64,000 bases of DNA from Ascidia mentula (lineage: Eukaryota; Chordata; Ascidiacea; Phlebobranchia; Ascidiidae): assembly GCA_947561715.1 (NCBI GenBank), contig OX387199.1, positions 2,733,001 through 2,797,000 on the forward strand, read 5' to 3'. Below the pieces are notes generated by a model, which was given only the letters and a program-made list of their open reading frames with translations, did no database searches and was not told the DNA's origin. This document shows, in pieces, positions 1 through 64,000 of the stretch. The position numbers and the translations under genes are program-made. Every line of letters starts with the position of its first letter. Position 1 is the stretch's first letter.

Positions 1-1732
1 CAAAAGTTTTCAAGTTTTGACTCAGCAGCATATTAAAGTTTGTGAACTGGACATAACAGATAAACCATCCAAAATAGTTCAGCCTCCAAACAAGCGTAGA
101 AAGAAAAAACATTACAGTGATGAAGATGGACATTACAACAGGATTCAAGATTATGAGAAAATAGACTTAAAACAGGAGAGTAAAGTATCAGTTGAGGAAC
201 TGTTTGCAAGAGCGGAAATAGCAGCAAAAGATGGAAAACAGCCTCAATTTGCAAACATTGTAGCATTAATTGGACAACCAGGCATTGGTAAATCCACACT
301 ATCCAAAGTAATTACTGAAAAAGCAATGAATGATGGAATGAAGAATGTCAATAAAACCCAATATTGTTTTTACATTTCTGTGAAAACCATTGACTTTGAT
401 ACTCCCACAACATTTGTGAAATTTTTGCTTAACTATTCTTTGACAACCGACTTGTGCACTGAATCACCTATTAAAGAACACAAGGAAGAAGCATTTCTCC
501 GCCTACTAACCCATTCCAAAAATGTGTTAATTACAGTCGATGGACTCGATGAAGCTGCAACTGAATGGAAACTTAGATACAAGAAAGTGGTTTCAACAGA
601 GCGGAACAAACCTCTGCATTATCTCTATGCTCTTATGAGGGGTGAACTGCTTCAAAATGCAAAGAAAGTTTTTACTTCACGACAGAAACATTTTTTCTCA
701 ATTGATGCAGATCACCGACCATTGTTTGTTGCTGAGGTTATGGGTCTTAATGAAAAATCCCAAGAAAATCTTTGCAACCAGATTTGTAGAGATGAGGGTG
801 CTGACGTATGGAATGTCATAAAAGGCAATCCAAACTTTCTGTATTCTTGCTATGTCCCAGCAAAATGCATTTTTATTGCTTTTGTCATCTGGAAAAGTCT
901 TAAAGAGGGTGGTGACGGTCGATTTCACTCTCTTACTCATGTTTTTGCAAATGGATTCAAGTACTATTTTAAGCAGGACTTTGTTAGGGGCGAGAAAACA
1001 GAAATGGAGAACTGCCAGAAAGAAAAATATAAGCAAGAATATTTGGGCAAAATATGTGAATTGGCTTGGAATGGCTTTAAAAAAAGAAAGTTTGTTTTTA
1101 GTGCAGCTGACTTCAAAGCAGTGGGCATTGAGCAAAGTACATTAACTGGGATTCTAGTTTCATTTGTGACTGAAGAAAATTGGAATATGACCATACTGAC
1201 TTCTGAAATTATGAGCAACTTTTCACATTTGATTTGGCAGGAATATTTCGCTGCTTGTTACCTTGTCTATTTTTTAAGTGTTGATGAGTTTTCCAAATTA
1301 GTTCCCCAACTCAAAACAAACAGATGGGAAGTTGTTACAAAGTTTGTTTTTGGTCTTTGCAATGACAAGGTTACTGAAGTTGCAAAAGTTTTTTTCAGTG
1401 ACACAAAGTTTAAAGAAATGACTGAAAAGAAAAACCTACTCAAGGAGTTCTGCCACGACCAACTACAAAAAACTGAAGTTGAGGGAAAAAAACTTTTGCA
1501 AATTTGCTCATGGTTGCATGAAGTTGATGATGCAACATTTTACACAGGCGATCTTCATTTGTTGCCAGAAACATTTATTTTAACTGGAAACATACTTCCA
1601 ACTGATGCTTATAGCATTGGTTGTGTATTTAGTGATACAAAAAAGTCTCATAACATTAAAGTGTCAAAAAGTTGTAAATTTTATCATGGAAGTTTTGAAG
1701 TTTTGTTAAATCAAACATGCCACAATATTCAG
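1..1732 (+). CDS. NLR-A NACHT exon
   Basis: One large exon. It is open from the window edge with no credible ATG in the first bases, and NLR-B shows that the frame continues leftward. Counting from base 17, a Walker A loop GQPGIGKST lies near residues 86-94 and a Walker B LITVDGLDEA near 171-180; these define a NACHT P-loop NTPase. Further on are a sensor-like FTSRQKHFF near residue 220 and the helical NLR motif FSHLIWQEYFAACYL near 405-420, as in animal NLRs. A basic, Tyr/Asp-rich stretch precedes the P-loop. The exon ends at a CAG before gtataa. It is close to NLR-B exon 27,318-29,128 throughout. The NTPase looks intact. Confidence 0.9.
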
Positions 1733-4700
1733 GTATAATAATATCTCAAGCAATAAAATCTGATATAATCCAAGTATGAGTAAACTCTGTTTTGTTATTG
1801 CTAGAACTTCTTAATCAGCCATAAAGTGACTGTTCAAGTAATGAAGGATTTGGCCAAAACTTGCTCCGCAATTAAGGGACAGTTAATAATTGATGCCCAG
1901 GAACGTTTTCAAGAATCAGGGGAGCAATTTTTCAAAAGATTTGCTAAACATTTTGCACCAACTGACCAGACAGAAGTAAATGAACTGATTTTCATGTAGA
2001 ATTAAGATATATACATCATATTACAGTTTTGCTATTACACAGAAACACTGTAATTACAATGTATTTCATTATGCATTATGTTAGCTCTTTATCTACATTG
2101 GATGGTCATATTGAATATAAGTTTAAACCTGTAAACAACAAAGTTGTCTGGTTTTGTCATAACTGCAATTGAATAGTTATTACTTTATTATGTTTGGTTC
2201 TAAATTATATTTTTGTGCTACACAACTGTGTATATACATGTGCTTTATAACCACAATATATTATATTTATTCTAGTTACGATCACTGGTGCTGAGAGGTT
2301 TTAAAGTTGGCGATGAAAGTGCAAACGCAATTGCTTCATGTGCAAAAGTTACAAAGAATCTCTCAATAAGTGGATGCAAAGTAAGCTATATTTCAATGGC
2401 ACAACTTGCAAAAGCTATATCCAAGCTTGATCAACCTGTAAGTTCTTGAAAAAAATATGTTCATTTAAATTTTTACGTTTTTAGTTTTTTAATTAGATGG
2501 ACTCTCTTGATATAATTGGACTTCCAATTTCAATATCTTGTCTAAACTTGCTTATCAACCATGTTAAAAATCTGTTTGTAACAAAGTTCAAAATATCAGA
2601 GAAAGGAATAAAAGCATGTGGAAAAGTTGATGTATTTCCAGATATAATAAAGGTAAAGTGACATTGCAATAAAACAAAATCTGCAACAATTATTATGAAT
2701 CTGTTTTTCTTTCCAGGGTAGTATTTGGTCATGAAAATTTATTTTATCAATCCAAATATACAGCAATTGCATGATTATTTTAGGACCATGTAAAGCATAT
2801 GTGTATTATAAAATATGTTTGTTGTCTTGATGGTTAAAATAAATACGATTTTGGCATAGTTGTTGCTTCTCGGTCCAACGTTCATTTTTATGCGTTGGTA
2901 AACAAATATTTTTTCAGGGTTCAATGGAGTCAGAAATATTGGTTAAAAAGTATATTGAATCCACATTTGAGGTTTGGAAAGTTTATTGTGTTATATATTT
3001 GAAAATGTGCATTAACTTTATCTTTTCTTATAATGTTCGTTAGCTTCGAATTTACACCACAAAAAGTTCATGTTATAAAATTTTGTTCCAAATTTTTAAA
3101 CAAACTGTAATGTATTTATTTTTTCAGTAGTTAAGAATAAGGTTGTTCTTTTTTGTGACTGGTTCAATTTACTTATCTAGTGGTAATTGCCCAAAACTAC
3201 ACCAGACCTCTATGATTGTTCACAGGTTGATTCCATCCCAAACCAGCTTACAGTGAATGGTGATGTAGAAGCTTGTGCTTTGTCATGTGTCATTCATTTA
3301 TTTCCTCCAACACTGGAACTTACCATTAGAAATGCCAGTAACTCTGCAATCCAAGAAGTTGTGGGTGCTATAAAACATAAGGTATGTATTTTTTGCGGAC
3401 AAGATATCGAAAGAAAACGAGTATTTTAAATAGGATTAAATTTACGCCCTTGGTTTCAATCATCAGGGGGTCTGTGGCAACATGTCAAAAAGTGTGCTAA
3501 GAGATTGGTAAATCACAGTTTTTAAAAGAATATTTTCTCATTTTACATTGGAAACTAACTTATGTAACCTTGTTATAGCAAACAAAACATATTGTGACAT
3601 GGCACCCAGGAGCAGATTTATTAAATAAGAAAACAATAAAGAGAATGACTGGTTAACATCCATTTTTTTGAAATCTTTTCATTAAAAAAAGGATTTTACT
3701 CCTGTGTGGTGTTATAACACAAGCATTTATATAGCGTAGCATCTTGTGGTGGCATATGTTACATTATAGTTGAAGACAATAAGTTTTTTATTTATTGGGG
3801 GTTTGGCTGTGTATTAATTACACAAAATTAATAAAAATAACATCGCATGAATTGTGAGTAAAAACCCTCAGCTGAATTAGTTGCCAGTGCAATGATGTTC
3901 ACAGACGAAAAAACTTACTAGTTGTATCTTCATGATAGAAATTAAGTAAAATTGTTAAACTGAGGGCCAATTCTGGAAAGGACAGAAAATGAAAATTGTC
4001 GTAAAAATCATCATATGTCTGTGTTGTAGTGTCGTCGTCAAATTTAATCAGAATATACTTAGTTAATATTTCATATTCAGATTACTTCATTCACCCTAAA
4101 TGGTATTAAATTGAATAATGAAGCTGCATGTGCCATAGCATCAAGTGTTCACTTTATTGAAAACCTGACTCTGACTTCTTATCAAATTGTTGGTCCCAGC
4201 ATGTGTAAAATTGCTGATTCTTTCTTGGAATCTCAACATCCAGTAAGTTTCTGATTTCATTGACATTGAAACTAGTTCTCAGTCACCTTGAAAGCTCTTC
4301 TGAAACTTATACATGATATGAAGCTGATATATCAAAGAAAACATAACCATAGGAAATATGGAATGGTGATGAATAATCCTAAGTCGTCTGTCTTTTATAA
4401 TTTGTAATCGACATATATATTTCACCTGACTTGCAGGCATTATACTGTCATACTGATGATGCCTGCAAGTCAGGTGAAATATATGTGTCAATAACAAATT
4501 ATAAATGCAGACGACTTAGGATTATTCATTACCATTCTGTGTTATCCGTTACTGAGTCTCTGTCCGCCATAGAGAATATACAGGCGATTCCAAGAAATCA
4601 AACTCTCATTCATAGGAAACATGCATATGTTTTGTGTGATAGCAAACATTTTAAACCAAAATGATTGTTATTTTGTGTATTAGCTTACATCACTCACCCT

Positions 4701-7700
4701 TGATAACAACATAACTGATGATGAAACTGCATCTGCAATAGCATCAATTGTTCATTTGATCAAAAACCTGTCTCTGTCTGGTTGTAATATTGCTAGCCCG
4801 AGCTTGTGTAAAATTGTTGCTGCTTTATTAAGATCCCAACATCAAGTAAGTTAAATGTTTTGGATTTTGATGAACATTTATTCATCCAACTGTAATAAAA
4901 AAAGACATTAAAAAAAATGAGGCCCAGTTGTTACATAGTACATGGTACATAGAAATTCTTTTCATATAACTAAACTAGCATTAATCTGATAGATGGAGAC
5001 TCTGGATATCAGTGGAAATCAAGTTTCAAATTCACTTCTGCAATTGCTTTCAAATAAACCAACATCACATGTTAACAAGCTGGTTGTAACAAAGTTCATA
5101 GTACCAGAGAATGGAATTAAATCTTGTGGGAAGGTTGATCTATTTGGAGATTTGCTTCTGGTAAAGTGCTCCAACCTAAAGGACTAAAACTTTGATATTA
5201 TTTCAATCTTTTTCATTTCCTCAAAGTTTAACTTGATTCATACACTCATAAAATCCATGTTTGTGTTGTTTTAGAGTTCAGTGGATCCCAAGAAGTTGGT
5301 TGATAAGTACAGAGAATCAGCATTTGAGGTTTGAATACTTCAGACATACCTATAATTATTATGATTTCAAAAATCTTTTTTCAATTTATCAATTTTCTTT
5401 GTTTAATATTTCGTCCTGTAGGACAAGGTGAAACTTAAAACAAAATCAATATAGTAAAAAAAATATTATTAGGTTGATTCCATCCCAAAGCAACTTATAG
5501 TGGATGGTAATGAAGAAGCTTGCGCTTTGTCATGTGTCACACATTTGTTTCCTCCAACTCTGGAACTTACTATGAGTAAAGTCCGTAACTCTGCAATCCA
5601 AGAAGTTGTCAGTGCAATAAAACAAAAGGTATGCATTTTAGGTGGACAAGTTAATAAAAGAAAACCAGGTAGAGAGTATTTTAAGTAGGATTAAATTTAC
5701 GCCCTTGGTTTGCAATCATCAGGGGGTCTGTGACAACATGTCTACTTGTGTGCCAAGAGATTGATAAATCTCTGTTTTTAAAGTATATTACTCATTTTGC
5801 AATGGAAACTAACTTATGGAGCCTTTTTATAGCAAACAAAACATATTGTGACATGGCACCCAGGAGCAGATTTATTAAATAAGAAAACAACAAAGAGAAT
5901 GACTGGTTAACATCCATTTTTATAAAAAAATTTATTAAATGAAAGATTTTACTTCTGTGTGGTGTGATAACACAAGCATTTATATAACGTGACATCTTAT
6001 GGTGGAATTTGTTACATTATGGTTGAAGACAATATGTTTTTTATTTATCGCCCCCCTAGAAAGGGGAGCAGTTGAAAAATTACACTAAATTAATATAAAT
6101 AATATAGCATGAATGCTGAGTAAAAAACCTCAGCTGAATTAGTTGCCATGGTAATGATGTTCACAGAAAAAAAAACATACTACTTCTATCTTCATGATAG
6201 AAATTAAGTAAAATTGTTAAACTGAAGGCCAATTCTGGAAAAGGCTTGTTGCAGAAAATTGAAATTATCGGTAAAATTATATATGTCTGTGTTGCAGTGT
6301 TATTTAATTGTAGTGAATTTGATTCAGAATATAGTTTGTTATCATTTCATGTTCAGATTACTTCACTCACTCTAAACAATATTAAATTGGATGATGAAGC
6401 TGCATCAGCAATAGCATCAAATGTTCACTTTATTGAAAACCTGACTCTGACTTCTTATCATAATATTGGCCCCAGTGTGGTTAAATTTGCTGCTGCTTTT
6501 TTAAAATCTCAACATCAAGTAAGTTCTTGAATTTTTTGATACTCAGTTAATTTATACATGATATAAAGCTGATGCATTTAAGAAAACAAAATCATAGGAT
6601 ACTTATTTATGATTTTGCATAATAGCAGGAATTTTTAACCAAAATGTCCTAATGTATTCTTACTTTTTTTCATAAGCTTTCATCACTCACCCTTGATAGC
6701 AACGAAATTGATGATGAAGCTGCATCTGCAATAGCATCAAGTGTTCACTTGATTAAAAACCTGTCTATGTCTGGTTGTAATATTGCTGGCCAAACAATGT
6801 GTAAAATTGTAACTGCTTTATCAAGATCTCAACATCAAGTAAGTTAAATGTTTCGGATTTTGATGAAAATAAACTTTTTCTGTTAGTTTGTGGTTTGACA
6901 CACATACATTTTGGAGTCTGTAGTTTTGTCACCCAACTGTGATAAAAAAGACATGCTAAAATGGCATTAATCTGATAGATGGAGACTCTGGATATCAGTG
7001 AAAATCAAGTTTCAAATTCACTTCTGCAATTGCTTTTAAATCAAGCAACATCACATGTTAACAAGCTGATTGTAACAAAGTTCAGAGTATCAGAGAATGG
7101 AATTAAATCTTGCGGGAAGGTTGATCTGTTTCCTCATGCACTACAGGTATTTCTTAAAGTGTGTCAATGTAAAGAAGGAATAAAATATCAGTAACACCAA
7201 AATCTTAGAAACTGTTAATGTCCATGTATGTGAAACCAATGTTTGGAGCACTTTCAACAAACTGTTTTGATCCAAAGCCTGTTGCTTCAGAGAAATACAG
7301 TGCACTCAAATGAATTTTGATCCAAACATTTTAGATTATATATAAAAGCAATATGGATCCAATATATGAATTATGTGAGCTGCAGACAGATGGCCACTGT
7401 TTCAACCTATTAGGTCACATCAAGCTGCACAAATGAGACCTAGTAGATCGAAATAGTGGCCATCTGTATTCACATAACATAAGTATTTAGATTTGCATTC
7501 AACAAAACATTGTCTATTTATCTTTTAGAGTTTAGAGTACCCTGGTACCCTCGTTGAAATCTACTTTACAACAGCATTTGAGGTTTGAATAGTTTTTTGA
7601 AATCCTTTTTTAATGTTCATAAATATTCATCTATTCCTAATTATTTTTTTGCACAAATGAAAAAGTATACATGGTAAAAGGCATTGTTTTGTTTTTTTTG

Positions 7701-10700
7701 CAAAAAAACGACATCAATAAGTTGCAGATTACACAAAAAAGTGCAATATAGAAAGGCCAAACTTTTGCCAAATTTACATTTAACAACTTTCAGTAATTGC
7801 TGGTGCACAGTTTTTTTTAAATTTTTTGTTGCACATTGTACTGCTGTCAGGTAATTAAATTGTACATAAAAATGATCTTTAACTAAACTGGTTTTATTGT
7901 TTTCAGGTTGATTTCTTTCCAAACCAGCTTACAGTGGATAGTGATGTAAAAGCTTGTGCTTTGTCATGGATCTTACATTTATTTCCTCCAACACTTGAAC
8001 TTACCATGAAACATGTCAGTAACTTTGCAATCCAAGAAGTTGTCAGTGCAATCAAGCAAAAGGTATGACTACACATCTCTTTTACTCACCAAGTTTATAA
8101 GCTTATCAACCGTACTAGGTAGCCTGTTTTGTGAGTTAACATGTCATTGTAATAAAACAAAGTTTGCATTTTTGTACTGCAAAAAAACTAGGAGAAACAG
8201 TGTTTAAGGTGTGAAAAGTTCAAAAACGTTTCAACTAAAAATCTACTGACAATTACACAAGCTTGGGCTCTTTTGACCCAATTTATTTTTTTTGTAAATT
8301 TTCGCATTGTAAATTCTTGGATTGAATGTAAAGTAACAGAAATGAATATTCAGACCTGAGCAGTTATTAAACAACCTCAAAACAAACTGTCCTTTATTGC
8401 AAAAATGTCGCAAACGCAAGCATTGGTAGTTTGTAAAGCTCGACCACAAGTAATAGTAATACAAAAAAATATTTGTACACTCCCCTTAAAAATACCTGTA
8501 AAAATATTTTCTTTATTTCTTGTAATAATCCATTGTTTTTTTGGGTCTCATGGCATTACAAGCATATAACTGCAACCAAAGTTACAAACGTGTTACTAAG
8601 TTGGAGCCATGTGTAATTTGGATTCTTTCTCTAACTGACTGAGCTACAGGAGCTCAACGATTGAATTCACCAAATACAATGATATTGTTGACATAAAAAC
8701 TGATTCCAGGAATTTCTGATTTGTTTCAGATGAAGACGTTGGATCTTGATGGGAACACAGTTGATGATGAAAGTGCATCTGCGATTGCTTCATGTATTCA
8801 GTGGATTGAGAATCTGTATCTGTTTAATTGTAAGATGACAAGTGGTGGAATCTGTAAGATTGCAAATTCCATATCACAACTTAAGAAACCAGTAAGTTGT
8901 ATGTTAAACCAGTGGTTTCCAAATTTTTTAGGGCCATGACACATTTGGATGCTCTGAATTAATTTGCAACACAAGTTATTGTAGTGTTTAAATAAAGTTA
9001 TATTAACAGCAATACAGGTTGCACACCTCTGGTTCAAATGTATGTTTGTTTTTTTGAACACAATCAGTGTATTTGCTGTTAAATGACACATTATATATTC
9101 AGCTTTTGATACCAGCATACATAGGTGTATTAGGTTTAGGTGAGTGGGATCCAGTAGGTTCGAACTCACAAGCGATAACTGTTGGCTCATGCAAAAATTA
9201 GGCTGCTCAGGGTTGCTTAGGGCATCTTTATGGGAAAGCAATATTTTTCAATGTATTTTTGTTGACTTCAAAGTAAATTCAAATTAATCTATAGCGTACG
9301 CACTGACAAAAAACATGCGTTTCCGTTTTCAGCGACGAAACACAGTTACAGAAACCGTCTTTTATTGTAAAAATTGCTAGACCAGTGGTTTCCAAACTTT
9401 TTAGGGTTATGACACACTTTGATGTTCTAAATTCTCTTGCGTTGCTCTAGATTAGTGAATTTAATTTCGAAAGGTCACATTATAAACAACAATTTTAGGA
9501 AAAAGCAACTTAGCCTACAGCATTTGATACACAAAGTTTAAGCCTGATTATGAGGATGATTGTTTAAATTGAAAGACTTCACATAATCCAGATAGTTGCA
9601 CTTAGTTTCAGCGATTTGTGTGATTAACCAAAATGTTAACATAACTCAAAACCTGTTGTTAAGTTGGAGCTATGTGTAATTCGGGTTCTTTCTTTAACTG
9701 ACTGAGCTACCGGAGCTCAACGATTGAATTCACCAAGTGATTATTCTGCCTCTATCAAGTCGTAATTGATACAATGATGTTGTTGACGCAAAAACTGATT
9801 CCAGGAATTTTTAATTTGTTTCAGGTGATGTCGTTGAATCTTGATGGGAACCCAGTTGATGATAAAAGTGCATCTGCTATTGCTTCATGTATTCAGTGGA
9901 TTGAGAATCTGTCTCTGGGGGGTTGTAAGATGACAAGTGGTGGAATTTGTAAGATTGCAAATTCCATATCACAACTTCAGAAACCAGTAAGTTGTATGTT
10001 AGACCAGTGGTTTCCAAACTTTTTAGGGTCATAACACATTTGGATGCTCTGGATTCGTTTGCAACACAAAAGTTAATGTAGTGTTCAAATAAAGTTATAT
10101 TAAAACAGCAATACAGGTTGCACACCTCAGGTTGGAATTTATGTTTCGTTTTTTAAACTCAATCAGTCTATTTGCTGTTGATACAATATCATTCATCTGT
10201 TTTTCGTCCATGTCGTACAGTGGCGCCGTCTGCCAACACTTAGAATGGTAAAAAAGGCAAAAATCAACGCTTTTTCCTTTTTTTTTTTTACTTAGATAGA
10301 GTCTCTTGATATTAATGGACTTTCAATTTCAATATCTTGTCTACAATTGCTTCTCAACCATGTTAAAAAGCTGTTTGTAACAAAGTTCAAAATATCAGAA
10401 AAAGGAATTGGAGCATGTGGAAAAGTTGATGTATTTCCAGATGTAACAAAGGTAAAGTGACATTGCAATAAAAGAAAATCTGCAACAATTATTATGAATA
10501 TTTTTCCTAAAAATCCAGGGCAGTATTTTTACATGAAAAATGATTTTATCAATCAAAAGATACAGCAATTGCATGATTATTGTATGACCATATTAGTAAA
10601 AGCATGTATGTAGTATAAAGTATGTTTGATGTTGTGATGGTTAAAAGAAATACGCTTTTGACATAGTTGTTGCTTCTCGGTCCAACATTCATTTTTATGC

Positions 10701-13700
10701 GTTAAATAAATATTTTTCAGGGTTTCATGAAGCCAGAAATATTGGTTGAAAAGTATATTGAATCCACATTTGAGGTTTGGAAAGTTGATTGCGTTATTTT
10801 TCTAAACATGTGCACTAACTTGATCTTTTCTAATAATGTTCTTTAGCTTTATGCAAATAATTCTACTTGTTCACAGAAAGTTGATATGATAAAAGTAGTT
10901 AAGTTTAGGGTTGTTATTTTTTGTGATGTGGTCACATTACTTATCCTAGTGGTAATTGCCGAAAACTCAACTCAACTTATTTGGTTATTCACAGTTTAAT
11001 TCCATCCCAAACCAGCTTAAAGTGGATGGTGATGAAGAAGCTTGTGCTTTGTCATTTGTTATTCATTTATTTCCTCCAACACTGGAACTTACCATTAGAA
11101 ATGTCAGTAACTCTGCAATTCAAGAAGTTGTGGGTGCTATAAAACATAAGGTTTGTATTTTTTGTGGACAAGTTATTAAAAGAAAAAGGAAACCAGACAG
11201 AGAGTATTGCAACATGCTATTACAAAACCATGACCACTGAAAATGATTGAGCATAGCACTTTGATTATATATTACTTTGCTTTGCAAACTCCTGGATTAC
11301 ATGTACAGCAACATAAATGAATATTCAAGCGGAAACAGTTACAAAAAAAAAAAAAATGCGAAACATTCCTTTTAGTTTTTAGTGACGCCGTTACATAATC
11401 CGTCCTTTATTGCAAAAGTAGCGCGGATGCAGGCATTGGTACTTTGTAAAGCTCTGTCACAAGTAACAGTGATACAAAAGATCAACATAGGAAAATTCTG
11501 ATACAATATTTGTACACTTAATAAACTCTAGATGGGCCAATCTAAAATTTTTAATTTGTTTATTTCTTATAAAAAGCCATTTGATTTTGTTGTGTCCCTT
11601 GGCATTGCAAGCATATAACTGCGACCAAAGTCACAAACATGTTACTAAGTTGGAGCTATGTGTAATTCGGGTTCTTTCTCTAACTGACTGAGCTACCGGA
11701 GCTCAACAAATAAATTCACCAAGTGATTGTTCTACCTCTGTGACGTCATAGTTGATAACAATGATATTGTTGACATAAAAACTGATTTCAGCAATTCTCA
11801 TTTGTTTCAGATGACGTCGTTAAATCTTGAGTGGAACAAAGTTGATGATGAAAGTGCATCTGCTATTGCTTCATGTATTCAGTGGATTGAGGATCTGTAT
11901 TTGTATGGTTGTCGGTTGACAAGTGGTGGAATCTGTAAAATTGCAAATTCCATATCACAACTTAAGAAACCAGTAAGTTGTATGTTAGACCAGTGGTTTC
12001 CAAACATTTTAGGGTCACGACACACTTGGATGTTCTGGATTCGTTCGCCACACCTAATTTTATTATGTTTAAAAAAAAGTTGAATTAAAACAACAATACT
12101 GGTTGCACTACCTTGGTTTGAAATCTATCATCATTCTGGTATAATCCAGAAATGTTTCATCGTCAAAAGCGTTCCGCACCAATGATTGCCATTTCACAAT
12201 AACTTGTAACACGATCATTCGAACTTCTTCTGGGTTGATATTACAACAGGTTACATGATATTGATGGAAACTTTGTTGGCAGTAATTTCTCACAAATTAT
12301 AATGTTGAATTTAAAGTCAAAAGTATTCCATCAGAATGACTTCAAACACCGAGTTTTTCATGCTGTTTGGTTTACTGGGATATCTACCGATTTTAATTAC
12401 TCATATGCTAATCAGCACCAAACTCTTGACAAATAGAGAGATTTTTTCCCAAATCTGTGGAGCGAAAAGTGGTTTGGCACTTAGTTGAAAGTGACGTCAC
12501 CCTCAAAGCAAAAAGCATGAAAAGGCCTGTGTTTGCAGTCATTCTGATAGAATACTTCTGACTTCAACATCGTTATATTTGTGTGACATACCATTATTGA
12601 ACAAATTTTTTATCCATATAATGTAACCTGTTGTACTGTAAACCCGGAAGAAGTTTGAATGTTCGTGTTTAACAGTCATGTTAAATGGTAATCATTGACG
12701 CGGAACTTTTATGGCGAAAAAATTTGTTTGATTCTGCCAGAATGACTTTAGTATTTGAATGTATGTTTCTTTTAACACAAACAGTGTATTTGCTTTTAAA
12801 GGACACCTTGTGTAGTAATGTTTAGTTACCAGCATACATGGGTGTATCTAGATTTAGGGGAGTGGGATCCAGTAGGTCCGGACTTCCCAGCAATAATTAT
12901 TGGCTGACTTACAATTTGCTCAGGGTAGCAAATTTATATGAAAAAAGCAATTTTTGTTTGAATTTTCACTGATTACCAAAATGCGTTTTTATTCCAATCT
13001 GTATCGGATAATCCCCATTTTTGAAACGTGGGACGTTTTAGAGACAACACATTGTATGGTGTCCTCGGAAATACCGTACTGTATGTCTTGCAACTTGAGA
13101 TTGGTCACAGCCGTGCGGTATGCTTGTAATACCGGATCAAGCTGCGCTTTTGCAAGGGCGGAGTAATCCAAGTCCAACGAAATTCAATGCAATCGATGGA
13201 GGCCCTGGATAGAGCATCTGCGACCTGATTTTTCTTTTCTTTGATGTATCGCACATCTGTAGTGAACTCGGAAATGGCGGTCAAGTGACAGTGTTGTCGC
13301 GCAGACCAAAGTTGGGAATTTTTTGTGAAAGCAAAAATCAACGGTTTGTGGTCAGTGTAATCGGCAAAACTGCGACCTTCCAGGAAGTAGCGAAAATATC
13401 TGATTGACAAATGCAAAGCGAGAAGTTCTCTGTAAAATGCACTGTACTTCACTTCGGGTGGTCGAAGACGTTTACTAAAAATGGGTAACGGTCGCCAGAC
13501 ACCACCAATGAGTTGCTGCAACACTGCTCCAACCGATGTTTGTGACGCGTCAGTAGTGAGAGCAGTTGGCGCTTGGGGCAGAGGGTGGTGGAAAAGCGTC
13601 GCGCGCACAAGTACTGCCTTCGCTTTACAAATGCCGAAGTCAGGCGATAGTTCCAGACGAGTTGTGTCGCTTTGCCCGAAAACGCTTCATAGATTGGGGA

Positions 13701-16020
13701 CATGATGCGTGCTGCATTTGGTATGAACCTGTGGTAGAAATTTATCATACCCGCGAATTCCTGAAGCCCCTTGATGATTGTGGGACGATGAAATTGCTGG
13801 ATTGCTTTCACTTAGTGAGGCAGCGGACACGCACCATGCATATTGACTCTGTGACCGAGAAAACCAATTTCGTCGACGCCAAACTGACATTTGACTACGT
13901 TGATGACTAGACCATGCTCTGCCAACCGTGTAAAAGGTCGTTTTGAATGGTTGTAGTGATCAGCAGGTGTTTTGGCTTGCTACTAATATGCCATCTAGGT
14001 ACACACATACAAAATCAAGAGACTGGCAAACTGTGTCCATTAAACGTTGAAATGTTTGGGCGGAATTTTTAAACCCAAATGGCATGCGCAGAAATTCAAA
14101 AACACCGAAAGGTATAATTACCGCCGTTTTGGCAACATCCGCGGGGGTAACTGAAACTTTGTAGATCGCGAGGCAGACGAAACTGCGTGTTCAGAACCTA
14201 TATGAGTGTAATTAGAAAACAAATGCGCCTTCATATTTGCTACGGTTTAAACCCACAAAAGCCGAAAAGACGTGATCGAAAGCCGAACACCCCTGCTCCC
14301 CCGTACTCTACATAAGTGCTTGGGAGTTTACCAGGTTTCGATACACTGCGAGGAAAAAATATCTGCTTTTAACGTTCAGCGTGAATTCATGTGCATTTAT
14401 TCAATAAACATCCGTTTGAACTTATTATTTTTGTATCCACAACTGTCGTTTCTCCTAAATTCACCTGTATCCGCTAAATGTTGCGACAACGCTGTACCCG
14501 CGGTTGGCCACGTCGCGTTTGTGTTCCTTTTGCGTTGTTGGTCGGGCGCGGCCAGTCTCGCCAATGTATACGCTGTCGCAATCGGCACAGGGTATGCGAT
14601 CACACCTCCAGCATCGAACGCATCTCCTGTACGATCTGTGGAATGCGAAACCAAAGCACGCGGTCTGACAGGCGGGCGTTCAAACACCTGGAGGCCTTGC
14701 AAAATATATAACAACACAACCACGCCCTTCGCCACCTTTAGGCGAGGAATCTTGGTTTCGCCACAGAAACGAACGAGGGTGGCCATTCGCTATAAGCGCA
14801 CTCTGCACATTACCAACCTCCTGTTTTTGAGCCTCTTCCTCTGAAACTAAGGTTTCCGCTCTTGTGTACAGTGCACGCACTACAGCACCCTTGTGGGCGA
14901 TGGGGTTCGCGAATCGAAACGACAGATACCTGTCGGAATGAGTCAGTTACCAGTATACGCTTGTGCCTAAAGGCCCCCGGGTTTCGCTTTAAATGGAAAT
15001 ATCGAAAGTAATATCACCCCGACGATACTTGTTTCAATGGAATTCAGGTGTCCAAGCAGAGATTCTACGTCCACTCGACTCCATATTTAAGCACTATCTT
15101 CCAAAGTAAAAGCAAGAAAACTATGGTGCACATGCCAAAACACATTTAATGTTTCATTAAGATAACGAAATTATACAAACTTTCGTTTTTGTAAAGCTTT
15201 TAATGAGGCATTTCGTAAAAGTTTATGTGGAAGCAATTAGGCAATCATGTTCAGTGAGCTGCAAACATTGGTGCACACGAAATGGAATAATCTATGTCTG
15301 ACTAGTTGGCCCATAGCTGCACTGATGAGGCCTGATAGGTCGATGATTTTAATATTTTACCAGCAATTATATTTGTTCTAAAGATTTAATGTCACATTTG
15401 TCTAAACTAATTTCCTAATTCAAGCTTTTATTTCCAGATAAGAACGTTGAAACTTGGAATGAATAACATACGTGGTGATGCGGAAGAAACCTTACTAAAG
15501 TGTGTTCATAATATAAAAGATAAACTCATAGTCTTTATTCAAAACATGGATGAAGACTTCGAAGGGAGATTTCAGAACCTGCCAAACCCTGTAAGTATGA
15601 AAACTATTTGTTCCACGTACAAACTGTCATTGCTATTTGATACTAACACGATAATAATATGTCTACCTCATGGGTTGTCTTGTATTAAGGCTTTTGTCAT
15701 ATGCAAGCCTCCGGTTGCCACCACTGGGTTAACATAAAGAAAGTCTGCAACACCCAATACCTACCATGTATTTTCAGTTTATGTGGCTTAAGATTTAAAA
15801 TAAAATCACACAAACAAACTCGACTGAATAGAAGTATTTTATTATGTTTGAGTGTTGCGTTTATGGAAATAAGTACACGTCACAAAATATTTCCTTCATG
15901 AAATAATTTTTAATCACAACAAAACTTTCATCAACACTACTGTTATTATAGTTAAACGATGCATGAAATAACCAATCCGTTGTATTGTAGAAGCCAAAGT
16001 TAAGTGTTCGTGATTGGTAA
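1..16020 (+). CDS. NLR-A: NACHT-LRR receptor gene, 5' end outside window
   Basis: Predicted cytoplasmic NACHT-LRR (NLR) protein, by family a nucleotide-switch innate sensor; its ligand cannot be read from sequence. Exons by GT-AG sites and conserved frame: 1-1732 (NACHT), 1805-1975, 2276-2437, 2497-2652, 2918-2971, 3226-3381, 4081-4242, 4684-4845, 4993-5160, 5275-5328, 5473-5628, 6357-6518, 6677-6838, 6979-7146, 7529-7582, 7907-8062, 8730-8891, 9825-9986, 10296-10451, 10721-10774, 10995-11150, 11811-11972, 15438-15590 and a short terminal exon 15991-16020. Every junction is phase 0, so single exons or blocks can be skipped without a frameshift. No exon checked here has an internal stop. Ends may be off by one or two bases. 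The N-terminal effector part lies left of the window; the paralogue NLR-B suggests it would be Gln/Pro-rich. Confidence 0.85.
1805..2437 (+). CDS. NLR-A linker exon and first LRR exon
   Basis: Exon 1805-1975 (57 codons, NFLISHKV...) is a helical linker conserved in NLR-B at 29,200-29,364. Exon 2276-2437 (54 codons, LRSLVLRG...) is a ribonuclease-inhibitor-type LRR exon with the pattern LxSLxLxG...DESANAIA. Both are phase 0 at each end. The intron between them holds nothing I recognise. Confidence 0.78.
2497..4845 (+). CDS. NLR-A LRR module 1 (exons A-B-C-D-D)
   Basis: Five exons of 156, 54, 156, 162 and 162 nt: 2497-2652 (MDSLDIIG...), 2918-2971 (GSMESEILV...), 3226-3381 (VDSIPNQLTV...), 4081-4242 (ITSFTLNG...) and 4684-4845 (LTSLTLDN...). 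Together they encode ribonuclease-inhibitor-type LRRs whose strands run across exon joints, for example TLELTI at the end of C. The C-to-D intron (3382-4080) is nearly duplicated in module 2 (5629-6356), so intron and exons were copied together. The D-D intron carries the palindrome at 4361-4537. Confidence 0.8.
4361..4537. repeat. Palindromic MITE-like element, about 177 bp
   Basis: Two arms of about 80 bp, starting GAATGGTGATGAATAATCC and ending with its near-complement, are separated by a short loop at about 4442-4458. The inner arms (TTTCACCTGACTTGCAGGC) are perfect complements, so the insertion is young or conserved. It lies in the D-D intron of NLR-A module 1. No target duplication is obvious and no protein is encoded. 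Confidence 0.7.
4993..6838 (+). CDS. NLR-A LRR module 2 (A-B-C-D-D)
   Basis: Second copy of the five-exon module: 4993-5160 (METLDISGNQ..., 168 nt, four codons longer than in module 1), 5275-5328, 5473-5628, 6357-6518 and 6677-6838. Its A exon is almost the same as that of module 3, so modules 2 and 3 are the younger pair for that exon. All junctions are phase 0. The C exon has EACALSCVTHLFPPTLEL, the signature shared by every C exon in both genes. Confidence 0.8.
6979..9986 (+). CDS. NLR-A LRR module 3 (A-B-C-D-D)
   Basis: Third module: 6979-7146, 7529-7582, 7907-8062, 8730-8891 and 9825-9986. The B exon is the most diverged (SLEYPGTLVEIYF...). The two D exons belong to a subtype with DESASAIASCIQWIE and are near-copies of each other together with 3' intron sequence, so they arose by a local duplication of about 1.1 kb. 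Introns hold a decayed palindrome (7372-7480) and hAT-like terminal repeats just after the D exons. Confidence 0.78.
7372..7480. repeat. Decayed copy of GCTGCAGACAGATGG palindrome family
   Basis: Inverted arms (ttatgtgaGCTGCAGACAGATGGCCACTG and complement) enclose a paired 'acctattaggt' segment. This is a diverged relative of the 174-bp element at 30,819-30,992. It lies in the A-B intron of NLR-A module 3. Related half-copies occur near 15,253-15,345 and 34,831-34,920. Confidence 0.6.
8906..9430. repeat. hAT-like terminal repeats (CAGTGGTTTCCAAACTTTTTAGGG)
   Basis: The string cagtggtttccaaactttt plus 'agggtcacgacacac' occurs at about 8910 and 9383 here, and also near 10,005, 11,989 and 32,315. 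A start of CAGTGGTTYCCAAA is typical of hAT-superfamily termini. Four of the five copies sit about 15-20 bp after an LRR D exon, so they were copied with the exon; the 9383 copy is separate. No transposase is seen. Confidence 0.5.
10296..11972 (+). CDS. NLR-A LRR module 4 (A-B-C-D)
   Basis: Fourth module: 10296-10451, 10721-10774, 10995-11150 and 11811-11972. Its A, B and C exons resemble module 1 and NLR-B more than modules 2 and 3. It has one D exon only. The 5' splice site of the C exon is gtttgt where the other C exons use gtatg. The intron at 11,151-11,810 contains A-rich sequence and a dispersed repeat also seen near 8,390 and 31,710. Confidence 0.78.
12985..14190 (-). mobile_element. 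Ty3/gypsy-type LTR retrotransposon pol fossil
   Basis: On the minus strand, reverse transcriptase similarity lies at about 13,890-14,150 and RNase H-type similarity at about 13,180-13,610 (LTTDASQTSVGAVLQQ, VADALSRA). The order is that of Ty3/gypsy pol. It is partial and broken in several places. No LTRs, gag or integrase core are recognised. The NLR-B counterpart intron lacks it, so it either arrived after the duplication or was lost there. Confidence 0.8.
14461..14606 (-). mobile_element. Penelope-like element tail (GIY-YIG-type motif)
   Basis: A short minus-strand frame reads IPCADCDSVYIGETGR followed by a basic EHKRDV segment. This is the signature found in the C-terminal GIY-YIG-like region of Penelope-type retroelements and some related reverse transcriptase proteins. 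Only about 48 codons are recognisable. The adjoining block (14,660-14,950) recurs at 34,220-34,510 without this motif. It is a relic, and the family assignment rests on this one motif. Confidence 0.5.
15438..16020 (+). CDS. NLR-A last LRR exon and terminal exon
   Basis: Exon 15438-15590 (51 codons, IRTLKLGMNN...) is a last LRR unit, matched by NLR-B 35,011-35,163. The next acceptor, ttgtattgtag, opens a terminal exon 15991-16020 with nine codons (KPKLSVRDW) and TAA. NLR-B has the same acceptor and a shorter tail (KPKLTFL, stop). The LRR exon is well supported by conservation between copies. The terminal exon is inferred from phase and the shared acceptor only. Confidence 0.6.
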
Positions 16021-18680
16021 AAGATACATCTCTAACTCCTACTCTCCACTTCAATCCATCCCTTATATTTGGGTTTAACAAATGCAAGTAAATATGATTG
16101 ATCGATTGGAATTATTTTGTGGAGATCAACTCCCTCCTAAACCGGTAAGAAGTTTTCTTAATGACCTATCATCGATAAAACATGAAATTTGAATATTTCC
16201 ACTTCGCTTGTTGGTTGTGAACCATCGGCTTTAAAGCCCCTTAAAGTCTCTTGTCCCACCTACTGGCGTATTTCCTGCAAACGTTACACCACAAGGTGGT
16301 GCATCAGAGTTAGTCTCGTTTGTATGTTTAGGAAACCATTGTTTGGTTAAGGGCCACGTCCGACGAGCTATTTCAACAATCTCAACTGACTTATGGAACC
16401 AAACGCGTTTGAACATTTTCCTTTAAATGTTAGTTTTACCGTAGTTTTATGATGCACTTGCGACATTTTTTATAGTCGGTTGTTCCTTCAGTACAACTTG
16501 GTACCACAAACAATAAGACGTAAGATATGGGTGCTTGCAAATTTACATTTATTGAAAGTTATGTACGGCATTTGGCGTTTGTATAAATAAAGTACAAAAC
16601 AAAATTTTCCAGCGCAGTTACTTGAATTGTGACCGTTGACAATTTCCCGCAACTCTGTATCAAGGTTAGTGCGGAAATAACGATTATCGTTTCGTGTCAG
16701 TAAAGTTGGAAACGAAACTTTTAATGATCGAACTTCACAAAATACCACATAAATATTATGAATCCTTGCTGTTATCTTTTTAACGGTGACTTTTTAAATA
16801 CTGGAAAGAAAGCCTGAGATTTACAACCAGGCGACAAAACTCATTCAAAATTCATTCTGACCATTCCATAGTAAAGATCGGTGTTCCTCGTCGATATCTT
16901 GCTAAGATAGAAATGCCCTGAGCTCTGTTAAACGACAAGTAACAATGTATTACTTCAGGCTGTGTGCTGCCGGAATCAACAGGGATTTCTGTCACTTCTC
17001 ACCAATAAACCTTTCTACTTCATGTCACGAAGACGAAACATTCCCAAATGCTTCGTAAATATTCTTCACATTTTTCTGTGCTTTATCCAACTTCTGTGTG
17101 TTATTTGTATTTACAATGTACGTATTAATACCGTTTGTCTCCATAACTCTCATTTTTACTTCTTTACCAAACATATAAATGCGTCTCTATGTATCTGGTT
17201 TCGTTGAAATTGTCGCGAAGTTTTACTGTTTGTGTTGCTTACAATCAAGGACGTCTTTGATACACGAATATTTTTGTCTCCTGCTCTGAGTTTCGTCTTT
17301 ACTTCTCTCTTGTGTAAATCCGTCAACAGAGGTTTATCGTACAAAGTTATCCGCCTTCCTAACAATTTTGAACCACAGATTTTGTGACAATACTTTTACT
17401 TCCGCAATAAACATTACTTTCAACATTTACGTGCGACTTATATTAATTTTTGACTGATTACAATCGAGTATTTCCACATTACATTGTTTTCTGATACATT
17501 ATATCGTGTATTCTGGCAACCCTTTGTTGGTTTTTGAACGAAGATTTTTTTATGTTCCTAACTAAAATGTTTGATGACGAGAACAACCGATCTTCAACCA
17601 ACTACTGTTCGGTTTTATCGGCGCACGTTTTTTTTCAAACAAATCTGTGTCTATCTATGGGTTTGATGAAGTTATAACGGGTGGAAGTGGAAGGTTTATG
17701 TTGTAAATATTTGAACATTGAATGTTGGTTTTTGTGCAATCGTTATTGTGAATCATTGCTGCTCGATGTCGCCACCCAGCGCTTAACCGATGCTGTCAAT
17801 TGCTTATGGGGGAATCCCCGACATATGTTGTACTTCTTGTTTTGTTTCAATACAAAGTGCTTCGGTTGGGAAGTGATATTTATAAAGGCATCTGTTAAGT
17901 TGTATTGAAAGGTGGGTTACATTGTGCAAGCTAGCACCGGGATACGACCGACATTCATTAGGTTTGTTTTTCAATGTTTAAGTGTTGATTTGCCCGATGT
18001 CACCCAATACATTTTTCTTTTAATTCTTTTTACCACAGCGATATTCGAAACCAGGTTATCCTGGCTTTCTGCTTGATAAGCTTGACTGACGTAACCCAGC
18101 ATTATTTTTACCCAGTGTATTGCTTAGCACGACATCTAGTGTACGTTTGTGGAAAGATATTTTGCCGCTAAATGTCGCTTTATCGACTGCTACTGAAACA
18201 AAACTGATCTGTGAGTTTCAAATAGTTTCGATGTTGAATATTTCTGTTTAAATTTCGTCACCAATTCGAGTTTTCGTTGCAAATAAGCTTCAAGATTTCC
18301 TTGCTATGCTGGTTTAATGCGTTTTGTTGAGGAATAATGTTTGGTTCCACATGATAGAAATGCATTATCTGGGGACAATTCATGTAAACATAGTACATAT
18401 TAGTTGGAAACACATGTTTCTTATTACTCCAAGTATAAAAATCTGTGACATGAAGCGACTCGTCCAGATGCGGACAACTTGGACAACTCACATCGCTCGT
18501 GCTTTGATTGGAACGGGTTTTTGGAAAATTAGTTTGGAGAAAAATTGTGCACGAAAACATTGTTTAGCAATTGATTTGGTTGATGACATCACAAAATACT
18601 GCATTGTTCAACTCCCTCCTAAGCCGGAAAGAAGTTTTCCTTATAAAATAACAGCACATAAAATTAAAGAAAATCGAATG
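16021..18680. other. NLR-A 3' flank, duplicated after NLR-B
   Basis: No gene is recognised apart from the candidate exon at 16,082-16,144. The sequence from 16,021 to about 17,910 aligns by eye with about 35,570-37,170. The copy after NLR-B lacks roughly 290 bp corresponding to 17,290-17,583. At about 18,606 a third, weaker copy of the 'caactccctcctaa' motif occurs. The open frames here are short and show no family signal. Confidence 0.6.
16082..16144 (+). CDS. Candidate first coding exon of NLR-B
   Basis: A 21-codon ATG frame starts MQVNMIDRLELF, ends LPPKP and is followed by a strong donor gtaag. It recurs after NLR-B at 35,629-35,691 with the same ATG, length and donor, and one visible coding difference (Phe to Leu). 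It ends in phase 0, as required for joining the NLR-B exon at 24,708. Lying just after the end of the previous NLR, it would suit a first exon. The link across about 8.5 kb is inference. Confidence 0.35.
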
Positions 18681-20350
18681 ATTTGAAAAGTCTTGGACAA
18701 GACCACCTCATGAACGGGGTCTGACATCTTCCATAATGAAGGAAGTTTTAGGTATAGCGATTGGGAGAAGGATTGTGTCAATTTTGTAGAGATGTTTTTT
18801 ATTGCGAGTTTTCCCTATTGTGTGGGTAAGGGTGGTGTTTAAAATAACAATAAATAAATGGTTCTCTGGGGTATTGTCAAAAAGAAACTTGGGTAAAACC
18901 AAATAGATGGGTTGATTAAAATAATATTGGTTGCTGGGTAAGAGTGCGTTTAAAACATAACTAAAGTGCGGAGTGTTTGGATTTTGGGGAGGGGAAAAAA
19001 TAAGTGCTCGAATGTTTCATAACTTTAAGAACAGAGGGTTCATCACGAATTGTTGTCTAAAAGAAAGGGTGCAAAAGAAGGGGTAGTAATTGAAACGTAT
19101 GCCGGTAACTGAAGGTTTTAAAAAATTGGGTGAAAAACGAAAGTGAACTAAGGGCAATCAGTAAAATGAGAAGTTTCAGGTGTAGGTTTTGGTAAACGTA
19201 AATATTAGGGTTTTAAGTTAGAAGAAAGTAATTCAGATTCCATGGGGGATAGATTTTTAACTAACGAAAGAAGGTGTTGATAGAAGGGGGGAGGTGTAAA
19301 TTATTCTTATTCTTAGGTTCCAAAGTTTTGAGAGGGGGAGTCCGATATTATTTTGAACAAAAAAAAGAGCGGGGATTGTGGGTGTGTCTGGTAATCTGCG
19401 CTTGTAATAATTTTTGACAGTAAAGAGATAAAATAGGTCAGCATAGAGGGGTAGGTTAGCGAAGCGGTAACCTCATAGGCGTCGATTTTTTAACGTTTTG
19501 TAAAATATTAAGGGTGACATTTCCAGGTTTTAGAAACACGCAAAAAACATTTCGTCAGTCGTAACGCCCTAAACGTAGGCAAACGACGCAAATTCCGTTT
19601 CGTGTCACTTTGTTTTTACACCGAATCATGTTGTTGTAGCATTATGTTTTAAATACTTTAATTATCGACACACTTTTGTTTCACTGGGTCTATTGCAGTA
19701 ATTATGAAATAACAAACAAATATATTACGCAACAGTGCCAATTCTTACCATTATGCCACAACAACTGCTGCGCTGCGTAACAATCCACGAAACACTTGTG
19801 TTTGTCATGATTTTTAGGGTGTTAATACAGGTCGTTTGAAACTAGCTTAACGCATAGTATAATGTATGTGGTTTTTCAGACAAAATTTTTTAATTTAAAC
19901 AGAATCCAGGGGTGACAATGCATTCGTTGTCACCCCTGTTTGTTTGTGAGGGGTGACATGTCACCCCAGTCACCCCTAAATCGACGCCTATGGGTAACCT
20001 CCATGGTTGAACGACGCCTCCAGGGTTTTGGCGGGTAGGATGGGATTTTGGTGGCCTGCAACAAAACATGCCACAATGCCTTAGACCGCTTCTCGCTGTC
20101 GCTAAGGGAGAGGGTACGTTTTACCTAAATAAAATATTTGGGTTAGGAGTACAGTTTTGGTTAGGATGCTTTTCGAATTGTAGGTGAGAGTTGGCTACAA
20201 ATACGGCCTTTGGAAATCTTTGTATTTGTCGGTAAGTTAGGTGTGTTGAGTGTACTTTGTAGCGTGAAACTGGTAATAGATTAAAAACTTCTTTATAGTT
20301 GTAGTCGCAAGGTGTGTTGAAAAAATTAAAGGTGGGTGTGAAACTTAACA
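18680..20350. other. Strand-biased (G-rich on +) non-coding region
   Basis: Between about 18,690 and 20,340 the + strand is strikingly poor in C and rich in G and purine runs. The minus strand reads as C-rich with several medium frames of no recognisable family (for example 18,708-18,902 and 20,121-20,351). A hAT-like MITE is inserted at 19,474-19,992. It may be a decayed repeat or LINE tail; I do not recognise it. Confidence 0.4.
19466..20000. mobile_element. hAT-like MITE, 519 bp, with 8-bp TSD
   Basis: The terminal inverted repeat CATAGGCGTCGATTT starts at 19,474 and its complement ends at 19,992. Both sides are flanked by the direct repeat ggtaacct (19,466-19,473 and 19,993-20,000). An 8-bp target duplication is typical of hAT elements. 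Inside, near 19,907-19,970, is a strong hairpin of AGGGGTGACA arms. No coding capacity is seen. Confidence 0.75.
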
Positions 20351-21840
20351 CTTGTAGTGAAATTTTGAGTTACTCTCGTGCTTTCCGCCGCCTTCGGAAT
20401 CTTCTTCGATCGACGGAGGAAAATTGCCTACACATGTCTCTGTCCTATATGTCCCTTGTCCTCTCTCTTGTCCGTATGTTCCTATGTTTTTGCGCAAAAG
20501 ATATGCGACTTTTGTAGAAAATGCATTCAGTGCTATTTTTTTTGAATGGTTTTAGAGCTAATATATCTCTATTGTACCAAGATTCAATTTGCATCTGCTT
20601 CCTAAATGGCCTTGTGCTGATCCTGTTTGTGGCAAACACTTCTTAAAATGATGTAATTACATGAAACAATGGTTTTGCTTGGTGTTTGTGTAACGACCAA
20701 ACGTCATGCACTCAATTTCAAAACTAATGAAGCGATGATACCAACACCGATACGACTTTATGCTTCCTTCTTGTACATACAAGTTTTTTGTCTCGATTTT
20801 GGATTTGAAAATGCACAGAGCGGATTTATTTATCCCTTGTTGACTTGTGGAGGCCCAAGCTTCCGCTGGTGTGTTTTTACAACCGTTACTCACAGTCTGT
20901 TTGTGAGAAGATAATACCAGAATTCAACATTGGAAATAAACTTTTTAGGACATCTTATAATAACAATTGTATTTTTCCCAGTCATGACAATGTTTACAAT
21001 TTCGCAAAACTACTAATTTATTGCATTGACGAGTTGCGACCTGTACTTGCAAAAAACATATGCATTTGATTTAGAAGATGGAACTTGATAAACTCACATG
21101 ATTTTCGTGATTTGTTTGCTGATTTGTTTTTATTAAATGATTGATTTTACAATCTGTATGATAGTTATATCACATAGCATCATCCGTTGTCATACTTGTG
21201 GTAATTTTAGTTGCTTTATAAAAACGTATGCAAGAAAACCAGACAGGATCTCTTAACTTGGGTGGGATTTCAGTGAACCCAATTCCTTAAATTACTGTGT
21301 AAAAAGACATGCGATTTGATAAGTATCATCATTTGCTGCACAAGGCTAGAGTCAGACTTTTTTAATGTTGTGCTCTTCGTGAGAAGGACCGAGCAACTCT
21401 TACAAAAACATTACACCGGTTGATGCTGCAGTACCACTTGTTTCGCGGTCGGCTTGCTGCTGTGCTGAAGCTAAAGTCTGCTTGTGTGTTCTTCTTGTAG
21501 TCTACTAAATTTAATACTCCGTGAACAGACTTATTTATTTAATTGAAAGACACGTTTGCAATGTCAGGCGACCAAAGGTTTAATTTGTTCCAAGCGCGTA
21601 TAATGCGAGTTTAGCACATGACTGAATTGCAGCAAATTTACTATAAAAAAAACGTGCGACCGTAACAGCGCGATGGGTAGAATAAAAACAGGCAGAGAGA
21701 GAGCGATGACCACGAGGGCGTTTTATAACAAAGTGTCTGAAAAAACGTGGTTTGTCCAGCAGAGTATATCAGTAGCTTGTTTAAGCTCTGCAGGAACTCC
21801 GCCTGTATCCTTTTCGTCTGGTGGTCCAGTGTTGAGTTTC
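20350..21840. other. Intergenic DNA, nothing recognised
   Basis: Short unrelated open frames only, with no splice-consistent coding block, RNA gene or clear repeat. It lies between NLR-A and NLR-B and may be part of a long first intron of NLR-B if the exon at 16,082 is real. Confidence 0.5.
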
Positions 21841-22117
21841 AGGCAACATGGAAAATACTACTACCGCGGGTCACAAAGTTTTTCCCAAACTTGATCCACG
21901 CATAATTCTGTGTAAAACAGAAATCTGTGCGAATTTTATTGATTAGGCGTGAACAGGGACACCGCCTGTTATTTTTGATTAAAAATTTGAGTTGAAATAC
22001 TACAAGAAATCGTAGCGTTAATATTTGCACATATTTCTATGTTACATAGGCTTATATGTGGATCAAGTTTGGAAAAAAACTTTGTGACCTGGTGTAAAAG
22101 TATCTTCCAGGCAACAT
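21841..22117. mobile_element. Mutator-like MITE copy 1 with 9-bp TSD
   Basis: The element at 21,850-22,108 (259 bp) starts GGAAAATACTACTAC and ends with an imperfect complement, followed inward by 'gggtcacaaagtttttcc' and its complement. It is flanked by perfect 9-bp direct repeats aggcaacat. A 9-bp target duplication points to the Mutator (MULE) superfamily. It is non-coding. Relatives lie at 38,034-38,291 and 38,590-38,845. Confidence 0.78.
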
Positions 22118-24700
22118 GCGGAGTGGTCAGAACTAGGCCAGGAAAAACATGCGTGTTGCCACAATTTCGGTAGCAAGCTGCTTGACCTTGAGAGGCCCAG
22201 AAAGGTAACAACTTCGGCCAAGCACCCGACCTAAATACCAACAAGAATCCTAATCGGGATTCTTGGGCAGGATATCGTGGGTTCGAATCCCGGTGTGTTA
22301 ATAGAATAAAAAGCCTGTTCGAGGCTAAAATCGAAAGAGAAAAAATTCCAAAACAACCGCCTGGGGATTACCCTGGTTTTCTCAAGTTGAAGTTCCTCTG
22401 AATTCTGAAGATGGGTCACCTTCTCTTTTATATCACTTTAGTATTTTAAGTTGTTGTTTTCAGTTTTTGCGGTAATGCTCCATGTTTTGTTAGCAGACGG
22501 CATTCTTTGTCTGTATAGTTTTGTCGTTTATTTCGAAAGACCTATAATGAGTGTAGGTTTCCGGATTTCGGTTTGTACTGCTGGGGATAGCCGAGATATT
22601 AGGTGTGGTGCTAAAAATACACCAGACTCGCTATATGATATCGTGTATTCATGGTTTCGACTTCGCGGATGGGTCTGACGTCACAATGCTGCAGGTAAAG
22701 ATTGTTGGGTTTATGTTATGTTTACTCAGTGATAACACAAAACCTAACTATGACTCCAAAAAGACTCCAACACTGTGCAATTAGTAATTACTGGGTTGTA
22801 TTAAAATTAATAAAGCCTTCGAATATTCACAATAAAAGATGCAATTTTAATGATGCAGTTCGAGTAAATCCAATGATGTGAGTGAGACAGTAAAAATGTT
22901 CAATGTTAAGGTTCAGAAACTGTCTGGCTTTGCAGCCCAATCGTTCAATTATATAGACTCAGTTTTAGGCGAGTTGACCGGGTAAAAATGTCATAAAACA
23001 AACGTAAATAACAAAGTAAATTGTTACTGATGCTGCCAGGCATATTTTATTGCTTGCCAGAAGAGCAGTATTAAGCAATAAAGTGAATAACAAAGAATCG
23101 TAAAAATTCCGGTCACTAGAAGCTGATCAAGATTAATTTTTCTCACGTGCAGGAGCCGGCTTATCAGATTAATAACGCACGAGTATCGTGACTAGGCGAA
23201 TTAAAGAGTGACATGCGTTAATGAAAGAATGTTGGTTAAACAATCAAAAGCAATAAAATACAATTTTCATTATCTTCTAGAAGATTGTCGAAAAATGCAT
23301 TAGTTTAGATAGGAGTTCTTCAATAAAACGCGTGTAACGCTGCAGTAAAATCATTTTCTGGAATTATTTTGTTTTGGCAAAGCCAAAATTGTCGAAGAAT
23401 ATAAGAACCAAGCACTAAAAAATAAAATTTACGTTTGGTTGAAGAAAATCGTCTGGAATTGGACGCAACTAACCTGTTCTGCATGTTTACTATTGAATAA
23501 ATCGCAGCATATGAAACAAAAAACTCTGAATCAAATTATAAACATGTTTTCCAAATTCTCTAGGTCACTTTAGAAAGTTTAGCAAAACATTTTAAATTTC
23601 CAAAAATTTTCTGATTTAGTTGTACGCTCTAACAAAACTGTGAGGTTAATGGGTTGTGCTACACGAGTTTTAGTGAATAACTCTTGTCTAAAGTAATGCA
23701 ATTTTGGTCAGTCTTTATCTGCAGCATTATGCGTCAGACCCTTTGTTGATATGAATTTGGAACCATGGATTGCATTTTATTTACTAAACTTGTACATGTT
23801 GTTTGTATATCACTTTAATTTTTTAAAGATAAACCAAATTAAATTAAATGTAGTCGATTGAAGATCAAAACTGTTACCCTTTGACTGTTTCCTTCCTTTT
23901 ATACACTGGATTCAGTTGCCATGCATCATTTGTTGCCCTTTTGTGAATGGAATCAGTCAAATATGGTCATGCTTGTTGACATACATTAACTTGAATGGAT
24001 TGGAATTATGATCAGGAAAGTTTAAACAATGACCAGTACCAAGCAAACCAGGTATGGCAGGACTTCACATGCTTTCAGTGAAGTTAAAATTTTTCCTAAA
24101 ACACACACTTTTAGTATATACTTTTTTCGTAAAAATTTAAGCTACCATGAATAAAAAGAAAGCTTGTGAGTATTTCCAATGTAGAAATGGTGAAAAAACA
24201 CAAGCGAATGGTATAGCAATAATTTTTCTGACACACTAAAAATCTAACCGTTACACCTTAAAAGTAGGCCGAAATATTTCATTTGCAACCTTACACCACT
24301 ACAAGAAATTTTTGGTTGTTTGAAAAAATGCTTCTTTAATGTGACATTTCATTATTTGTAGCAGTTTATGTCCTGAATGTCAACTTATGTGTTATGAATG
24401 TAAGCAAGAAAGCACCAACAGAGGCATTTTCGGTGAAACTATATCTTGTAAAATTCTGTCCAGCCTATTGTATGCATGACTACTTGAAATACATATTGCC
24501 ACTTTGTCACTATTTTACATGTGCTTGTGTCAGTAACATTGTTTGTGGTAATTATTCTCATGAACATTTTCGATGGACCTCAAAATACATTTTGAAAGAT
24601 TTTGTAGAAACCCCAACATTGACTGTCCTGGAAACAAATATCTTGACCCTTCGTTCTAAAATCTACTAGTAATGAAAACTTTTTTATGAGACTGAATGTT
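22118..24700. other. Intergenic DNA upstream of NLR-B
   Basis: No gene is recognised. Near 22,255-22,300 is a perfect tRNA B-box-like GGTTCGAATCC in a stretch lacking an A box or a pairing acceptor stem, probably a SINE relic. The rest is AT-rich. The first exon(s) of NLR-B may lie here or further left. Confidence 0.5.
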
Positions 24701-24707
24701 GTTGTAG

Positions 24708-26991
24708 GATTTATCTTCATTTCTTGATGCTGAACGAACAAACAACCAACAATCAACACAACCAGGTCAAGGAATCCTACTGGCAACCAATGTACCAGCT
24801 TTCAACCAAACCCAAAATTTTCCTCGACCACAAACACCCCAGCAATCCGCTGTTTGGCAACCCAACCTGGATGTAACCTCTCATTATCTTAGTGCACCTT
24901 CAACATCTCATCTTCATGCAACACCTCAAAGCCATCCATCAGAATTGAGGCATCCTCAACCTCATTACACTCCTCAACCCCCACAACCTTACCCTAATAC
25001 CACAGGATATACTGTAATACCACAGGCTCCTTACCAACATTATGGTGGGAGGTATCCATTCTATAACCAACAATATCCACAAGCATGGGGGAATTCCCAT
25101 CGTGAACAACCTTATAATCTTCAGTCAACACAACCAGGTCAAGGAATCCCACAGGCGACCAATGTACCAGCTTTTAACCAAACCCAATACTTTCCACACC
25201 AGCAGATTCCCCAGCAATCCAACCAGGTTAACTCTTGTACAAGCTTACTTTCTTCAATAAAAATGGTTTTTATCGTATGAGTTGTTCTCACACCCATGGG
25301 TGTTGGGGATGTTAGCTATTATCTTTTTGAATTAGCTATTATAATATTATGCTTTTTGAAATGACTTAAATATAATGTCATGATAAAGCAAGATAGTCCT
25401 AATGTATTTCAACAATTTAATTTGTTGTCATGTGTCAGACTTTTTTTTGTGCATCAAACATAAGAAGAAAAAAATTTGTTTAATTTTATCTCTTTTTGTC
25501 CATCTACAGTTTCATATTTTAAAAGAAATGTAGGACTGTGTTAATTTCACATTAAGGTTAACATTTCACTTAAACTGGATAAATCATTTATTCCATGCAA
25601 TTGAGCATTGGTGATTTTGTGGTGTATGTTTTTTCACAAATGTTAGGTTACGGGTTTAGACTTCCAAATGCAAGAAAGTGAATTATGCTTTCAACCATGT
25701 TATGATGTTTTGAAACTTGACAATATTCTGATGTTGTTGCAGCATGCAATAAATTACCTGAGTGGTCCTTACAATTACCAAGTTCCAAATCAACAAATGT
25801 ATCAGCAATCTTCAGCAGTTCCCCCAAACAATGTTCTGCATTCCTTCAACCAATATCCAAGATTTCCACAACACCAGAATTTTCAACACAGTTTCCAGCA
25901 AGAAACAAATCCTCACTATGTTGATGTTTTGCAGCAAGCAGTTCAACCTTCCTCTGCACAACATGGTAATGTACCACCTCAATCACACACATCTGCATTG
26001 AGGTATTTCCACAATCCAACCCTTCTCCAAAGTTACAATCCTCACAGTGAGCTTTATAGCAGACGTCAAACTCCCCCTTCATCATCGGGGTATTTTCAAC
26101 AATCAACAGTTTCTCAGAATCCAGATTTTTTATCTGTTTGTCAAACAAGTGCGTATAATCATGGAACGCAATCAAATGTAGGCAACCAGGGTGTTTGTCC
26201 AAGGTAAGTTGCTGTTGTATTTGGTAAAAATATGTTTCTACATTTTATTTTCTAGAAACCAGCAACGCTCCTTAACAATGCAAGTTGATAGAATTCCAAG
26301 CATTGGATCTACTTCCTCAGCATATGTTGATAATACTCAAAGATCATCGGATAGAAATCCTCATCCACCAGACATTGGGCAGCAAACTCCACAACAATCA
26401 GGTATGAACAAAGCAAACAAATCTTAAAAAATATTCCCAGATTTCTGCGTAAAGGTCATGATATAAACTGCTACTAGGTTTACAAACAGTTTGTTGAAGT
26501 TATTTTTTTGCTTTTCACAGAAGATAGCAGCGGAAATGGAAATTCCAATGAAAGGCTGACTTCTGCGGCAATTGCGGTAAAGGAAGACAACAAAGTATCA
26601 AATGAAGGATTGTTTATAAAAGAAGACAAAGCAGTACAAAGTCGAGGCCAGGACCAAAATACTCAAAATCATGTAAGTTTAAATTTGTGTATGACTGCTT
26701 CTGCTTTCAAAATGAAAAAAAATGCACTTATAGACACAAGGCAACTCCAAACTTTCTTCGAACAAAACAGGTAATTTGCAAATAGTTTGTCCTTATTCAA
26801 AATTTACTAATATTTTTGTTTACAGAAATATCTGATAGTACTGTAGCAGGAAACACATTTAACACAGCAGGGCGTGATGTGGTTACAAGTAAGGAAGTAA
26901 CTCTGTTTTGGGTTTTATAAAGTTACATTAAATATTGCAGACAATTATGGGAACACTTCAATTGACAACAAAAATGGTGAACTCAGCCAGG
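24708..26991 (+). CDS. NLR-B N-terminal Gln/Pro/Asn-rich exons
   Basis: Exon 24708-25226 (173 codons) and exon 25743-26203 read as Gln-, Pro-, Asn-, Tyr- and His-rich protein (for example PQPPQPYPNTTGY, NQQMYQQSSA). The first contains an internal direct repeat: STQPGQGI..ATNVPAFNQTQ occurs near both its start and its end. Exon 26256-26401 joins in phase (RNQQRSLTMQ...). Exons 26826-26888 (ISDSTVAGN...) and 26941-26991 lead into the NACHT exon. The composition is that of a disordered, prion-like domain. Open frames over 519 and 461 nt with flanking AG/GT sites support real coding. Confidence 0.7.
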
Positions 26992-29900
26992 GTAAGTAGT
27001 ATAAAAAACGGCCAGACTTTGTTGTAATAAGTTTGTAATGTGTTGATAAAGAGTTAATAACTCTCCTAATCCCCTGATAGCTGTATGGCTTAAAATGAAT
27101 ATTTTCAAAATTTTAAAACAAGTGACTTAGGATTTATCACATAACGTTTCTTTGGTTGCTTACTTATTTATAAATCAACTAGTAGTTGAATAAGCTATCC
27201 TTGAAATAATATTTAGTGTGTTAATCCATGTTTTTATTTATCATTTATTTTGTCATTTCAGTTCATTTTTCTTAGACATGTAACATGTGCAAATTCTGTG
27301 TCATAATTTTATTTTAGATGACCTCCAGCTGATTCAAGATTTGTTACAAAGAAGTGCTAAAAACCATTGCAGCAACAAAAGTTTTCAAATGTTGACTCAG
27401 CAGCATATTGAAGTTTGTGAACTGGACATAACAGATAAACCATTCAAAATAGTTCAGCCTCCAAACATGCTTACAAAGAAAACACACTACAGTGATGAAG
27501 ATGGACATTACAACAGGAGTCAAGATTATGAGACAATAGATTTAAAACAGGATAGTAAAGTATCAGTTGAGGAACTGTTTGCAAGAGCGGAAATAGCTGC
27601 AGAAGATAGAAAACAGCCCCTATTTACAAACATTGTAGCATTAATTGGACAACCAGGTATTGGAAAAACCACACTATCCAAGGTAATAACTGAAAAGGCA
27701 ATGGATGGTGCAATGAAAAATGTTGATATAGCCCAATATTGTTTTTACATTTCTGTGAAAAACATTGACTTTGATACATCCACAACATTCGTAAAATTTT
27801 TGCTTAACTATTCTTTGACAACCGACTTGTGCACTGAATCACCTATTAAAGAACACAAGGAAGAATCATTTCTCCACCTACTAACCCAATCCAAAAATGT
27901 GTTAATTACAGTAGATGGACTCGATGAAGCTACAACTGAATGGAAACTAAGATACAAAAAAGTGGTTTCAACAGAGCGGAACAAACCTCTGCATTATCTC
28001 TATGCTCTTATGAGGGGTGAACTGCTTCAAAATGCAAAGAAGGTTTTCACTTCACGACAGAAGCACTTTTTTGATATTGAAGCAGAACATCGACCATTAT
28101 TTGTTGCTGAGGTTATGGGTCTTAATGAAAAATCCCAAGAAAATCTTTGCAACCAGATTTGTAGAGATGGGGGGGCTGAAGTGTGGAATGTCATAAAAGG
28201 CAATCCGAACTTTTTATATTCTTGCTATGTCCCAGCAAAATGCATTTTTATCGCTTTTGTCATCTGGAAAAATCTTAAAGAATGTGGTGATGGTCGATTT
28301 CACTCTCTTACTCATGTTTTTGCAAATGGATTCAAATACTATTTTAAGCAGGACTTTATTAGGGGCGAGAAAACAGAAATGGAAAATTGCCAGAAAGAAA
28401 AATACAAGCAAGAATATTTGGGCAAAATGTGTGAATTGGCTTGGAATGGCTTTAAATACAGAAAGTATGTTTTTAGTGCAGCTGACTTTAAAGCAGTGGG
28501 CATTGAGCAAAGCACATTAACTGGGATTCTAGTTTCATTTGTTACTGAAGAAAATTGGAACATGAAGTTTTTGGATTCTGAAATTAGGAGCAACTTTTCA
28601 CATTTGATTTGGCAAGAATATTTCACTGGTTGTTACCTTGTCTTTTTTTTGTGTGTTGATGAGTTTTCCAAACTACTTTCTGAACTCGAAACAAACAGAT
28701 GGGAAGTTGTTGCAAAGTTTGTTTTTGGTCTTTGCAATGACAAGGTTAGTGAAGTTGCAAAAGTTTGTTTCAGTGACACAAAGTGTAGAGAAATGACTGA
28801 AAAGAAAAACCTACTCAAGGAGTTTTGCCATGGCCAACTACAAAAAGGTAAAGTTAAGAGAAAAAAAAGTAAAGTTAAGGAAAAAAAACTTTTGCAAATT
28901 TGTTCGTGGTTACATGAAGTTGATGATGCAACATTTTACACATACTGTCTTCATTTGTTGCCAGAAACATTTACTTTAACTGGAAACATACTTCCAACTG
29001 ATGCTTACAGCATTGGTTGTGTATTTAGCAATACAAAAAAGTCTTGTAACATTAAAGTTGCAGAAAGTTGTAAATTTTATCATGGAAGTTTGGAAGTTTT
29101 GTTAAAGCAAACAAACCACAATATTCAGGTATAACAATATCTTGATCTGAGATAACCAAAACTTAACAATATGGAACAAATATTTTTATTCAATGTAAGG
29201 ACTTCTCAATCAGCCAATCAGCCATAACCAATGAAGTAATGAAGGATTTGGCCAGAAGTTGTTCAGCAATTGAGGGGCAGTTAATAGTTGATGCTCAGTC
29301 ATCAGACTCTTACAAATTTCTTGAAAGATTTGCTGAACATTTTGCAACACCTAACCAGGCAAAAGTAAGTGAACTTATTTTCAGGTAAATTTGATATACA
29401 TTATATTGTAGTTTTAACTATCATGCAGAAATGTTTCAATAAAATTGTCTTTCAATATGTGGCACAGGCTCTTTACCACAATAAATGGTAATATTGAATA
29501 TAAGTTTAAGCCTGCAAACAACATAGTTATCTGTTTTTGTCCTAAATGCAATTGCTACTGATGTACAAGTTATTACTTTTAATTATATTTTGTGCTACAC
29601 TGCTGTGTACATGTACTTTATAACAACAATATATTATATTTATTCTAGTTACGATCACTGGTGCTGAGAGGTTTTACAGTTGGTGATGAAAGTGCAAATG
29701 CAATAGCTTCATTTACAAAAGTTACAAAAAGTCTCTCATTAAGTGGATGCAAAGTAAGCTGTACTTCAATGACACAACTTGCAACAACTATATACAAGCT
29801 TGATCAACCTGTAAGTTCTTAAAAAATATATGTTTGTGTTTAAATATTTACCTGTGTGTTGATGTTTTATTGGGTGTCGAACATTGAGAGAAAAATTATC

Positions 29901-32900
29901 ATGTGTGCCAAATAAAAATTAAAAAAAGCCTAGAAAGTAACGCATTAGAACAAACAGGCATATTGTTAATAAAAACATTGTATTTGATAAAACCTGACTA
30001 TAAATTATGCTAATTTTGATTACAGGTTTCATCTTTGTATGCAGTGTCTTGCTATGCCTCTTTGGCTCAGATTTAATGAAAAATGGCACTTTTTTGTAAC
30101 AGTGCCACATGTTTGGAAATAATGGCCAGTTTTGTTGCTACGTTTTACTGCGAAGCGTTTTCGATAAAAGAATGCGGTTTTCAACAAAAAATAAAATAAA
30201 TAAATGATGAATGCTATGTGGTTTTAGATAAAAATGAGTTAGCTTTTACGGGGATTTGGGACAAAAATAAATAATGAATGTGTTAATTAGCTAAAAATGA
30301 AACAAGTATTTCACAAAAGGGGTCTCTTATTGTACAGTAGTTATTCAATTGATGGACTTTGATACTTTTTATTTGGGACTGTCTGTCGAACACGTGTCGG
30401 CCCTAATTTTCACGTGTCGGCCCTAATTTTTAGTTTTGTTTTTACTTAGATGGACTTTCTTGATATCAATGGACTTCCAATTTCAATATCTTGTCTAAAA
30501 TTGCTTTTCAACCATGTTAAAAAGCTAATTGCAACAAAGTTCAAAATATCAGAAGAAGGAATTAAAGCATGTGGAAAAGTTGATGTATTTCCAGATATGA
30601 TAAAGGTAAAGTGAAATTGCAATAAAACAAACAATCCAGGTTGGTATCTTTTTGTGAAAAATTACTTTATTAATCTAAATATACTGAACTTGCATGACTA
30701 TAGTATGACCCTGTCAGAAAAAGCATGTATGTAGCATAAAGAATGTTTGATGTTGTGATGGTTAAAAGAAGTAGGCTTTGGACATAGTTGTTGCTTCTCA
30801 GTCCAACATTAAGTTTTATGTATAAGCTGCAGACAGATGGCCACTGTTTCGACCTAAAAGGTCTCATCAGTCACCACAAAGTGGAAGTCTTTGCTTGGCC
30901 GTTTGGTCAGCAAAGTCGTCTGATAGTCACACCAGCTGCACTGATGAGACCTTTTAGGTCGAAACAGTGGCCATCTGTCTGCAGCTTATACACAAATTCA
31001 TATTATTGGCTCCACATTGCTTATTAAGTTTTATGTTTGCTAAATAAATATTTTTCAGGGTTTAATGGAACCAGAAATATTGGTTGAAAAGTATGTTAAA
31101 TCCACATTTAAAGTAAGTGGAAAGTTTAATGTGTTATTTTTCTAAAAATGTGCATTAACTTGATCTTTTCTAATAATTTTCTTTATCTTTAAGCAAATAA
31201 TTCTACTTGTCCACAGAAAGTTGTTATGATAAAATTTCATGCAAAATTTTTAAACCAAATGTAATTTTTTGATGTAAGTTTGTTATCTAGTGGTAATTGC
31301 TGAAAACTCAACCCAACTTATTTGATTGTGCACAGTTTAATTCCGTCCCAAACCAGCTTACAGTGGATGGTGATGAAGAAGCTTGTGCTTTGTCATGTGT
31401 CTTACATTTATTTCCTTCAACACTTGAACTTACCATGACAAATGTCAGTAACTCTGCAATTCAAGAAGTTGTGGGTGCTATAAAACATAAGGTATGTATT
31501 TTTTGTGGACAAGTTATCAAAAAAAAAAAGAAAACCAAACAGAGAGTATTGCAAAACCATGACCACTCAAAATTATTTTTTTTCCGTCACTTAACGTTGA
31601 GCATAGCCCTTTGTTTATATCACTTTGCTTTGCAAACACCTGGATTACATGTACAGTAACAGAAATGAATATTCAAACGGAAACAGTTACAAAATAACCG
31701 CAAAATATGCATTTCAGTTTTGTGTAATTCAGTTAGACAATCCGTCTTTTGTTGCAAAAGTTGCGCTGACGCAGACATTGGTAGTTTGTAAAGCTCGATC
31801 ACAAGAAACAGTAATACTAAATCATATTAATGGAAGAAAATTCCTTACACATATTTGTAAACTCCCCTTTAACTAGAATGTCCGATCTAAAATCGTCAAT
31901 AAGTTTGGTTATTTCTTGTAATAAGCCATTTGATTTTATTGGGTCTTGTGGCATTACAAGCTTATAACTGCGACCCGAGTCACAAGCGTGTTATTAAGAT
32001 GGTGCCATGTGTAATTCGGGTTCATTCTCTGACTGACTGAGCTAACGATTAAATTCACTAAGTGATCGTTCTGCCCCTGTGACGTCATAATTAATACAAT
32101 GATATTGTTGACATAAACACTTTTAATTTGTTTCAGATGACGTCGTTGAATCTTGATTACAACACAGTTGATGATGAAAGTGCATCTGCTATTGCTTCAT
32201 GTATTCAGTGGATTGAGGATCTGTCTCTGGAGGGTTGTGACATGACAAGTCGTGGAATCTGTAAGATTGCAAATTCCATATCACAACTTGGGAAACCAGT
32301 AAGTTTTATGTTAGACCAGTGGTTTCCAAAGTTTTTAGGGTCACGAAACACTTGGATTTTCTGGATTCGTTCACCACACCTAACTTTATTCTGTTTGAAC
32401 AAAAGTTGAATTAAAACAACAATACTGGTTGCACTACCTTGTCTTGAATTCTGGCAGAATCCTAAAATGTTTTATTATCTAAAGCGTTCCACACTAATGA
32501 TTACCATTTCACGATAACTTGTAACACCAAAGAACACAATACCAAGGAAGGTCAACTCATTGTTCTGGTCACGCATGAATGATACATCAAATGCGGTGCA
32601 GAAGGAAAGTTTTGTGGTTGTGTAATTGTGTAATTCTGAGGCTAGGAGATCTCGTATCCAATTGCTTGGTTTCCCATTCAACGCCATCAAGTGAGCTTGC
32701 ACTCATGTTTCGGTGCATTATGCAGCTAACGAGTTGCTGACGCCCTCAACAAAATACTTATGAGCATCGCTGCACATCAATGGAAATTTTCCGAAAATTT
32801 CATCATTTTTTAGTCAATCAAATAAGATTCCAACAACTTCTTCGCAAGGGCTGTACCATTTTCATTTGAAGTTAAGAATAGAGCGTCCGCGATTGCAGTT

Positions 32901-35567
32901 AAATTTTCGTGACGGAAACTGGTGGCGGACTGCAACGAATTGGACTTAAAATCAGTGTCTTTCTGTTACTGAAGTATCGCATTATCCATATTTTCGAATA
33001 AAGTATCCCTAATGACCTCCTCTGGCAAATCCAACTGGTTTTCCATTGTTTTGTTGAGGTTACGCGTATTAAATAAAAGAAAATATGATATTTTTCACCA
33101 CGTAACTGTGCAGTGAAACGTATGTCAGGTAAGTCTAATCAAGTGTTACTCAAGCGTGACGGTGTTAAACGTCATAAAAGAACAAACAGTAGTTGGCCTT
33201 CCTTTTTATAGTGTTCTAACACGAACATTCAAACTTCTTCTGGGTTTATATGACAACAGGTCACATGATATTGCTGAAAACCTTATTAGCAGTAATTTCT
33301 CACAAATTACAATGTTGAAGTAATTCTGATGTAATGCTTCGGAATTCAACATCGTTATATTTGTGTGAAATAACGTTTTTTTAGCAAACTTTATTATCAA
33401 TATGATGTTATTGTTGAACCCAAACAGTATATTTTCTGTTACATGACACCTCATACATTAAGCTTGTGATACCAGCATACATAGGCGTATCTAAGTTTAG
33501 GTGAGTGGGATCCAGTAGGTCCGGACTTCCAAGCAATAACTATTACCTTGAACACTTAAAATTTACTCAGGGTGGCATTGGGCAACTTCAGATAAAAAAA
33601 ATGACATTTTAGTTACAATTTTCTTTGACTAGGAAAATGCGTATTTATTCATATCTTTATTTGGTTCTAAATATATTAAGGACCTTACTTCAAAGTAAAA
33701 GCAACTAAAACTATAGCGCACGCACCACCGCAAAACATGCGTTTCAGCTTTCGGTAACGTTACCCTCAGTAACACTGCACAGTGCATCATATGATACCAA
33801 CACGCATAGTCGTATTCAGTGGGAGGGGGGTATAAGCGGCCCAGACTCCCAAGCAATATCTTTTAGCTCGGAAACTTACATACAAAAATCACTCTTTTTC
33901 CGCATAATTGTGTATTCAGTTAAAAACAAATTTGTTCCAATTACATTCAAGCATTATTCAGTCAATTTTTAAAGCTCTTTTGTTAAAATTTGTTTGATGA
34001 CGTTTTTGTCTTCGTGCAATCGACCCTCTTCAGGACAAAGTGTGTGAATGTAAACAACACAGTAAATATAAGAAAGCGCGAAAAACACAAAAAATGGGGT
34101 GGAAGAAGAACGACGAAATGTGTAAGCAAGCCGAAAATGCGCATCAACGTACAACCACACATCTCCACAAGCACACTGGACGATTAAAGTAAAGCCTATG
34201 ACGTTTCAGATTTTTCCGTTCTGGGCGGGCGTTCAAACACCTTGAAAAATATAGCAACACAACCACACCCTTCGTCACTTTAAGGCGAGGAATCTTGGTT
34301 TTAGCGCAGATACGAACAAGGGTGGCCATTCGCTGAAAGCACACTCTGCACATTACGAACCTCCTGTTTTTGAGCCTCTTCCTCTGAAACTAAGGTTTCC
34401 GCTCTTGTATACAGTGCACGCACTACAGCACGCTTGTGGGCGATGGAGTTCGCAAATCGAAACGACAGATACCTGTCAGAATGAGTCGGTTACCAGTATG
34501 CGCTTGTGCGGAGAGGCCCGCGGTTCTCTTAAAACTAGCAAAAATGATATCTCCCCGACGTATTCACGTTCCTTTATGAACTCGATACTCGTTTTTCAGG
34601 TGTTCAAGCAGAGATCCCACGTTCACACGACTCCATATAGAAGCAATATCTTACGAAGTAAACGCAAGAAATCTATGGTGCACACGCCACCGCAAAAACA
34701 CACGTTTAATCTTTCAGTAAGATAACGCAATTATACAATCTGTCGTTTTTATGAAGCTTTTAGTAAGACATTTCACAAAAAACAGCTTTTCGTAAAAATG
34801 TACATGCAATGAGCCAATAATGATCAGTGAGTTGCAGACAGTGGTGCACACAAAATGGAATAATCTATCTATGGCGAGTTAGCCGCTAGCTGCACTGATA
34901 AGACCCGATAGGTCGATGTTTTTAATATTTTACCAGCAATAATATTTGTTCTAAACATTTAATGTCACTTTTGTCTGAACTAATTTCCGAAGTCTTCCTT
35001 TTATTTTCAGATAAGGAAGTTAAATCTGGGATGGAGTGACATATATGGTGATGCGGCCGAAACCTTATTCAAGTGTGTTCACAATATACAAGATGAACTT
35101 ATAGTTGGTCGTGACTGGATAGATGGCGCCTTCGAAGGGAAATTTAAAAACCTGCCAGACCCTGTAAGTATGAAAACTATTTGTTCCACGAACAAACTAT
35201 CATTGCTATTTGATACTAACACGATAATAATATGTTTACCTCATGGGTTGTCTTGTATTAAGGCTTGTGTCATGTGCAAGCCTTAGGTTGCCACCACTGG
35301 GTTAATATAAAGAAAGTCGACATCACCCAATACTTATAGTTTATGTGGCTTTAGATTTAAAATAAAATCACACAAACACACACTGAATAGAAGTATTTTG
35401 TTATGTTTGAGTGGATGTTGCGTTTATGGAAATATATACACGTCACAAAATATTTGCTTCATGAAATCACAACAAAACTTTCATCAACACTACTGTTATT
35501 ATAGTTAAACGATGCATGAAATAACCAATCCGTTGTATTGTAGAAGCCAAAGTTGACATTTTTGTAA
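24708..35567 (+). CDS. NLR-B: NACHT-LRR receptor with Gln/Pro-rich N-terminus
   Basis: Paralogue of NLR-A. Predicted exons: 24708-25226, 25743-26203, 26256-26401, optional 26521-26672, 26826-26888, 26941-26991, 27318-29128 (NACHT), 29200-29364, 29649-29810, 30450-30605, 31059-31112, 31336-31491, 32137-32298, 35011-35163 and a terminal exon 35544-35567. Frames join across 26826-26888, 26941-26991 and 27318 (phase 1), then stay phase 0. Only one LRR module (A-B-C-D) is present, against four in NLR-A. The order is a low-complexity Gln/Asn/Pro/Ser region, then NACHT, helical linker and LRRs. No CARD, PYD or death domain was recognised in the visible N-terminal exons. The start codon is not identified with confidence. 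Confidence 0.8.
26521..26672 (+). CDS. NLR-B possible cassette exon that breaks phase
   Basis: An acceptor (ttttcacag) and a donor (catgtaagt) bound 152 nt that read on in frame from exon 26256-26401 (EDSSGNGNSNERL...). However, it ends in phase 0, and the next exon at 26,826 needs phase 1; joined, the frame soon stops. Skipping it joins 26,401 to 26,826 cleanly. The alternative donor at 26,770 also gives an early stop. It could be a regulated (NMD-type) exon, an error in my boundaries or a lesion. Confidence 0.4.
27318..29128 (+). CDS. NLR-B NACHT exon
   Basis: Starts after attttag with DDLQLIQDLLQ, about 27 codons before the point where NLR-A enters the window. Walker A GQPGIGKTT lies near base 27,650 and Walker B LITVDGLDEA near 27,905. 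The NLR helical motif FSHLIWQEYFTGCYL lies near 28,590-28,635. Relative to NLR-A there is a Lys-rich expansion (GKVKRKKSKVKEKK) near 28,848-28,888. The NTPase motifs are intact. It ends in phase 0 at 29,128. Confidence 0.9.
29200..32298 (+). CDS. NLR-B linker and single LRR module
   Basis: Linker exon 29200-29364, first LRR exon 29649-29810, then A 30450-30605, B 31059-31112, C 31336-31491 and D 32137-32298, all phase 0. The order matches NLR-A exons 2-6 followed by the module 4-type D exon, as if modules 2-3 were absent. The long intron 29,811-30,449 has no coding. The intron 30,606-31,058 holds the palindrome at 30,819-30,992. Confidence 0.8.
30819..30992. repeat. Palindromic element, about 174 bp, near-perfect arms
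   Basis: Arms of about 50 bp (tgtataagctgcagacagat... and complement) are nearly perfect and enclose about 70 bp. The repeat attaagttttatg occurs just before it (about 30,808-30,820) and again about 40 bp after it (near 31,023-31,035). The inserted unit may therefore include extra 3' sequence and have a long target duplication. NLR-A introns at the same place (about 2,880 and 10,685) lack it, so insertion followed the gene duplication. Confidence 0.7.
32299..35010. other. Long NLR-B intron
   Basis: No host coding is seen. Contents: an hAT-like terminal repeat just after the D exon; two copies of the 'gagtgggatccagtaggtcc' dispersed repeat (about 33,470-33,600 and a weaker one at 33,790-33,870); and a block 34,220-35,010 duplicated from or to 14,660-15,437. 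It lacks the LTR fossil present in the NLR-A intron. Confidence 0.6.
35011..35567 (+). CDS. NLR-B last LRR exon and terminal exon
   Basis: Exon 35011-35163 (IRKLNLGWSD...) matches NLR-A 15438-15590 in length and phase. The terminal exon 35544-35567 reads KPKLTFL and a stop after the acceptor ttgtattgtag, shared with NLR-A. The intron between them (35,164-35,543) is near-identical to the NLR-A one, which suggests recent duplication or gene conversion. Confidence 0.6.
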
Positions 35568-35628
35568 GAAGTGAATCTCTAACTCCTACTCTCCACTTCA
35601 ATCCATCCCTTATATTTGGGTTTAACAA

Positions 35629-35691
35629 ATGCAAGTAAATATGATTGATCGATTGGAATTACTTTGTGGAGATCAACTCCCTCCTAAACCG
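35629..35691 (+). pseudogene. Second copy of the 21-codon candidate first exon
   Basis: ATG frame MQVNMIDRLEL... ending LPPKP with donor gtaag, as at 16,082-16,144. The next gene on this strand is RPS4, which has its own first exon, and no further NLR follows in the window. This copy is therefore either an orphan exon left by the duplication or the start of a lost or distant NLR. The frame is intact. Confidence 0.35.
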
Positions 35692-38600
35692 GTAAGAAAA
35701 TGTCCTAATTATTTTTTTCGCAAAAATATTAAAAAAATTTTTGAAGCAGCGGATTTCTAACTCGTAAAATCTCTTACTCAACTCCCACAACTGTCTGACC
35801 ACAAGGTGGTGCATCACAGTCAGTCTCGTTTATATGTTTAGGAAACCATTGTTTGGTTAAGGACCACGTCCGAGGATTTATTTCAATAATCTCAACTGAC
35901 TTATAGTACCAGAAGCGTTTCAACATTTTTCACTTTAAATGTTAGTTGCACCGTAGTTTCTCTGTGCTTACGACATTTTTAGTGGTCGGTTGTTCCTTCA
36001 GTACAACATTGTTATCACAAACAATAAGAATGTGAAATATGGGTGTTTGCAAATTTACATTTATCAAAAGTCCTATACGGCATTTGGAGTTCACAAAAAT
36101 CTAGAAATCTCTGTGACATCGTTTATTTTGACCTCAAGTTCAAAAAACTTTCCAAACCGTTTGTAATTTTCCGCAACTCTGTATGAAGGTTAGTGCGAAA
36201 GTAACGATTATCGTTTCATGTCAGTAAAGTTGGTAACGAAACTTTTGATGATCGAACTTTACAAAATACCACATAAATATTATGAAACCTTGCTGTTATC
36301 GGGTGACTTTTAAATACGGGAATGAAGGCCTGAGATTTACAACCAGGCGACAAAACTCATTCAAAATTCAATTAACTTATATCATCGGTATCGTAATATT
36401 CTGACCATTCCACTCTAAAGTTCAGTGTTTCTCATCGATATCTTACTAAAATAGAAATGCGCTGAGCTCTGTTGAACGACAAGTAACAATATATTACTTC
36501 AGGCTGTTTGCTGCCAGAATCAACAGGGATTTCTGTCACTTCTCACCAATAAACCTTTTTACTTCATGTCACGAAGACGAAATATTCCCAAATACTTCGT
36601 AAATATTCTTCACATTTTTCTGTGCTTTATCCAACTTCTCTGTGTTATTTGTATTAACAATGTACGTATTAATTCCGTTTGTCTCCATAACTCTCATTTT
36701 TACTTCTTTGCCAAACAAAAAATGCGTCTCTATGTATCTGGTTTCGTTGAAATTGTCGCTTTTGGCTGTTTGTGTTGCTTATAATCAAGGACGTCTTTGA
36801 TACACGAATATTTTTGTCTCCTGCTCTGAACAACCGATCTTCCACCAACTACTGTTCGGTTTTATCGGCGCACGTTTTTTTATATTTTCTTCAAACAAAT
36901 CCGTATCTATCTATGGGTTTGATGAAGTTATAGCGGGTGGAAGTGGAAGGTTTATGTTGTAAATATTTGAACATTGAATGTTGGTTTTTGTGCAATCGTT
37001 ATTGTGAATCATTGCTGCTCGATGCCGCCACCCAGCGCTTAACCGATGCTGTCAATTGCTTATGGGGAATCCCCGACATATGTTGTACTTCTTGTTTTTT
37101 TTGATACAAAGTGCTTACAGTTGGAAAGCGGTATTTGTGAAGGCATCTGTTAAGTTTTATGGAAGGGCGCATATTCGTATTTCTAAGTTTCGCCAGCGGG
37201 AAATGCCCACCTTGTTGTTCTCTGTCAAAATTGAGAATGGTGTCACAAAGCAACCAGTGATGCATGGGGGTAAATCTTACGGATGAGTTAGCACGTGTGC
37301 TGTTGCTAGGGCGAATTTCGTGGGGGATTTGAATCCGGTCGCTAATTGGTGCCATAGAAAATTGAACTGAAAATACAGCTAAAACAGGCTATATTTACAG
37401 AAAAATAAATTGTTTAAAGGCCCATTCATTTGTGGTTTTATAAAGGACGGATCCATCATCTACGCATTGTGATCAAAATTGGTCGCCGGACCGGTGCATT
37501 TTTGGCCCTTGTGGGCATTTGATCCTCCCGGTCGGACATTATTTGTAGTAAAAAGAGCAAGAAAAAATGTAATTGGATTCTGCAGAAAATCGTATAAGTT
37601 CTTTTGTGGTTTTGAGCAAGGCCCATCTCTACTCTACGCAATAGCATCAAAACTAGTGCTGAAAAAGTGCCTAAGCAACTCCCCTGGACTTTTTATATTC
37701 CCCTTTTTGTAGGTCACAAGATCTTTTAGGAGATTCCACAAGTCCTGGCTGTGCACAGTCTCATCCATGGGCAACAGTTTTTAATTTGAAGAATATTAGA
37801 TCCCTGTGTAAGTCACAAGAACCATAACGGTCAATGGGAAACAAGAGGAACAGTCGCCAGGTGAATTATTGCAAAGGGCTTTGGGAACAGGATTTATTCA
37901 CTTTGGGAATTCACTTTGGCTTTGGGAACAGGATTATTGACTTGAGATTCAGAAACTATCACAACATAGGTAAGTCAGCTGATCAGAAAATAACTGTATT
38001 GCGTCACAAAGATAAAAACGACTTGCGTAGACAGGAAGATACTTTTACACCGGGTCACAAAGTTTTTTCCAAACTTGATCCACATATAAGCCTAAGTAAC
38101 ATAGAAATCTGTGCGAATATTAAAGCTACGATTTCGTGTAGTATTTCAAGTTAAATTTATAAACAAAAATAACAGGCGGTTGCCCTGTTCACGCCTAATC
38201 ATTAAAATTCGCACAGATTTCTGTTTTACGCATACTTATATGTGGATCAAGTTTGGAAAAAACTTTGTGACCTGGTGTAGTAGTATTTTCCGCGTAGACA
38301 AGTCCGGTACGACGAAAAAAGAAAGAAGGCAAATCACCTTTTTTGCATATCTCTTTCACGCATGCGATCAGATGGGGCTCTCGCAATGAGGCTTGTGTTG
38401 TCCTTTCCCAAAACGATCGTGAAAAAAAAGCAGTAAAGATAATGAATTTTTCTCATTACAAATTTCAAACTGATCTGCTGCAACACTAGGGGCCCATAAA
38501 GCTAAATCGTGTGCCCAGATGCTACAAGCTGCTTTTCGCGCGCGAGAGAGAGTCTTTGCACGTACCGGACTTAATTGTCTACGTGGGAAAATACTACTAC

Positions 38601-39260
38601 ACCGGGTCACAAAGTTTTTCCAAACTTGATCCACATATAAGTATGTGTAAAACAGAAATCTGTGCGAATTTTAATGGTAAGGCGTAAACAGGGCAGCCGC
38701 CTGTTATTTTTGTTTATAAATTTGAGTTGAAATACTACACGAAATCGTAGCGTTAATATTCGCACAGATTTCTATGTTACTTAGGCTTATATGTGGATCA
38801 AGTTTGAAAAAAACTTTGCAACCCGGTGTAAAAGTATCTTCCTGTCTACGCAAGTCTTCTTTTCCACATAGGTTGCGCTTTTATCCATACCAAACGAAAT
38901 AGAAATCACTCTGAATTAGCAGTTCAAGACCAAATATTTACCAAAAGACTGTCAGTAAAAGAAGACTGCATACAAAGGTAATTTACATCCAACTGTAAAA
39001 ACACTAAACACATGCTTTTGTAAGAATTGCAACAACACAAAACAGAAAACTGTTTTATTATGGGGTTAATTAGAATTGTTTTATTTCGGCAAATAAACAC
39101 GGTCTGCGAATTTTTTTATGCACTGTTTCGAATTAAAATACAATTTAAAGAAATGACTTAAGAATGCATTCTGCCAGTTAAAATATGTTTTAACGACGTC
39201 ATAGTTGTAGTGTTTCTATGATAATTTTTCTGACACATGGAGCCGTGTGAAGAAATTTCC
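35692..39260. other. Duplicated and repeat-rich intergenic DNA
   Basis: 35,692 to about 37,170 is the second copy of the NLR-A 3' flank. Near 37,280-37,350 lies a tRNA-like SINE candidate (ggatttgaatcc). From 38,018 to 38,870 is the compound palindrome described separately. 38,870-39,260 is the RPS4 upstream region with nothing recognised except the TOP-like tract. No protein gene is supported. Confidence 0.55.
38018..38870. mobile_element. Compound palindrome with two inverted Mutator-like MITEs
   Basis: MITE copy 2 is 38,034-38,291 (258 bp) with perfect 9-bp TSDs gcgtagaca (38,025-38,033 and 38,292-38,300). MITE copy 3, inverted, is about 38,590-38,845 with flanks tgtctacgt and tgtctacgc, which are the complement of the first TSD. 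Outside and inside the MITEs the flanks also pair (acttgcgtagaca/tgtctacgcaagt; acaagtccggtacg/cgtaccggactt). So a larger inverted repeat carries one MITE in each arm around a core of about 250 bp. Confidence 0.72.
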
Positions 39261-39262
39261 CC

Positions 39263-39280
39263 GGTCCTCCTTTTCGCTGT
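39263..39280 (+). promoter_or_regulatory. 5' TOP-like pyrimidine tract of RPS4
   Basis: The tract tcctccttttcgct lies just before the one-codon first exon. Ribosomal protein mRNAs start at a C in such a tract, which brings translation under TOR/LARP1 control. The transcription start is inferred. Confidence 0.5.
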
Positions 39281-39286
39281 GACAAG

Positions 39287-42030
<2,744 letters not shown>

Positions 42031-42074
42031 AACTGCATAAGCACTCTGCTATTACGTCCAGTGCTTCATGTTGA

Positions 42075-42080
42075 AATAAA
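42075..42080 (+). terminator. RPS4 polyadenylation signal AATAAA
   Basis: Canonical hexamer 45 bases after the RPS4 stop codon. Confidence 0.75.
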
Positions 42081-42100
42081 AATTGAAGAGAAATATGTAT

Positions 42101-42735
42101 GTGTTGCACAGTTGAGAAATATGACTCGGGGTTTTGCTTTGGTTGTTCTTTGAAGAACCTTCTCCACACGAAAGTAGTGTATGCTACGTGCGCACATTTG
42201 ACCTAATCTTGTCCGACATTTTCTGGGAGGCGAGAGTGTTTATGACCTGTTTTCGATAAGTTTAGGGAGTGCGAGGCATTCTTTACTAAATCCAACTTAA
42301 TATCAGCAGTCAAAGTTGCCCCCTAATAAATGTGACAGGTTGCAACACGATTATGAAAAAATACTTCCGCGTGGAACTGAATTAAATATTACTGATCCTT
42401 TGCTAAAACATTAAAAGAGGCGTTGGCTATATTTTTTTCACTAATTGGAAATATTGGAGTGAACGGATCTCTTGTACAAACTACTAGGTTTGCATAAAAA
42501 TACTACGGACCTTGCTACTGAGAAAATAAACCCAACAATAATCCAACCGAACCATTTCTTTTCGTTGTTGCACACGCGCATACCAGCAAATAAATGTACA
42601 AAACAACCATAAAATTCCCGTAGAATGCACATAAGCGAGGAAAAAACAATATTTTTATACCACCAACTTCGTAGGGAGCCGTTTACTCACAGAAACAAGA
42701 CAAATGAATATCCGGTAAAGGCGATAAAACGTTCT
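42101..42735. other. Intergenic gap between converging RPS4 and LTN1
   Basis: Holds the 3' flanks of both genes. No coding sequence is recognised and no clear TTTATT (AATAAA on -) was found close to the LTN1 stop. Confidence 0.5.
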
Positions 42736-45700
42736 CTATCGAAACATCATTGGCGTCCTACACAGCGGGCATGTGGACTGGTTACTGGTGTCAAACCATT
42801 TATACAAACATTCGGCGTGATACTTTTTGTGACAAGTTTTACATTCGAGTTTGGGTAAAGACTGTGCATTACTGCTGTGAACAACCGAGAAACATATCAT
42901 GCATTCCTCAAGACCGTCCAACCGTTTATCGACCTTTTGTTTCCACAGCAACAGAGCATCCATTATGGTGCCGTTCTGATGCTGCAGGAGCATAGTCATT
43001 TGGAGTATCCAGTATCGCCACTGGGTGGCAGCCACGCCTACACGCTTGACAGTGTTCACCTGCACTGGAGTTAGAGGATGATTGACAGCTAACTGAACCA
43101 TAATCTCGAAACTGGCATCCATAACTTCGTACTTTGCCACAACTTCTCTGGTAGCAAGTCGTGACCTCACTGTGATGTCCTGATGTTGTTTGGACTGTGA
43201 GACATTCTTCAGTTCAGCTCTGCATATCACAGGGCTCACATACCTTGATGTATAGGAATCCACATTTGCCCGGTTGAGCTTGTCAAGATTGTTGTACCAA
43301 GAGCGAATCAAAACTGGCACATTGCTAAGAATGTCCCTGTACAGGAGGCAAGCCAAATGCTGAATGAAGTCCAAATCAAATTTTGTATTCGTAAAGTCTG
43401 GTTCCATTTCAAACATATTTAACTTGATTTGCTTCTTTCCTACGTTGTTCTCTTCATAAACCAATGGCACATCTGGCAGTATAACCCACAAATTTTTGAG
43501 AAGATTTTCCAAATTGGTTACAGGGTCTTCATTCATAGATGTTATGTAGTCCGATTTATTTTCAGACAACAGAAAACTGGCTGCATTCACTGTTAGCCTT
43601 AATGTAAATAAATATGATAGGAGAAGAAGAACATCACCTTCCTCCAGCACAGGCAAGCGACATTCAACAATCGAAATTTCTTCTTCAGTATCATCATCAC
43701 TCTCCGACTGATGTACATCTATTTTTGTTGTCTCTTGGAACTTAAACAAATCCCACACATGCTGTATTGCGTCATTAGCAGTATGAAGTACATCAATGAA
43801 ACTGCCAGGCACCTTAGCTTCTTTGATACTGGACACATCATCCATTGTAAACAGGTTCCGAATAAGGACACACAAGAGCTTGTATGATAGTGCCTGTACT
43901 TTCGGTGTATACTGTGTGGGCTTTCTGTAAACAGAGCACAGATAATACAATAACGTTTGGACAGACTCTGATAAACTGGAACCGGGATACAAATATGGCT
44001 TGAGGCGACCAGCTGCACTTTCAAGGGAATCCATTGAGACTTTGACCAAACAATCAAAGAAGCAGATCACAAGGATGTCATGAATCCTGATTTCATTGAA
44101 ATTTAACTGCATGAAGATTGTGATGAGATTGACATTAGCAGCAGGCTCAAAAAATTCTTTCCATTCATTGGTGAGAGTGCTAGGCAATGTTGGGTCCTCA
44201 ATAGCACTTTGAGATGACAGAAAATCACCAAGCGCTTTAAGAAGCTTGCAAGCTGCATGTAGCAGCATAAATACAGGTATACTCACTTTGCCCGGAGCTT
44301 CGCAAGTTGAGCACACACTTTCCATCCACGAAACAGTAGAGCATTGATAAAAGTCCCACATGTCGTTATGAATGCTTGACACACACGACACTACTGTAAA
44401 TTGTAAAAATTGAGCAATAGCTGAATTGTACAGCAATTGTTTGTTGTTCACTTCTTTAAGATCACAGTCAAATAGAAATAAATCGGAGTAATCAGATTTC
44501 CATTCAACAATCAATTGTAATATTGATTCAATTTTCTCTTTGTGACCAGTGGATTGTTCATTCTGCATAAGTTTAACAAAGCAAATAATACCTAGTGCCA
44601 TTGAACATTCCCCTTTAACATCCTCCACATAACACAGATCATTGGACAGAACAATTTTGCAAAGCCAGTTTACGACCAAGTTCTTCCGTGAATTTTGCGG
44701 AAATGACCTGATAAACACATTAATAACTGTGGCTAGCTTTGAATCAAGTTTATCCAATTTACTCTGTTTGTCCAGAAGCAATTGATATAAATCATCTTCA
44801 ATGTCTGGATTCGATAGACCCAACAAGTAACCAAGGCATTCAAACCAGCCCCCACCTTGACTTACACTGTAGCCAATAACTTTGGAACAAATGTCAAGAA
44901 AGAAATCATTATGTTGCATGAGATTCTTGTGCAGTACTGTAAGTTCATCGTCAGCATCACTAACAGCGTTCAAAAATACACTTTCTATGAAAAGATCATG
45001 AAATGAATGCAATGTCATAATTTGAAACACTTCTGGGAATAGCTGGCAGCCCATGACAACTGCATTCAAAATCACACCAAGCTTTCCATTATACTTGGTT
45101 GATAATTCTTTATGATAGACGTTATCTGAGCAAACATCAAGAGAAATACAGTCACCACTCAACAAAGATTGTGCCTTGATCCAGTTAATAGAGTCAATGC
45201 TTGAATGCCATTTGCCAAATACATCTGAGCTTGGTATAAGTGCAAGTAACCAGGATACCACATGGTGTGCAGCGAGGTCATGTTTTGAATACAGTTGTAA
45301 AATTGTATTGACTATGTTTCCTATTGCTTCAGTCCTGTCATCGTGTAGCACATGACTAATAACTTCAAGAGACAACACATCTAGATACCTTTCTGGAAGC
45401 AACACCGTTTGTAGCAATTTATTTAAGATATCCTGGAAGCCAGCAAGGTTCAACGTCAGTTCAACGTCATCGATAGTTGCTCTTAACAACAACTTCAGAC
45501 CCATTTTTACATGCTCGTACACTGCGTCAATAAACTCCAGATCTTTGGCATAGTTTTCCACTGCATTTGCTACAAGATGGTTCCATGCATAAACTGATGC
45601 AGGCCCTTTGTTCATGGAAAGTTGATTTTCACTGCACTTTAATAGCAGCAAGGCCTGCTTTCCAAACAAAACAGGAATAGTTGTGTTTTCCTTGCCAGCT

Positions 45701-47940
45701 ACTTTCTTTTCTACAGCAAGAGACAGTAATTCCCATTCTGGCAAGTTGATCAATTCAGACTCATCAGATTTAGTGTTAATTAAACTGACAAGATAACCCA
45801 CTAACAAGCACTGTTCATCCATTAACCACCTCAGATAGGAATTTCCATTGGCATTCTGGGCATTGGAAATGAGCAGTTGGCCCAGTTCAGTGCACACATT
45901 AGGAGTATTGAAATTTGAAAACATGACATTCAAAATCTCAGATGCCTGGTTTGCATTACAAAAGCTTACACAGGAAAACAGAGCTCTTGCAGTGTTCCGT
46001 GCATCAACAGTGCTGTTCTCCAGGACACATTTATTAAACAGTGGAACCAGTAGATCTTTTAAAATGGCATAAGCACTGTCATGTGAATTTTGGACTGAAT
46101 CTACCAGGCTAGCTTGATTGGCCACAAGCACCAACAACTGTCCAGAAGTAAAATTGCCCAGGGCTGAATTGAGAAGGCTCAAGGTTTGACATGAAGTGAG
46201 TTCATCCAATGATATGAAATATCTTATCCAGTCAGAAAGAAACTTTTCAAATTGTTCTAACAAATGGGAATTGGAGACACTTTTTGCTTCCGATTGATGT
46301 GAACTTGGCTGTTTTCTTTCATCAAACTTAACCTTCTGTAATTTAGGCAGGGTCTCTTCTTTATGGCATGCTTTGTCCACAGCTTGCAGAAATTTAAGGT
46401 AAGCGTCCAGGGCATCAGTTGTCAGATCATCCTTCATCTCTGATTTGTCAACCAATGAGCAACCTAGTTCAAAAATAAACTTCCACATGACCTTGCATAC
46501 CGATTGAAGATTCTCTGGTCTAGCTGATGTTGCAGATTTCTCTGCCAATGTGCCAACCGTGGTTGCAATCAACTGGTGCAGTGGATTTACAAGATACGAG
46601 TGAAAATCGTTTTTTCTGATTGATTTCTCCAGCAAGGGAAAAAGCTGGAATTTCAAGACATGGTTAGCAACTTCCCAGTCTGGCACTTCACATGCTTCCA
46701 CTGACTTCCTTAAAATGTATTGCATACATTCAATGGTGGCTGTGATGACAGCATTTGTTTCACTGGCACTCTTTGAAATGCTTCCACATTCCATGCCCAA
46801 TTGAAGACATGTAAAAAACTCTTCATAAACCGGAATCACAGCCAATGTTGGCGGAAACTTTGAAATGGCAGGCAACAGGTATGGACATATGTAACGGGCG
46901 TTTCCATAAAAACCAGCCTTCAGCATGCCCCACAACTGTGGAAGGAATCCTTTTCTTACATCCACATGTTCATGCCAATCAGGAAAAGTTTTAATGAGTT
47001 GATCGGCTGCATCCCATATAGCTTTACTGACCAACGGATTTGGCTCATTCAGCTTACACAAGACAGATCTAAGTGCTACAGCTTTATGTGTTTCAAGTAA
47101 GTGGGGCACTGACTGACACAGAGCACTTAAAACACAGTAAAAAGCTGATCTTACTCCTGGCGACTTGTGCTTGGCAAACTTCCAAATTTTGGCATTACCC
47201 AAAATCTTGTCCACCAATGATGATTCAAAATTATTGTCACCAACTTCGAAAAATTTTAAAAAGCAAGCAAGCGCGCCAAGACTGGATGCAATCTCACGAT
47301 ATACATCCGTATCATCACTTTCAGAACTCATTGCTTTGACATTAACAAACATTCCTGTGAACAAAGTTTCTATAATCTGTTCTTGTCCGAATATCACAGC
47401 CTTCTTTCGCTTGTCCTCAGTTGGAAAAGCTTTCTGAAAAGCACTAACAGCAGCAGACGCAGCAGGAGCATAGGAGTCACACTGGGCTATCCACCATGCC
47501 CCGATAATGTTCTTTAGATGTGGGGCAATACTCTTTCCAACTGCAGACACCAAGGCACAAAGAGCACATTGTATAGCCTCTCTTACTCTGCGATCACAAT
47601 CTGTTGATAGTTTGTTGTACAATCGGGGCCAGTAGGGAAGTACACTGCTGGTTGCTGTGATGTCTGAGCTCCCACACAAGTCACTGAATTCAGATAAGGC
47701 TTTCAATTTGGTTGTAACATCTCGTTTTGACAGTTTACACAAAGCTACTTTGAAATGGGGATCAATTAGGCATTCTGTATCTTCCTCAAGAGACTTCAAA
47801 ATTGGTATGTAACCCAGGTCACCAGCGAGAGATTCAAATCCGACCAAGTTATCTGTGGATAGAAAGTTTGCGGCACGACCACTGCTTGAAGGCTTGATGT
47901 TGCCTTTCGTCCTATGGCTTTGCCCCTTTGGCTTTCCCAT
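42736..47940 (-). CDS. LTN1: E3 ubiquitin-protein ligase listerin
   Basis: Listerin binds 60S subunits with stalled nascent chains, with NEMF, and ubiquitinates the chain in ribosome-associated quality control in the cytosol. The frame is 1,734 aa, against about 1,766 in human. The start is fixed by the conserved N-terminus (MGKPKGQSHRTKGN..PSSSGRAANFL) and KLSKRDVTTKLKAL near residue 70. The long middle is HEAT/ARM-like. A C-terminal RING-variant finger has Cys1680, Cys1683, Cys1700, Cys1703, His1708, Cys1711, Cys1724 and Cys1727, ending six residues later at PMMFR, as in the family. No introns are present, unlike vertebrate LTN1. It is intact and very probably functional. Confidence 0.97.
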   Translation of the reverse strand: MGKPKGQSHRTKGNIKPSSSGRAANFLSTDNLVGFESLAGDLGYIPILKSLEEDTECLIDPHFKVALCKLSKRDVTTKLKALSEFSDLCGSSDITATSSVLPYWPRLYNKLSTDCDRRVREAIQCALCALVSAVGKSIAPHLKNIIGAWWIAQCDSYAPAASAAVSAFQKAFPTEDKRKKAVIFGQEQIIETLFTGMFVNVKAMSSESDDTDVYREIASSLGALACFLKFFEVGDNNFESSLVDKILGNAKIWKFAKHKSPGVRSAFYCVLSALCQSVPHLLETHKAVALRSVLCKLNEPNPLVSKAIWDAADQLIKTFPDWHEHVDVRKGFLPQLWGMLKAGFYGNARYICPYLLPAISKFPPTLAVIPVYEEFFTCLQLGMECGSISKSASETNAVITATIECMQYILRKSVEACEVPDWEVANHVLKFQLFPLLEKSIRKNDFHSYLVNPLHQLIATTVGTLAEKSATSARPENLQSVCKVMWKFIFELGCSLVDKSEMKDDLTTDALDAYLKFLQAVDKACHKEETLPKLQKVKFDERKQPSSHQSEAKSVSNSHLLEQFEKFLSDWIRYFISLDELTSCQTLSLLNSALGNFTSGQLLVLVANQASLVDSVQNSHDSAYAILKDLLVPLFNKCVLENSTVDARNTARALFSCVSFCNANQASEILNVMFSNFNTPNVCTELGQLLISNAQNANGNSYLRWLMDEQCLLVGYLVSLINTKSDESELINLPEWELLSLAVEKKVAGKENTTIPVLFGKQALLLLKCSENQLSMNKGPASVYAWNHLVANAVENYAKDLEFIDAVYEHVKMGLKLLLRATIDDVELTLNLAGFQDILNKLLQTVLLPERYLDVLSLEVISHVLHDDRTEAIGNIVNTILQLYSKHDLAAHHVVSWLLALIPSSDVFGKWHSSIDSINWIKAQSLLSGDCISLDVCSDNVYHKELSTKYNGKLGVILNAVVMGCQLFPEVFQIMTLHSFHDLFIESVFLNAVSDADDELTVLHKNLMQHNDFFLDICSKVIGYSVSQGGGWFECLGYLLGLSNPDIEDDLYQLLLDKQSKLDKLDSKLATVINVFIRSFPQNSRKNLVVNWLCKIVLSNDLCYVEDVKGECSMALGIICFVKLMQNEQSTGHKEKIESILQLIVEWKSDYSDLFLFDCDLKEVNNKQLLYNSAIAQFLQFTVVSCVSSIHNDMWDFYQCSTVSWMESVCSTCEAPGKVSIPVFMLLHAACKLLKALGDFLSSQSAIEDPTLPSTLTNEWKEFFEPAANVNLITIFMQLNFNEIRIHDILVICFFDCLVKVSMDSLESAAGRLKPYLYPGSSLSESVQTLLYYLCSVYRKPTQYTPKVQALSYKLLCVLIRNLFTMDDVSSIKEAKVPGSFIDVLHTANDAIQHVWDLFKFQETTKIDVHQSESDDDTEEEISIVECRLPVLEEGDVLLLLSYLFTLRLTVNAASFLLSENKSDYITSMNEDPVTNLENLLKNLWVILPDVPLVYEENNVGKKQIKLNMFEMEPDFTNTKFDLDFIQHLACLLYRDILSNVPVLIRSWYNNLDKLNRANVDSYTSRYVSPVICRAELKNVSQSKQHQDITVRSRLATREVVAKYEVMDASFEIMVQLAVNHPLTPVQVNTVKRVGVAATQWRYWILQMTMLLQHQNGTIMDALLLWKQKVDKRLDGLEECMICFSVVHSSNAQSLPKLECKTCHKKYHAECLYKWFDTSNQSTCPLCRTPMMFR

Positions 47941-48203
47941 GGTGTTTGTTATACAGCTTAATGCGACTGCAAAGAAAGGTTTTGATTAATGATAATTTTT
48001 ATATATTACAATTTCCATAATTTACAGCATAGTTAACACCGTCGTCATTTCGGCGAAATAAAAAAAAAATTCTACGAAAATTATTTTACGCATGAGTGAA
48101 TACAGCTCAATTCAAGTTTCTATGAATTTAAAACATGTTTTATTCGTGATTCAGAAATGTAACTAACTAAAAATCCGCAAAAAAACAAATACAATCAGAG
48201 GAA
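47941..48203. other. LTN1 upstream region / left edge of transposon
   Basis: AT-rich. It must hold the LTN1 5' UTR and promoter as well as the outer edge of the left transposon arm, which by comparison with the right arm reaches at least to about 48,204. The exact boundary and target duplication cannot be set because the right end lies outside the window. Confidence 0.5.
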
Positions 48204-48316
48204 ATAAACAAAAAATTGATAAAATATTAAAAAATTTTACAAATGAAAGCAACATGGACCAGACTATACCAATTTTACATACAAAAAGCAACTGTTAATG
48301 TAAACCAAAAATCAAT

Positions 48317-51143
48317 CACTTTCCGGGACATAGAATTTCCTATGAATTTGCACAGGGCTTGCCTAGAGCATGCTGGTGAAGGTGATCTAAGTTAAAATAC
48401 CAACCGGCTCCACAATTCCCAGCGAAATGGACTCAAACAAAGGTCATTGTGTGTGACGGCATACAGGCTGCTTGTGAGCGCAATGGCGTCAGAAACATCT
48501 TGACAAAAAGCGAAATTCAAACACTTTCCGGGCCATAGGATTTCCTATAATTTTGCACAGGGCTTGGCTAGAGCATGCAGGTGAAGGTGATATAAGTTAA
48601 AATACCAACCGGCTCCACAATTCCCAGCGAAATAGATTCAATGACAGGTTATTGTGTGTGACGGCATACAGGCTGTTTGTAACCGTAATGGCGTCAGAGA
48701 CATCTTGACAAAAAGCGAAAATTCAAACACTTTCCGGGCCATAGGATTTCCTATAATTTTGCACAGGGCTTGCCTAGAGCATACAGGTGAAGGTGATATA
48801 AGTTAAAATACCAACCGGCTCCACAATTCCCAGCGAAATAGATTTAATGACAGGTTATTGTGTGTGACGGCATACAGGCTGTTTGTAACCGTAATGGCGT
48901 AAGAGACATCTTGACACATAAGCGAAAATTCAAACACTTTCCGGGCCATAGGATTTCCTATAATTTTGCACAGGGCTTGCCTAGAGCATACAGGTGAAGG
49001 TGATATAAGTTAAAATACCAACCGGCTCCACAATTCCCAGCGAAATGGACTCAAACAAAGGTCATTGTGTGTGACGGCATACAGGCTGCTTGTGAGCGCA
49101 ATGGCGTCAGAGACATCTTGACAAAAAGCGAAATTCAAACACTTTCCGGGCCATAGGATTTCCTATAATTTTGCACAGGGCTTGCCTAGAGCATACAGGT
49201 GAAGGTGATATAAGTTAAAATACCAACCGGCTCCACAATTCCCAGCGAAATAGATTCAATGACAGGTTATTGTGTGTGACGGCATACAGGCTGTTTGTAA
49301 CCGTAATGGCGTAAGAGACATCTTGACATACAAGCGAAAATTCAAACACTTTCCGGGCCATAGGATTTCCTATAATTTTGCACAGGGCTTGCCTAGAGCA
49401 TGCAGGTGAAGGTGATATAAGTTAAAATACCAACCGGCTCCACAATTCCCAGCGAAATGGACTCAAAGGCAGGTCAATGTGTGTGACGGCATAGAGGCTG
49501 CTTGTGAGCGCAATGGCGGCAGAGACATCTTGACAAAAAGCGAAAATTCAAACACTTTCCGGGCCATAGGATTTCCTATAATTTTGCACAGGGCTTGCCT
49601 AGAGCATACAGGTGAAGGTGATATAAGTTAAAATACCAACCGGCTCCACAATTCCCAGCGAAATGGACTCAAACAAAGGTCATTGTGTGTGACGGCATAC
49701 AGGCTGCTTGTGAGCGCAATGGCGTCAGAGACATCTTGACATAAAGCGAAATTCAAACACTTTCCGGGCCATAGGATTTCCTATAATTTTGCACAGGGCT
49801 TGCCTAGAGCATACAGGTGAAGGTGATATAAGTTAAAATACCAACCGGCTCCACAATTCCCAGCGAAATAGATTCAATGACAGGTTATTGTGTGTGACGG
49901 CATACAGGCTGTTTGTAACCGTAATGGCGTAAGAGACATCTTGACATACAAGCGAAAATTCAAACACTTTCCGGGCCATAGGATTTCCTATAATTTTGCA
50001 CAGGGCTTGCCTAGAGCATGCAGGTGAAGGTGATATAAGTTAAAATACCAACCGGCTCCACAATTCCCAGCGAAATGGACTCAAAGGCAGGTCAATGTGT
50101 GTGACGGCATAGAGGCTGCTTGTGAGCGCAATGGCGGCAGAGACATCTTGACAAAAAGCGAAAATTCAAACACTTTCCGGGCCATAGGATTTCCTATAAT
50201 TTTGCACAGGGCTTGCCTAGAGCATACAGGTGAAGGTGATATAAGTTAAAATACCAACCGGCTCCACAATTCCCAGCGAAATGGACTCAAACAAAGGTCA
50301 TTGTGTGTGACGGCATACAGGCTGCTTGTGAGCGCAATGGCGTCAGAGACATCTTGACATAAAGCGAAATTCAAACACTTTCCGGGCCATAGGATTTCCT
50401 ATAATTTTGCACAGGGCTTGCCTAGAGCATACAGGTGAAGGTGATATAAGTTAAAATACCAACCGGCTCCACAATTCCCAGCGAAATAGATTCAATGACA
50501 GGTTATTGTGTGTGACGGCATACAGGCTGTTTGTAACCGTAATGGCGTAAGAGACATCTTGACATACAAGCGAAAATTCAAACACTTTCCGGGCCATAGG
50601 ATTTCCTATAATTTTGCACAGGGCTTGCCTAGAGCATGCAGGTGAAGGTGATATAAGTTAAAATACCAACCGGCTCCACAATTCCCAGCGAAATGGACTC
50701 AAAGGCAGGTCAATGTGTGTGACGGCATAGAGGCTGCTTGTGAGCGCAATGGCGGCAGAGACATCTTGACAAAAAGCGAAAATTCAAACACTTTCCGGGC
50801 CATAGGATTTCCTATAATTTTGCACAGGGCTTGCCTAGAGCATACAGGTGAAGGTGATATAAGTTAAAATACCAACCGGCTCCACAATTCCCAGCGAAAT
50901 GGACTCAAACAAAGGTCATTGTGTGTGACGGCATACAGGCTGCTTGTGAGCGCAATGGCGTCAGAGACATCTTGACAAAAAGCGAAAATTCAAACACTTT
51001 CCGGGCCATAGGATTTCCTATAATTTTGCACAGGGCTTGCCTTGAGCATACAGGTGAAGGTGATATAAGTTAAAATACCAACCGGCTCCACAATTCCCAG
51101 CGAAATGGCAGGTCATTGAATGTGACGGCATAAAGGCGATTTG
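48317..51143. repeat. Left arm: about 14 tandem units of ~206 bp
   Basis: Units start with CACTTTCCGGG at about 48,317, 48,522, 48,728, 48,935, 49,140, 49,347, 49,553, 49,758, 49,965, 50,171, 50,376, 50,583, 50,789 and 50,995. From 49,347 a three-unit block (~618 bp) repeats three times, so the array has higher-order structure. The last unit is changed past its middle (ends 'ggcgatttgttgtg'). Confidence 0.9.
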
Positions 51144-51521
51144 TTGTGATATGTAATAAATTAGCCTATTTTGTGTCAGTATGCCGGTATTGGTATAAAG
51201 CCACTACACCACGTCAAGGTTCCGGCAATCGTAGTGGTTTTATTTTGCAGATAAAACTACATTTGGATGCAATCACATCCAAATGAAGAAAAGAACTGAT
51301 CTGAAATGTAAACATATTGTTTTATTCTGAAATTTATAACAAAAACATAACTGCTAAGTTAGTTCACATGCATTGATATGTTCCTATACATTGGTTTAGA
51401 ACCATATGGTAGTCAGGCATCCCCTTCTGAAAAACTGTTGTTTATCTTAAATGTATTTCGAATGAACGCGGAAACAACAAGTATAGACAATAAGATGGCT
51501 GGCAAATGTAACAGTGTCCTT
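51144..51521. other. 3' flank of the large transposon gene
   Basis: Between the left array and the stop of the large minus-strand frame. On the minus strand AATAAAAC lies near 51,320, a likely polyadenylation signal. A small inverted repeat (acatttggatg..catccaaatg) occurs at about 51,250-51,280. Confidence 0.5.
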
Positions 51522-54500
51522 TTAAACAAAAATCGATGGTTTGGAACCGACCCTTCTACACGTTTCCTCGTATGTACAGCCACTCGTACTCATTAAATAA
51601 CAAATGATGGCCTCAAAGTACAAAACGTTGTTTAGGAAAAAATTTACATCAAGTATTTTGTCCATCACCATTTCACTCAACATGCTTCCTTCCACAATCA
51701 AACCTGGTTTCAAATCTCGGCCGCAAAATGATTCTCGGAAAACCTGACTACCAACAAGTCGTTGACGCACGAGACGTCGACAAAACGAATATTCCACGAA
51801 TCGCATTATATTGCTCATTTCATCCTGGGAAATTGTAAGGGGGGAAAAATTTTTGTTGTACTTTATCAACATATTTTTTTTACCATGGTAATATAAACAT
51901 AGGCGGTAACATTCTGGTAAATTTTTTGCTTGTTGAAATGATATTAATAAAGCCGACTTTATTTTGTTGAAAATAAGGTCATATGATTGTTTTCTAGCAG
52001 AGTTTAATTCAGTAACATTCGAAATTACAATATTTCTTCCATCTATGTATTGCTCCAAAACAATATTTGTTTGAATAATGCGATCCGTAGACTTCGCTGC
52101 CGACGCGTTGAAACATCGTGGCTTGCGACGGACAAAAATCTTAGGTTGGGCTGGGGTGCTGGATGAATCAACACCGGTCTTAACTTTTTTGTAAAATAAT
52201 ATGCAACAACCCGTAAGTATCCTTTCTTTAACACTATTCCATGCGACATGTTTTACAGTGTCGTCATTAAATTCTGTCAAATGAAATTTATTGAATTTGT
52301 ACGTCAAATAATGGCCTGAGTTAACACTGGATCCAATATGTACAACAACAGACATAAGCTTAAACGAAACTCCTTGTTCAAAACGCAACAATTCATCTGG
52401 GACTATACGTTTATTACTTTTCTTGCCACTTATATTCCTAAAAACAACAATGCATAATACGTCTGTTGGACTTTTGAGCTCACTGCTAATCTTCTTCTCT
52501 GTATCCAAATTACAGTGGGAACAATGGCTGATGGCAACGTTGTGAAATTCAGTTTCACAATATGTACTGAGATTACTGTTGTCCGGGATGTGATCGAACA
52601 ATGGCAACGTAAGTACAGATTGCTCATTCTGAAATTTCGCCTCGTTGCCACATGTCTTGCAAGTTTTTGATGTATGATACTTAAACGACCAGTTTAAACC
52701 ACAACTCTTTATTACGGAAGCAAAATTAAAAAGCATTAAAAATTCAGTGGGGTCCTGCTGCTCATTTAAATTAAAATTAAGGTGACTACAGACGTCTTCG
52801 ACCAATTTCAAGTATGATGAGGAATCAACGTAGTTCTGTGCAAGATGATAAACTAAGTGACCAATCCTACTTTCTATCGTGGCTTTACGGGGAAAAACAC
52901 AAGGGCGATCTAACAAACATTGAAGAGCTTGTAACACAGAATTTAACCAACAGTTATTATATAAATTTGGAAGACCGGGCAAAACTAGCTTGTTTTTAAC
53001 AATCCAAGTATTTAATTTATCACTGCAACTGATCGATTCCTGGACAAGCGCAAACACAATCCAAATACGATATCGCGCAACGTCGAACTCAATCTTATCA
53101 ATCCCAATTATGTTGTTTGCAATTTTTTCTACGGTGAAACATACACACAAACCGCAACTAGACAGATCACTCTGATATACAAGTGAGTCGGATTTAAAAG
53201 TAAGGTTACGACCGGTTATTGAAACAAAAATCGGAATTAAATATTTTCTTACTAAAGGCGTGAGTTCTTTTCGCGGACTTCCAGTAGAATCATAAAGAAC
53301 CATTTCGTTCTCAAAATGTTTAAACCACAAAATCACAAAATGCCCTTCAAAAAGAACTGGAATGAAAACATGCTCACACAAACGTTCGTTATGAAACATG
53401 CCATGAAGTGCTTTGCGAATGTTTTTGAATTGTTTGCCCTGCAAAATTTCTCCCGCTGTAATAGTTGACACAAACCCAAAGGCGCCAGTCATACGTAAAT
53501 TACAATAACGGAGTGTTCTGGAAATATAACAGTCTACAACGTTGTCCGTTAACCAACCAATTGTTAAGTCACTGTGTGTATTCGCCGGGTTTTGAGTTAA
53601 AGCACAATAAGTTTTCCCACGAGGTCTACTGCAAAGGGAACACAAATCTAACCACGAAACTGACTGACGACAGGGCATGACGAGGGCGGTGTCAAAAATT
53701 GAAGTTGGGGTAAAAGGTATATGATGCCAAACGAAATCTGCAATTTTTTTACAGTCAATAAAACTATCATGGAATTTTGGACAGACAGAGAAAAATGGCA
53801 TTGGCGGGGTGCACTTAAGTGTTAACATTGGTTGTGGGGAAAGTGATACTTTGTTTTCAAATTTTACACGTTTACACATAATTTCCGATGAGTAAAAACT
53901 GGTTTTGTTTCTTTTCCTCTTTTTGAACTTTGACTCCACAACCAATGTACGTTTGGCGGTTTTAATATTATTTGCTTTTAAAGGGGATTTGTTCGGTTGT
54001 TCACGAAAGCTCAACATAGAATCTGCAAAAAGTTTTTGTAAAACTTTAATAGCATCATAATATTTGGAGACAAAATCGTCTATACGAGCTATTCTTTTTC
54101 CATTGAATATATTTGTTTTTAAATCACCGAAATGCTCCTCAATTATTCCTTGGGTTTTGTTATTGCGTAAAACTGTTTGGTGTACACAACTTTTCATGAC
54201 GTTACAGTCTGTGGAATAAGTGTAAAACATTTTCGCCTGCTCGTCACTAGTTTTGCCTTCGTGAACATGCCGTGACAAACCCCCAAGCATTATCTTTGAT
54301 GTTGCACATATTCTACTTAAAACCACTTCAATTACACGTTCACAAAAACTGGGATTGCAATAAAGATTGTTTTTTATTTTTGTTTCGTTTTGTTTGTACA
54401 CATGTGAATTTAAAAATTCATCTAATTTGCGTTTGTATCGACAACAAAATGGAGATTGTTTTTCCTGTAATTTGTCAGTATGTTTATTACAAAAAGTGTA

Positions 54501-57500
54501 GTCCGTATCCTCTTTCACGCCATTGTCGTCGTCAGTCATATTGATACTGAATTTACCAGAAATTACCATTGATGTTAGCCGATTAAAATGTGTCTGAAGT
54601 AATGAGGATGATGTTTCGCAGTTAGTCAACACAATAAAACTTTCCACAGCAATGTCTAAGTCTGCAATCGTCTCACAATTAAAAAAAACATTGAGCCAAA
54701 ACAAGTAAGTTTTTGACAGTTTGGAACTTTTGCAATGTTTGCTGCACAACGACTTCGCTGCTTTCATTGCATGGCTATAACAATTGTGAACAACAGTTTT
54801 TTTTAGGTCGCCGTAATTTGGAACTCCTGTCGCAATGCGGTAACAACGGTTATAATATTCCAAACGAGATTCTCTACAAAACGCTTTCAAAACTGCGTTC
54901 CACATTGCCATTGAGCCATCAATGATAAGCAGTTTTGGCTGGCGGGACACACTACAGACTTTGATACAATCAAAAAGAAACGTTTCCAAAAAGTGACTTA
55001 TCGAAATTGCGTCATGGTTCGTTGTCACGCAAGTTGCAACTGGAAGCGGTGTGCAACCTTTGCTTGGGTTTCTAATTAACAAAGTATAAACTTGAAAGTC
55101 TTTGTAATTTTCCATCCGGCGCAACACGCTTCCAGTGGCATCAAAATACACAACGTCCACAGCGCAAATTCGGTTAAACGTTTTCAATTGTGCGTTCGTG
55201 TACATCGTTACCAAAGGAGGATGTAAACGAATGCAACGTACAAACTTTATATCATCCTTTTCCATTTCTAAAAGCTTTACGTACAAATTTACAAACCATA
55301 ATCTACTGTGCTTGTTTCCGTGGCTGTTTTCGCTTTTGATGTTATTTAAAACTGATTTCGATGGAAAATAAGTATGGGCGCCTAACCAACGTTCTTCAGG
55401 ACAAAGTTTGTCGAATAATTTTCTGTGCTGATTTACGGCAGTTTGATTTTTCAACTCTTGGCGAATTTTGTCCCTCAACAAGCCACTTATGCGTCTACTT
55501 TTTCTACATCCAGGTTTATGATTACGCTTACCAGATATTTCAACCCGTCCTTCGACCTTGTCTACAAATGACCAAAATGTTACAACAAACTTAACGCCAC
55601 ACATGCAATCTTCACAGCTTTTATGGGCGCAATACAAATTTATCCAACCTTCCTTGTTACAGTTTTTATCCTTAGCAATCGCCTCAAAGTTTAACAAATA
55701 ATTGTTTGACACATTCGGGACACAACCGGCATACATCTTTCGAATTTGTTCAACAGCAATATCAACATACAACTCATTACCAAAATGGTGATTGGATCTA
55801 TTTTCGACCAGGGATTGCCACTCCTGCAAGGACAACATAAACATGCCACTAACATTAACATTTGCACTGTGATGAAATTTTCGCTGAATGTCCAAACTTA
55901 CTCCACCAAGTTCATTAATTACATCACAAGTTTCTTTGTTAGGAGAATAAACACATGCATTATCGTTTTCGGCTGCAATTTCTCCACATAACATCGTCGT
56001 AATATCGTCTCCGAAACTGTTGTTATCCAAACCATCAAAACCACTATGGTGGAGTTCAATGTTTTCCTCAGAAGCAACGCATGATGCCTTTTCCTCTACA
56101 GATCTAGAAGCAACCGGTGTACTAGTTTTAACGGGGAACTCAAGGTCAACAGCGAAAGTCTCAAAATCAAAACTACGACAGGTTGTGTCAGCGGAAGACG
56201 CATTCGGAATTTTATCGTTAGGCGAAAGTTTATTGTCGCCATTTAGTGAAACTTCACACTGTTGTGTTCTATGTGCAAAGCAAGATTGAGATTCAAGATG
56301 AACGCCAGAACATACCAAATTCGAGCACTTCCACTGGTCTTTCGTTAAAGTTACTGCGACGGACGATTTGTCAAACACGCATTTGGGATGAAACCACTGC
56401 AGACACGTTTCACACTCCACCATTAATGTACCATCGTAGGGCATATTGCAAACACAGAATAAAGTTTCATCAGGTACAGGCGTACTAGCTGGTGACAAAT
56501 TTTGGGATATTTCCAAGTGATGCGTTTTTTTGAAACCCGTTTGAACTTTTTTGCGAAATTCACTGTTTGAAGCCCAAAACTTTTTTACTTTTAACCTGTT
56601 TTTTTCGCTCAAACCAAGTTTACAACATTTCAAAACCTCCTTAACGGCCTTGTTTGGCAGCCTTGACGTCCTTGGATATTCATGCAAACATTTAACTAGA
56701 GCTTGAACAGCTCCAAAAAAATTGATTTCCTCGTTTCGTGGTGTGGTTAAGGAGGTGGAACCGCGGCGTGGAGCCAACGACTTCTTAATTTCTTTTTCAT
56801 TAGCCTTACAAAACTGGAACAGCTTTTTTAATCGCTTGTTAATTTCAACTCCCTCCCATAAATTGCAAGAGCACAGAAAATTAAAGCCAAGTGTTTTTGT
56901 GAATTGTTTACGTCCATAAAAGTCCAAATATCGGCAAATTACTTTAATTTTTCCATCACGAGTTTTATACTTGCCACCACCAGTTTGCACCAACCGTCCA
57001 GATAACCGCAACGGTAACAATAAAGCAGGTACGCAAGCATATCGCTTTCGACCAGGCCGGCTTCTCCAAATTACTCGACGAAAACCAGGAATAAACGAAA
57101 AACAGCTGAAGGCGCAATCAATCACATATCCAAAACCAACCGAAGACAAACAGTACTGCATAAAAAAAAGGTAGAACACAAAAAAACTGAGGATAGTGTA
57201 AATACCTCGTTTGAAGCCATCGAACGCAAATCCAAACAACTTTCCTATTGTACGAACGGCTTTAGCAGTCCCGCTGCGCTTTGCTTCATTGTCGACTCGG
57301 CCATGGGAGCCAACAGCTTTAGCCGACGAGTCACGAACGGCTTTAGCAGTCCCACTGCTCTTTGCTTCATTGTCGACTCGGCCATGGGAGCCAACAGCTT
57401 TAGCCGACGAGTCACGAACGGCTTTAGCAGTCCCACTGCTCTTTGCTTCATTGTCGACTCGGCCATGGGAGCCAACAGCTTTAGCCGACGAGTCACGAAC

Positions 57501-58418
57501 GGCTTTAGCAGTCCCACTACTCTTTGCTTCATTGTCGACTCGGCCAAGGGAGCCAACAGCTTTAGCCGACGAGTCACGAACGGCTTTAGCAGTCCCACTG
57601 CTCTTTGCTTCATTGTCGACTCGGCCATGGGAGCCAACAGCTTTAGCCGACGAGTCACGAACGGCTTTAGCAGTCCCACTACTCTTTGCTTCATTGTCGA
57701 CTCGGCCAAGGGAGCCAACAGCTTTAGCCGACGAGTCACGAACGGCTTTAGCAGCCCCACTGCTCTTTGCTTCATTGTCGACTCGGCCATGGGAGCCAAC
57801 AGCTTTAGCCGACGAGTCACGAACGGCTTTAGCAGTCCCACTGCTCTTTGCTTCATTGTCGACTCGGCCATGGGAGCCAACAGCTTTAGCCGACGAGTCA
57901 CGAACGGCTTTAGCAGTCCCACTACTCTTTGCTTCATTGTCGACTCGGCCAAGGGAGCCAACAGCTTTAGCCGACGAGTCACGAACGGCTTTAGCAGTCC
58001 CACTGCTCTTTGCTTCATTGTCGACTCGGCCATGGGAGCCAACAGCTTTAGCCGACGAGTCACGAACGGCTTTAGCAGTCCCACTACTCTTTGCTTCATT
58101 GTCGACTCGGCCAAGGGAGCCAACAGCTTTAGCCGACGAGTCACGAACGGCTTTAGCAGCCCCACTGCTCTTTGCTTCATTGTCGACTCGGCCATGGGAG
58201 CCAACAGCTTTAGCCGACGAGTCACGAACGGCTTTAGCAGTCCCATTGCTCTTTGCTTCATTGTCGACTCGGCCATGGGAGCCAACAGCTTTAGCCGACG
58301 AGTCACGAACGGCTTTAGCAGCCCCACTGCTCTTTGCTTCATTGTCGACTCGGCCATGGGAGCCAACAGCTTTAGCCGACGAGTCACGAACGGCTTCCTT
58401 CATGTTCTTTAGCCGCAT
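51522..58418 (-). CDS. Transposase-like protein fused to PHD, Ulp1 and USP domains
   Basis: Single open frame of 2,298 aa. Order: fourteen 27-aa repeats (9-386); a hydrophobic stretch (about 405-445); a PHD finger (about 645-700, CVCNMPYDGTLMVECETC..WFHPKC); a CDCMC...HKPGC zinc-type motif (about 1000); a DDE-like core with D in YFDATGSV (~1089), D in LIIDGSMAMW (~1164) and E in TQGIIEEHFGDLK (~1426); a Ulp1/C48 protease with H in GHFVILWF (~1690), D in LYDSTG (~1708) and Q/C in QSDLSSCGLC (~1750); a USP with Cys box GLPNLYNNCWLNSVLQAL (~1819), two CxxC pairs and His box SGHYLTY (~2035), ending CCILFYKK; and a C-terminal tail of about 220 aa. The closest types known to me are metazoan transposases of the MULE or KDZ/Zisupton kind with Ulp1. 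The Met at 58,418 is the first in frame. A small spliced intron near 57,160-57,215 cannot be excluded. Confidence 0.8.
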   Translation of the reverse strand: MRLKNMKEAVRDSSAKAVGSHGRVDNEAKSSGAAKAVRDSSAKAVGSHGRVDNEAKSNGTAKAVRDSSAKAVGSHGRVDNEAKSSGAAKAVRDSSAKAVGSLGRVDNEAKSSGTAKAVRDSSAKAVGSHGRVDNEAKSSGTAKAVRDSSAKAVGSLGRVDNEAKSSGTAKAVRDSSAKAVGSHGRVDNEAKSSGTAKAVRDSSAKAVGSHGRVDNEAKSSGAAKAVRDSSAKAVGSLGRVDNEAKSSGTAKAVRDSSAKAVGSHGRVDNEAKSSGTAKAVRDSSAKAVGSLGRVDNEAKSSGTAKAVRDSSAKAVGSHGRVDNEAKSSGTAKAVRDSSAKAVGSHGRVDNEAKSSGTAKAVRDSSAKAVGSHGRVDNEAKRSGTAKAVRTIGKLFGFAFDGFKRGIYTILSFFVFYLFFMQYCLSSVGFGYVIDCAFSCFSFIPGFRRVIWRSRPGRKRYACVPALLLPLRLSGRLVQTGGGKYKTRDGKIKVICRYLDFYGRKQFTKTLGFNFLCSCNLWEGVEINKRLKKLFQFCKANEKEIKKSLAPRRGSTSLTTPRNEEINFFGAVQALVKCLHEYPRTSRLPNKAVKEVLKCCKLGLSEKNRLKVKKFWASNSEFRKKVQTGFKKTHHLEISQNLSPASTPVPDETLFCVCNMPYDGTLMVECETCLQWFHPKCVFDKSSVAVTLTKDQWKCSNLVCSGVHLESQSCFAHRTQQCEVSLNGDNKLSPNDKIPNASSADTTCRSFDFETFAVDLEFPVKTSTPVASRSVEEKASCVASEENIELHHSGFDGLDNNSFGDDITTMLCGEIAAENDNACVYSPNKETCDVINELGGVSLDIQRKFHHSANVNVSGMFMLSLQEWQSLVENRSNHHFGNELYVDIAVEQIRKMYAGCVPNVSNNYLLNFEAIAKDKNCNKEGWINLYCAHKSCEDCMCGVKFVVTFWSFVDKVEGRVEISGKRNHKPGCRKSRRISGLLRDKIRQELKNQTAVNQHRKLFDKLCPEERWLGAHTYFPSKSVLNNIKSENSHGNKHSRLWFVNLYVKLLEMEKDDIKFVRCIRLHPPLVTMYTNAQLKTFNRICAVDVVYFDATGSVLRRMENYKDFQVYTLLIRNPSKGCTPLPVATCVTTNHDAISISHFLETFLFDCIKVCSVSRQPKLLIIDGSMAMWNAVLKAFCRESRLEYYNRCYRIATGVPNYGDLKKTVVHNCYSHAMKAAKSLCSKHCKSSKLSKTYLFWLNVFFNCETIADLDIAVESFIVLTNCETSSSLLQTHFNRLTSMVISGKFSINMTDDDNGVKEDTDYTFCNKHTDKLQEKQSPFCCRYKRKLDEFLNSHVYKQNETKIKNNLYCNPSFCERVIEVVLSRICATSKIMLGGLSRHVHEGKTSDEQAKMFYTYSTDCNVMKSCVHQTVLRNNKTQGIIEEHFGDLKTNIFNGKRIARIDDFVSKYYDAIKVLQKLFADSMLSFREQPNKSPLKANNIKTAKRTLVVESKFKKRKRNKTSFYSSEIMCKRVKFENKVSLSPQPMLTLKCTPPMPFFSVCPKFHDSFIDCKKIADFVWHHIPFTPTSIFDTALVMPCRQSVSWLDLCSLCSRPRGKTYCALTQNPANTHSDLTIGWLTDNVVDCYISRTLRYCNLRMTGAFGFVSTITAGEILQGKQFKNIRKALHGMFHNERLCEHVFIPVLFEGHFVILWFKHFENEMVLYDSTGSPRKELTPLVRKYLIPIFVSITGRNLTFKSDSLVYQSDLSSCGLCVCFTVEKIANNIIGIDKIEFDVARYRIWIVFALVQESISCSDKLNTWIVKNKLVLPGLPNLYNNCWLNSVLQALQCLLDRPCVFPRKATIESRIGHLVYHLAQNYVDSSSYLKLVEDVCSHLNFNLNEQQDPTEFLMLFNFASVIKSCGLNWSFKYHTSKTCKTCGNEAKFQNEQSVLTLPLFDHIPDNSNLSTYCETEFHNVAISHCSHCNLDTEKKISSELKSPTDVLCIVVFRNISGKKSNKRIVPDELLRFEQGVSFKLMSVVVHIGSSVNSGHYLTYKFNKFHLTEFNDDTVKHVAWNSVKERILTGCCILFYKKVKTGVDSSSTPAQPKIFVRRKPRCFNASAAKSTDRIIQTNIVLEQYIDGRNIVISNVTELNSARKQSYDLIFNKIKSALLISFQQAKNLPECYRLCLYYHGKKNMLIKYNKNFSPLTISQDEMSNIMRFVEYSFCRRLVRQRLVGSQVFRESFCGRDLKPGLIVEGSMLSEMVMDKILDVNFFLNNVLYFEAIICYLMSTSGCTYEETCRRVGSKPSIFV
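57258..58391 (-). repeat. 81-bp coding minisatellite, 14 units
   Basis: Fourteen units of 81 bp encode AVRDSSAKAVGS-(H/L)-GRVDNEAKSSG-(T/A)-AK. Units 3-7 and 8-12 have the same order of H/L and T/A variants, so a five-unit block (405 bp) was duplicated. Because 81 is divisible by three and the unit lacks stops in several frames, long open frames also appear on the + strand and in another minus frame; these are by-products. GC content is well above the neighbourhood. Confidence 0.92.
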
Positions 58419-58630
58419 GCAGTCAACGACGGAACCGAAACAGCTTAGGGGTTTGTATTTTCTTCGTCCGTTGAGTGATGGACTGGAGTGGAAAGAGTTG
58501 TTTGGAGTTGCTTTTTTTGGACAGACGTTGACGGTTGAAACTGTTTAACAGAAAATAGTTTGAATTGTGTCAAAATAAATTTGTTTCGTAATTTGTACTG
58601 CAAATTATTACAATACGAAATGGGAAACCA

Positions 58631-59569
58631 TTAGATTATATGCTGCATTGAAATTATTTTGGTCATTTTTATCTCACCAACTGAATCTTCCACAGCCAGA
58701 AGAGTATGGACATGTTCTTCAAGACTGTCCATGTAGTGGCGCAGCCCTGCGTCTGAGAGATGGAGTTTATCGCTCCAGTTCCCTCGATCGTTGGAGATGT
58801 TAAAATCCAAGAAGCTGAGCCCATACTCCTGAGCAAGGTTGCACAGTACCCGGTTGACTTGTGGAACGCAGTCTTTGTGAAAACCAGATTGTTTCAAGAT
58901 TCCAGCCATCACAATCTTAAACGAACATCATAAAAAAATGACTTATACCATTGAATATATTTCTAACCAAAAGGGGGAGTACGTTTATGTTACGCAAACA
59001 GACAAAAAATACTGGGGCCTGTATTCCTATTATTTGCTACGTGTTTAACAACTAAACTAACGTTGCTTACACAACAATAAACCAACCTGGGACTGCGGGT
59101 ACGTTTGTTGGCACACCTCGATCAGCTGTTGAAAATCAGTCCCGATACTGTTATGGTGGTGATCAGCATGCCGAGAGACCAGGTCGTTCGTACCAAGAGC
59201 CAGAATGATAAAATCAACTGACTCGAACCTTTTCCCGTACATGAGTTCCTCCGCCCCATGGTTCAGTGTTCCCCCTGGAATAGAAATGGCACTTAAAGTA
59301 AAAAGTTTACTTATCGCCGATACCACCTGGGGGCAGACAATGTTCCTCCCGTTGCTATCGGTCACCAACAACACGGAAGGAAGTGGTGACCCCTCAGCAA
59401 GGAGGTAACATGTCTGCTTCCCGGACACTCCAACTTCATATTTCTTGGGCGGCGTTCTTCTTCCCATCGTCAATTGATCTTTGCTCCTCAAACACAGGAC
59501 TGTCGTGGCTTGTTGAGAAATGTATTGGATACTGAGGTAGGCGGATATGGATGATGTCTCGGATAGCAA
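58631..59569 (-). CDS. SGNH/GDSL hydrolase-like gene of the transposon, two exons
   Basis: Exon 1 runs from 59,569 (or more likely the second Met, MGRRTPPKKYE, at 59,467) to 59,087. The intron is 58,916-59,086 (gttggt...ttaag). Exon 2 is 58,915-58,631, phase 0. All four blocks of the SGNH family are present: Ser in LLVTDSNGRNI, Gly/Asn in LALGTNDL, and Asp/His in SDKLHLSDAG. The family includes esterases and lipases; SGNH-like domains are also carried by several transposable elements with unknown roles. It lies upstream of the large frame on the same strand, with a gap of about 210 bp. Confidence 0.75.
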
Positions 59570-60280
59570 TGGATGATAATAGAGCGTTTCGCAAGTATAG
59601 TTTTCTGCAAAATTATCAATTTAAATAAAACAGATCCCGTCAGCACAGATTGCATCGTTTCAAAGAGTGCTTAACTGCGTCTCCCAGTCGTTAACCACTC
59701 TTCACACTTAGCTACATCTCCCATACTTCAATTACGTCAATTAACAGATGAAAGGTATCATTTTAATTCAATACGATAGGAAAGAACTTAAATAATTCTG
59801 CTTTAAAAGACTTAAAATAGTTTTAAACTTTCTTCACTAAGTTTATGTAAAAATCAAACCATCATTGTATGCATCGCGGTAAGCTTCTCCAAGGCAAATA
59901 TAAAGTTCTACACAATCTTATAGTCACCTACACGAACAAAATAATCAAAAATCTTCAAACATCTACTCACCAAGGTAACAAATAGCAAGTGAACTTTAAT
60001 AAAATTTTGAACAAACTTCCGGTGTAATTGCTGTGACGTAACAAAGGTTAAGAAAGACGTCCATTGGGCAATTTAAAATAGGAGCAAAAGAGGAGCAATT
60101 GCTCCGACCAATCAGACAACACAAAATTACATTGAAAACATTATGAAAATGATAATGAGGAATATGGAGAAAACACAACATATTTCATAACGTTAAACAT
60201 CTTCAACGCCACACCCAACTACAAAACGATAGTATTAAGCTAGGTAAAAGATGAGGAAAAGTAAGCCGCTTTCAGACAAT
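59570..60280. other. Upstream region of the transposon genes
   Basis: About 700 bp, AT-rich, between the SGNH-like gene and the right array. It presumably holds the promoter. I see no coding frame or clear motif. Confidence 0.45.
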
Positions 60281-63200
60281 TTTGCTGGGAGTTGTGGAGC
60301 CGGTTGGTATTTTAACTTATATCACCTTCACCTGCATGCTCTAGGCAAGCCCTGTGCAAAATTATAGGAAATCCTATGGCCCGGAAAGTGTTTGAATTTT
60401 CGCTTTTTGTCAAGATGTCTCTGCCGCCATTGCGCTCGCAAGCAGCCTCTATGCCGTCACACACAATGACCTGCCTTTGAGTCCATTTCGCTGGGAATTG
60501 TGGAGCCGGTTGGTATTTTAACTTATATCACCTTCACCTGCATGCTCTAGGCAAGCCCTGTGCAAAATTATAGGAAATCCTATGGCCCGGAAAGTGTTTG
60601 AATTTTCGCTTTTTGTCAAGATGTCTCTGCCGCCATTGCGCTCACAAGCAGCCTCTATGCCGTCACACACAATAACCTGTCATTGAATCTATTTCGCTGG
60701 GAATTGTGGAGCCGGTTGGTATTTTAATTTATATCACCTTCACCTGCATGCTCTAGGCAAGCCCTGTGCAAAATTATAGGAAATCCTATGGCCCGGAAAG
60801 TGTTTGAATTTTCGCTTTTTGTCAAGATGTCTCTGCCGCCATTGCGCTCACAAGCAGCCTCTATGCCGTCACACACAATGACCTGCCTTTGAGTCCATTT
60901 CGCTGGGAATTGTGGAGCCGGTTGGTATTTTTACTTATATCACCTTCACCTGCATGCTCTAGGCAAGCCCTGTGCAAAATTATAGGAAATCCTATGGCCC
61001 GGAAAGTGTTTGCATTTTCGCTTTTTTCAAGATGTCTCTGCCGCCATTGGGGTCACAAGCAGCCTGTATGCCGTCACACACAATGACCTTTGTTTGAGTC
61101 CATTTCGCTGGGAATTGTGGAGCCGGTTGGTATTTTAACTCATATCACCTTCACCTGCATGCTCTAGGCAAGCCCTGTGCAAAATTATAGGAAATCCTAT
61201 GGCCCGGAAAGTGTTTGAATTTTCGCTTTGTGTCAAGATGTCTCTGCCGCCATTGCGCTCACAAGCAGCCTCTATGCCGTCACACACAATAACCTGTCAT
61301 TGAATCTATTTCGCTGGGAATTGTGGAGCCGGTTGGTATTTTAATTTATATCACCTTCACCTGCATGCTCTAGGCAAGCCCTGTGCAAAATTATAGGAAA
61401 TCCTATGGCCCGGAAAGTGTTTGAATTTTCGCTTTTTGTCAAGATGTCTCTGCCGCCATTGCGCTCACAAGCAGCCTCTATGCCGTCACACACAATGACC
61501 TGCCTTTGAGTCCATTTCGCTGGGAATTGTGGAGCCGGTTGGTATTTTTACTTATATCACCTTCACCTGCATGCTCTAGGCAAGCCCTGTGCAAAATTAT
61601 AGGAAATCCTATGGCCCGGAAAGTGTTTGCATTTTCGCTTTTTTCAAGATGTCTCTGCCGCCATTGGGGTCACAAGCAGCCTGTATGCCGTCACACACAA
61701 TGACCTTTGTTTGAGTCCATTTCGCTGGGAATTGTGGAGCCGGTTGGTATTTTAACTCATATCACCTTCACCTGCATGCTCCAGGCAAGCCCTGTGCAAA
61801 ATTATAGGAAATCCTATGGCCCGGAAAGTGTTTGAATGTTCGCTTTTTGTCAAGATGTCTCTGCCGCCATTGCGCTCACAAGCAGCCTCTATGCCGTCAC
61901 ACACAATGACCTGCCTTTGAGTCCATTTCGCTGGGAATTGTGGAGCCGGTTGGTATTTTAACTTATATCACCTTCACCTGCATGCTCTAGGCAAGCCCTG
62001 TGCAAAATTATAGGAAATCCTATGGCCCGGAAAGTGTTTGAATTTTCGCTTTTTGTCAAGATGTCTCTGCCGCCATTGGGTTCACAAGCAGCCTGTATTC
62101 CGTCACACACAATGACCTGCCTTTGAGTCCATTTCGCTGGGAATTGTGGAGCCGGTTGGTATTTTAACTTATATCACCTTCACCTGCATGCTCTAGGCAA
62201 GCCCTGTGCAAAATTATGGGAAATCCTATGGCCCGGAAAATGTTTGAATTTTCGCTTTTTGTCAAGATGTCTCTGCCGCGCTCACAAGCAGCCTCTATGC
62301 CGTCACACACAATGACTTTTGTTTGAGTCCATTTCGCTAGGAATTGTGGAGCCGGTTGGTATTTTAACTTATATCACCTTCACCTGCATGCTCTAGGCAA
62401 GCCCTGTGCAAAATTATGGGAAATCCTATGGCCCGGAAAGTGTTTGAATTTTCGCTTTTTGTCAAGATGTCTCTGCCGCCATTGCGTTCACAAGCAGCCT
62501 GTATTCCGTCACACACAATGACCTGCCTTTGAGTCCATTTCGCTGGGAATTGTGGAGCCGGTTGGTATTTTAACTTATATCACCTTCACCTGCATGCTCT
62601 AGGCAAGCCCTGTGCAAAATTATAGGAAATCCTATGGCCCGGAAAGTGTTTGAATTTTCGCGTTTTGTCAAGATGTCTCTGCCGCCATTGCGCTCACAAG
62701 CAGCCTCTATGCCGTCACACACAATGACCTGCCTTTGAGTCCATTTCGCTGGGAATTGTGGAGCCGGTTGGTATTTTAATTTATATCACCTTCACCTGCA
62801 TGCTCTAGGCAAGCCCTGTGCAAAATTATAGGAAATCCTATGGCCCGGAAAGTGTTTGAATTTTCGCTTTTTGTCAAGATGTCTCTGCCGCCATTGCGCT
62901 CACAAGCAGCCTCTATGCCGTCACACACAATGACCTGCCTTTGAGTCCATTTCGCTGGGAATTGTGGAGCCGGTTGGTATTTTAATTTATATCACCTTCA
63001 CCTGCATGCTCTAGGCAAGCCCTGTGCAAAATTATAGGAAATCCTATGGCCCGGAAAGTGTTTGAATTTTCGCTTTTTGTCAAGATGTCTCTGCCGCCAT
63101 TGCGCTCACAAGCAGCCTCTATGCCGTCACACACAATGACCTGCCTTTGAGTCCATTTCGCTGGGAATTGTGGAGCCGGTTGGTATTTTAACTTATATCA

Positions 63201-63890
63201 CCTTCACCTGCATGCTCTAGGCAAGCCCTGTGCAAAATTATAGGAAATCCTATGGCCCGGAAAGTGTTTGAATTTTCGCTTTTTGTCAAGATGTCTCTGC
63301 CGCCATTGCGCTCACAAGCAGCCTCTATGCCGTCACACACAATGACCTGCCTTTGAGTCCATTTCGCTGGGAATTGTGGAGCCGGTTGGTATTTTAACTT
63401 ATATCACCTTCACCTGCATGCTCTAGGCAAGCCCTGTGCAAAATTATAGGAAATCCTATGGCCCGGAAAGTGTTTGAATTTTCGCTTTTTGTCAAGATGT
63501 CTCTGCCGCCATTGCGCTCACAAGCAGCCTCTATGCCGTCACACACAATGACTTGCCTTTGAGTCCATTTCGCTGGGAATTGTGGAGCCGGTTGGTATTT
63601 TAACTTATATCACCTTCACCTGCATGCTCTAGGCAAGCCCTGTGCAAAATTATAGGAAATCCTATGGCCCGGAAAGTGTTTGAATTTTTGCTTTTTGTCA
63701 AGATGTCTCTGCCGCCATTGCGCTCGCAAGCAGCCTCTATGCCGTCACACACAATGACCTGCCTTTGAGTCCATTTCGCTGGGAATTGTGGAGCCGGTTG
63801 GTATTTTAACTTATATCACCTTCACCAGCATGCTCTAGGCAAGCCCTGTGCAAATTGATAGGAAGTTCTATGTCCCGGAAAGTGATTGAT
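60281..63890. repeat. Right arm: about 18 inverted tandem units of ~206 bp
   Basis: Same unit as the left array, in reverse orientation; CCGGAAAGTG recurs about every 206 bp from 60,381 to 63,874. Units near 60,999 and 61,616 share private variants (GCATTTTCGC, TTGGGGTCAC), so a three-unit block (~617 bp) was duplicated here too. One unit near 62,233-62,433 is a few bases short. The 65-codon frames inside are not genes. Confidence 0.9.
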
Positions 63891-64000
63891 TTTTGGCTTA
63901 CATTAACAGTTGCTTTTGGTATGTAAAATTGGTATGGATCCATGTTCATGTCCATGTTGCTTTCGTTTTTAAAAATTTTCGTTACTTTGTCAATTTGTTG

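Follow-up and report, generated by a model that had tools for sequence, protein, structure and literature searches.

The right-hand part of the window (the whole stretch of 64,000 bp that was analysed) carries most of a large mobile element of the ascidian Ascidia mentula. With a probability of roughly 0.7, this is an intact-looking cut-and-paste DNA transposon, MULE-like and of a Rehavkus-like lineage. It has sharp ends common to its copies, 8-bp target duplications and inverted satellite arms. An earlier note had read this region as a large transposon bounded by inverted satellite arrays and containing Ulp1, USP, PHD, a DDE-like core and SGNH, a reading that is supported here; the element also looks autonomous, as had been suggested.

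Ends and satellite arms

The full element extends from position 48038 to 64170 (16,133 bp), its last 170 bp lying outside the 64-kb window. The left end is thus further out than position 48204, where the earlier note had placed it, while the search to the right of position 64,000 that the note proposed located the other end at 64170. Both flanks carry the 8-bp target duplication TAGTTAAC, the left copy at 48030–48037 and the right copy, beyond the window, at 64171–64178. The left unique outer end (48038–48306, plus strand) starts with ACCGTCGTCATTTCGGCGAAAT and contains a 13-bp dyad, ATTTCG-G-CGAAAT, in which there are two paired changes between families. The right unique outer end (minus strand) begins at 63900, fills the window to 64000 and runs on to 64170, which is contig position 2797170. 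The two are 269 and 271 bp long and match as first described, agreeing at 225 of 263 ungapped columns (85.6%). The ATG of LTN1 (listerin) sits 97 bp downstream of the insertion. The mitochondrial code of this ascidian assigns AGR to Gly.

With up to 2 mismatches allowed, the genome contains 38+39 occurrences of the 21-bp terminus, 13 of them exact and the others including related families, as against 0+0 for the pattern read backwards, and the ends are therefore not due to chance. For 15 insertions both ends could be located: the target duplication is 8 bp at 13, 9 bp at one and absent at one (copy C72a), whereas mispaired flanks used as a control reached 8 bp in 0 of 210 cases. Five of the 11 fetched copies of family A, which includes the window copy (W), fall outside this count (C2b, C2c, C72b, C67c and C70), because an end is altered, missing or outside the stretch.

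The left arm (48307–51108, plus strand) comprises 14 units of a 206-bp satellite, and the right arm (60279–63899, minus strand) 18 units in inverted orientation, as found by TRF (206 bp × 13.6 and × 17.6) and by anchored counting. Both counts agree with those previously estimated, and the variant said to be common to the outermost units of the two arms was also recovered. The closest match to each of these outermost units is the one that occupies the corresponding position in copy C52b, and within the left arm units 5–7 are identical to units 8–10. The element therefore has the long inverted termini of tandem repeats by which the Foldback structural class is defined.

Other families have different satellites, with units of 188 bp in family B and 180 bp in a family at 45–47% identity; in the latter, inverted arrays flank both sides in six of eight cores among the rows listed. 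A box present once per unit reads TTCCGGGCCATAGGATTT in two families. The family C version is only 76% identical over 25 bp (E 0.21).

We hypothesise that the terminal dyad and the box repeated in each satellite unit are both binding sites of the transposase, in which case the arms would form extended series of such sites and serve to pair the two ends of the element. Their length would shift by unequal exchange or slippage among the units. It is conceivable, though we think it rather unlikely, that the transposon is as described and its arms are passive by-products of slippage with no role in transposition. This would fit the unit number, which ranges from 1 to 41 per arm among family A copies, the recent runs of identical units (nine in the right arm of C52b, for example), and the behaviour of the box within family A, where the idea that it is conserved above all the rest of the unit had to be abandoned (0.971 compared with a mean of 0.940, rank 68 of 189 windows). 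Passive arms are however harder to reconcile with the presence of arrays in every family looked at (A, A2, B and C) despite their differing sequences, and with an 18-bp block that is identical between the otherwise unlike 206- and 188-bp units (E 1e-05).

Homogenisation between arms was considered and dropped. Across seven elements, matched left and right arms are closer than in most permutations, 29 of 5,040 reaching the observed sum. When just the three closest copies are compared, however, the six pairings span 0.2088–0.2134 and the matched one, at 0.2124, does not give the lowest value, so that relatedness may explain the closeness of the arms. Only copy C67a, which has two left-type ends, hints at an exchange of arms.

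The two genes of the core

The core between the arms is 9.17 kb long and contains two genes, both on the minus strand, in agreement with the 9.1-kb core and two same-strand genes reported before. ORF1 (51522–58418) is uninterrupted and encodes a single protein of 2,298 residues, consisting of N-terminal repeats, a PHD finger, a zinc-binding region, a DDE-like core, Ulp1 and USP domains and a conserved C-terminus, all on the minus strand. The repeats correspond to an 81-bp minisatellite (57252–58396; TRF, 14.1 copies) that is in frame and would give 27-residue repeats; this coding role stays putative, since other frames are open there too.

The PHD finger (residues 655–699; 56322–56456) is recognised by Pfam, at or over the cut-off in W, L042, L045, L046 and P0002 and just under it in L043 and P0004. 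Its nearest PDB sequences are KDM7A, SHORT LIFE, PHF2, EBS, DIDO1 and BPTF. It is followed by a Cys/His-rich region (about residues 924–976; 55491–55649), which on its motif is a probable DNA-binding zinc domain. The DDE-like core (54039–55181) has D1093, D1167, NCxSH at 1212–1216 and E1427, all kept in those relatives whose sequence covers these positions. The transposases of MULEs have the motif order D ... D ... CxxH ... E, and this order is also visible in the resident MULE ORFs of the genome. The Ulp1/C48-type protease domain (53049–53576; H1693, D1710 and C1755) was assigned from Pfam, profile and catalytic residues: C48 is matched in two of three members (best E 3e-05), W alone being below the cut-off at 0.013, and a three-row profile matches SENP1 at 0.0024. 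The USP/C19 (UCH) domain (residues 1815–2076; 52191–52976), with C1823, H2036 and ND from 2051, was identified by Pfam and by these residues, PF00443 being over the cut-off in all five families (W 1.6e-12). The HMM search thus yielded PHD, C48 and UCH; the transposase match that had been looked for was not among the results, the transposase models of Pfam having given no hit to the DDE region of ORF1.

The DDE, Ulp1 and USP motif residues are kept in five families (W, L042, L043, L045 and L046), and in P0001–P0004 where those proteins span them; the catalytic Asp of Ulp1 is Asn in L043 and L045, two of the five. Pairwise dN/dS among W, L042 and L046 (three pairs) is 0.11 in the DDE core (with dS near 1.6 in two of the pairs), 0.24–0.28 in Ulp1 and 0.21–0.43 in USP. 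On the other hand, the Ulp1 domains of C67a and C72a each differ from that of W by 1 silent and 11 replacement changes. A protein search with residues 574–2298 of ORF1 found no relatives, and one with the DDE piece found four. When the PDB was searched with a profile of the DDE alignment, two rows came up at E 1.4, which we regard as chance, and a comparison with PHROGs gave no match.

The second gene, ORF2, is an SGNH hydrolase in two minus-strand exons: exon 1 (59084–59467) has the TDSNGRN and GTND blocks and exon 2 (58631–58912) the DKLHLSD block. The predicted splice removes an intron of 171 bp (donor CAG/GTTGGT, acceptor TTTAAG/ATT). A spliced SGNH gene lies upstream of an ORF1-type core at 20 of the 27 places checked, and is absent at all four places of 53% identity. 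Its dN/dS is 0.17 (dS 1.07); both ORF1 and the SGNH gene are under constraint between families, and the latter may have a maintained accessory function.

The PHD finger may steer insertion to active promoters, a proposal based on one insertion (that at LTN1) and on the likeness of the finger. At the donor and target sites, Ulp1 and USP could remove SUMO and ubiquitin, either from the transposase itself or from proteins of silencing or repair.

Copies, families and alternative readings

Other copies of arms and core, which the earlier note had suggested seeking, were found in the genome. Core sequence is held by 10 of the 11 fetched family A copies, W counted, and in the nine other than W the long matches show about 92–99% DNA identity. 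Frames free of stops over at least 1,470 query residues are present at 17 or more places in the genome (17 of 39 rows), at 45–100% identity, and this is a lower bound in that 27 of 345 candidates were scored. The combination of parts is new, as had been claimed, but it is not unique to the window copy: it is common to several diverged families here and is in part found in P0003, a protein from another record, and must therefore predate the window copy. The transposase and protease halves of the protein have different histories (AU test), which points to module exchange; families thus appear to swap transposase and protease modules.

A tentative alternative is that the element represents a separate superfamily of DDE transposons, tied to Rehavkus and MULEs only by the RNase-H fold, its PHD finger and satellite termini being convergent. 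No link to MULEs was seen with Pfam or hhalign. The MULE model PF10551 has no match in the DDE region at E ≤ 10, and genome-wide it finds 49 places (48 over the cut-off), none of which coincides with these elements; when the DDE alignment was compared by hhalign with 10 resident MULE sequences, the probability was 1.3% over 21 columns, with profiles too shallow for this negative to weigh much. The 8-bp target duplications at 13 of 15 sites and the SGNH gene at 20 of 27 places also favour a separate superfamily. On the other side, motif order, PHD finger, Cys/His region ahead of the core and satellite termini together resemble Rehavkus and MULEs as these are described (PMC6446971, PMC10218199). 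The duplications of 8–9 bp at 14 of 15 sites lie within the 8–11 bp given for MULEs in Table 1 of PMC6446971.

More speculatively, this might be a distinct animal transposon superfamily in which one polypeptide would read promoter chromatin (through an H3K4me3-type PHD finger) and erase SUMO and ubiquitin, with an SGNH partner gene maintained, ends in which transposase sites are strung together in satellite arrays that expand by themselves, and transposase and protease halves traded between families. If so, it would both give rise to satellite DNA and be a natural mobile system that targets promoters and counters silencing.

Assignment to the P superfamily, as a Foldback/Galileo-type element, or to KDZ is very improbable. 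The inverted tandem-repeat arms resemble Foldback, and an 8-bp duplication fits P, hAT and KDZ. Pfam includes P-element, THAP and KDZ models, and none of them matched, either with the whole of ORF1 (E ≤ 0.1) or with the DDE piece (E ≤ 10), so that the leads to Galileo and KDZ in the earlier note were not borne out. The long intact ORF and constrained domains could also recall a domesticated host gene (PHD-Ulp1-USP) placed by chance between two inverted satellite blocks, which is refuted by the numerous copies that share the same sharp boundaries and have target duplications, by families at 45–100% identity and by other cores that are also flanked by arrays.

Comparison with known systems

The MULE-like transposon and its related families may help to show how satellite DNA and transposons give rise to each other. 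Some foldback-type elements, such as Tetris, have no known transposase (PMC4079207, as far as available). Here a single genome has numerous coding copies, spread over several families whose satellites differ, which makes it testable whether satellite units are transposase sites and how satellite arrays originate. The PHD finger makes chromatin-guided insertion specifically and cheaply testable, and the fusion of a transposase to SUMO- and ubiquitin-type proteases extends an earlier suggestion that such protease pathways take part in transposition (PMC2836005).

The published literature searched yielded no transposase with Ulp1 and USP in one protein, no SGNH gene in such an element, no chordate host for a Rehavkus-type element and no 18-bp box common to unlike satellites. 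Ulp1 in transposons is treated in PMC2836005 and PMC3212892; in the available text of PMC7599744 and PMC6825717, SGNH occurs only in a reference title, for a Helitron with a captured SGNH gene. Ginger1 and the Ulp1-bearing Mutators resemble our element in their C-terminal Ulp1 and, in one Ginger1 family, a PHD finger. The Ginger core is Gypsy-integrase-like, unlike that found here, and the accessible account mentions a C19 peptidase joined to transposase_11 in Trichomonas, but neither a protein with Ulp1 and USP nor satellite arms, both of which are present here (PMC2836005).

Phantom or Foldback-type MULEs (Tm1) have composite inverted termini of Foldback type, 8–10 bp duplications and a zinc-finger region ahead of the DDE core (PMC3169594). 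Identity with Phantom was dropped, since Pfam finds MULE PF10551 and FLYWCH in the Tm1-A protein and neither of them in ORF1. Tetris of Drosophila virilis has tandem repeats of about 220 bp in its inverted termini, 8–10 bp duplications and arrays that grow to satellite-like length; no transposase is reported for it in the portion available, whereas the present element has many coding copies (PMC4079207). Galileo likewise has tandem repeats within long inverted repeats, and these carry further transposase sites, but its THAP domain and P-type transposase are not matched in ORF1 (PMC3688188).

The closest described kind is Rehavkus (Repbase), treated as an outgroup or family of MULEs (PMC6446971, PMC10218199); in the available parts of PMC13359780 and PMC4438587 it appears solely as an outgroup or within a lumped class. 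Rehavkus-1_TC is 9.5 kb long, with 164-bp units and mostly 5 and 8 monomers (PMC10218199). Both are large elements whose transposase includes a PHD finger and whose inverted termini contain satellite or minisatellite units (here arrays of 206, 188 and 180 bp); they also share, it would seem, the MULE-type motif order. They differ in that Rehavkus has one ORF, where a second gene is found here at 20 of 27 places; in that its hosts in the accessible reports are arthropods and annelids only, and here an ascidian; and in that Ulp1, USP and SGNH, all three present here, go unmentioned in what is available of its published accounts. Its duplication is 9 bp, compared with 8 bp at 13 of 15 sites here, and for this reason the element is filed only as Rehavkus-like, a likeness to published description rather than to sequence, by which membership is not claimed.

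Limits of the element and its satellite arms

The genome searched comprises 196 Mb, and the window belongs to its contig C52. The earlier note placed a transposon with two satellite arms at 48204..64000. The two arms stand, but the limits do not: since the aligned ends of other copies stop at one sharp common boundary, ACCGTCGTCATTTCGGCGAAAT, the left end lies at 48038 and the right end at C52:2797170, 170 bp outside the window, giving a full element of 16,133 bp. The matching outer end and target duplication sought to the right of 64,000 are thus both present, TAGTTAAC being found on either flank. The left array (48307-51108) and the right array (60279-63899), located by TRF, lie in opposite orientation, and their anchored counts of 14 and 18 units agree with the inverted ~206-bp arrays noted before. 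The unique ends outside them (269 and 271 bp) match at 85.6% identity over ungapped columns.

Fifteen sites with both ends located were tested for duplications: six of the 11 fetched copies of family A, to which the window element belongs, and six, one and two copies of the related families B, A2 and C. An 8-bp duplication is found at 13 of these, a 9-bp one at one (C67b) and none at one (C72a). The A copies C2b, C2c, C72b, C67c and C70 were left out, having one end altered, missing or outside the stretch. Among 210 mispaired flanks used as a control, none had 8 bp or more in common, the maximum being 7, seen once. With at most two mismatches allowed, the genome contains 38 instances of the 21-bp terminus on one strand and 39 on the other, so that the search for further copies was productive; read backwards, the same pattern has no occurrence in the genome. 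The window element has moved.

The satellite unit is 188 bp in family B and 180 bp in family C, and C arrays in opposite orientation flank six of eight cores of 45-47% identity among the matches listed (322 matches). In ten two-armed A copies the arms range from 1 to 41 units. Blocks of identical units (left units 5-7 of the window element equal 8-10, and nine are identical in the right arm of copy C52b) show that arm units turn over faster than the core. The outermost units resemble each other by position. One and the same junction between right array and ORF1, near residue 496, recurs in copies C67a, C70 and C72a, an internal-deletion lineage.

Satellite units of 206 and 188 bp, dissimilar elsewhere, contain one and the same 18-bp block, TTCCGGGCCATAGGATTT (E 1e-05). 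The family C version (76% over 25 bp, E 0.21) is not significant alone, and within family A the block has no special conservation, ranking 68 of 189 windows. A 13-bp terminal dyad is common to the families, its halves having co-varied (ATTTCG-G-CGAAAT versus ATTCTG-G-CAGAAT).

The ORF1 protein and its relatives

ORF1 (51522-58418, minus strand) is an open frame of 2,298 aa. The profile search suggested earlier identified a UCH/USP domain (Pfam, 1.6e-12), as well as a PHD finger (5.1e-06). For Ulp1 the sequence on its own gives a weak match (Pfam C48 0.013, under the cut-off), and the domain emerges once relatives are added: C48 is matched in two of three members, at best 3e-05, and a three-row profile matches SENP1 across the domain (0.0024). 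The DDE-like core was identified solely from the order of its motifs (D1093, D1167, NCxSH 1212-1216, E1427); no Pfam model matched it at E<=10. The motif residues are conserved in five families of the genome and, where spanned, in the related proteins P0001-P0004. Two of the families, L043 and L045, have Asn in place of the Ulp1 Asp.

The N-terminal part of ORF1 carries an in-frame minisatellite, which is unrelated in families A (81 bp x 14.1; window 57252-58396, 27-aa repeats) and C (51 bp x 27.4; L043 2258-3655, 17-aa repeats). In the window element a hydrophobic stretch follows it, with a weak family B match (46 aa, 37% identity).

The protein search of the genome gave at least 39 rows, a lower bound as 27 of 345 candidates were scored; a decayed B copy in locus L029 lies outside the set. 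In seventeen rows no stop interrupts a span of 1,470 or more query residues, the open frames measuring 1,562-2,596 aa at 45-100% identity. Because P0003, from another record, has DDE, Ulp1 and the start of the USP domain in one protein, and an unrooted tree places it with P0001, P0002 and P0004, away from the searched genome's sequences, the joined architecture probably predates the families of this genome. The relatives from outside this genome include a Styela clava protein. COX1 on contig C79 has AGR codons at glycine positions; these are conserved glycines, and the AGR=Gly code marks ascidians.

Between residues ~1020 and 1620 in window-protein numbering, locus L042 (C72:4753443) matches L046 at 86-100% identity, and at 57-82% thereafter, while its identity to the window protein is 55-93% from 1020 to 1579 and then 85-97%. 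The half-protein trees conflict, and the swapped grouping is rejected in either half (AU p 2.65e-61 and 4.85e-05). Judged from these comparisons, halves of ORF1 have been exchanged between families. In the three pairs among these proteins, the DDE core has a dN/dS of 0.11 (dS ~1.6 in two pairs), Ulp1 one of 0.24-0.28 and USP one of 0.21-0.43; dS is saturated in most other pairs. Among A copies the signal is mixed, Ulp1 of C67a and C72a each having 1 silent and 11 replacement changes relative to the window element.

The SGNH hydrolase gene

An SGNH hydrolase gene lies upstream of ORF1 on the minus strand. Exon 1 alone gives a Pfam value of 0.012; joined over an inferred phase-0 intron, the exons match Lipase_GDSL_2 at 6.8e-11, above the curated cut-off, and splice-like signals occur at the matching position in family C. 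The A and C proteins are 73% identical (dN/dS 0.17, dS 1.07).

The 39 protein-search rows represent 27 ORF1 places, the remaining 12 being extra pieces of these. A same-strand upstream SGNH gene is present at 20 of them, and was not found at seven (four B places of 53% identity, C67:7695190, C72:10819795 and C70:3358339). The SGNH set holds 30 of 115 rows (at least 60% identity, first exon complete or mostly so), and no discarded row lies at those seven places. At C2:893223 the gene is present, but beyond a 13.6-kb insertion inside ORF1 (copy C2a, C2:896552-910185). This insertion has its own ~190-bp tandem array in a single orientation, with ACAACGG on both flanks, and is probably another satellite-bearing mobile element. 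A few dozen remoter SGNH-like matches (about 28-43% identity), some resembling each other, perhaps sit in other mobile elements.

Insertion site, proposed mechanism and nearest described kind

The PHD finger is closest to those of KDM7A, SHORT LIFE, PHF2, EBS, DIDO1 and BPTF, several of which read H3K4me3. This likeness, and the position of the element 97 bp before the start codon (ATG) of LTN1, suggest from one insertion case that the element may target promoters. LTN1 (listerin; 42736-47940, minus strand) is one ORF, and the insertion likely occupies its promoter. Elsewhere in the window are three SNORD18 copies (Rfam; 40119-41805, plus strand) ~800 bp apart, like a snoRNA host gene; two NLR-type ORFs with NACHT and NOD2-winged-helix domains (17-1738 and 27287-29134, plus strand); and a retrotransposon RNase H piece (13105-13608, minus strand; RT_RNaseH 2.7e-21).

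We propose that the DDE enzyme would cut and paste the element with an 8-bp stagger, since this fits the duplications and motifs. The transposase may bind the satellite arms, as the shared 18-bp box and the analogy with Galileo would suggest: both have repeats in inverted termini, and those of Galileo are described as carrying further transposase sites (PMC3688188). Ulp1 and USP could strip SUMO and ubiquitin off transpososome, repair or silencing proteins; a role of these pathways in transposition was proposed earlier (PMC2836005).

In the open-licence papers searched, neither Ulp1 and USP in one protein beside a DDE core nor an SGNH gene in a Rehavkus-like element was found. The nearest described kind is Rehavkus, described as a MULE outgroup of arthropod and annelid hosts with a 9-bp target duplication, one ORF, a PHD finger and a minisatellite (PMC6446971), Rehavkus-1_TC having inverted termini with a 164-bp satellite (PMC10218199). 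The MULE model PF10551 matches 49 places genome-wide, none at elements of these families. When the DDE alignment was compared by hhalign, with shallow profiles, to 10 MULE sequences of this genome, the probability was 1.3% over 21 columns. The PHD finger and satellite or minisatellite are held in common, whereas the present element has mostly 8-bp duplications and a second gene, SGNH. Because duplication length and ORF number differ and the MULE model is unmatched, we label it 'Rehavkus-like' rather than a member.
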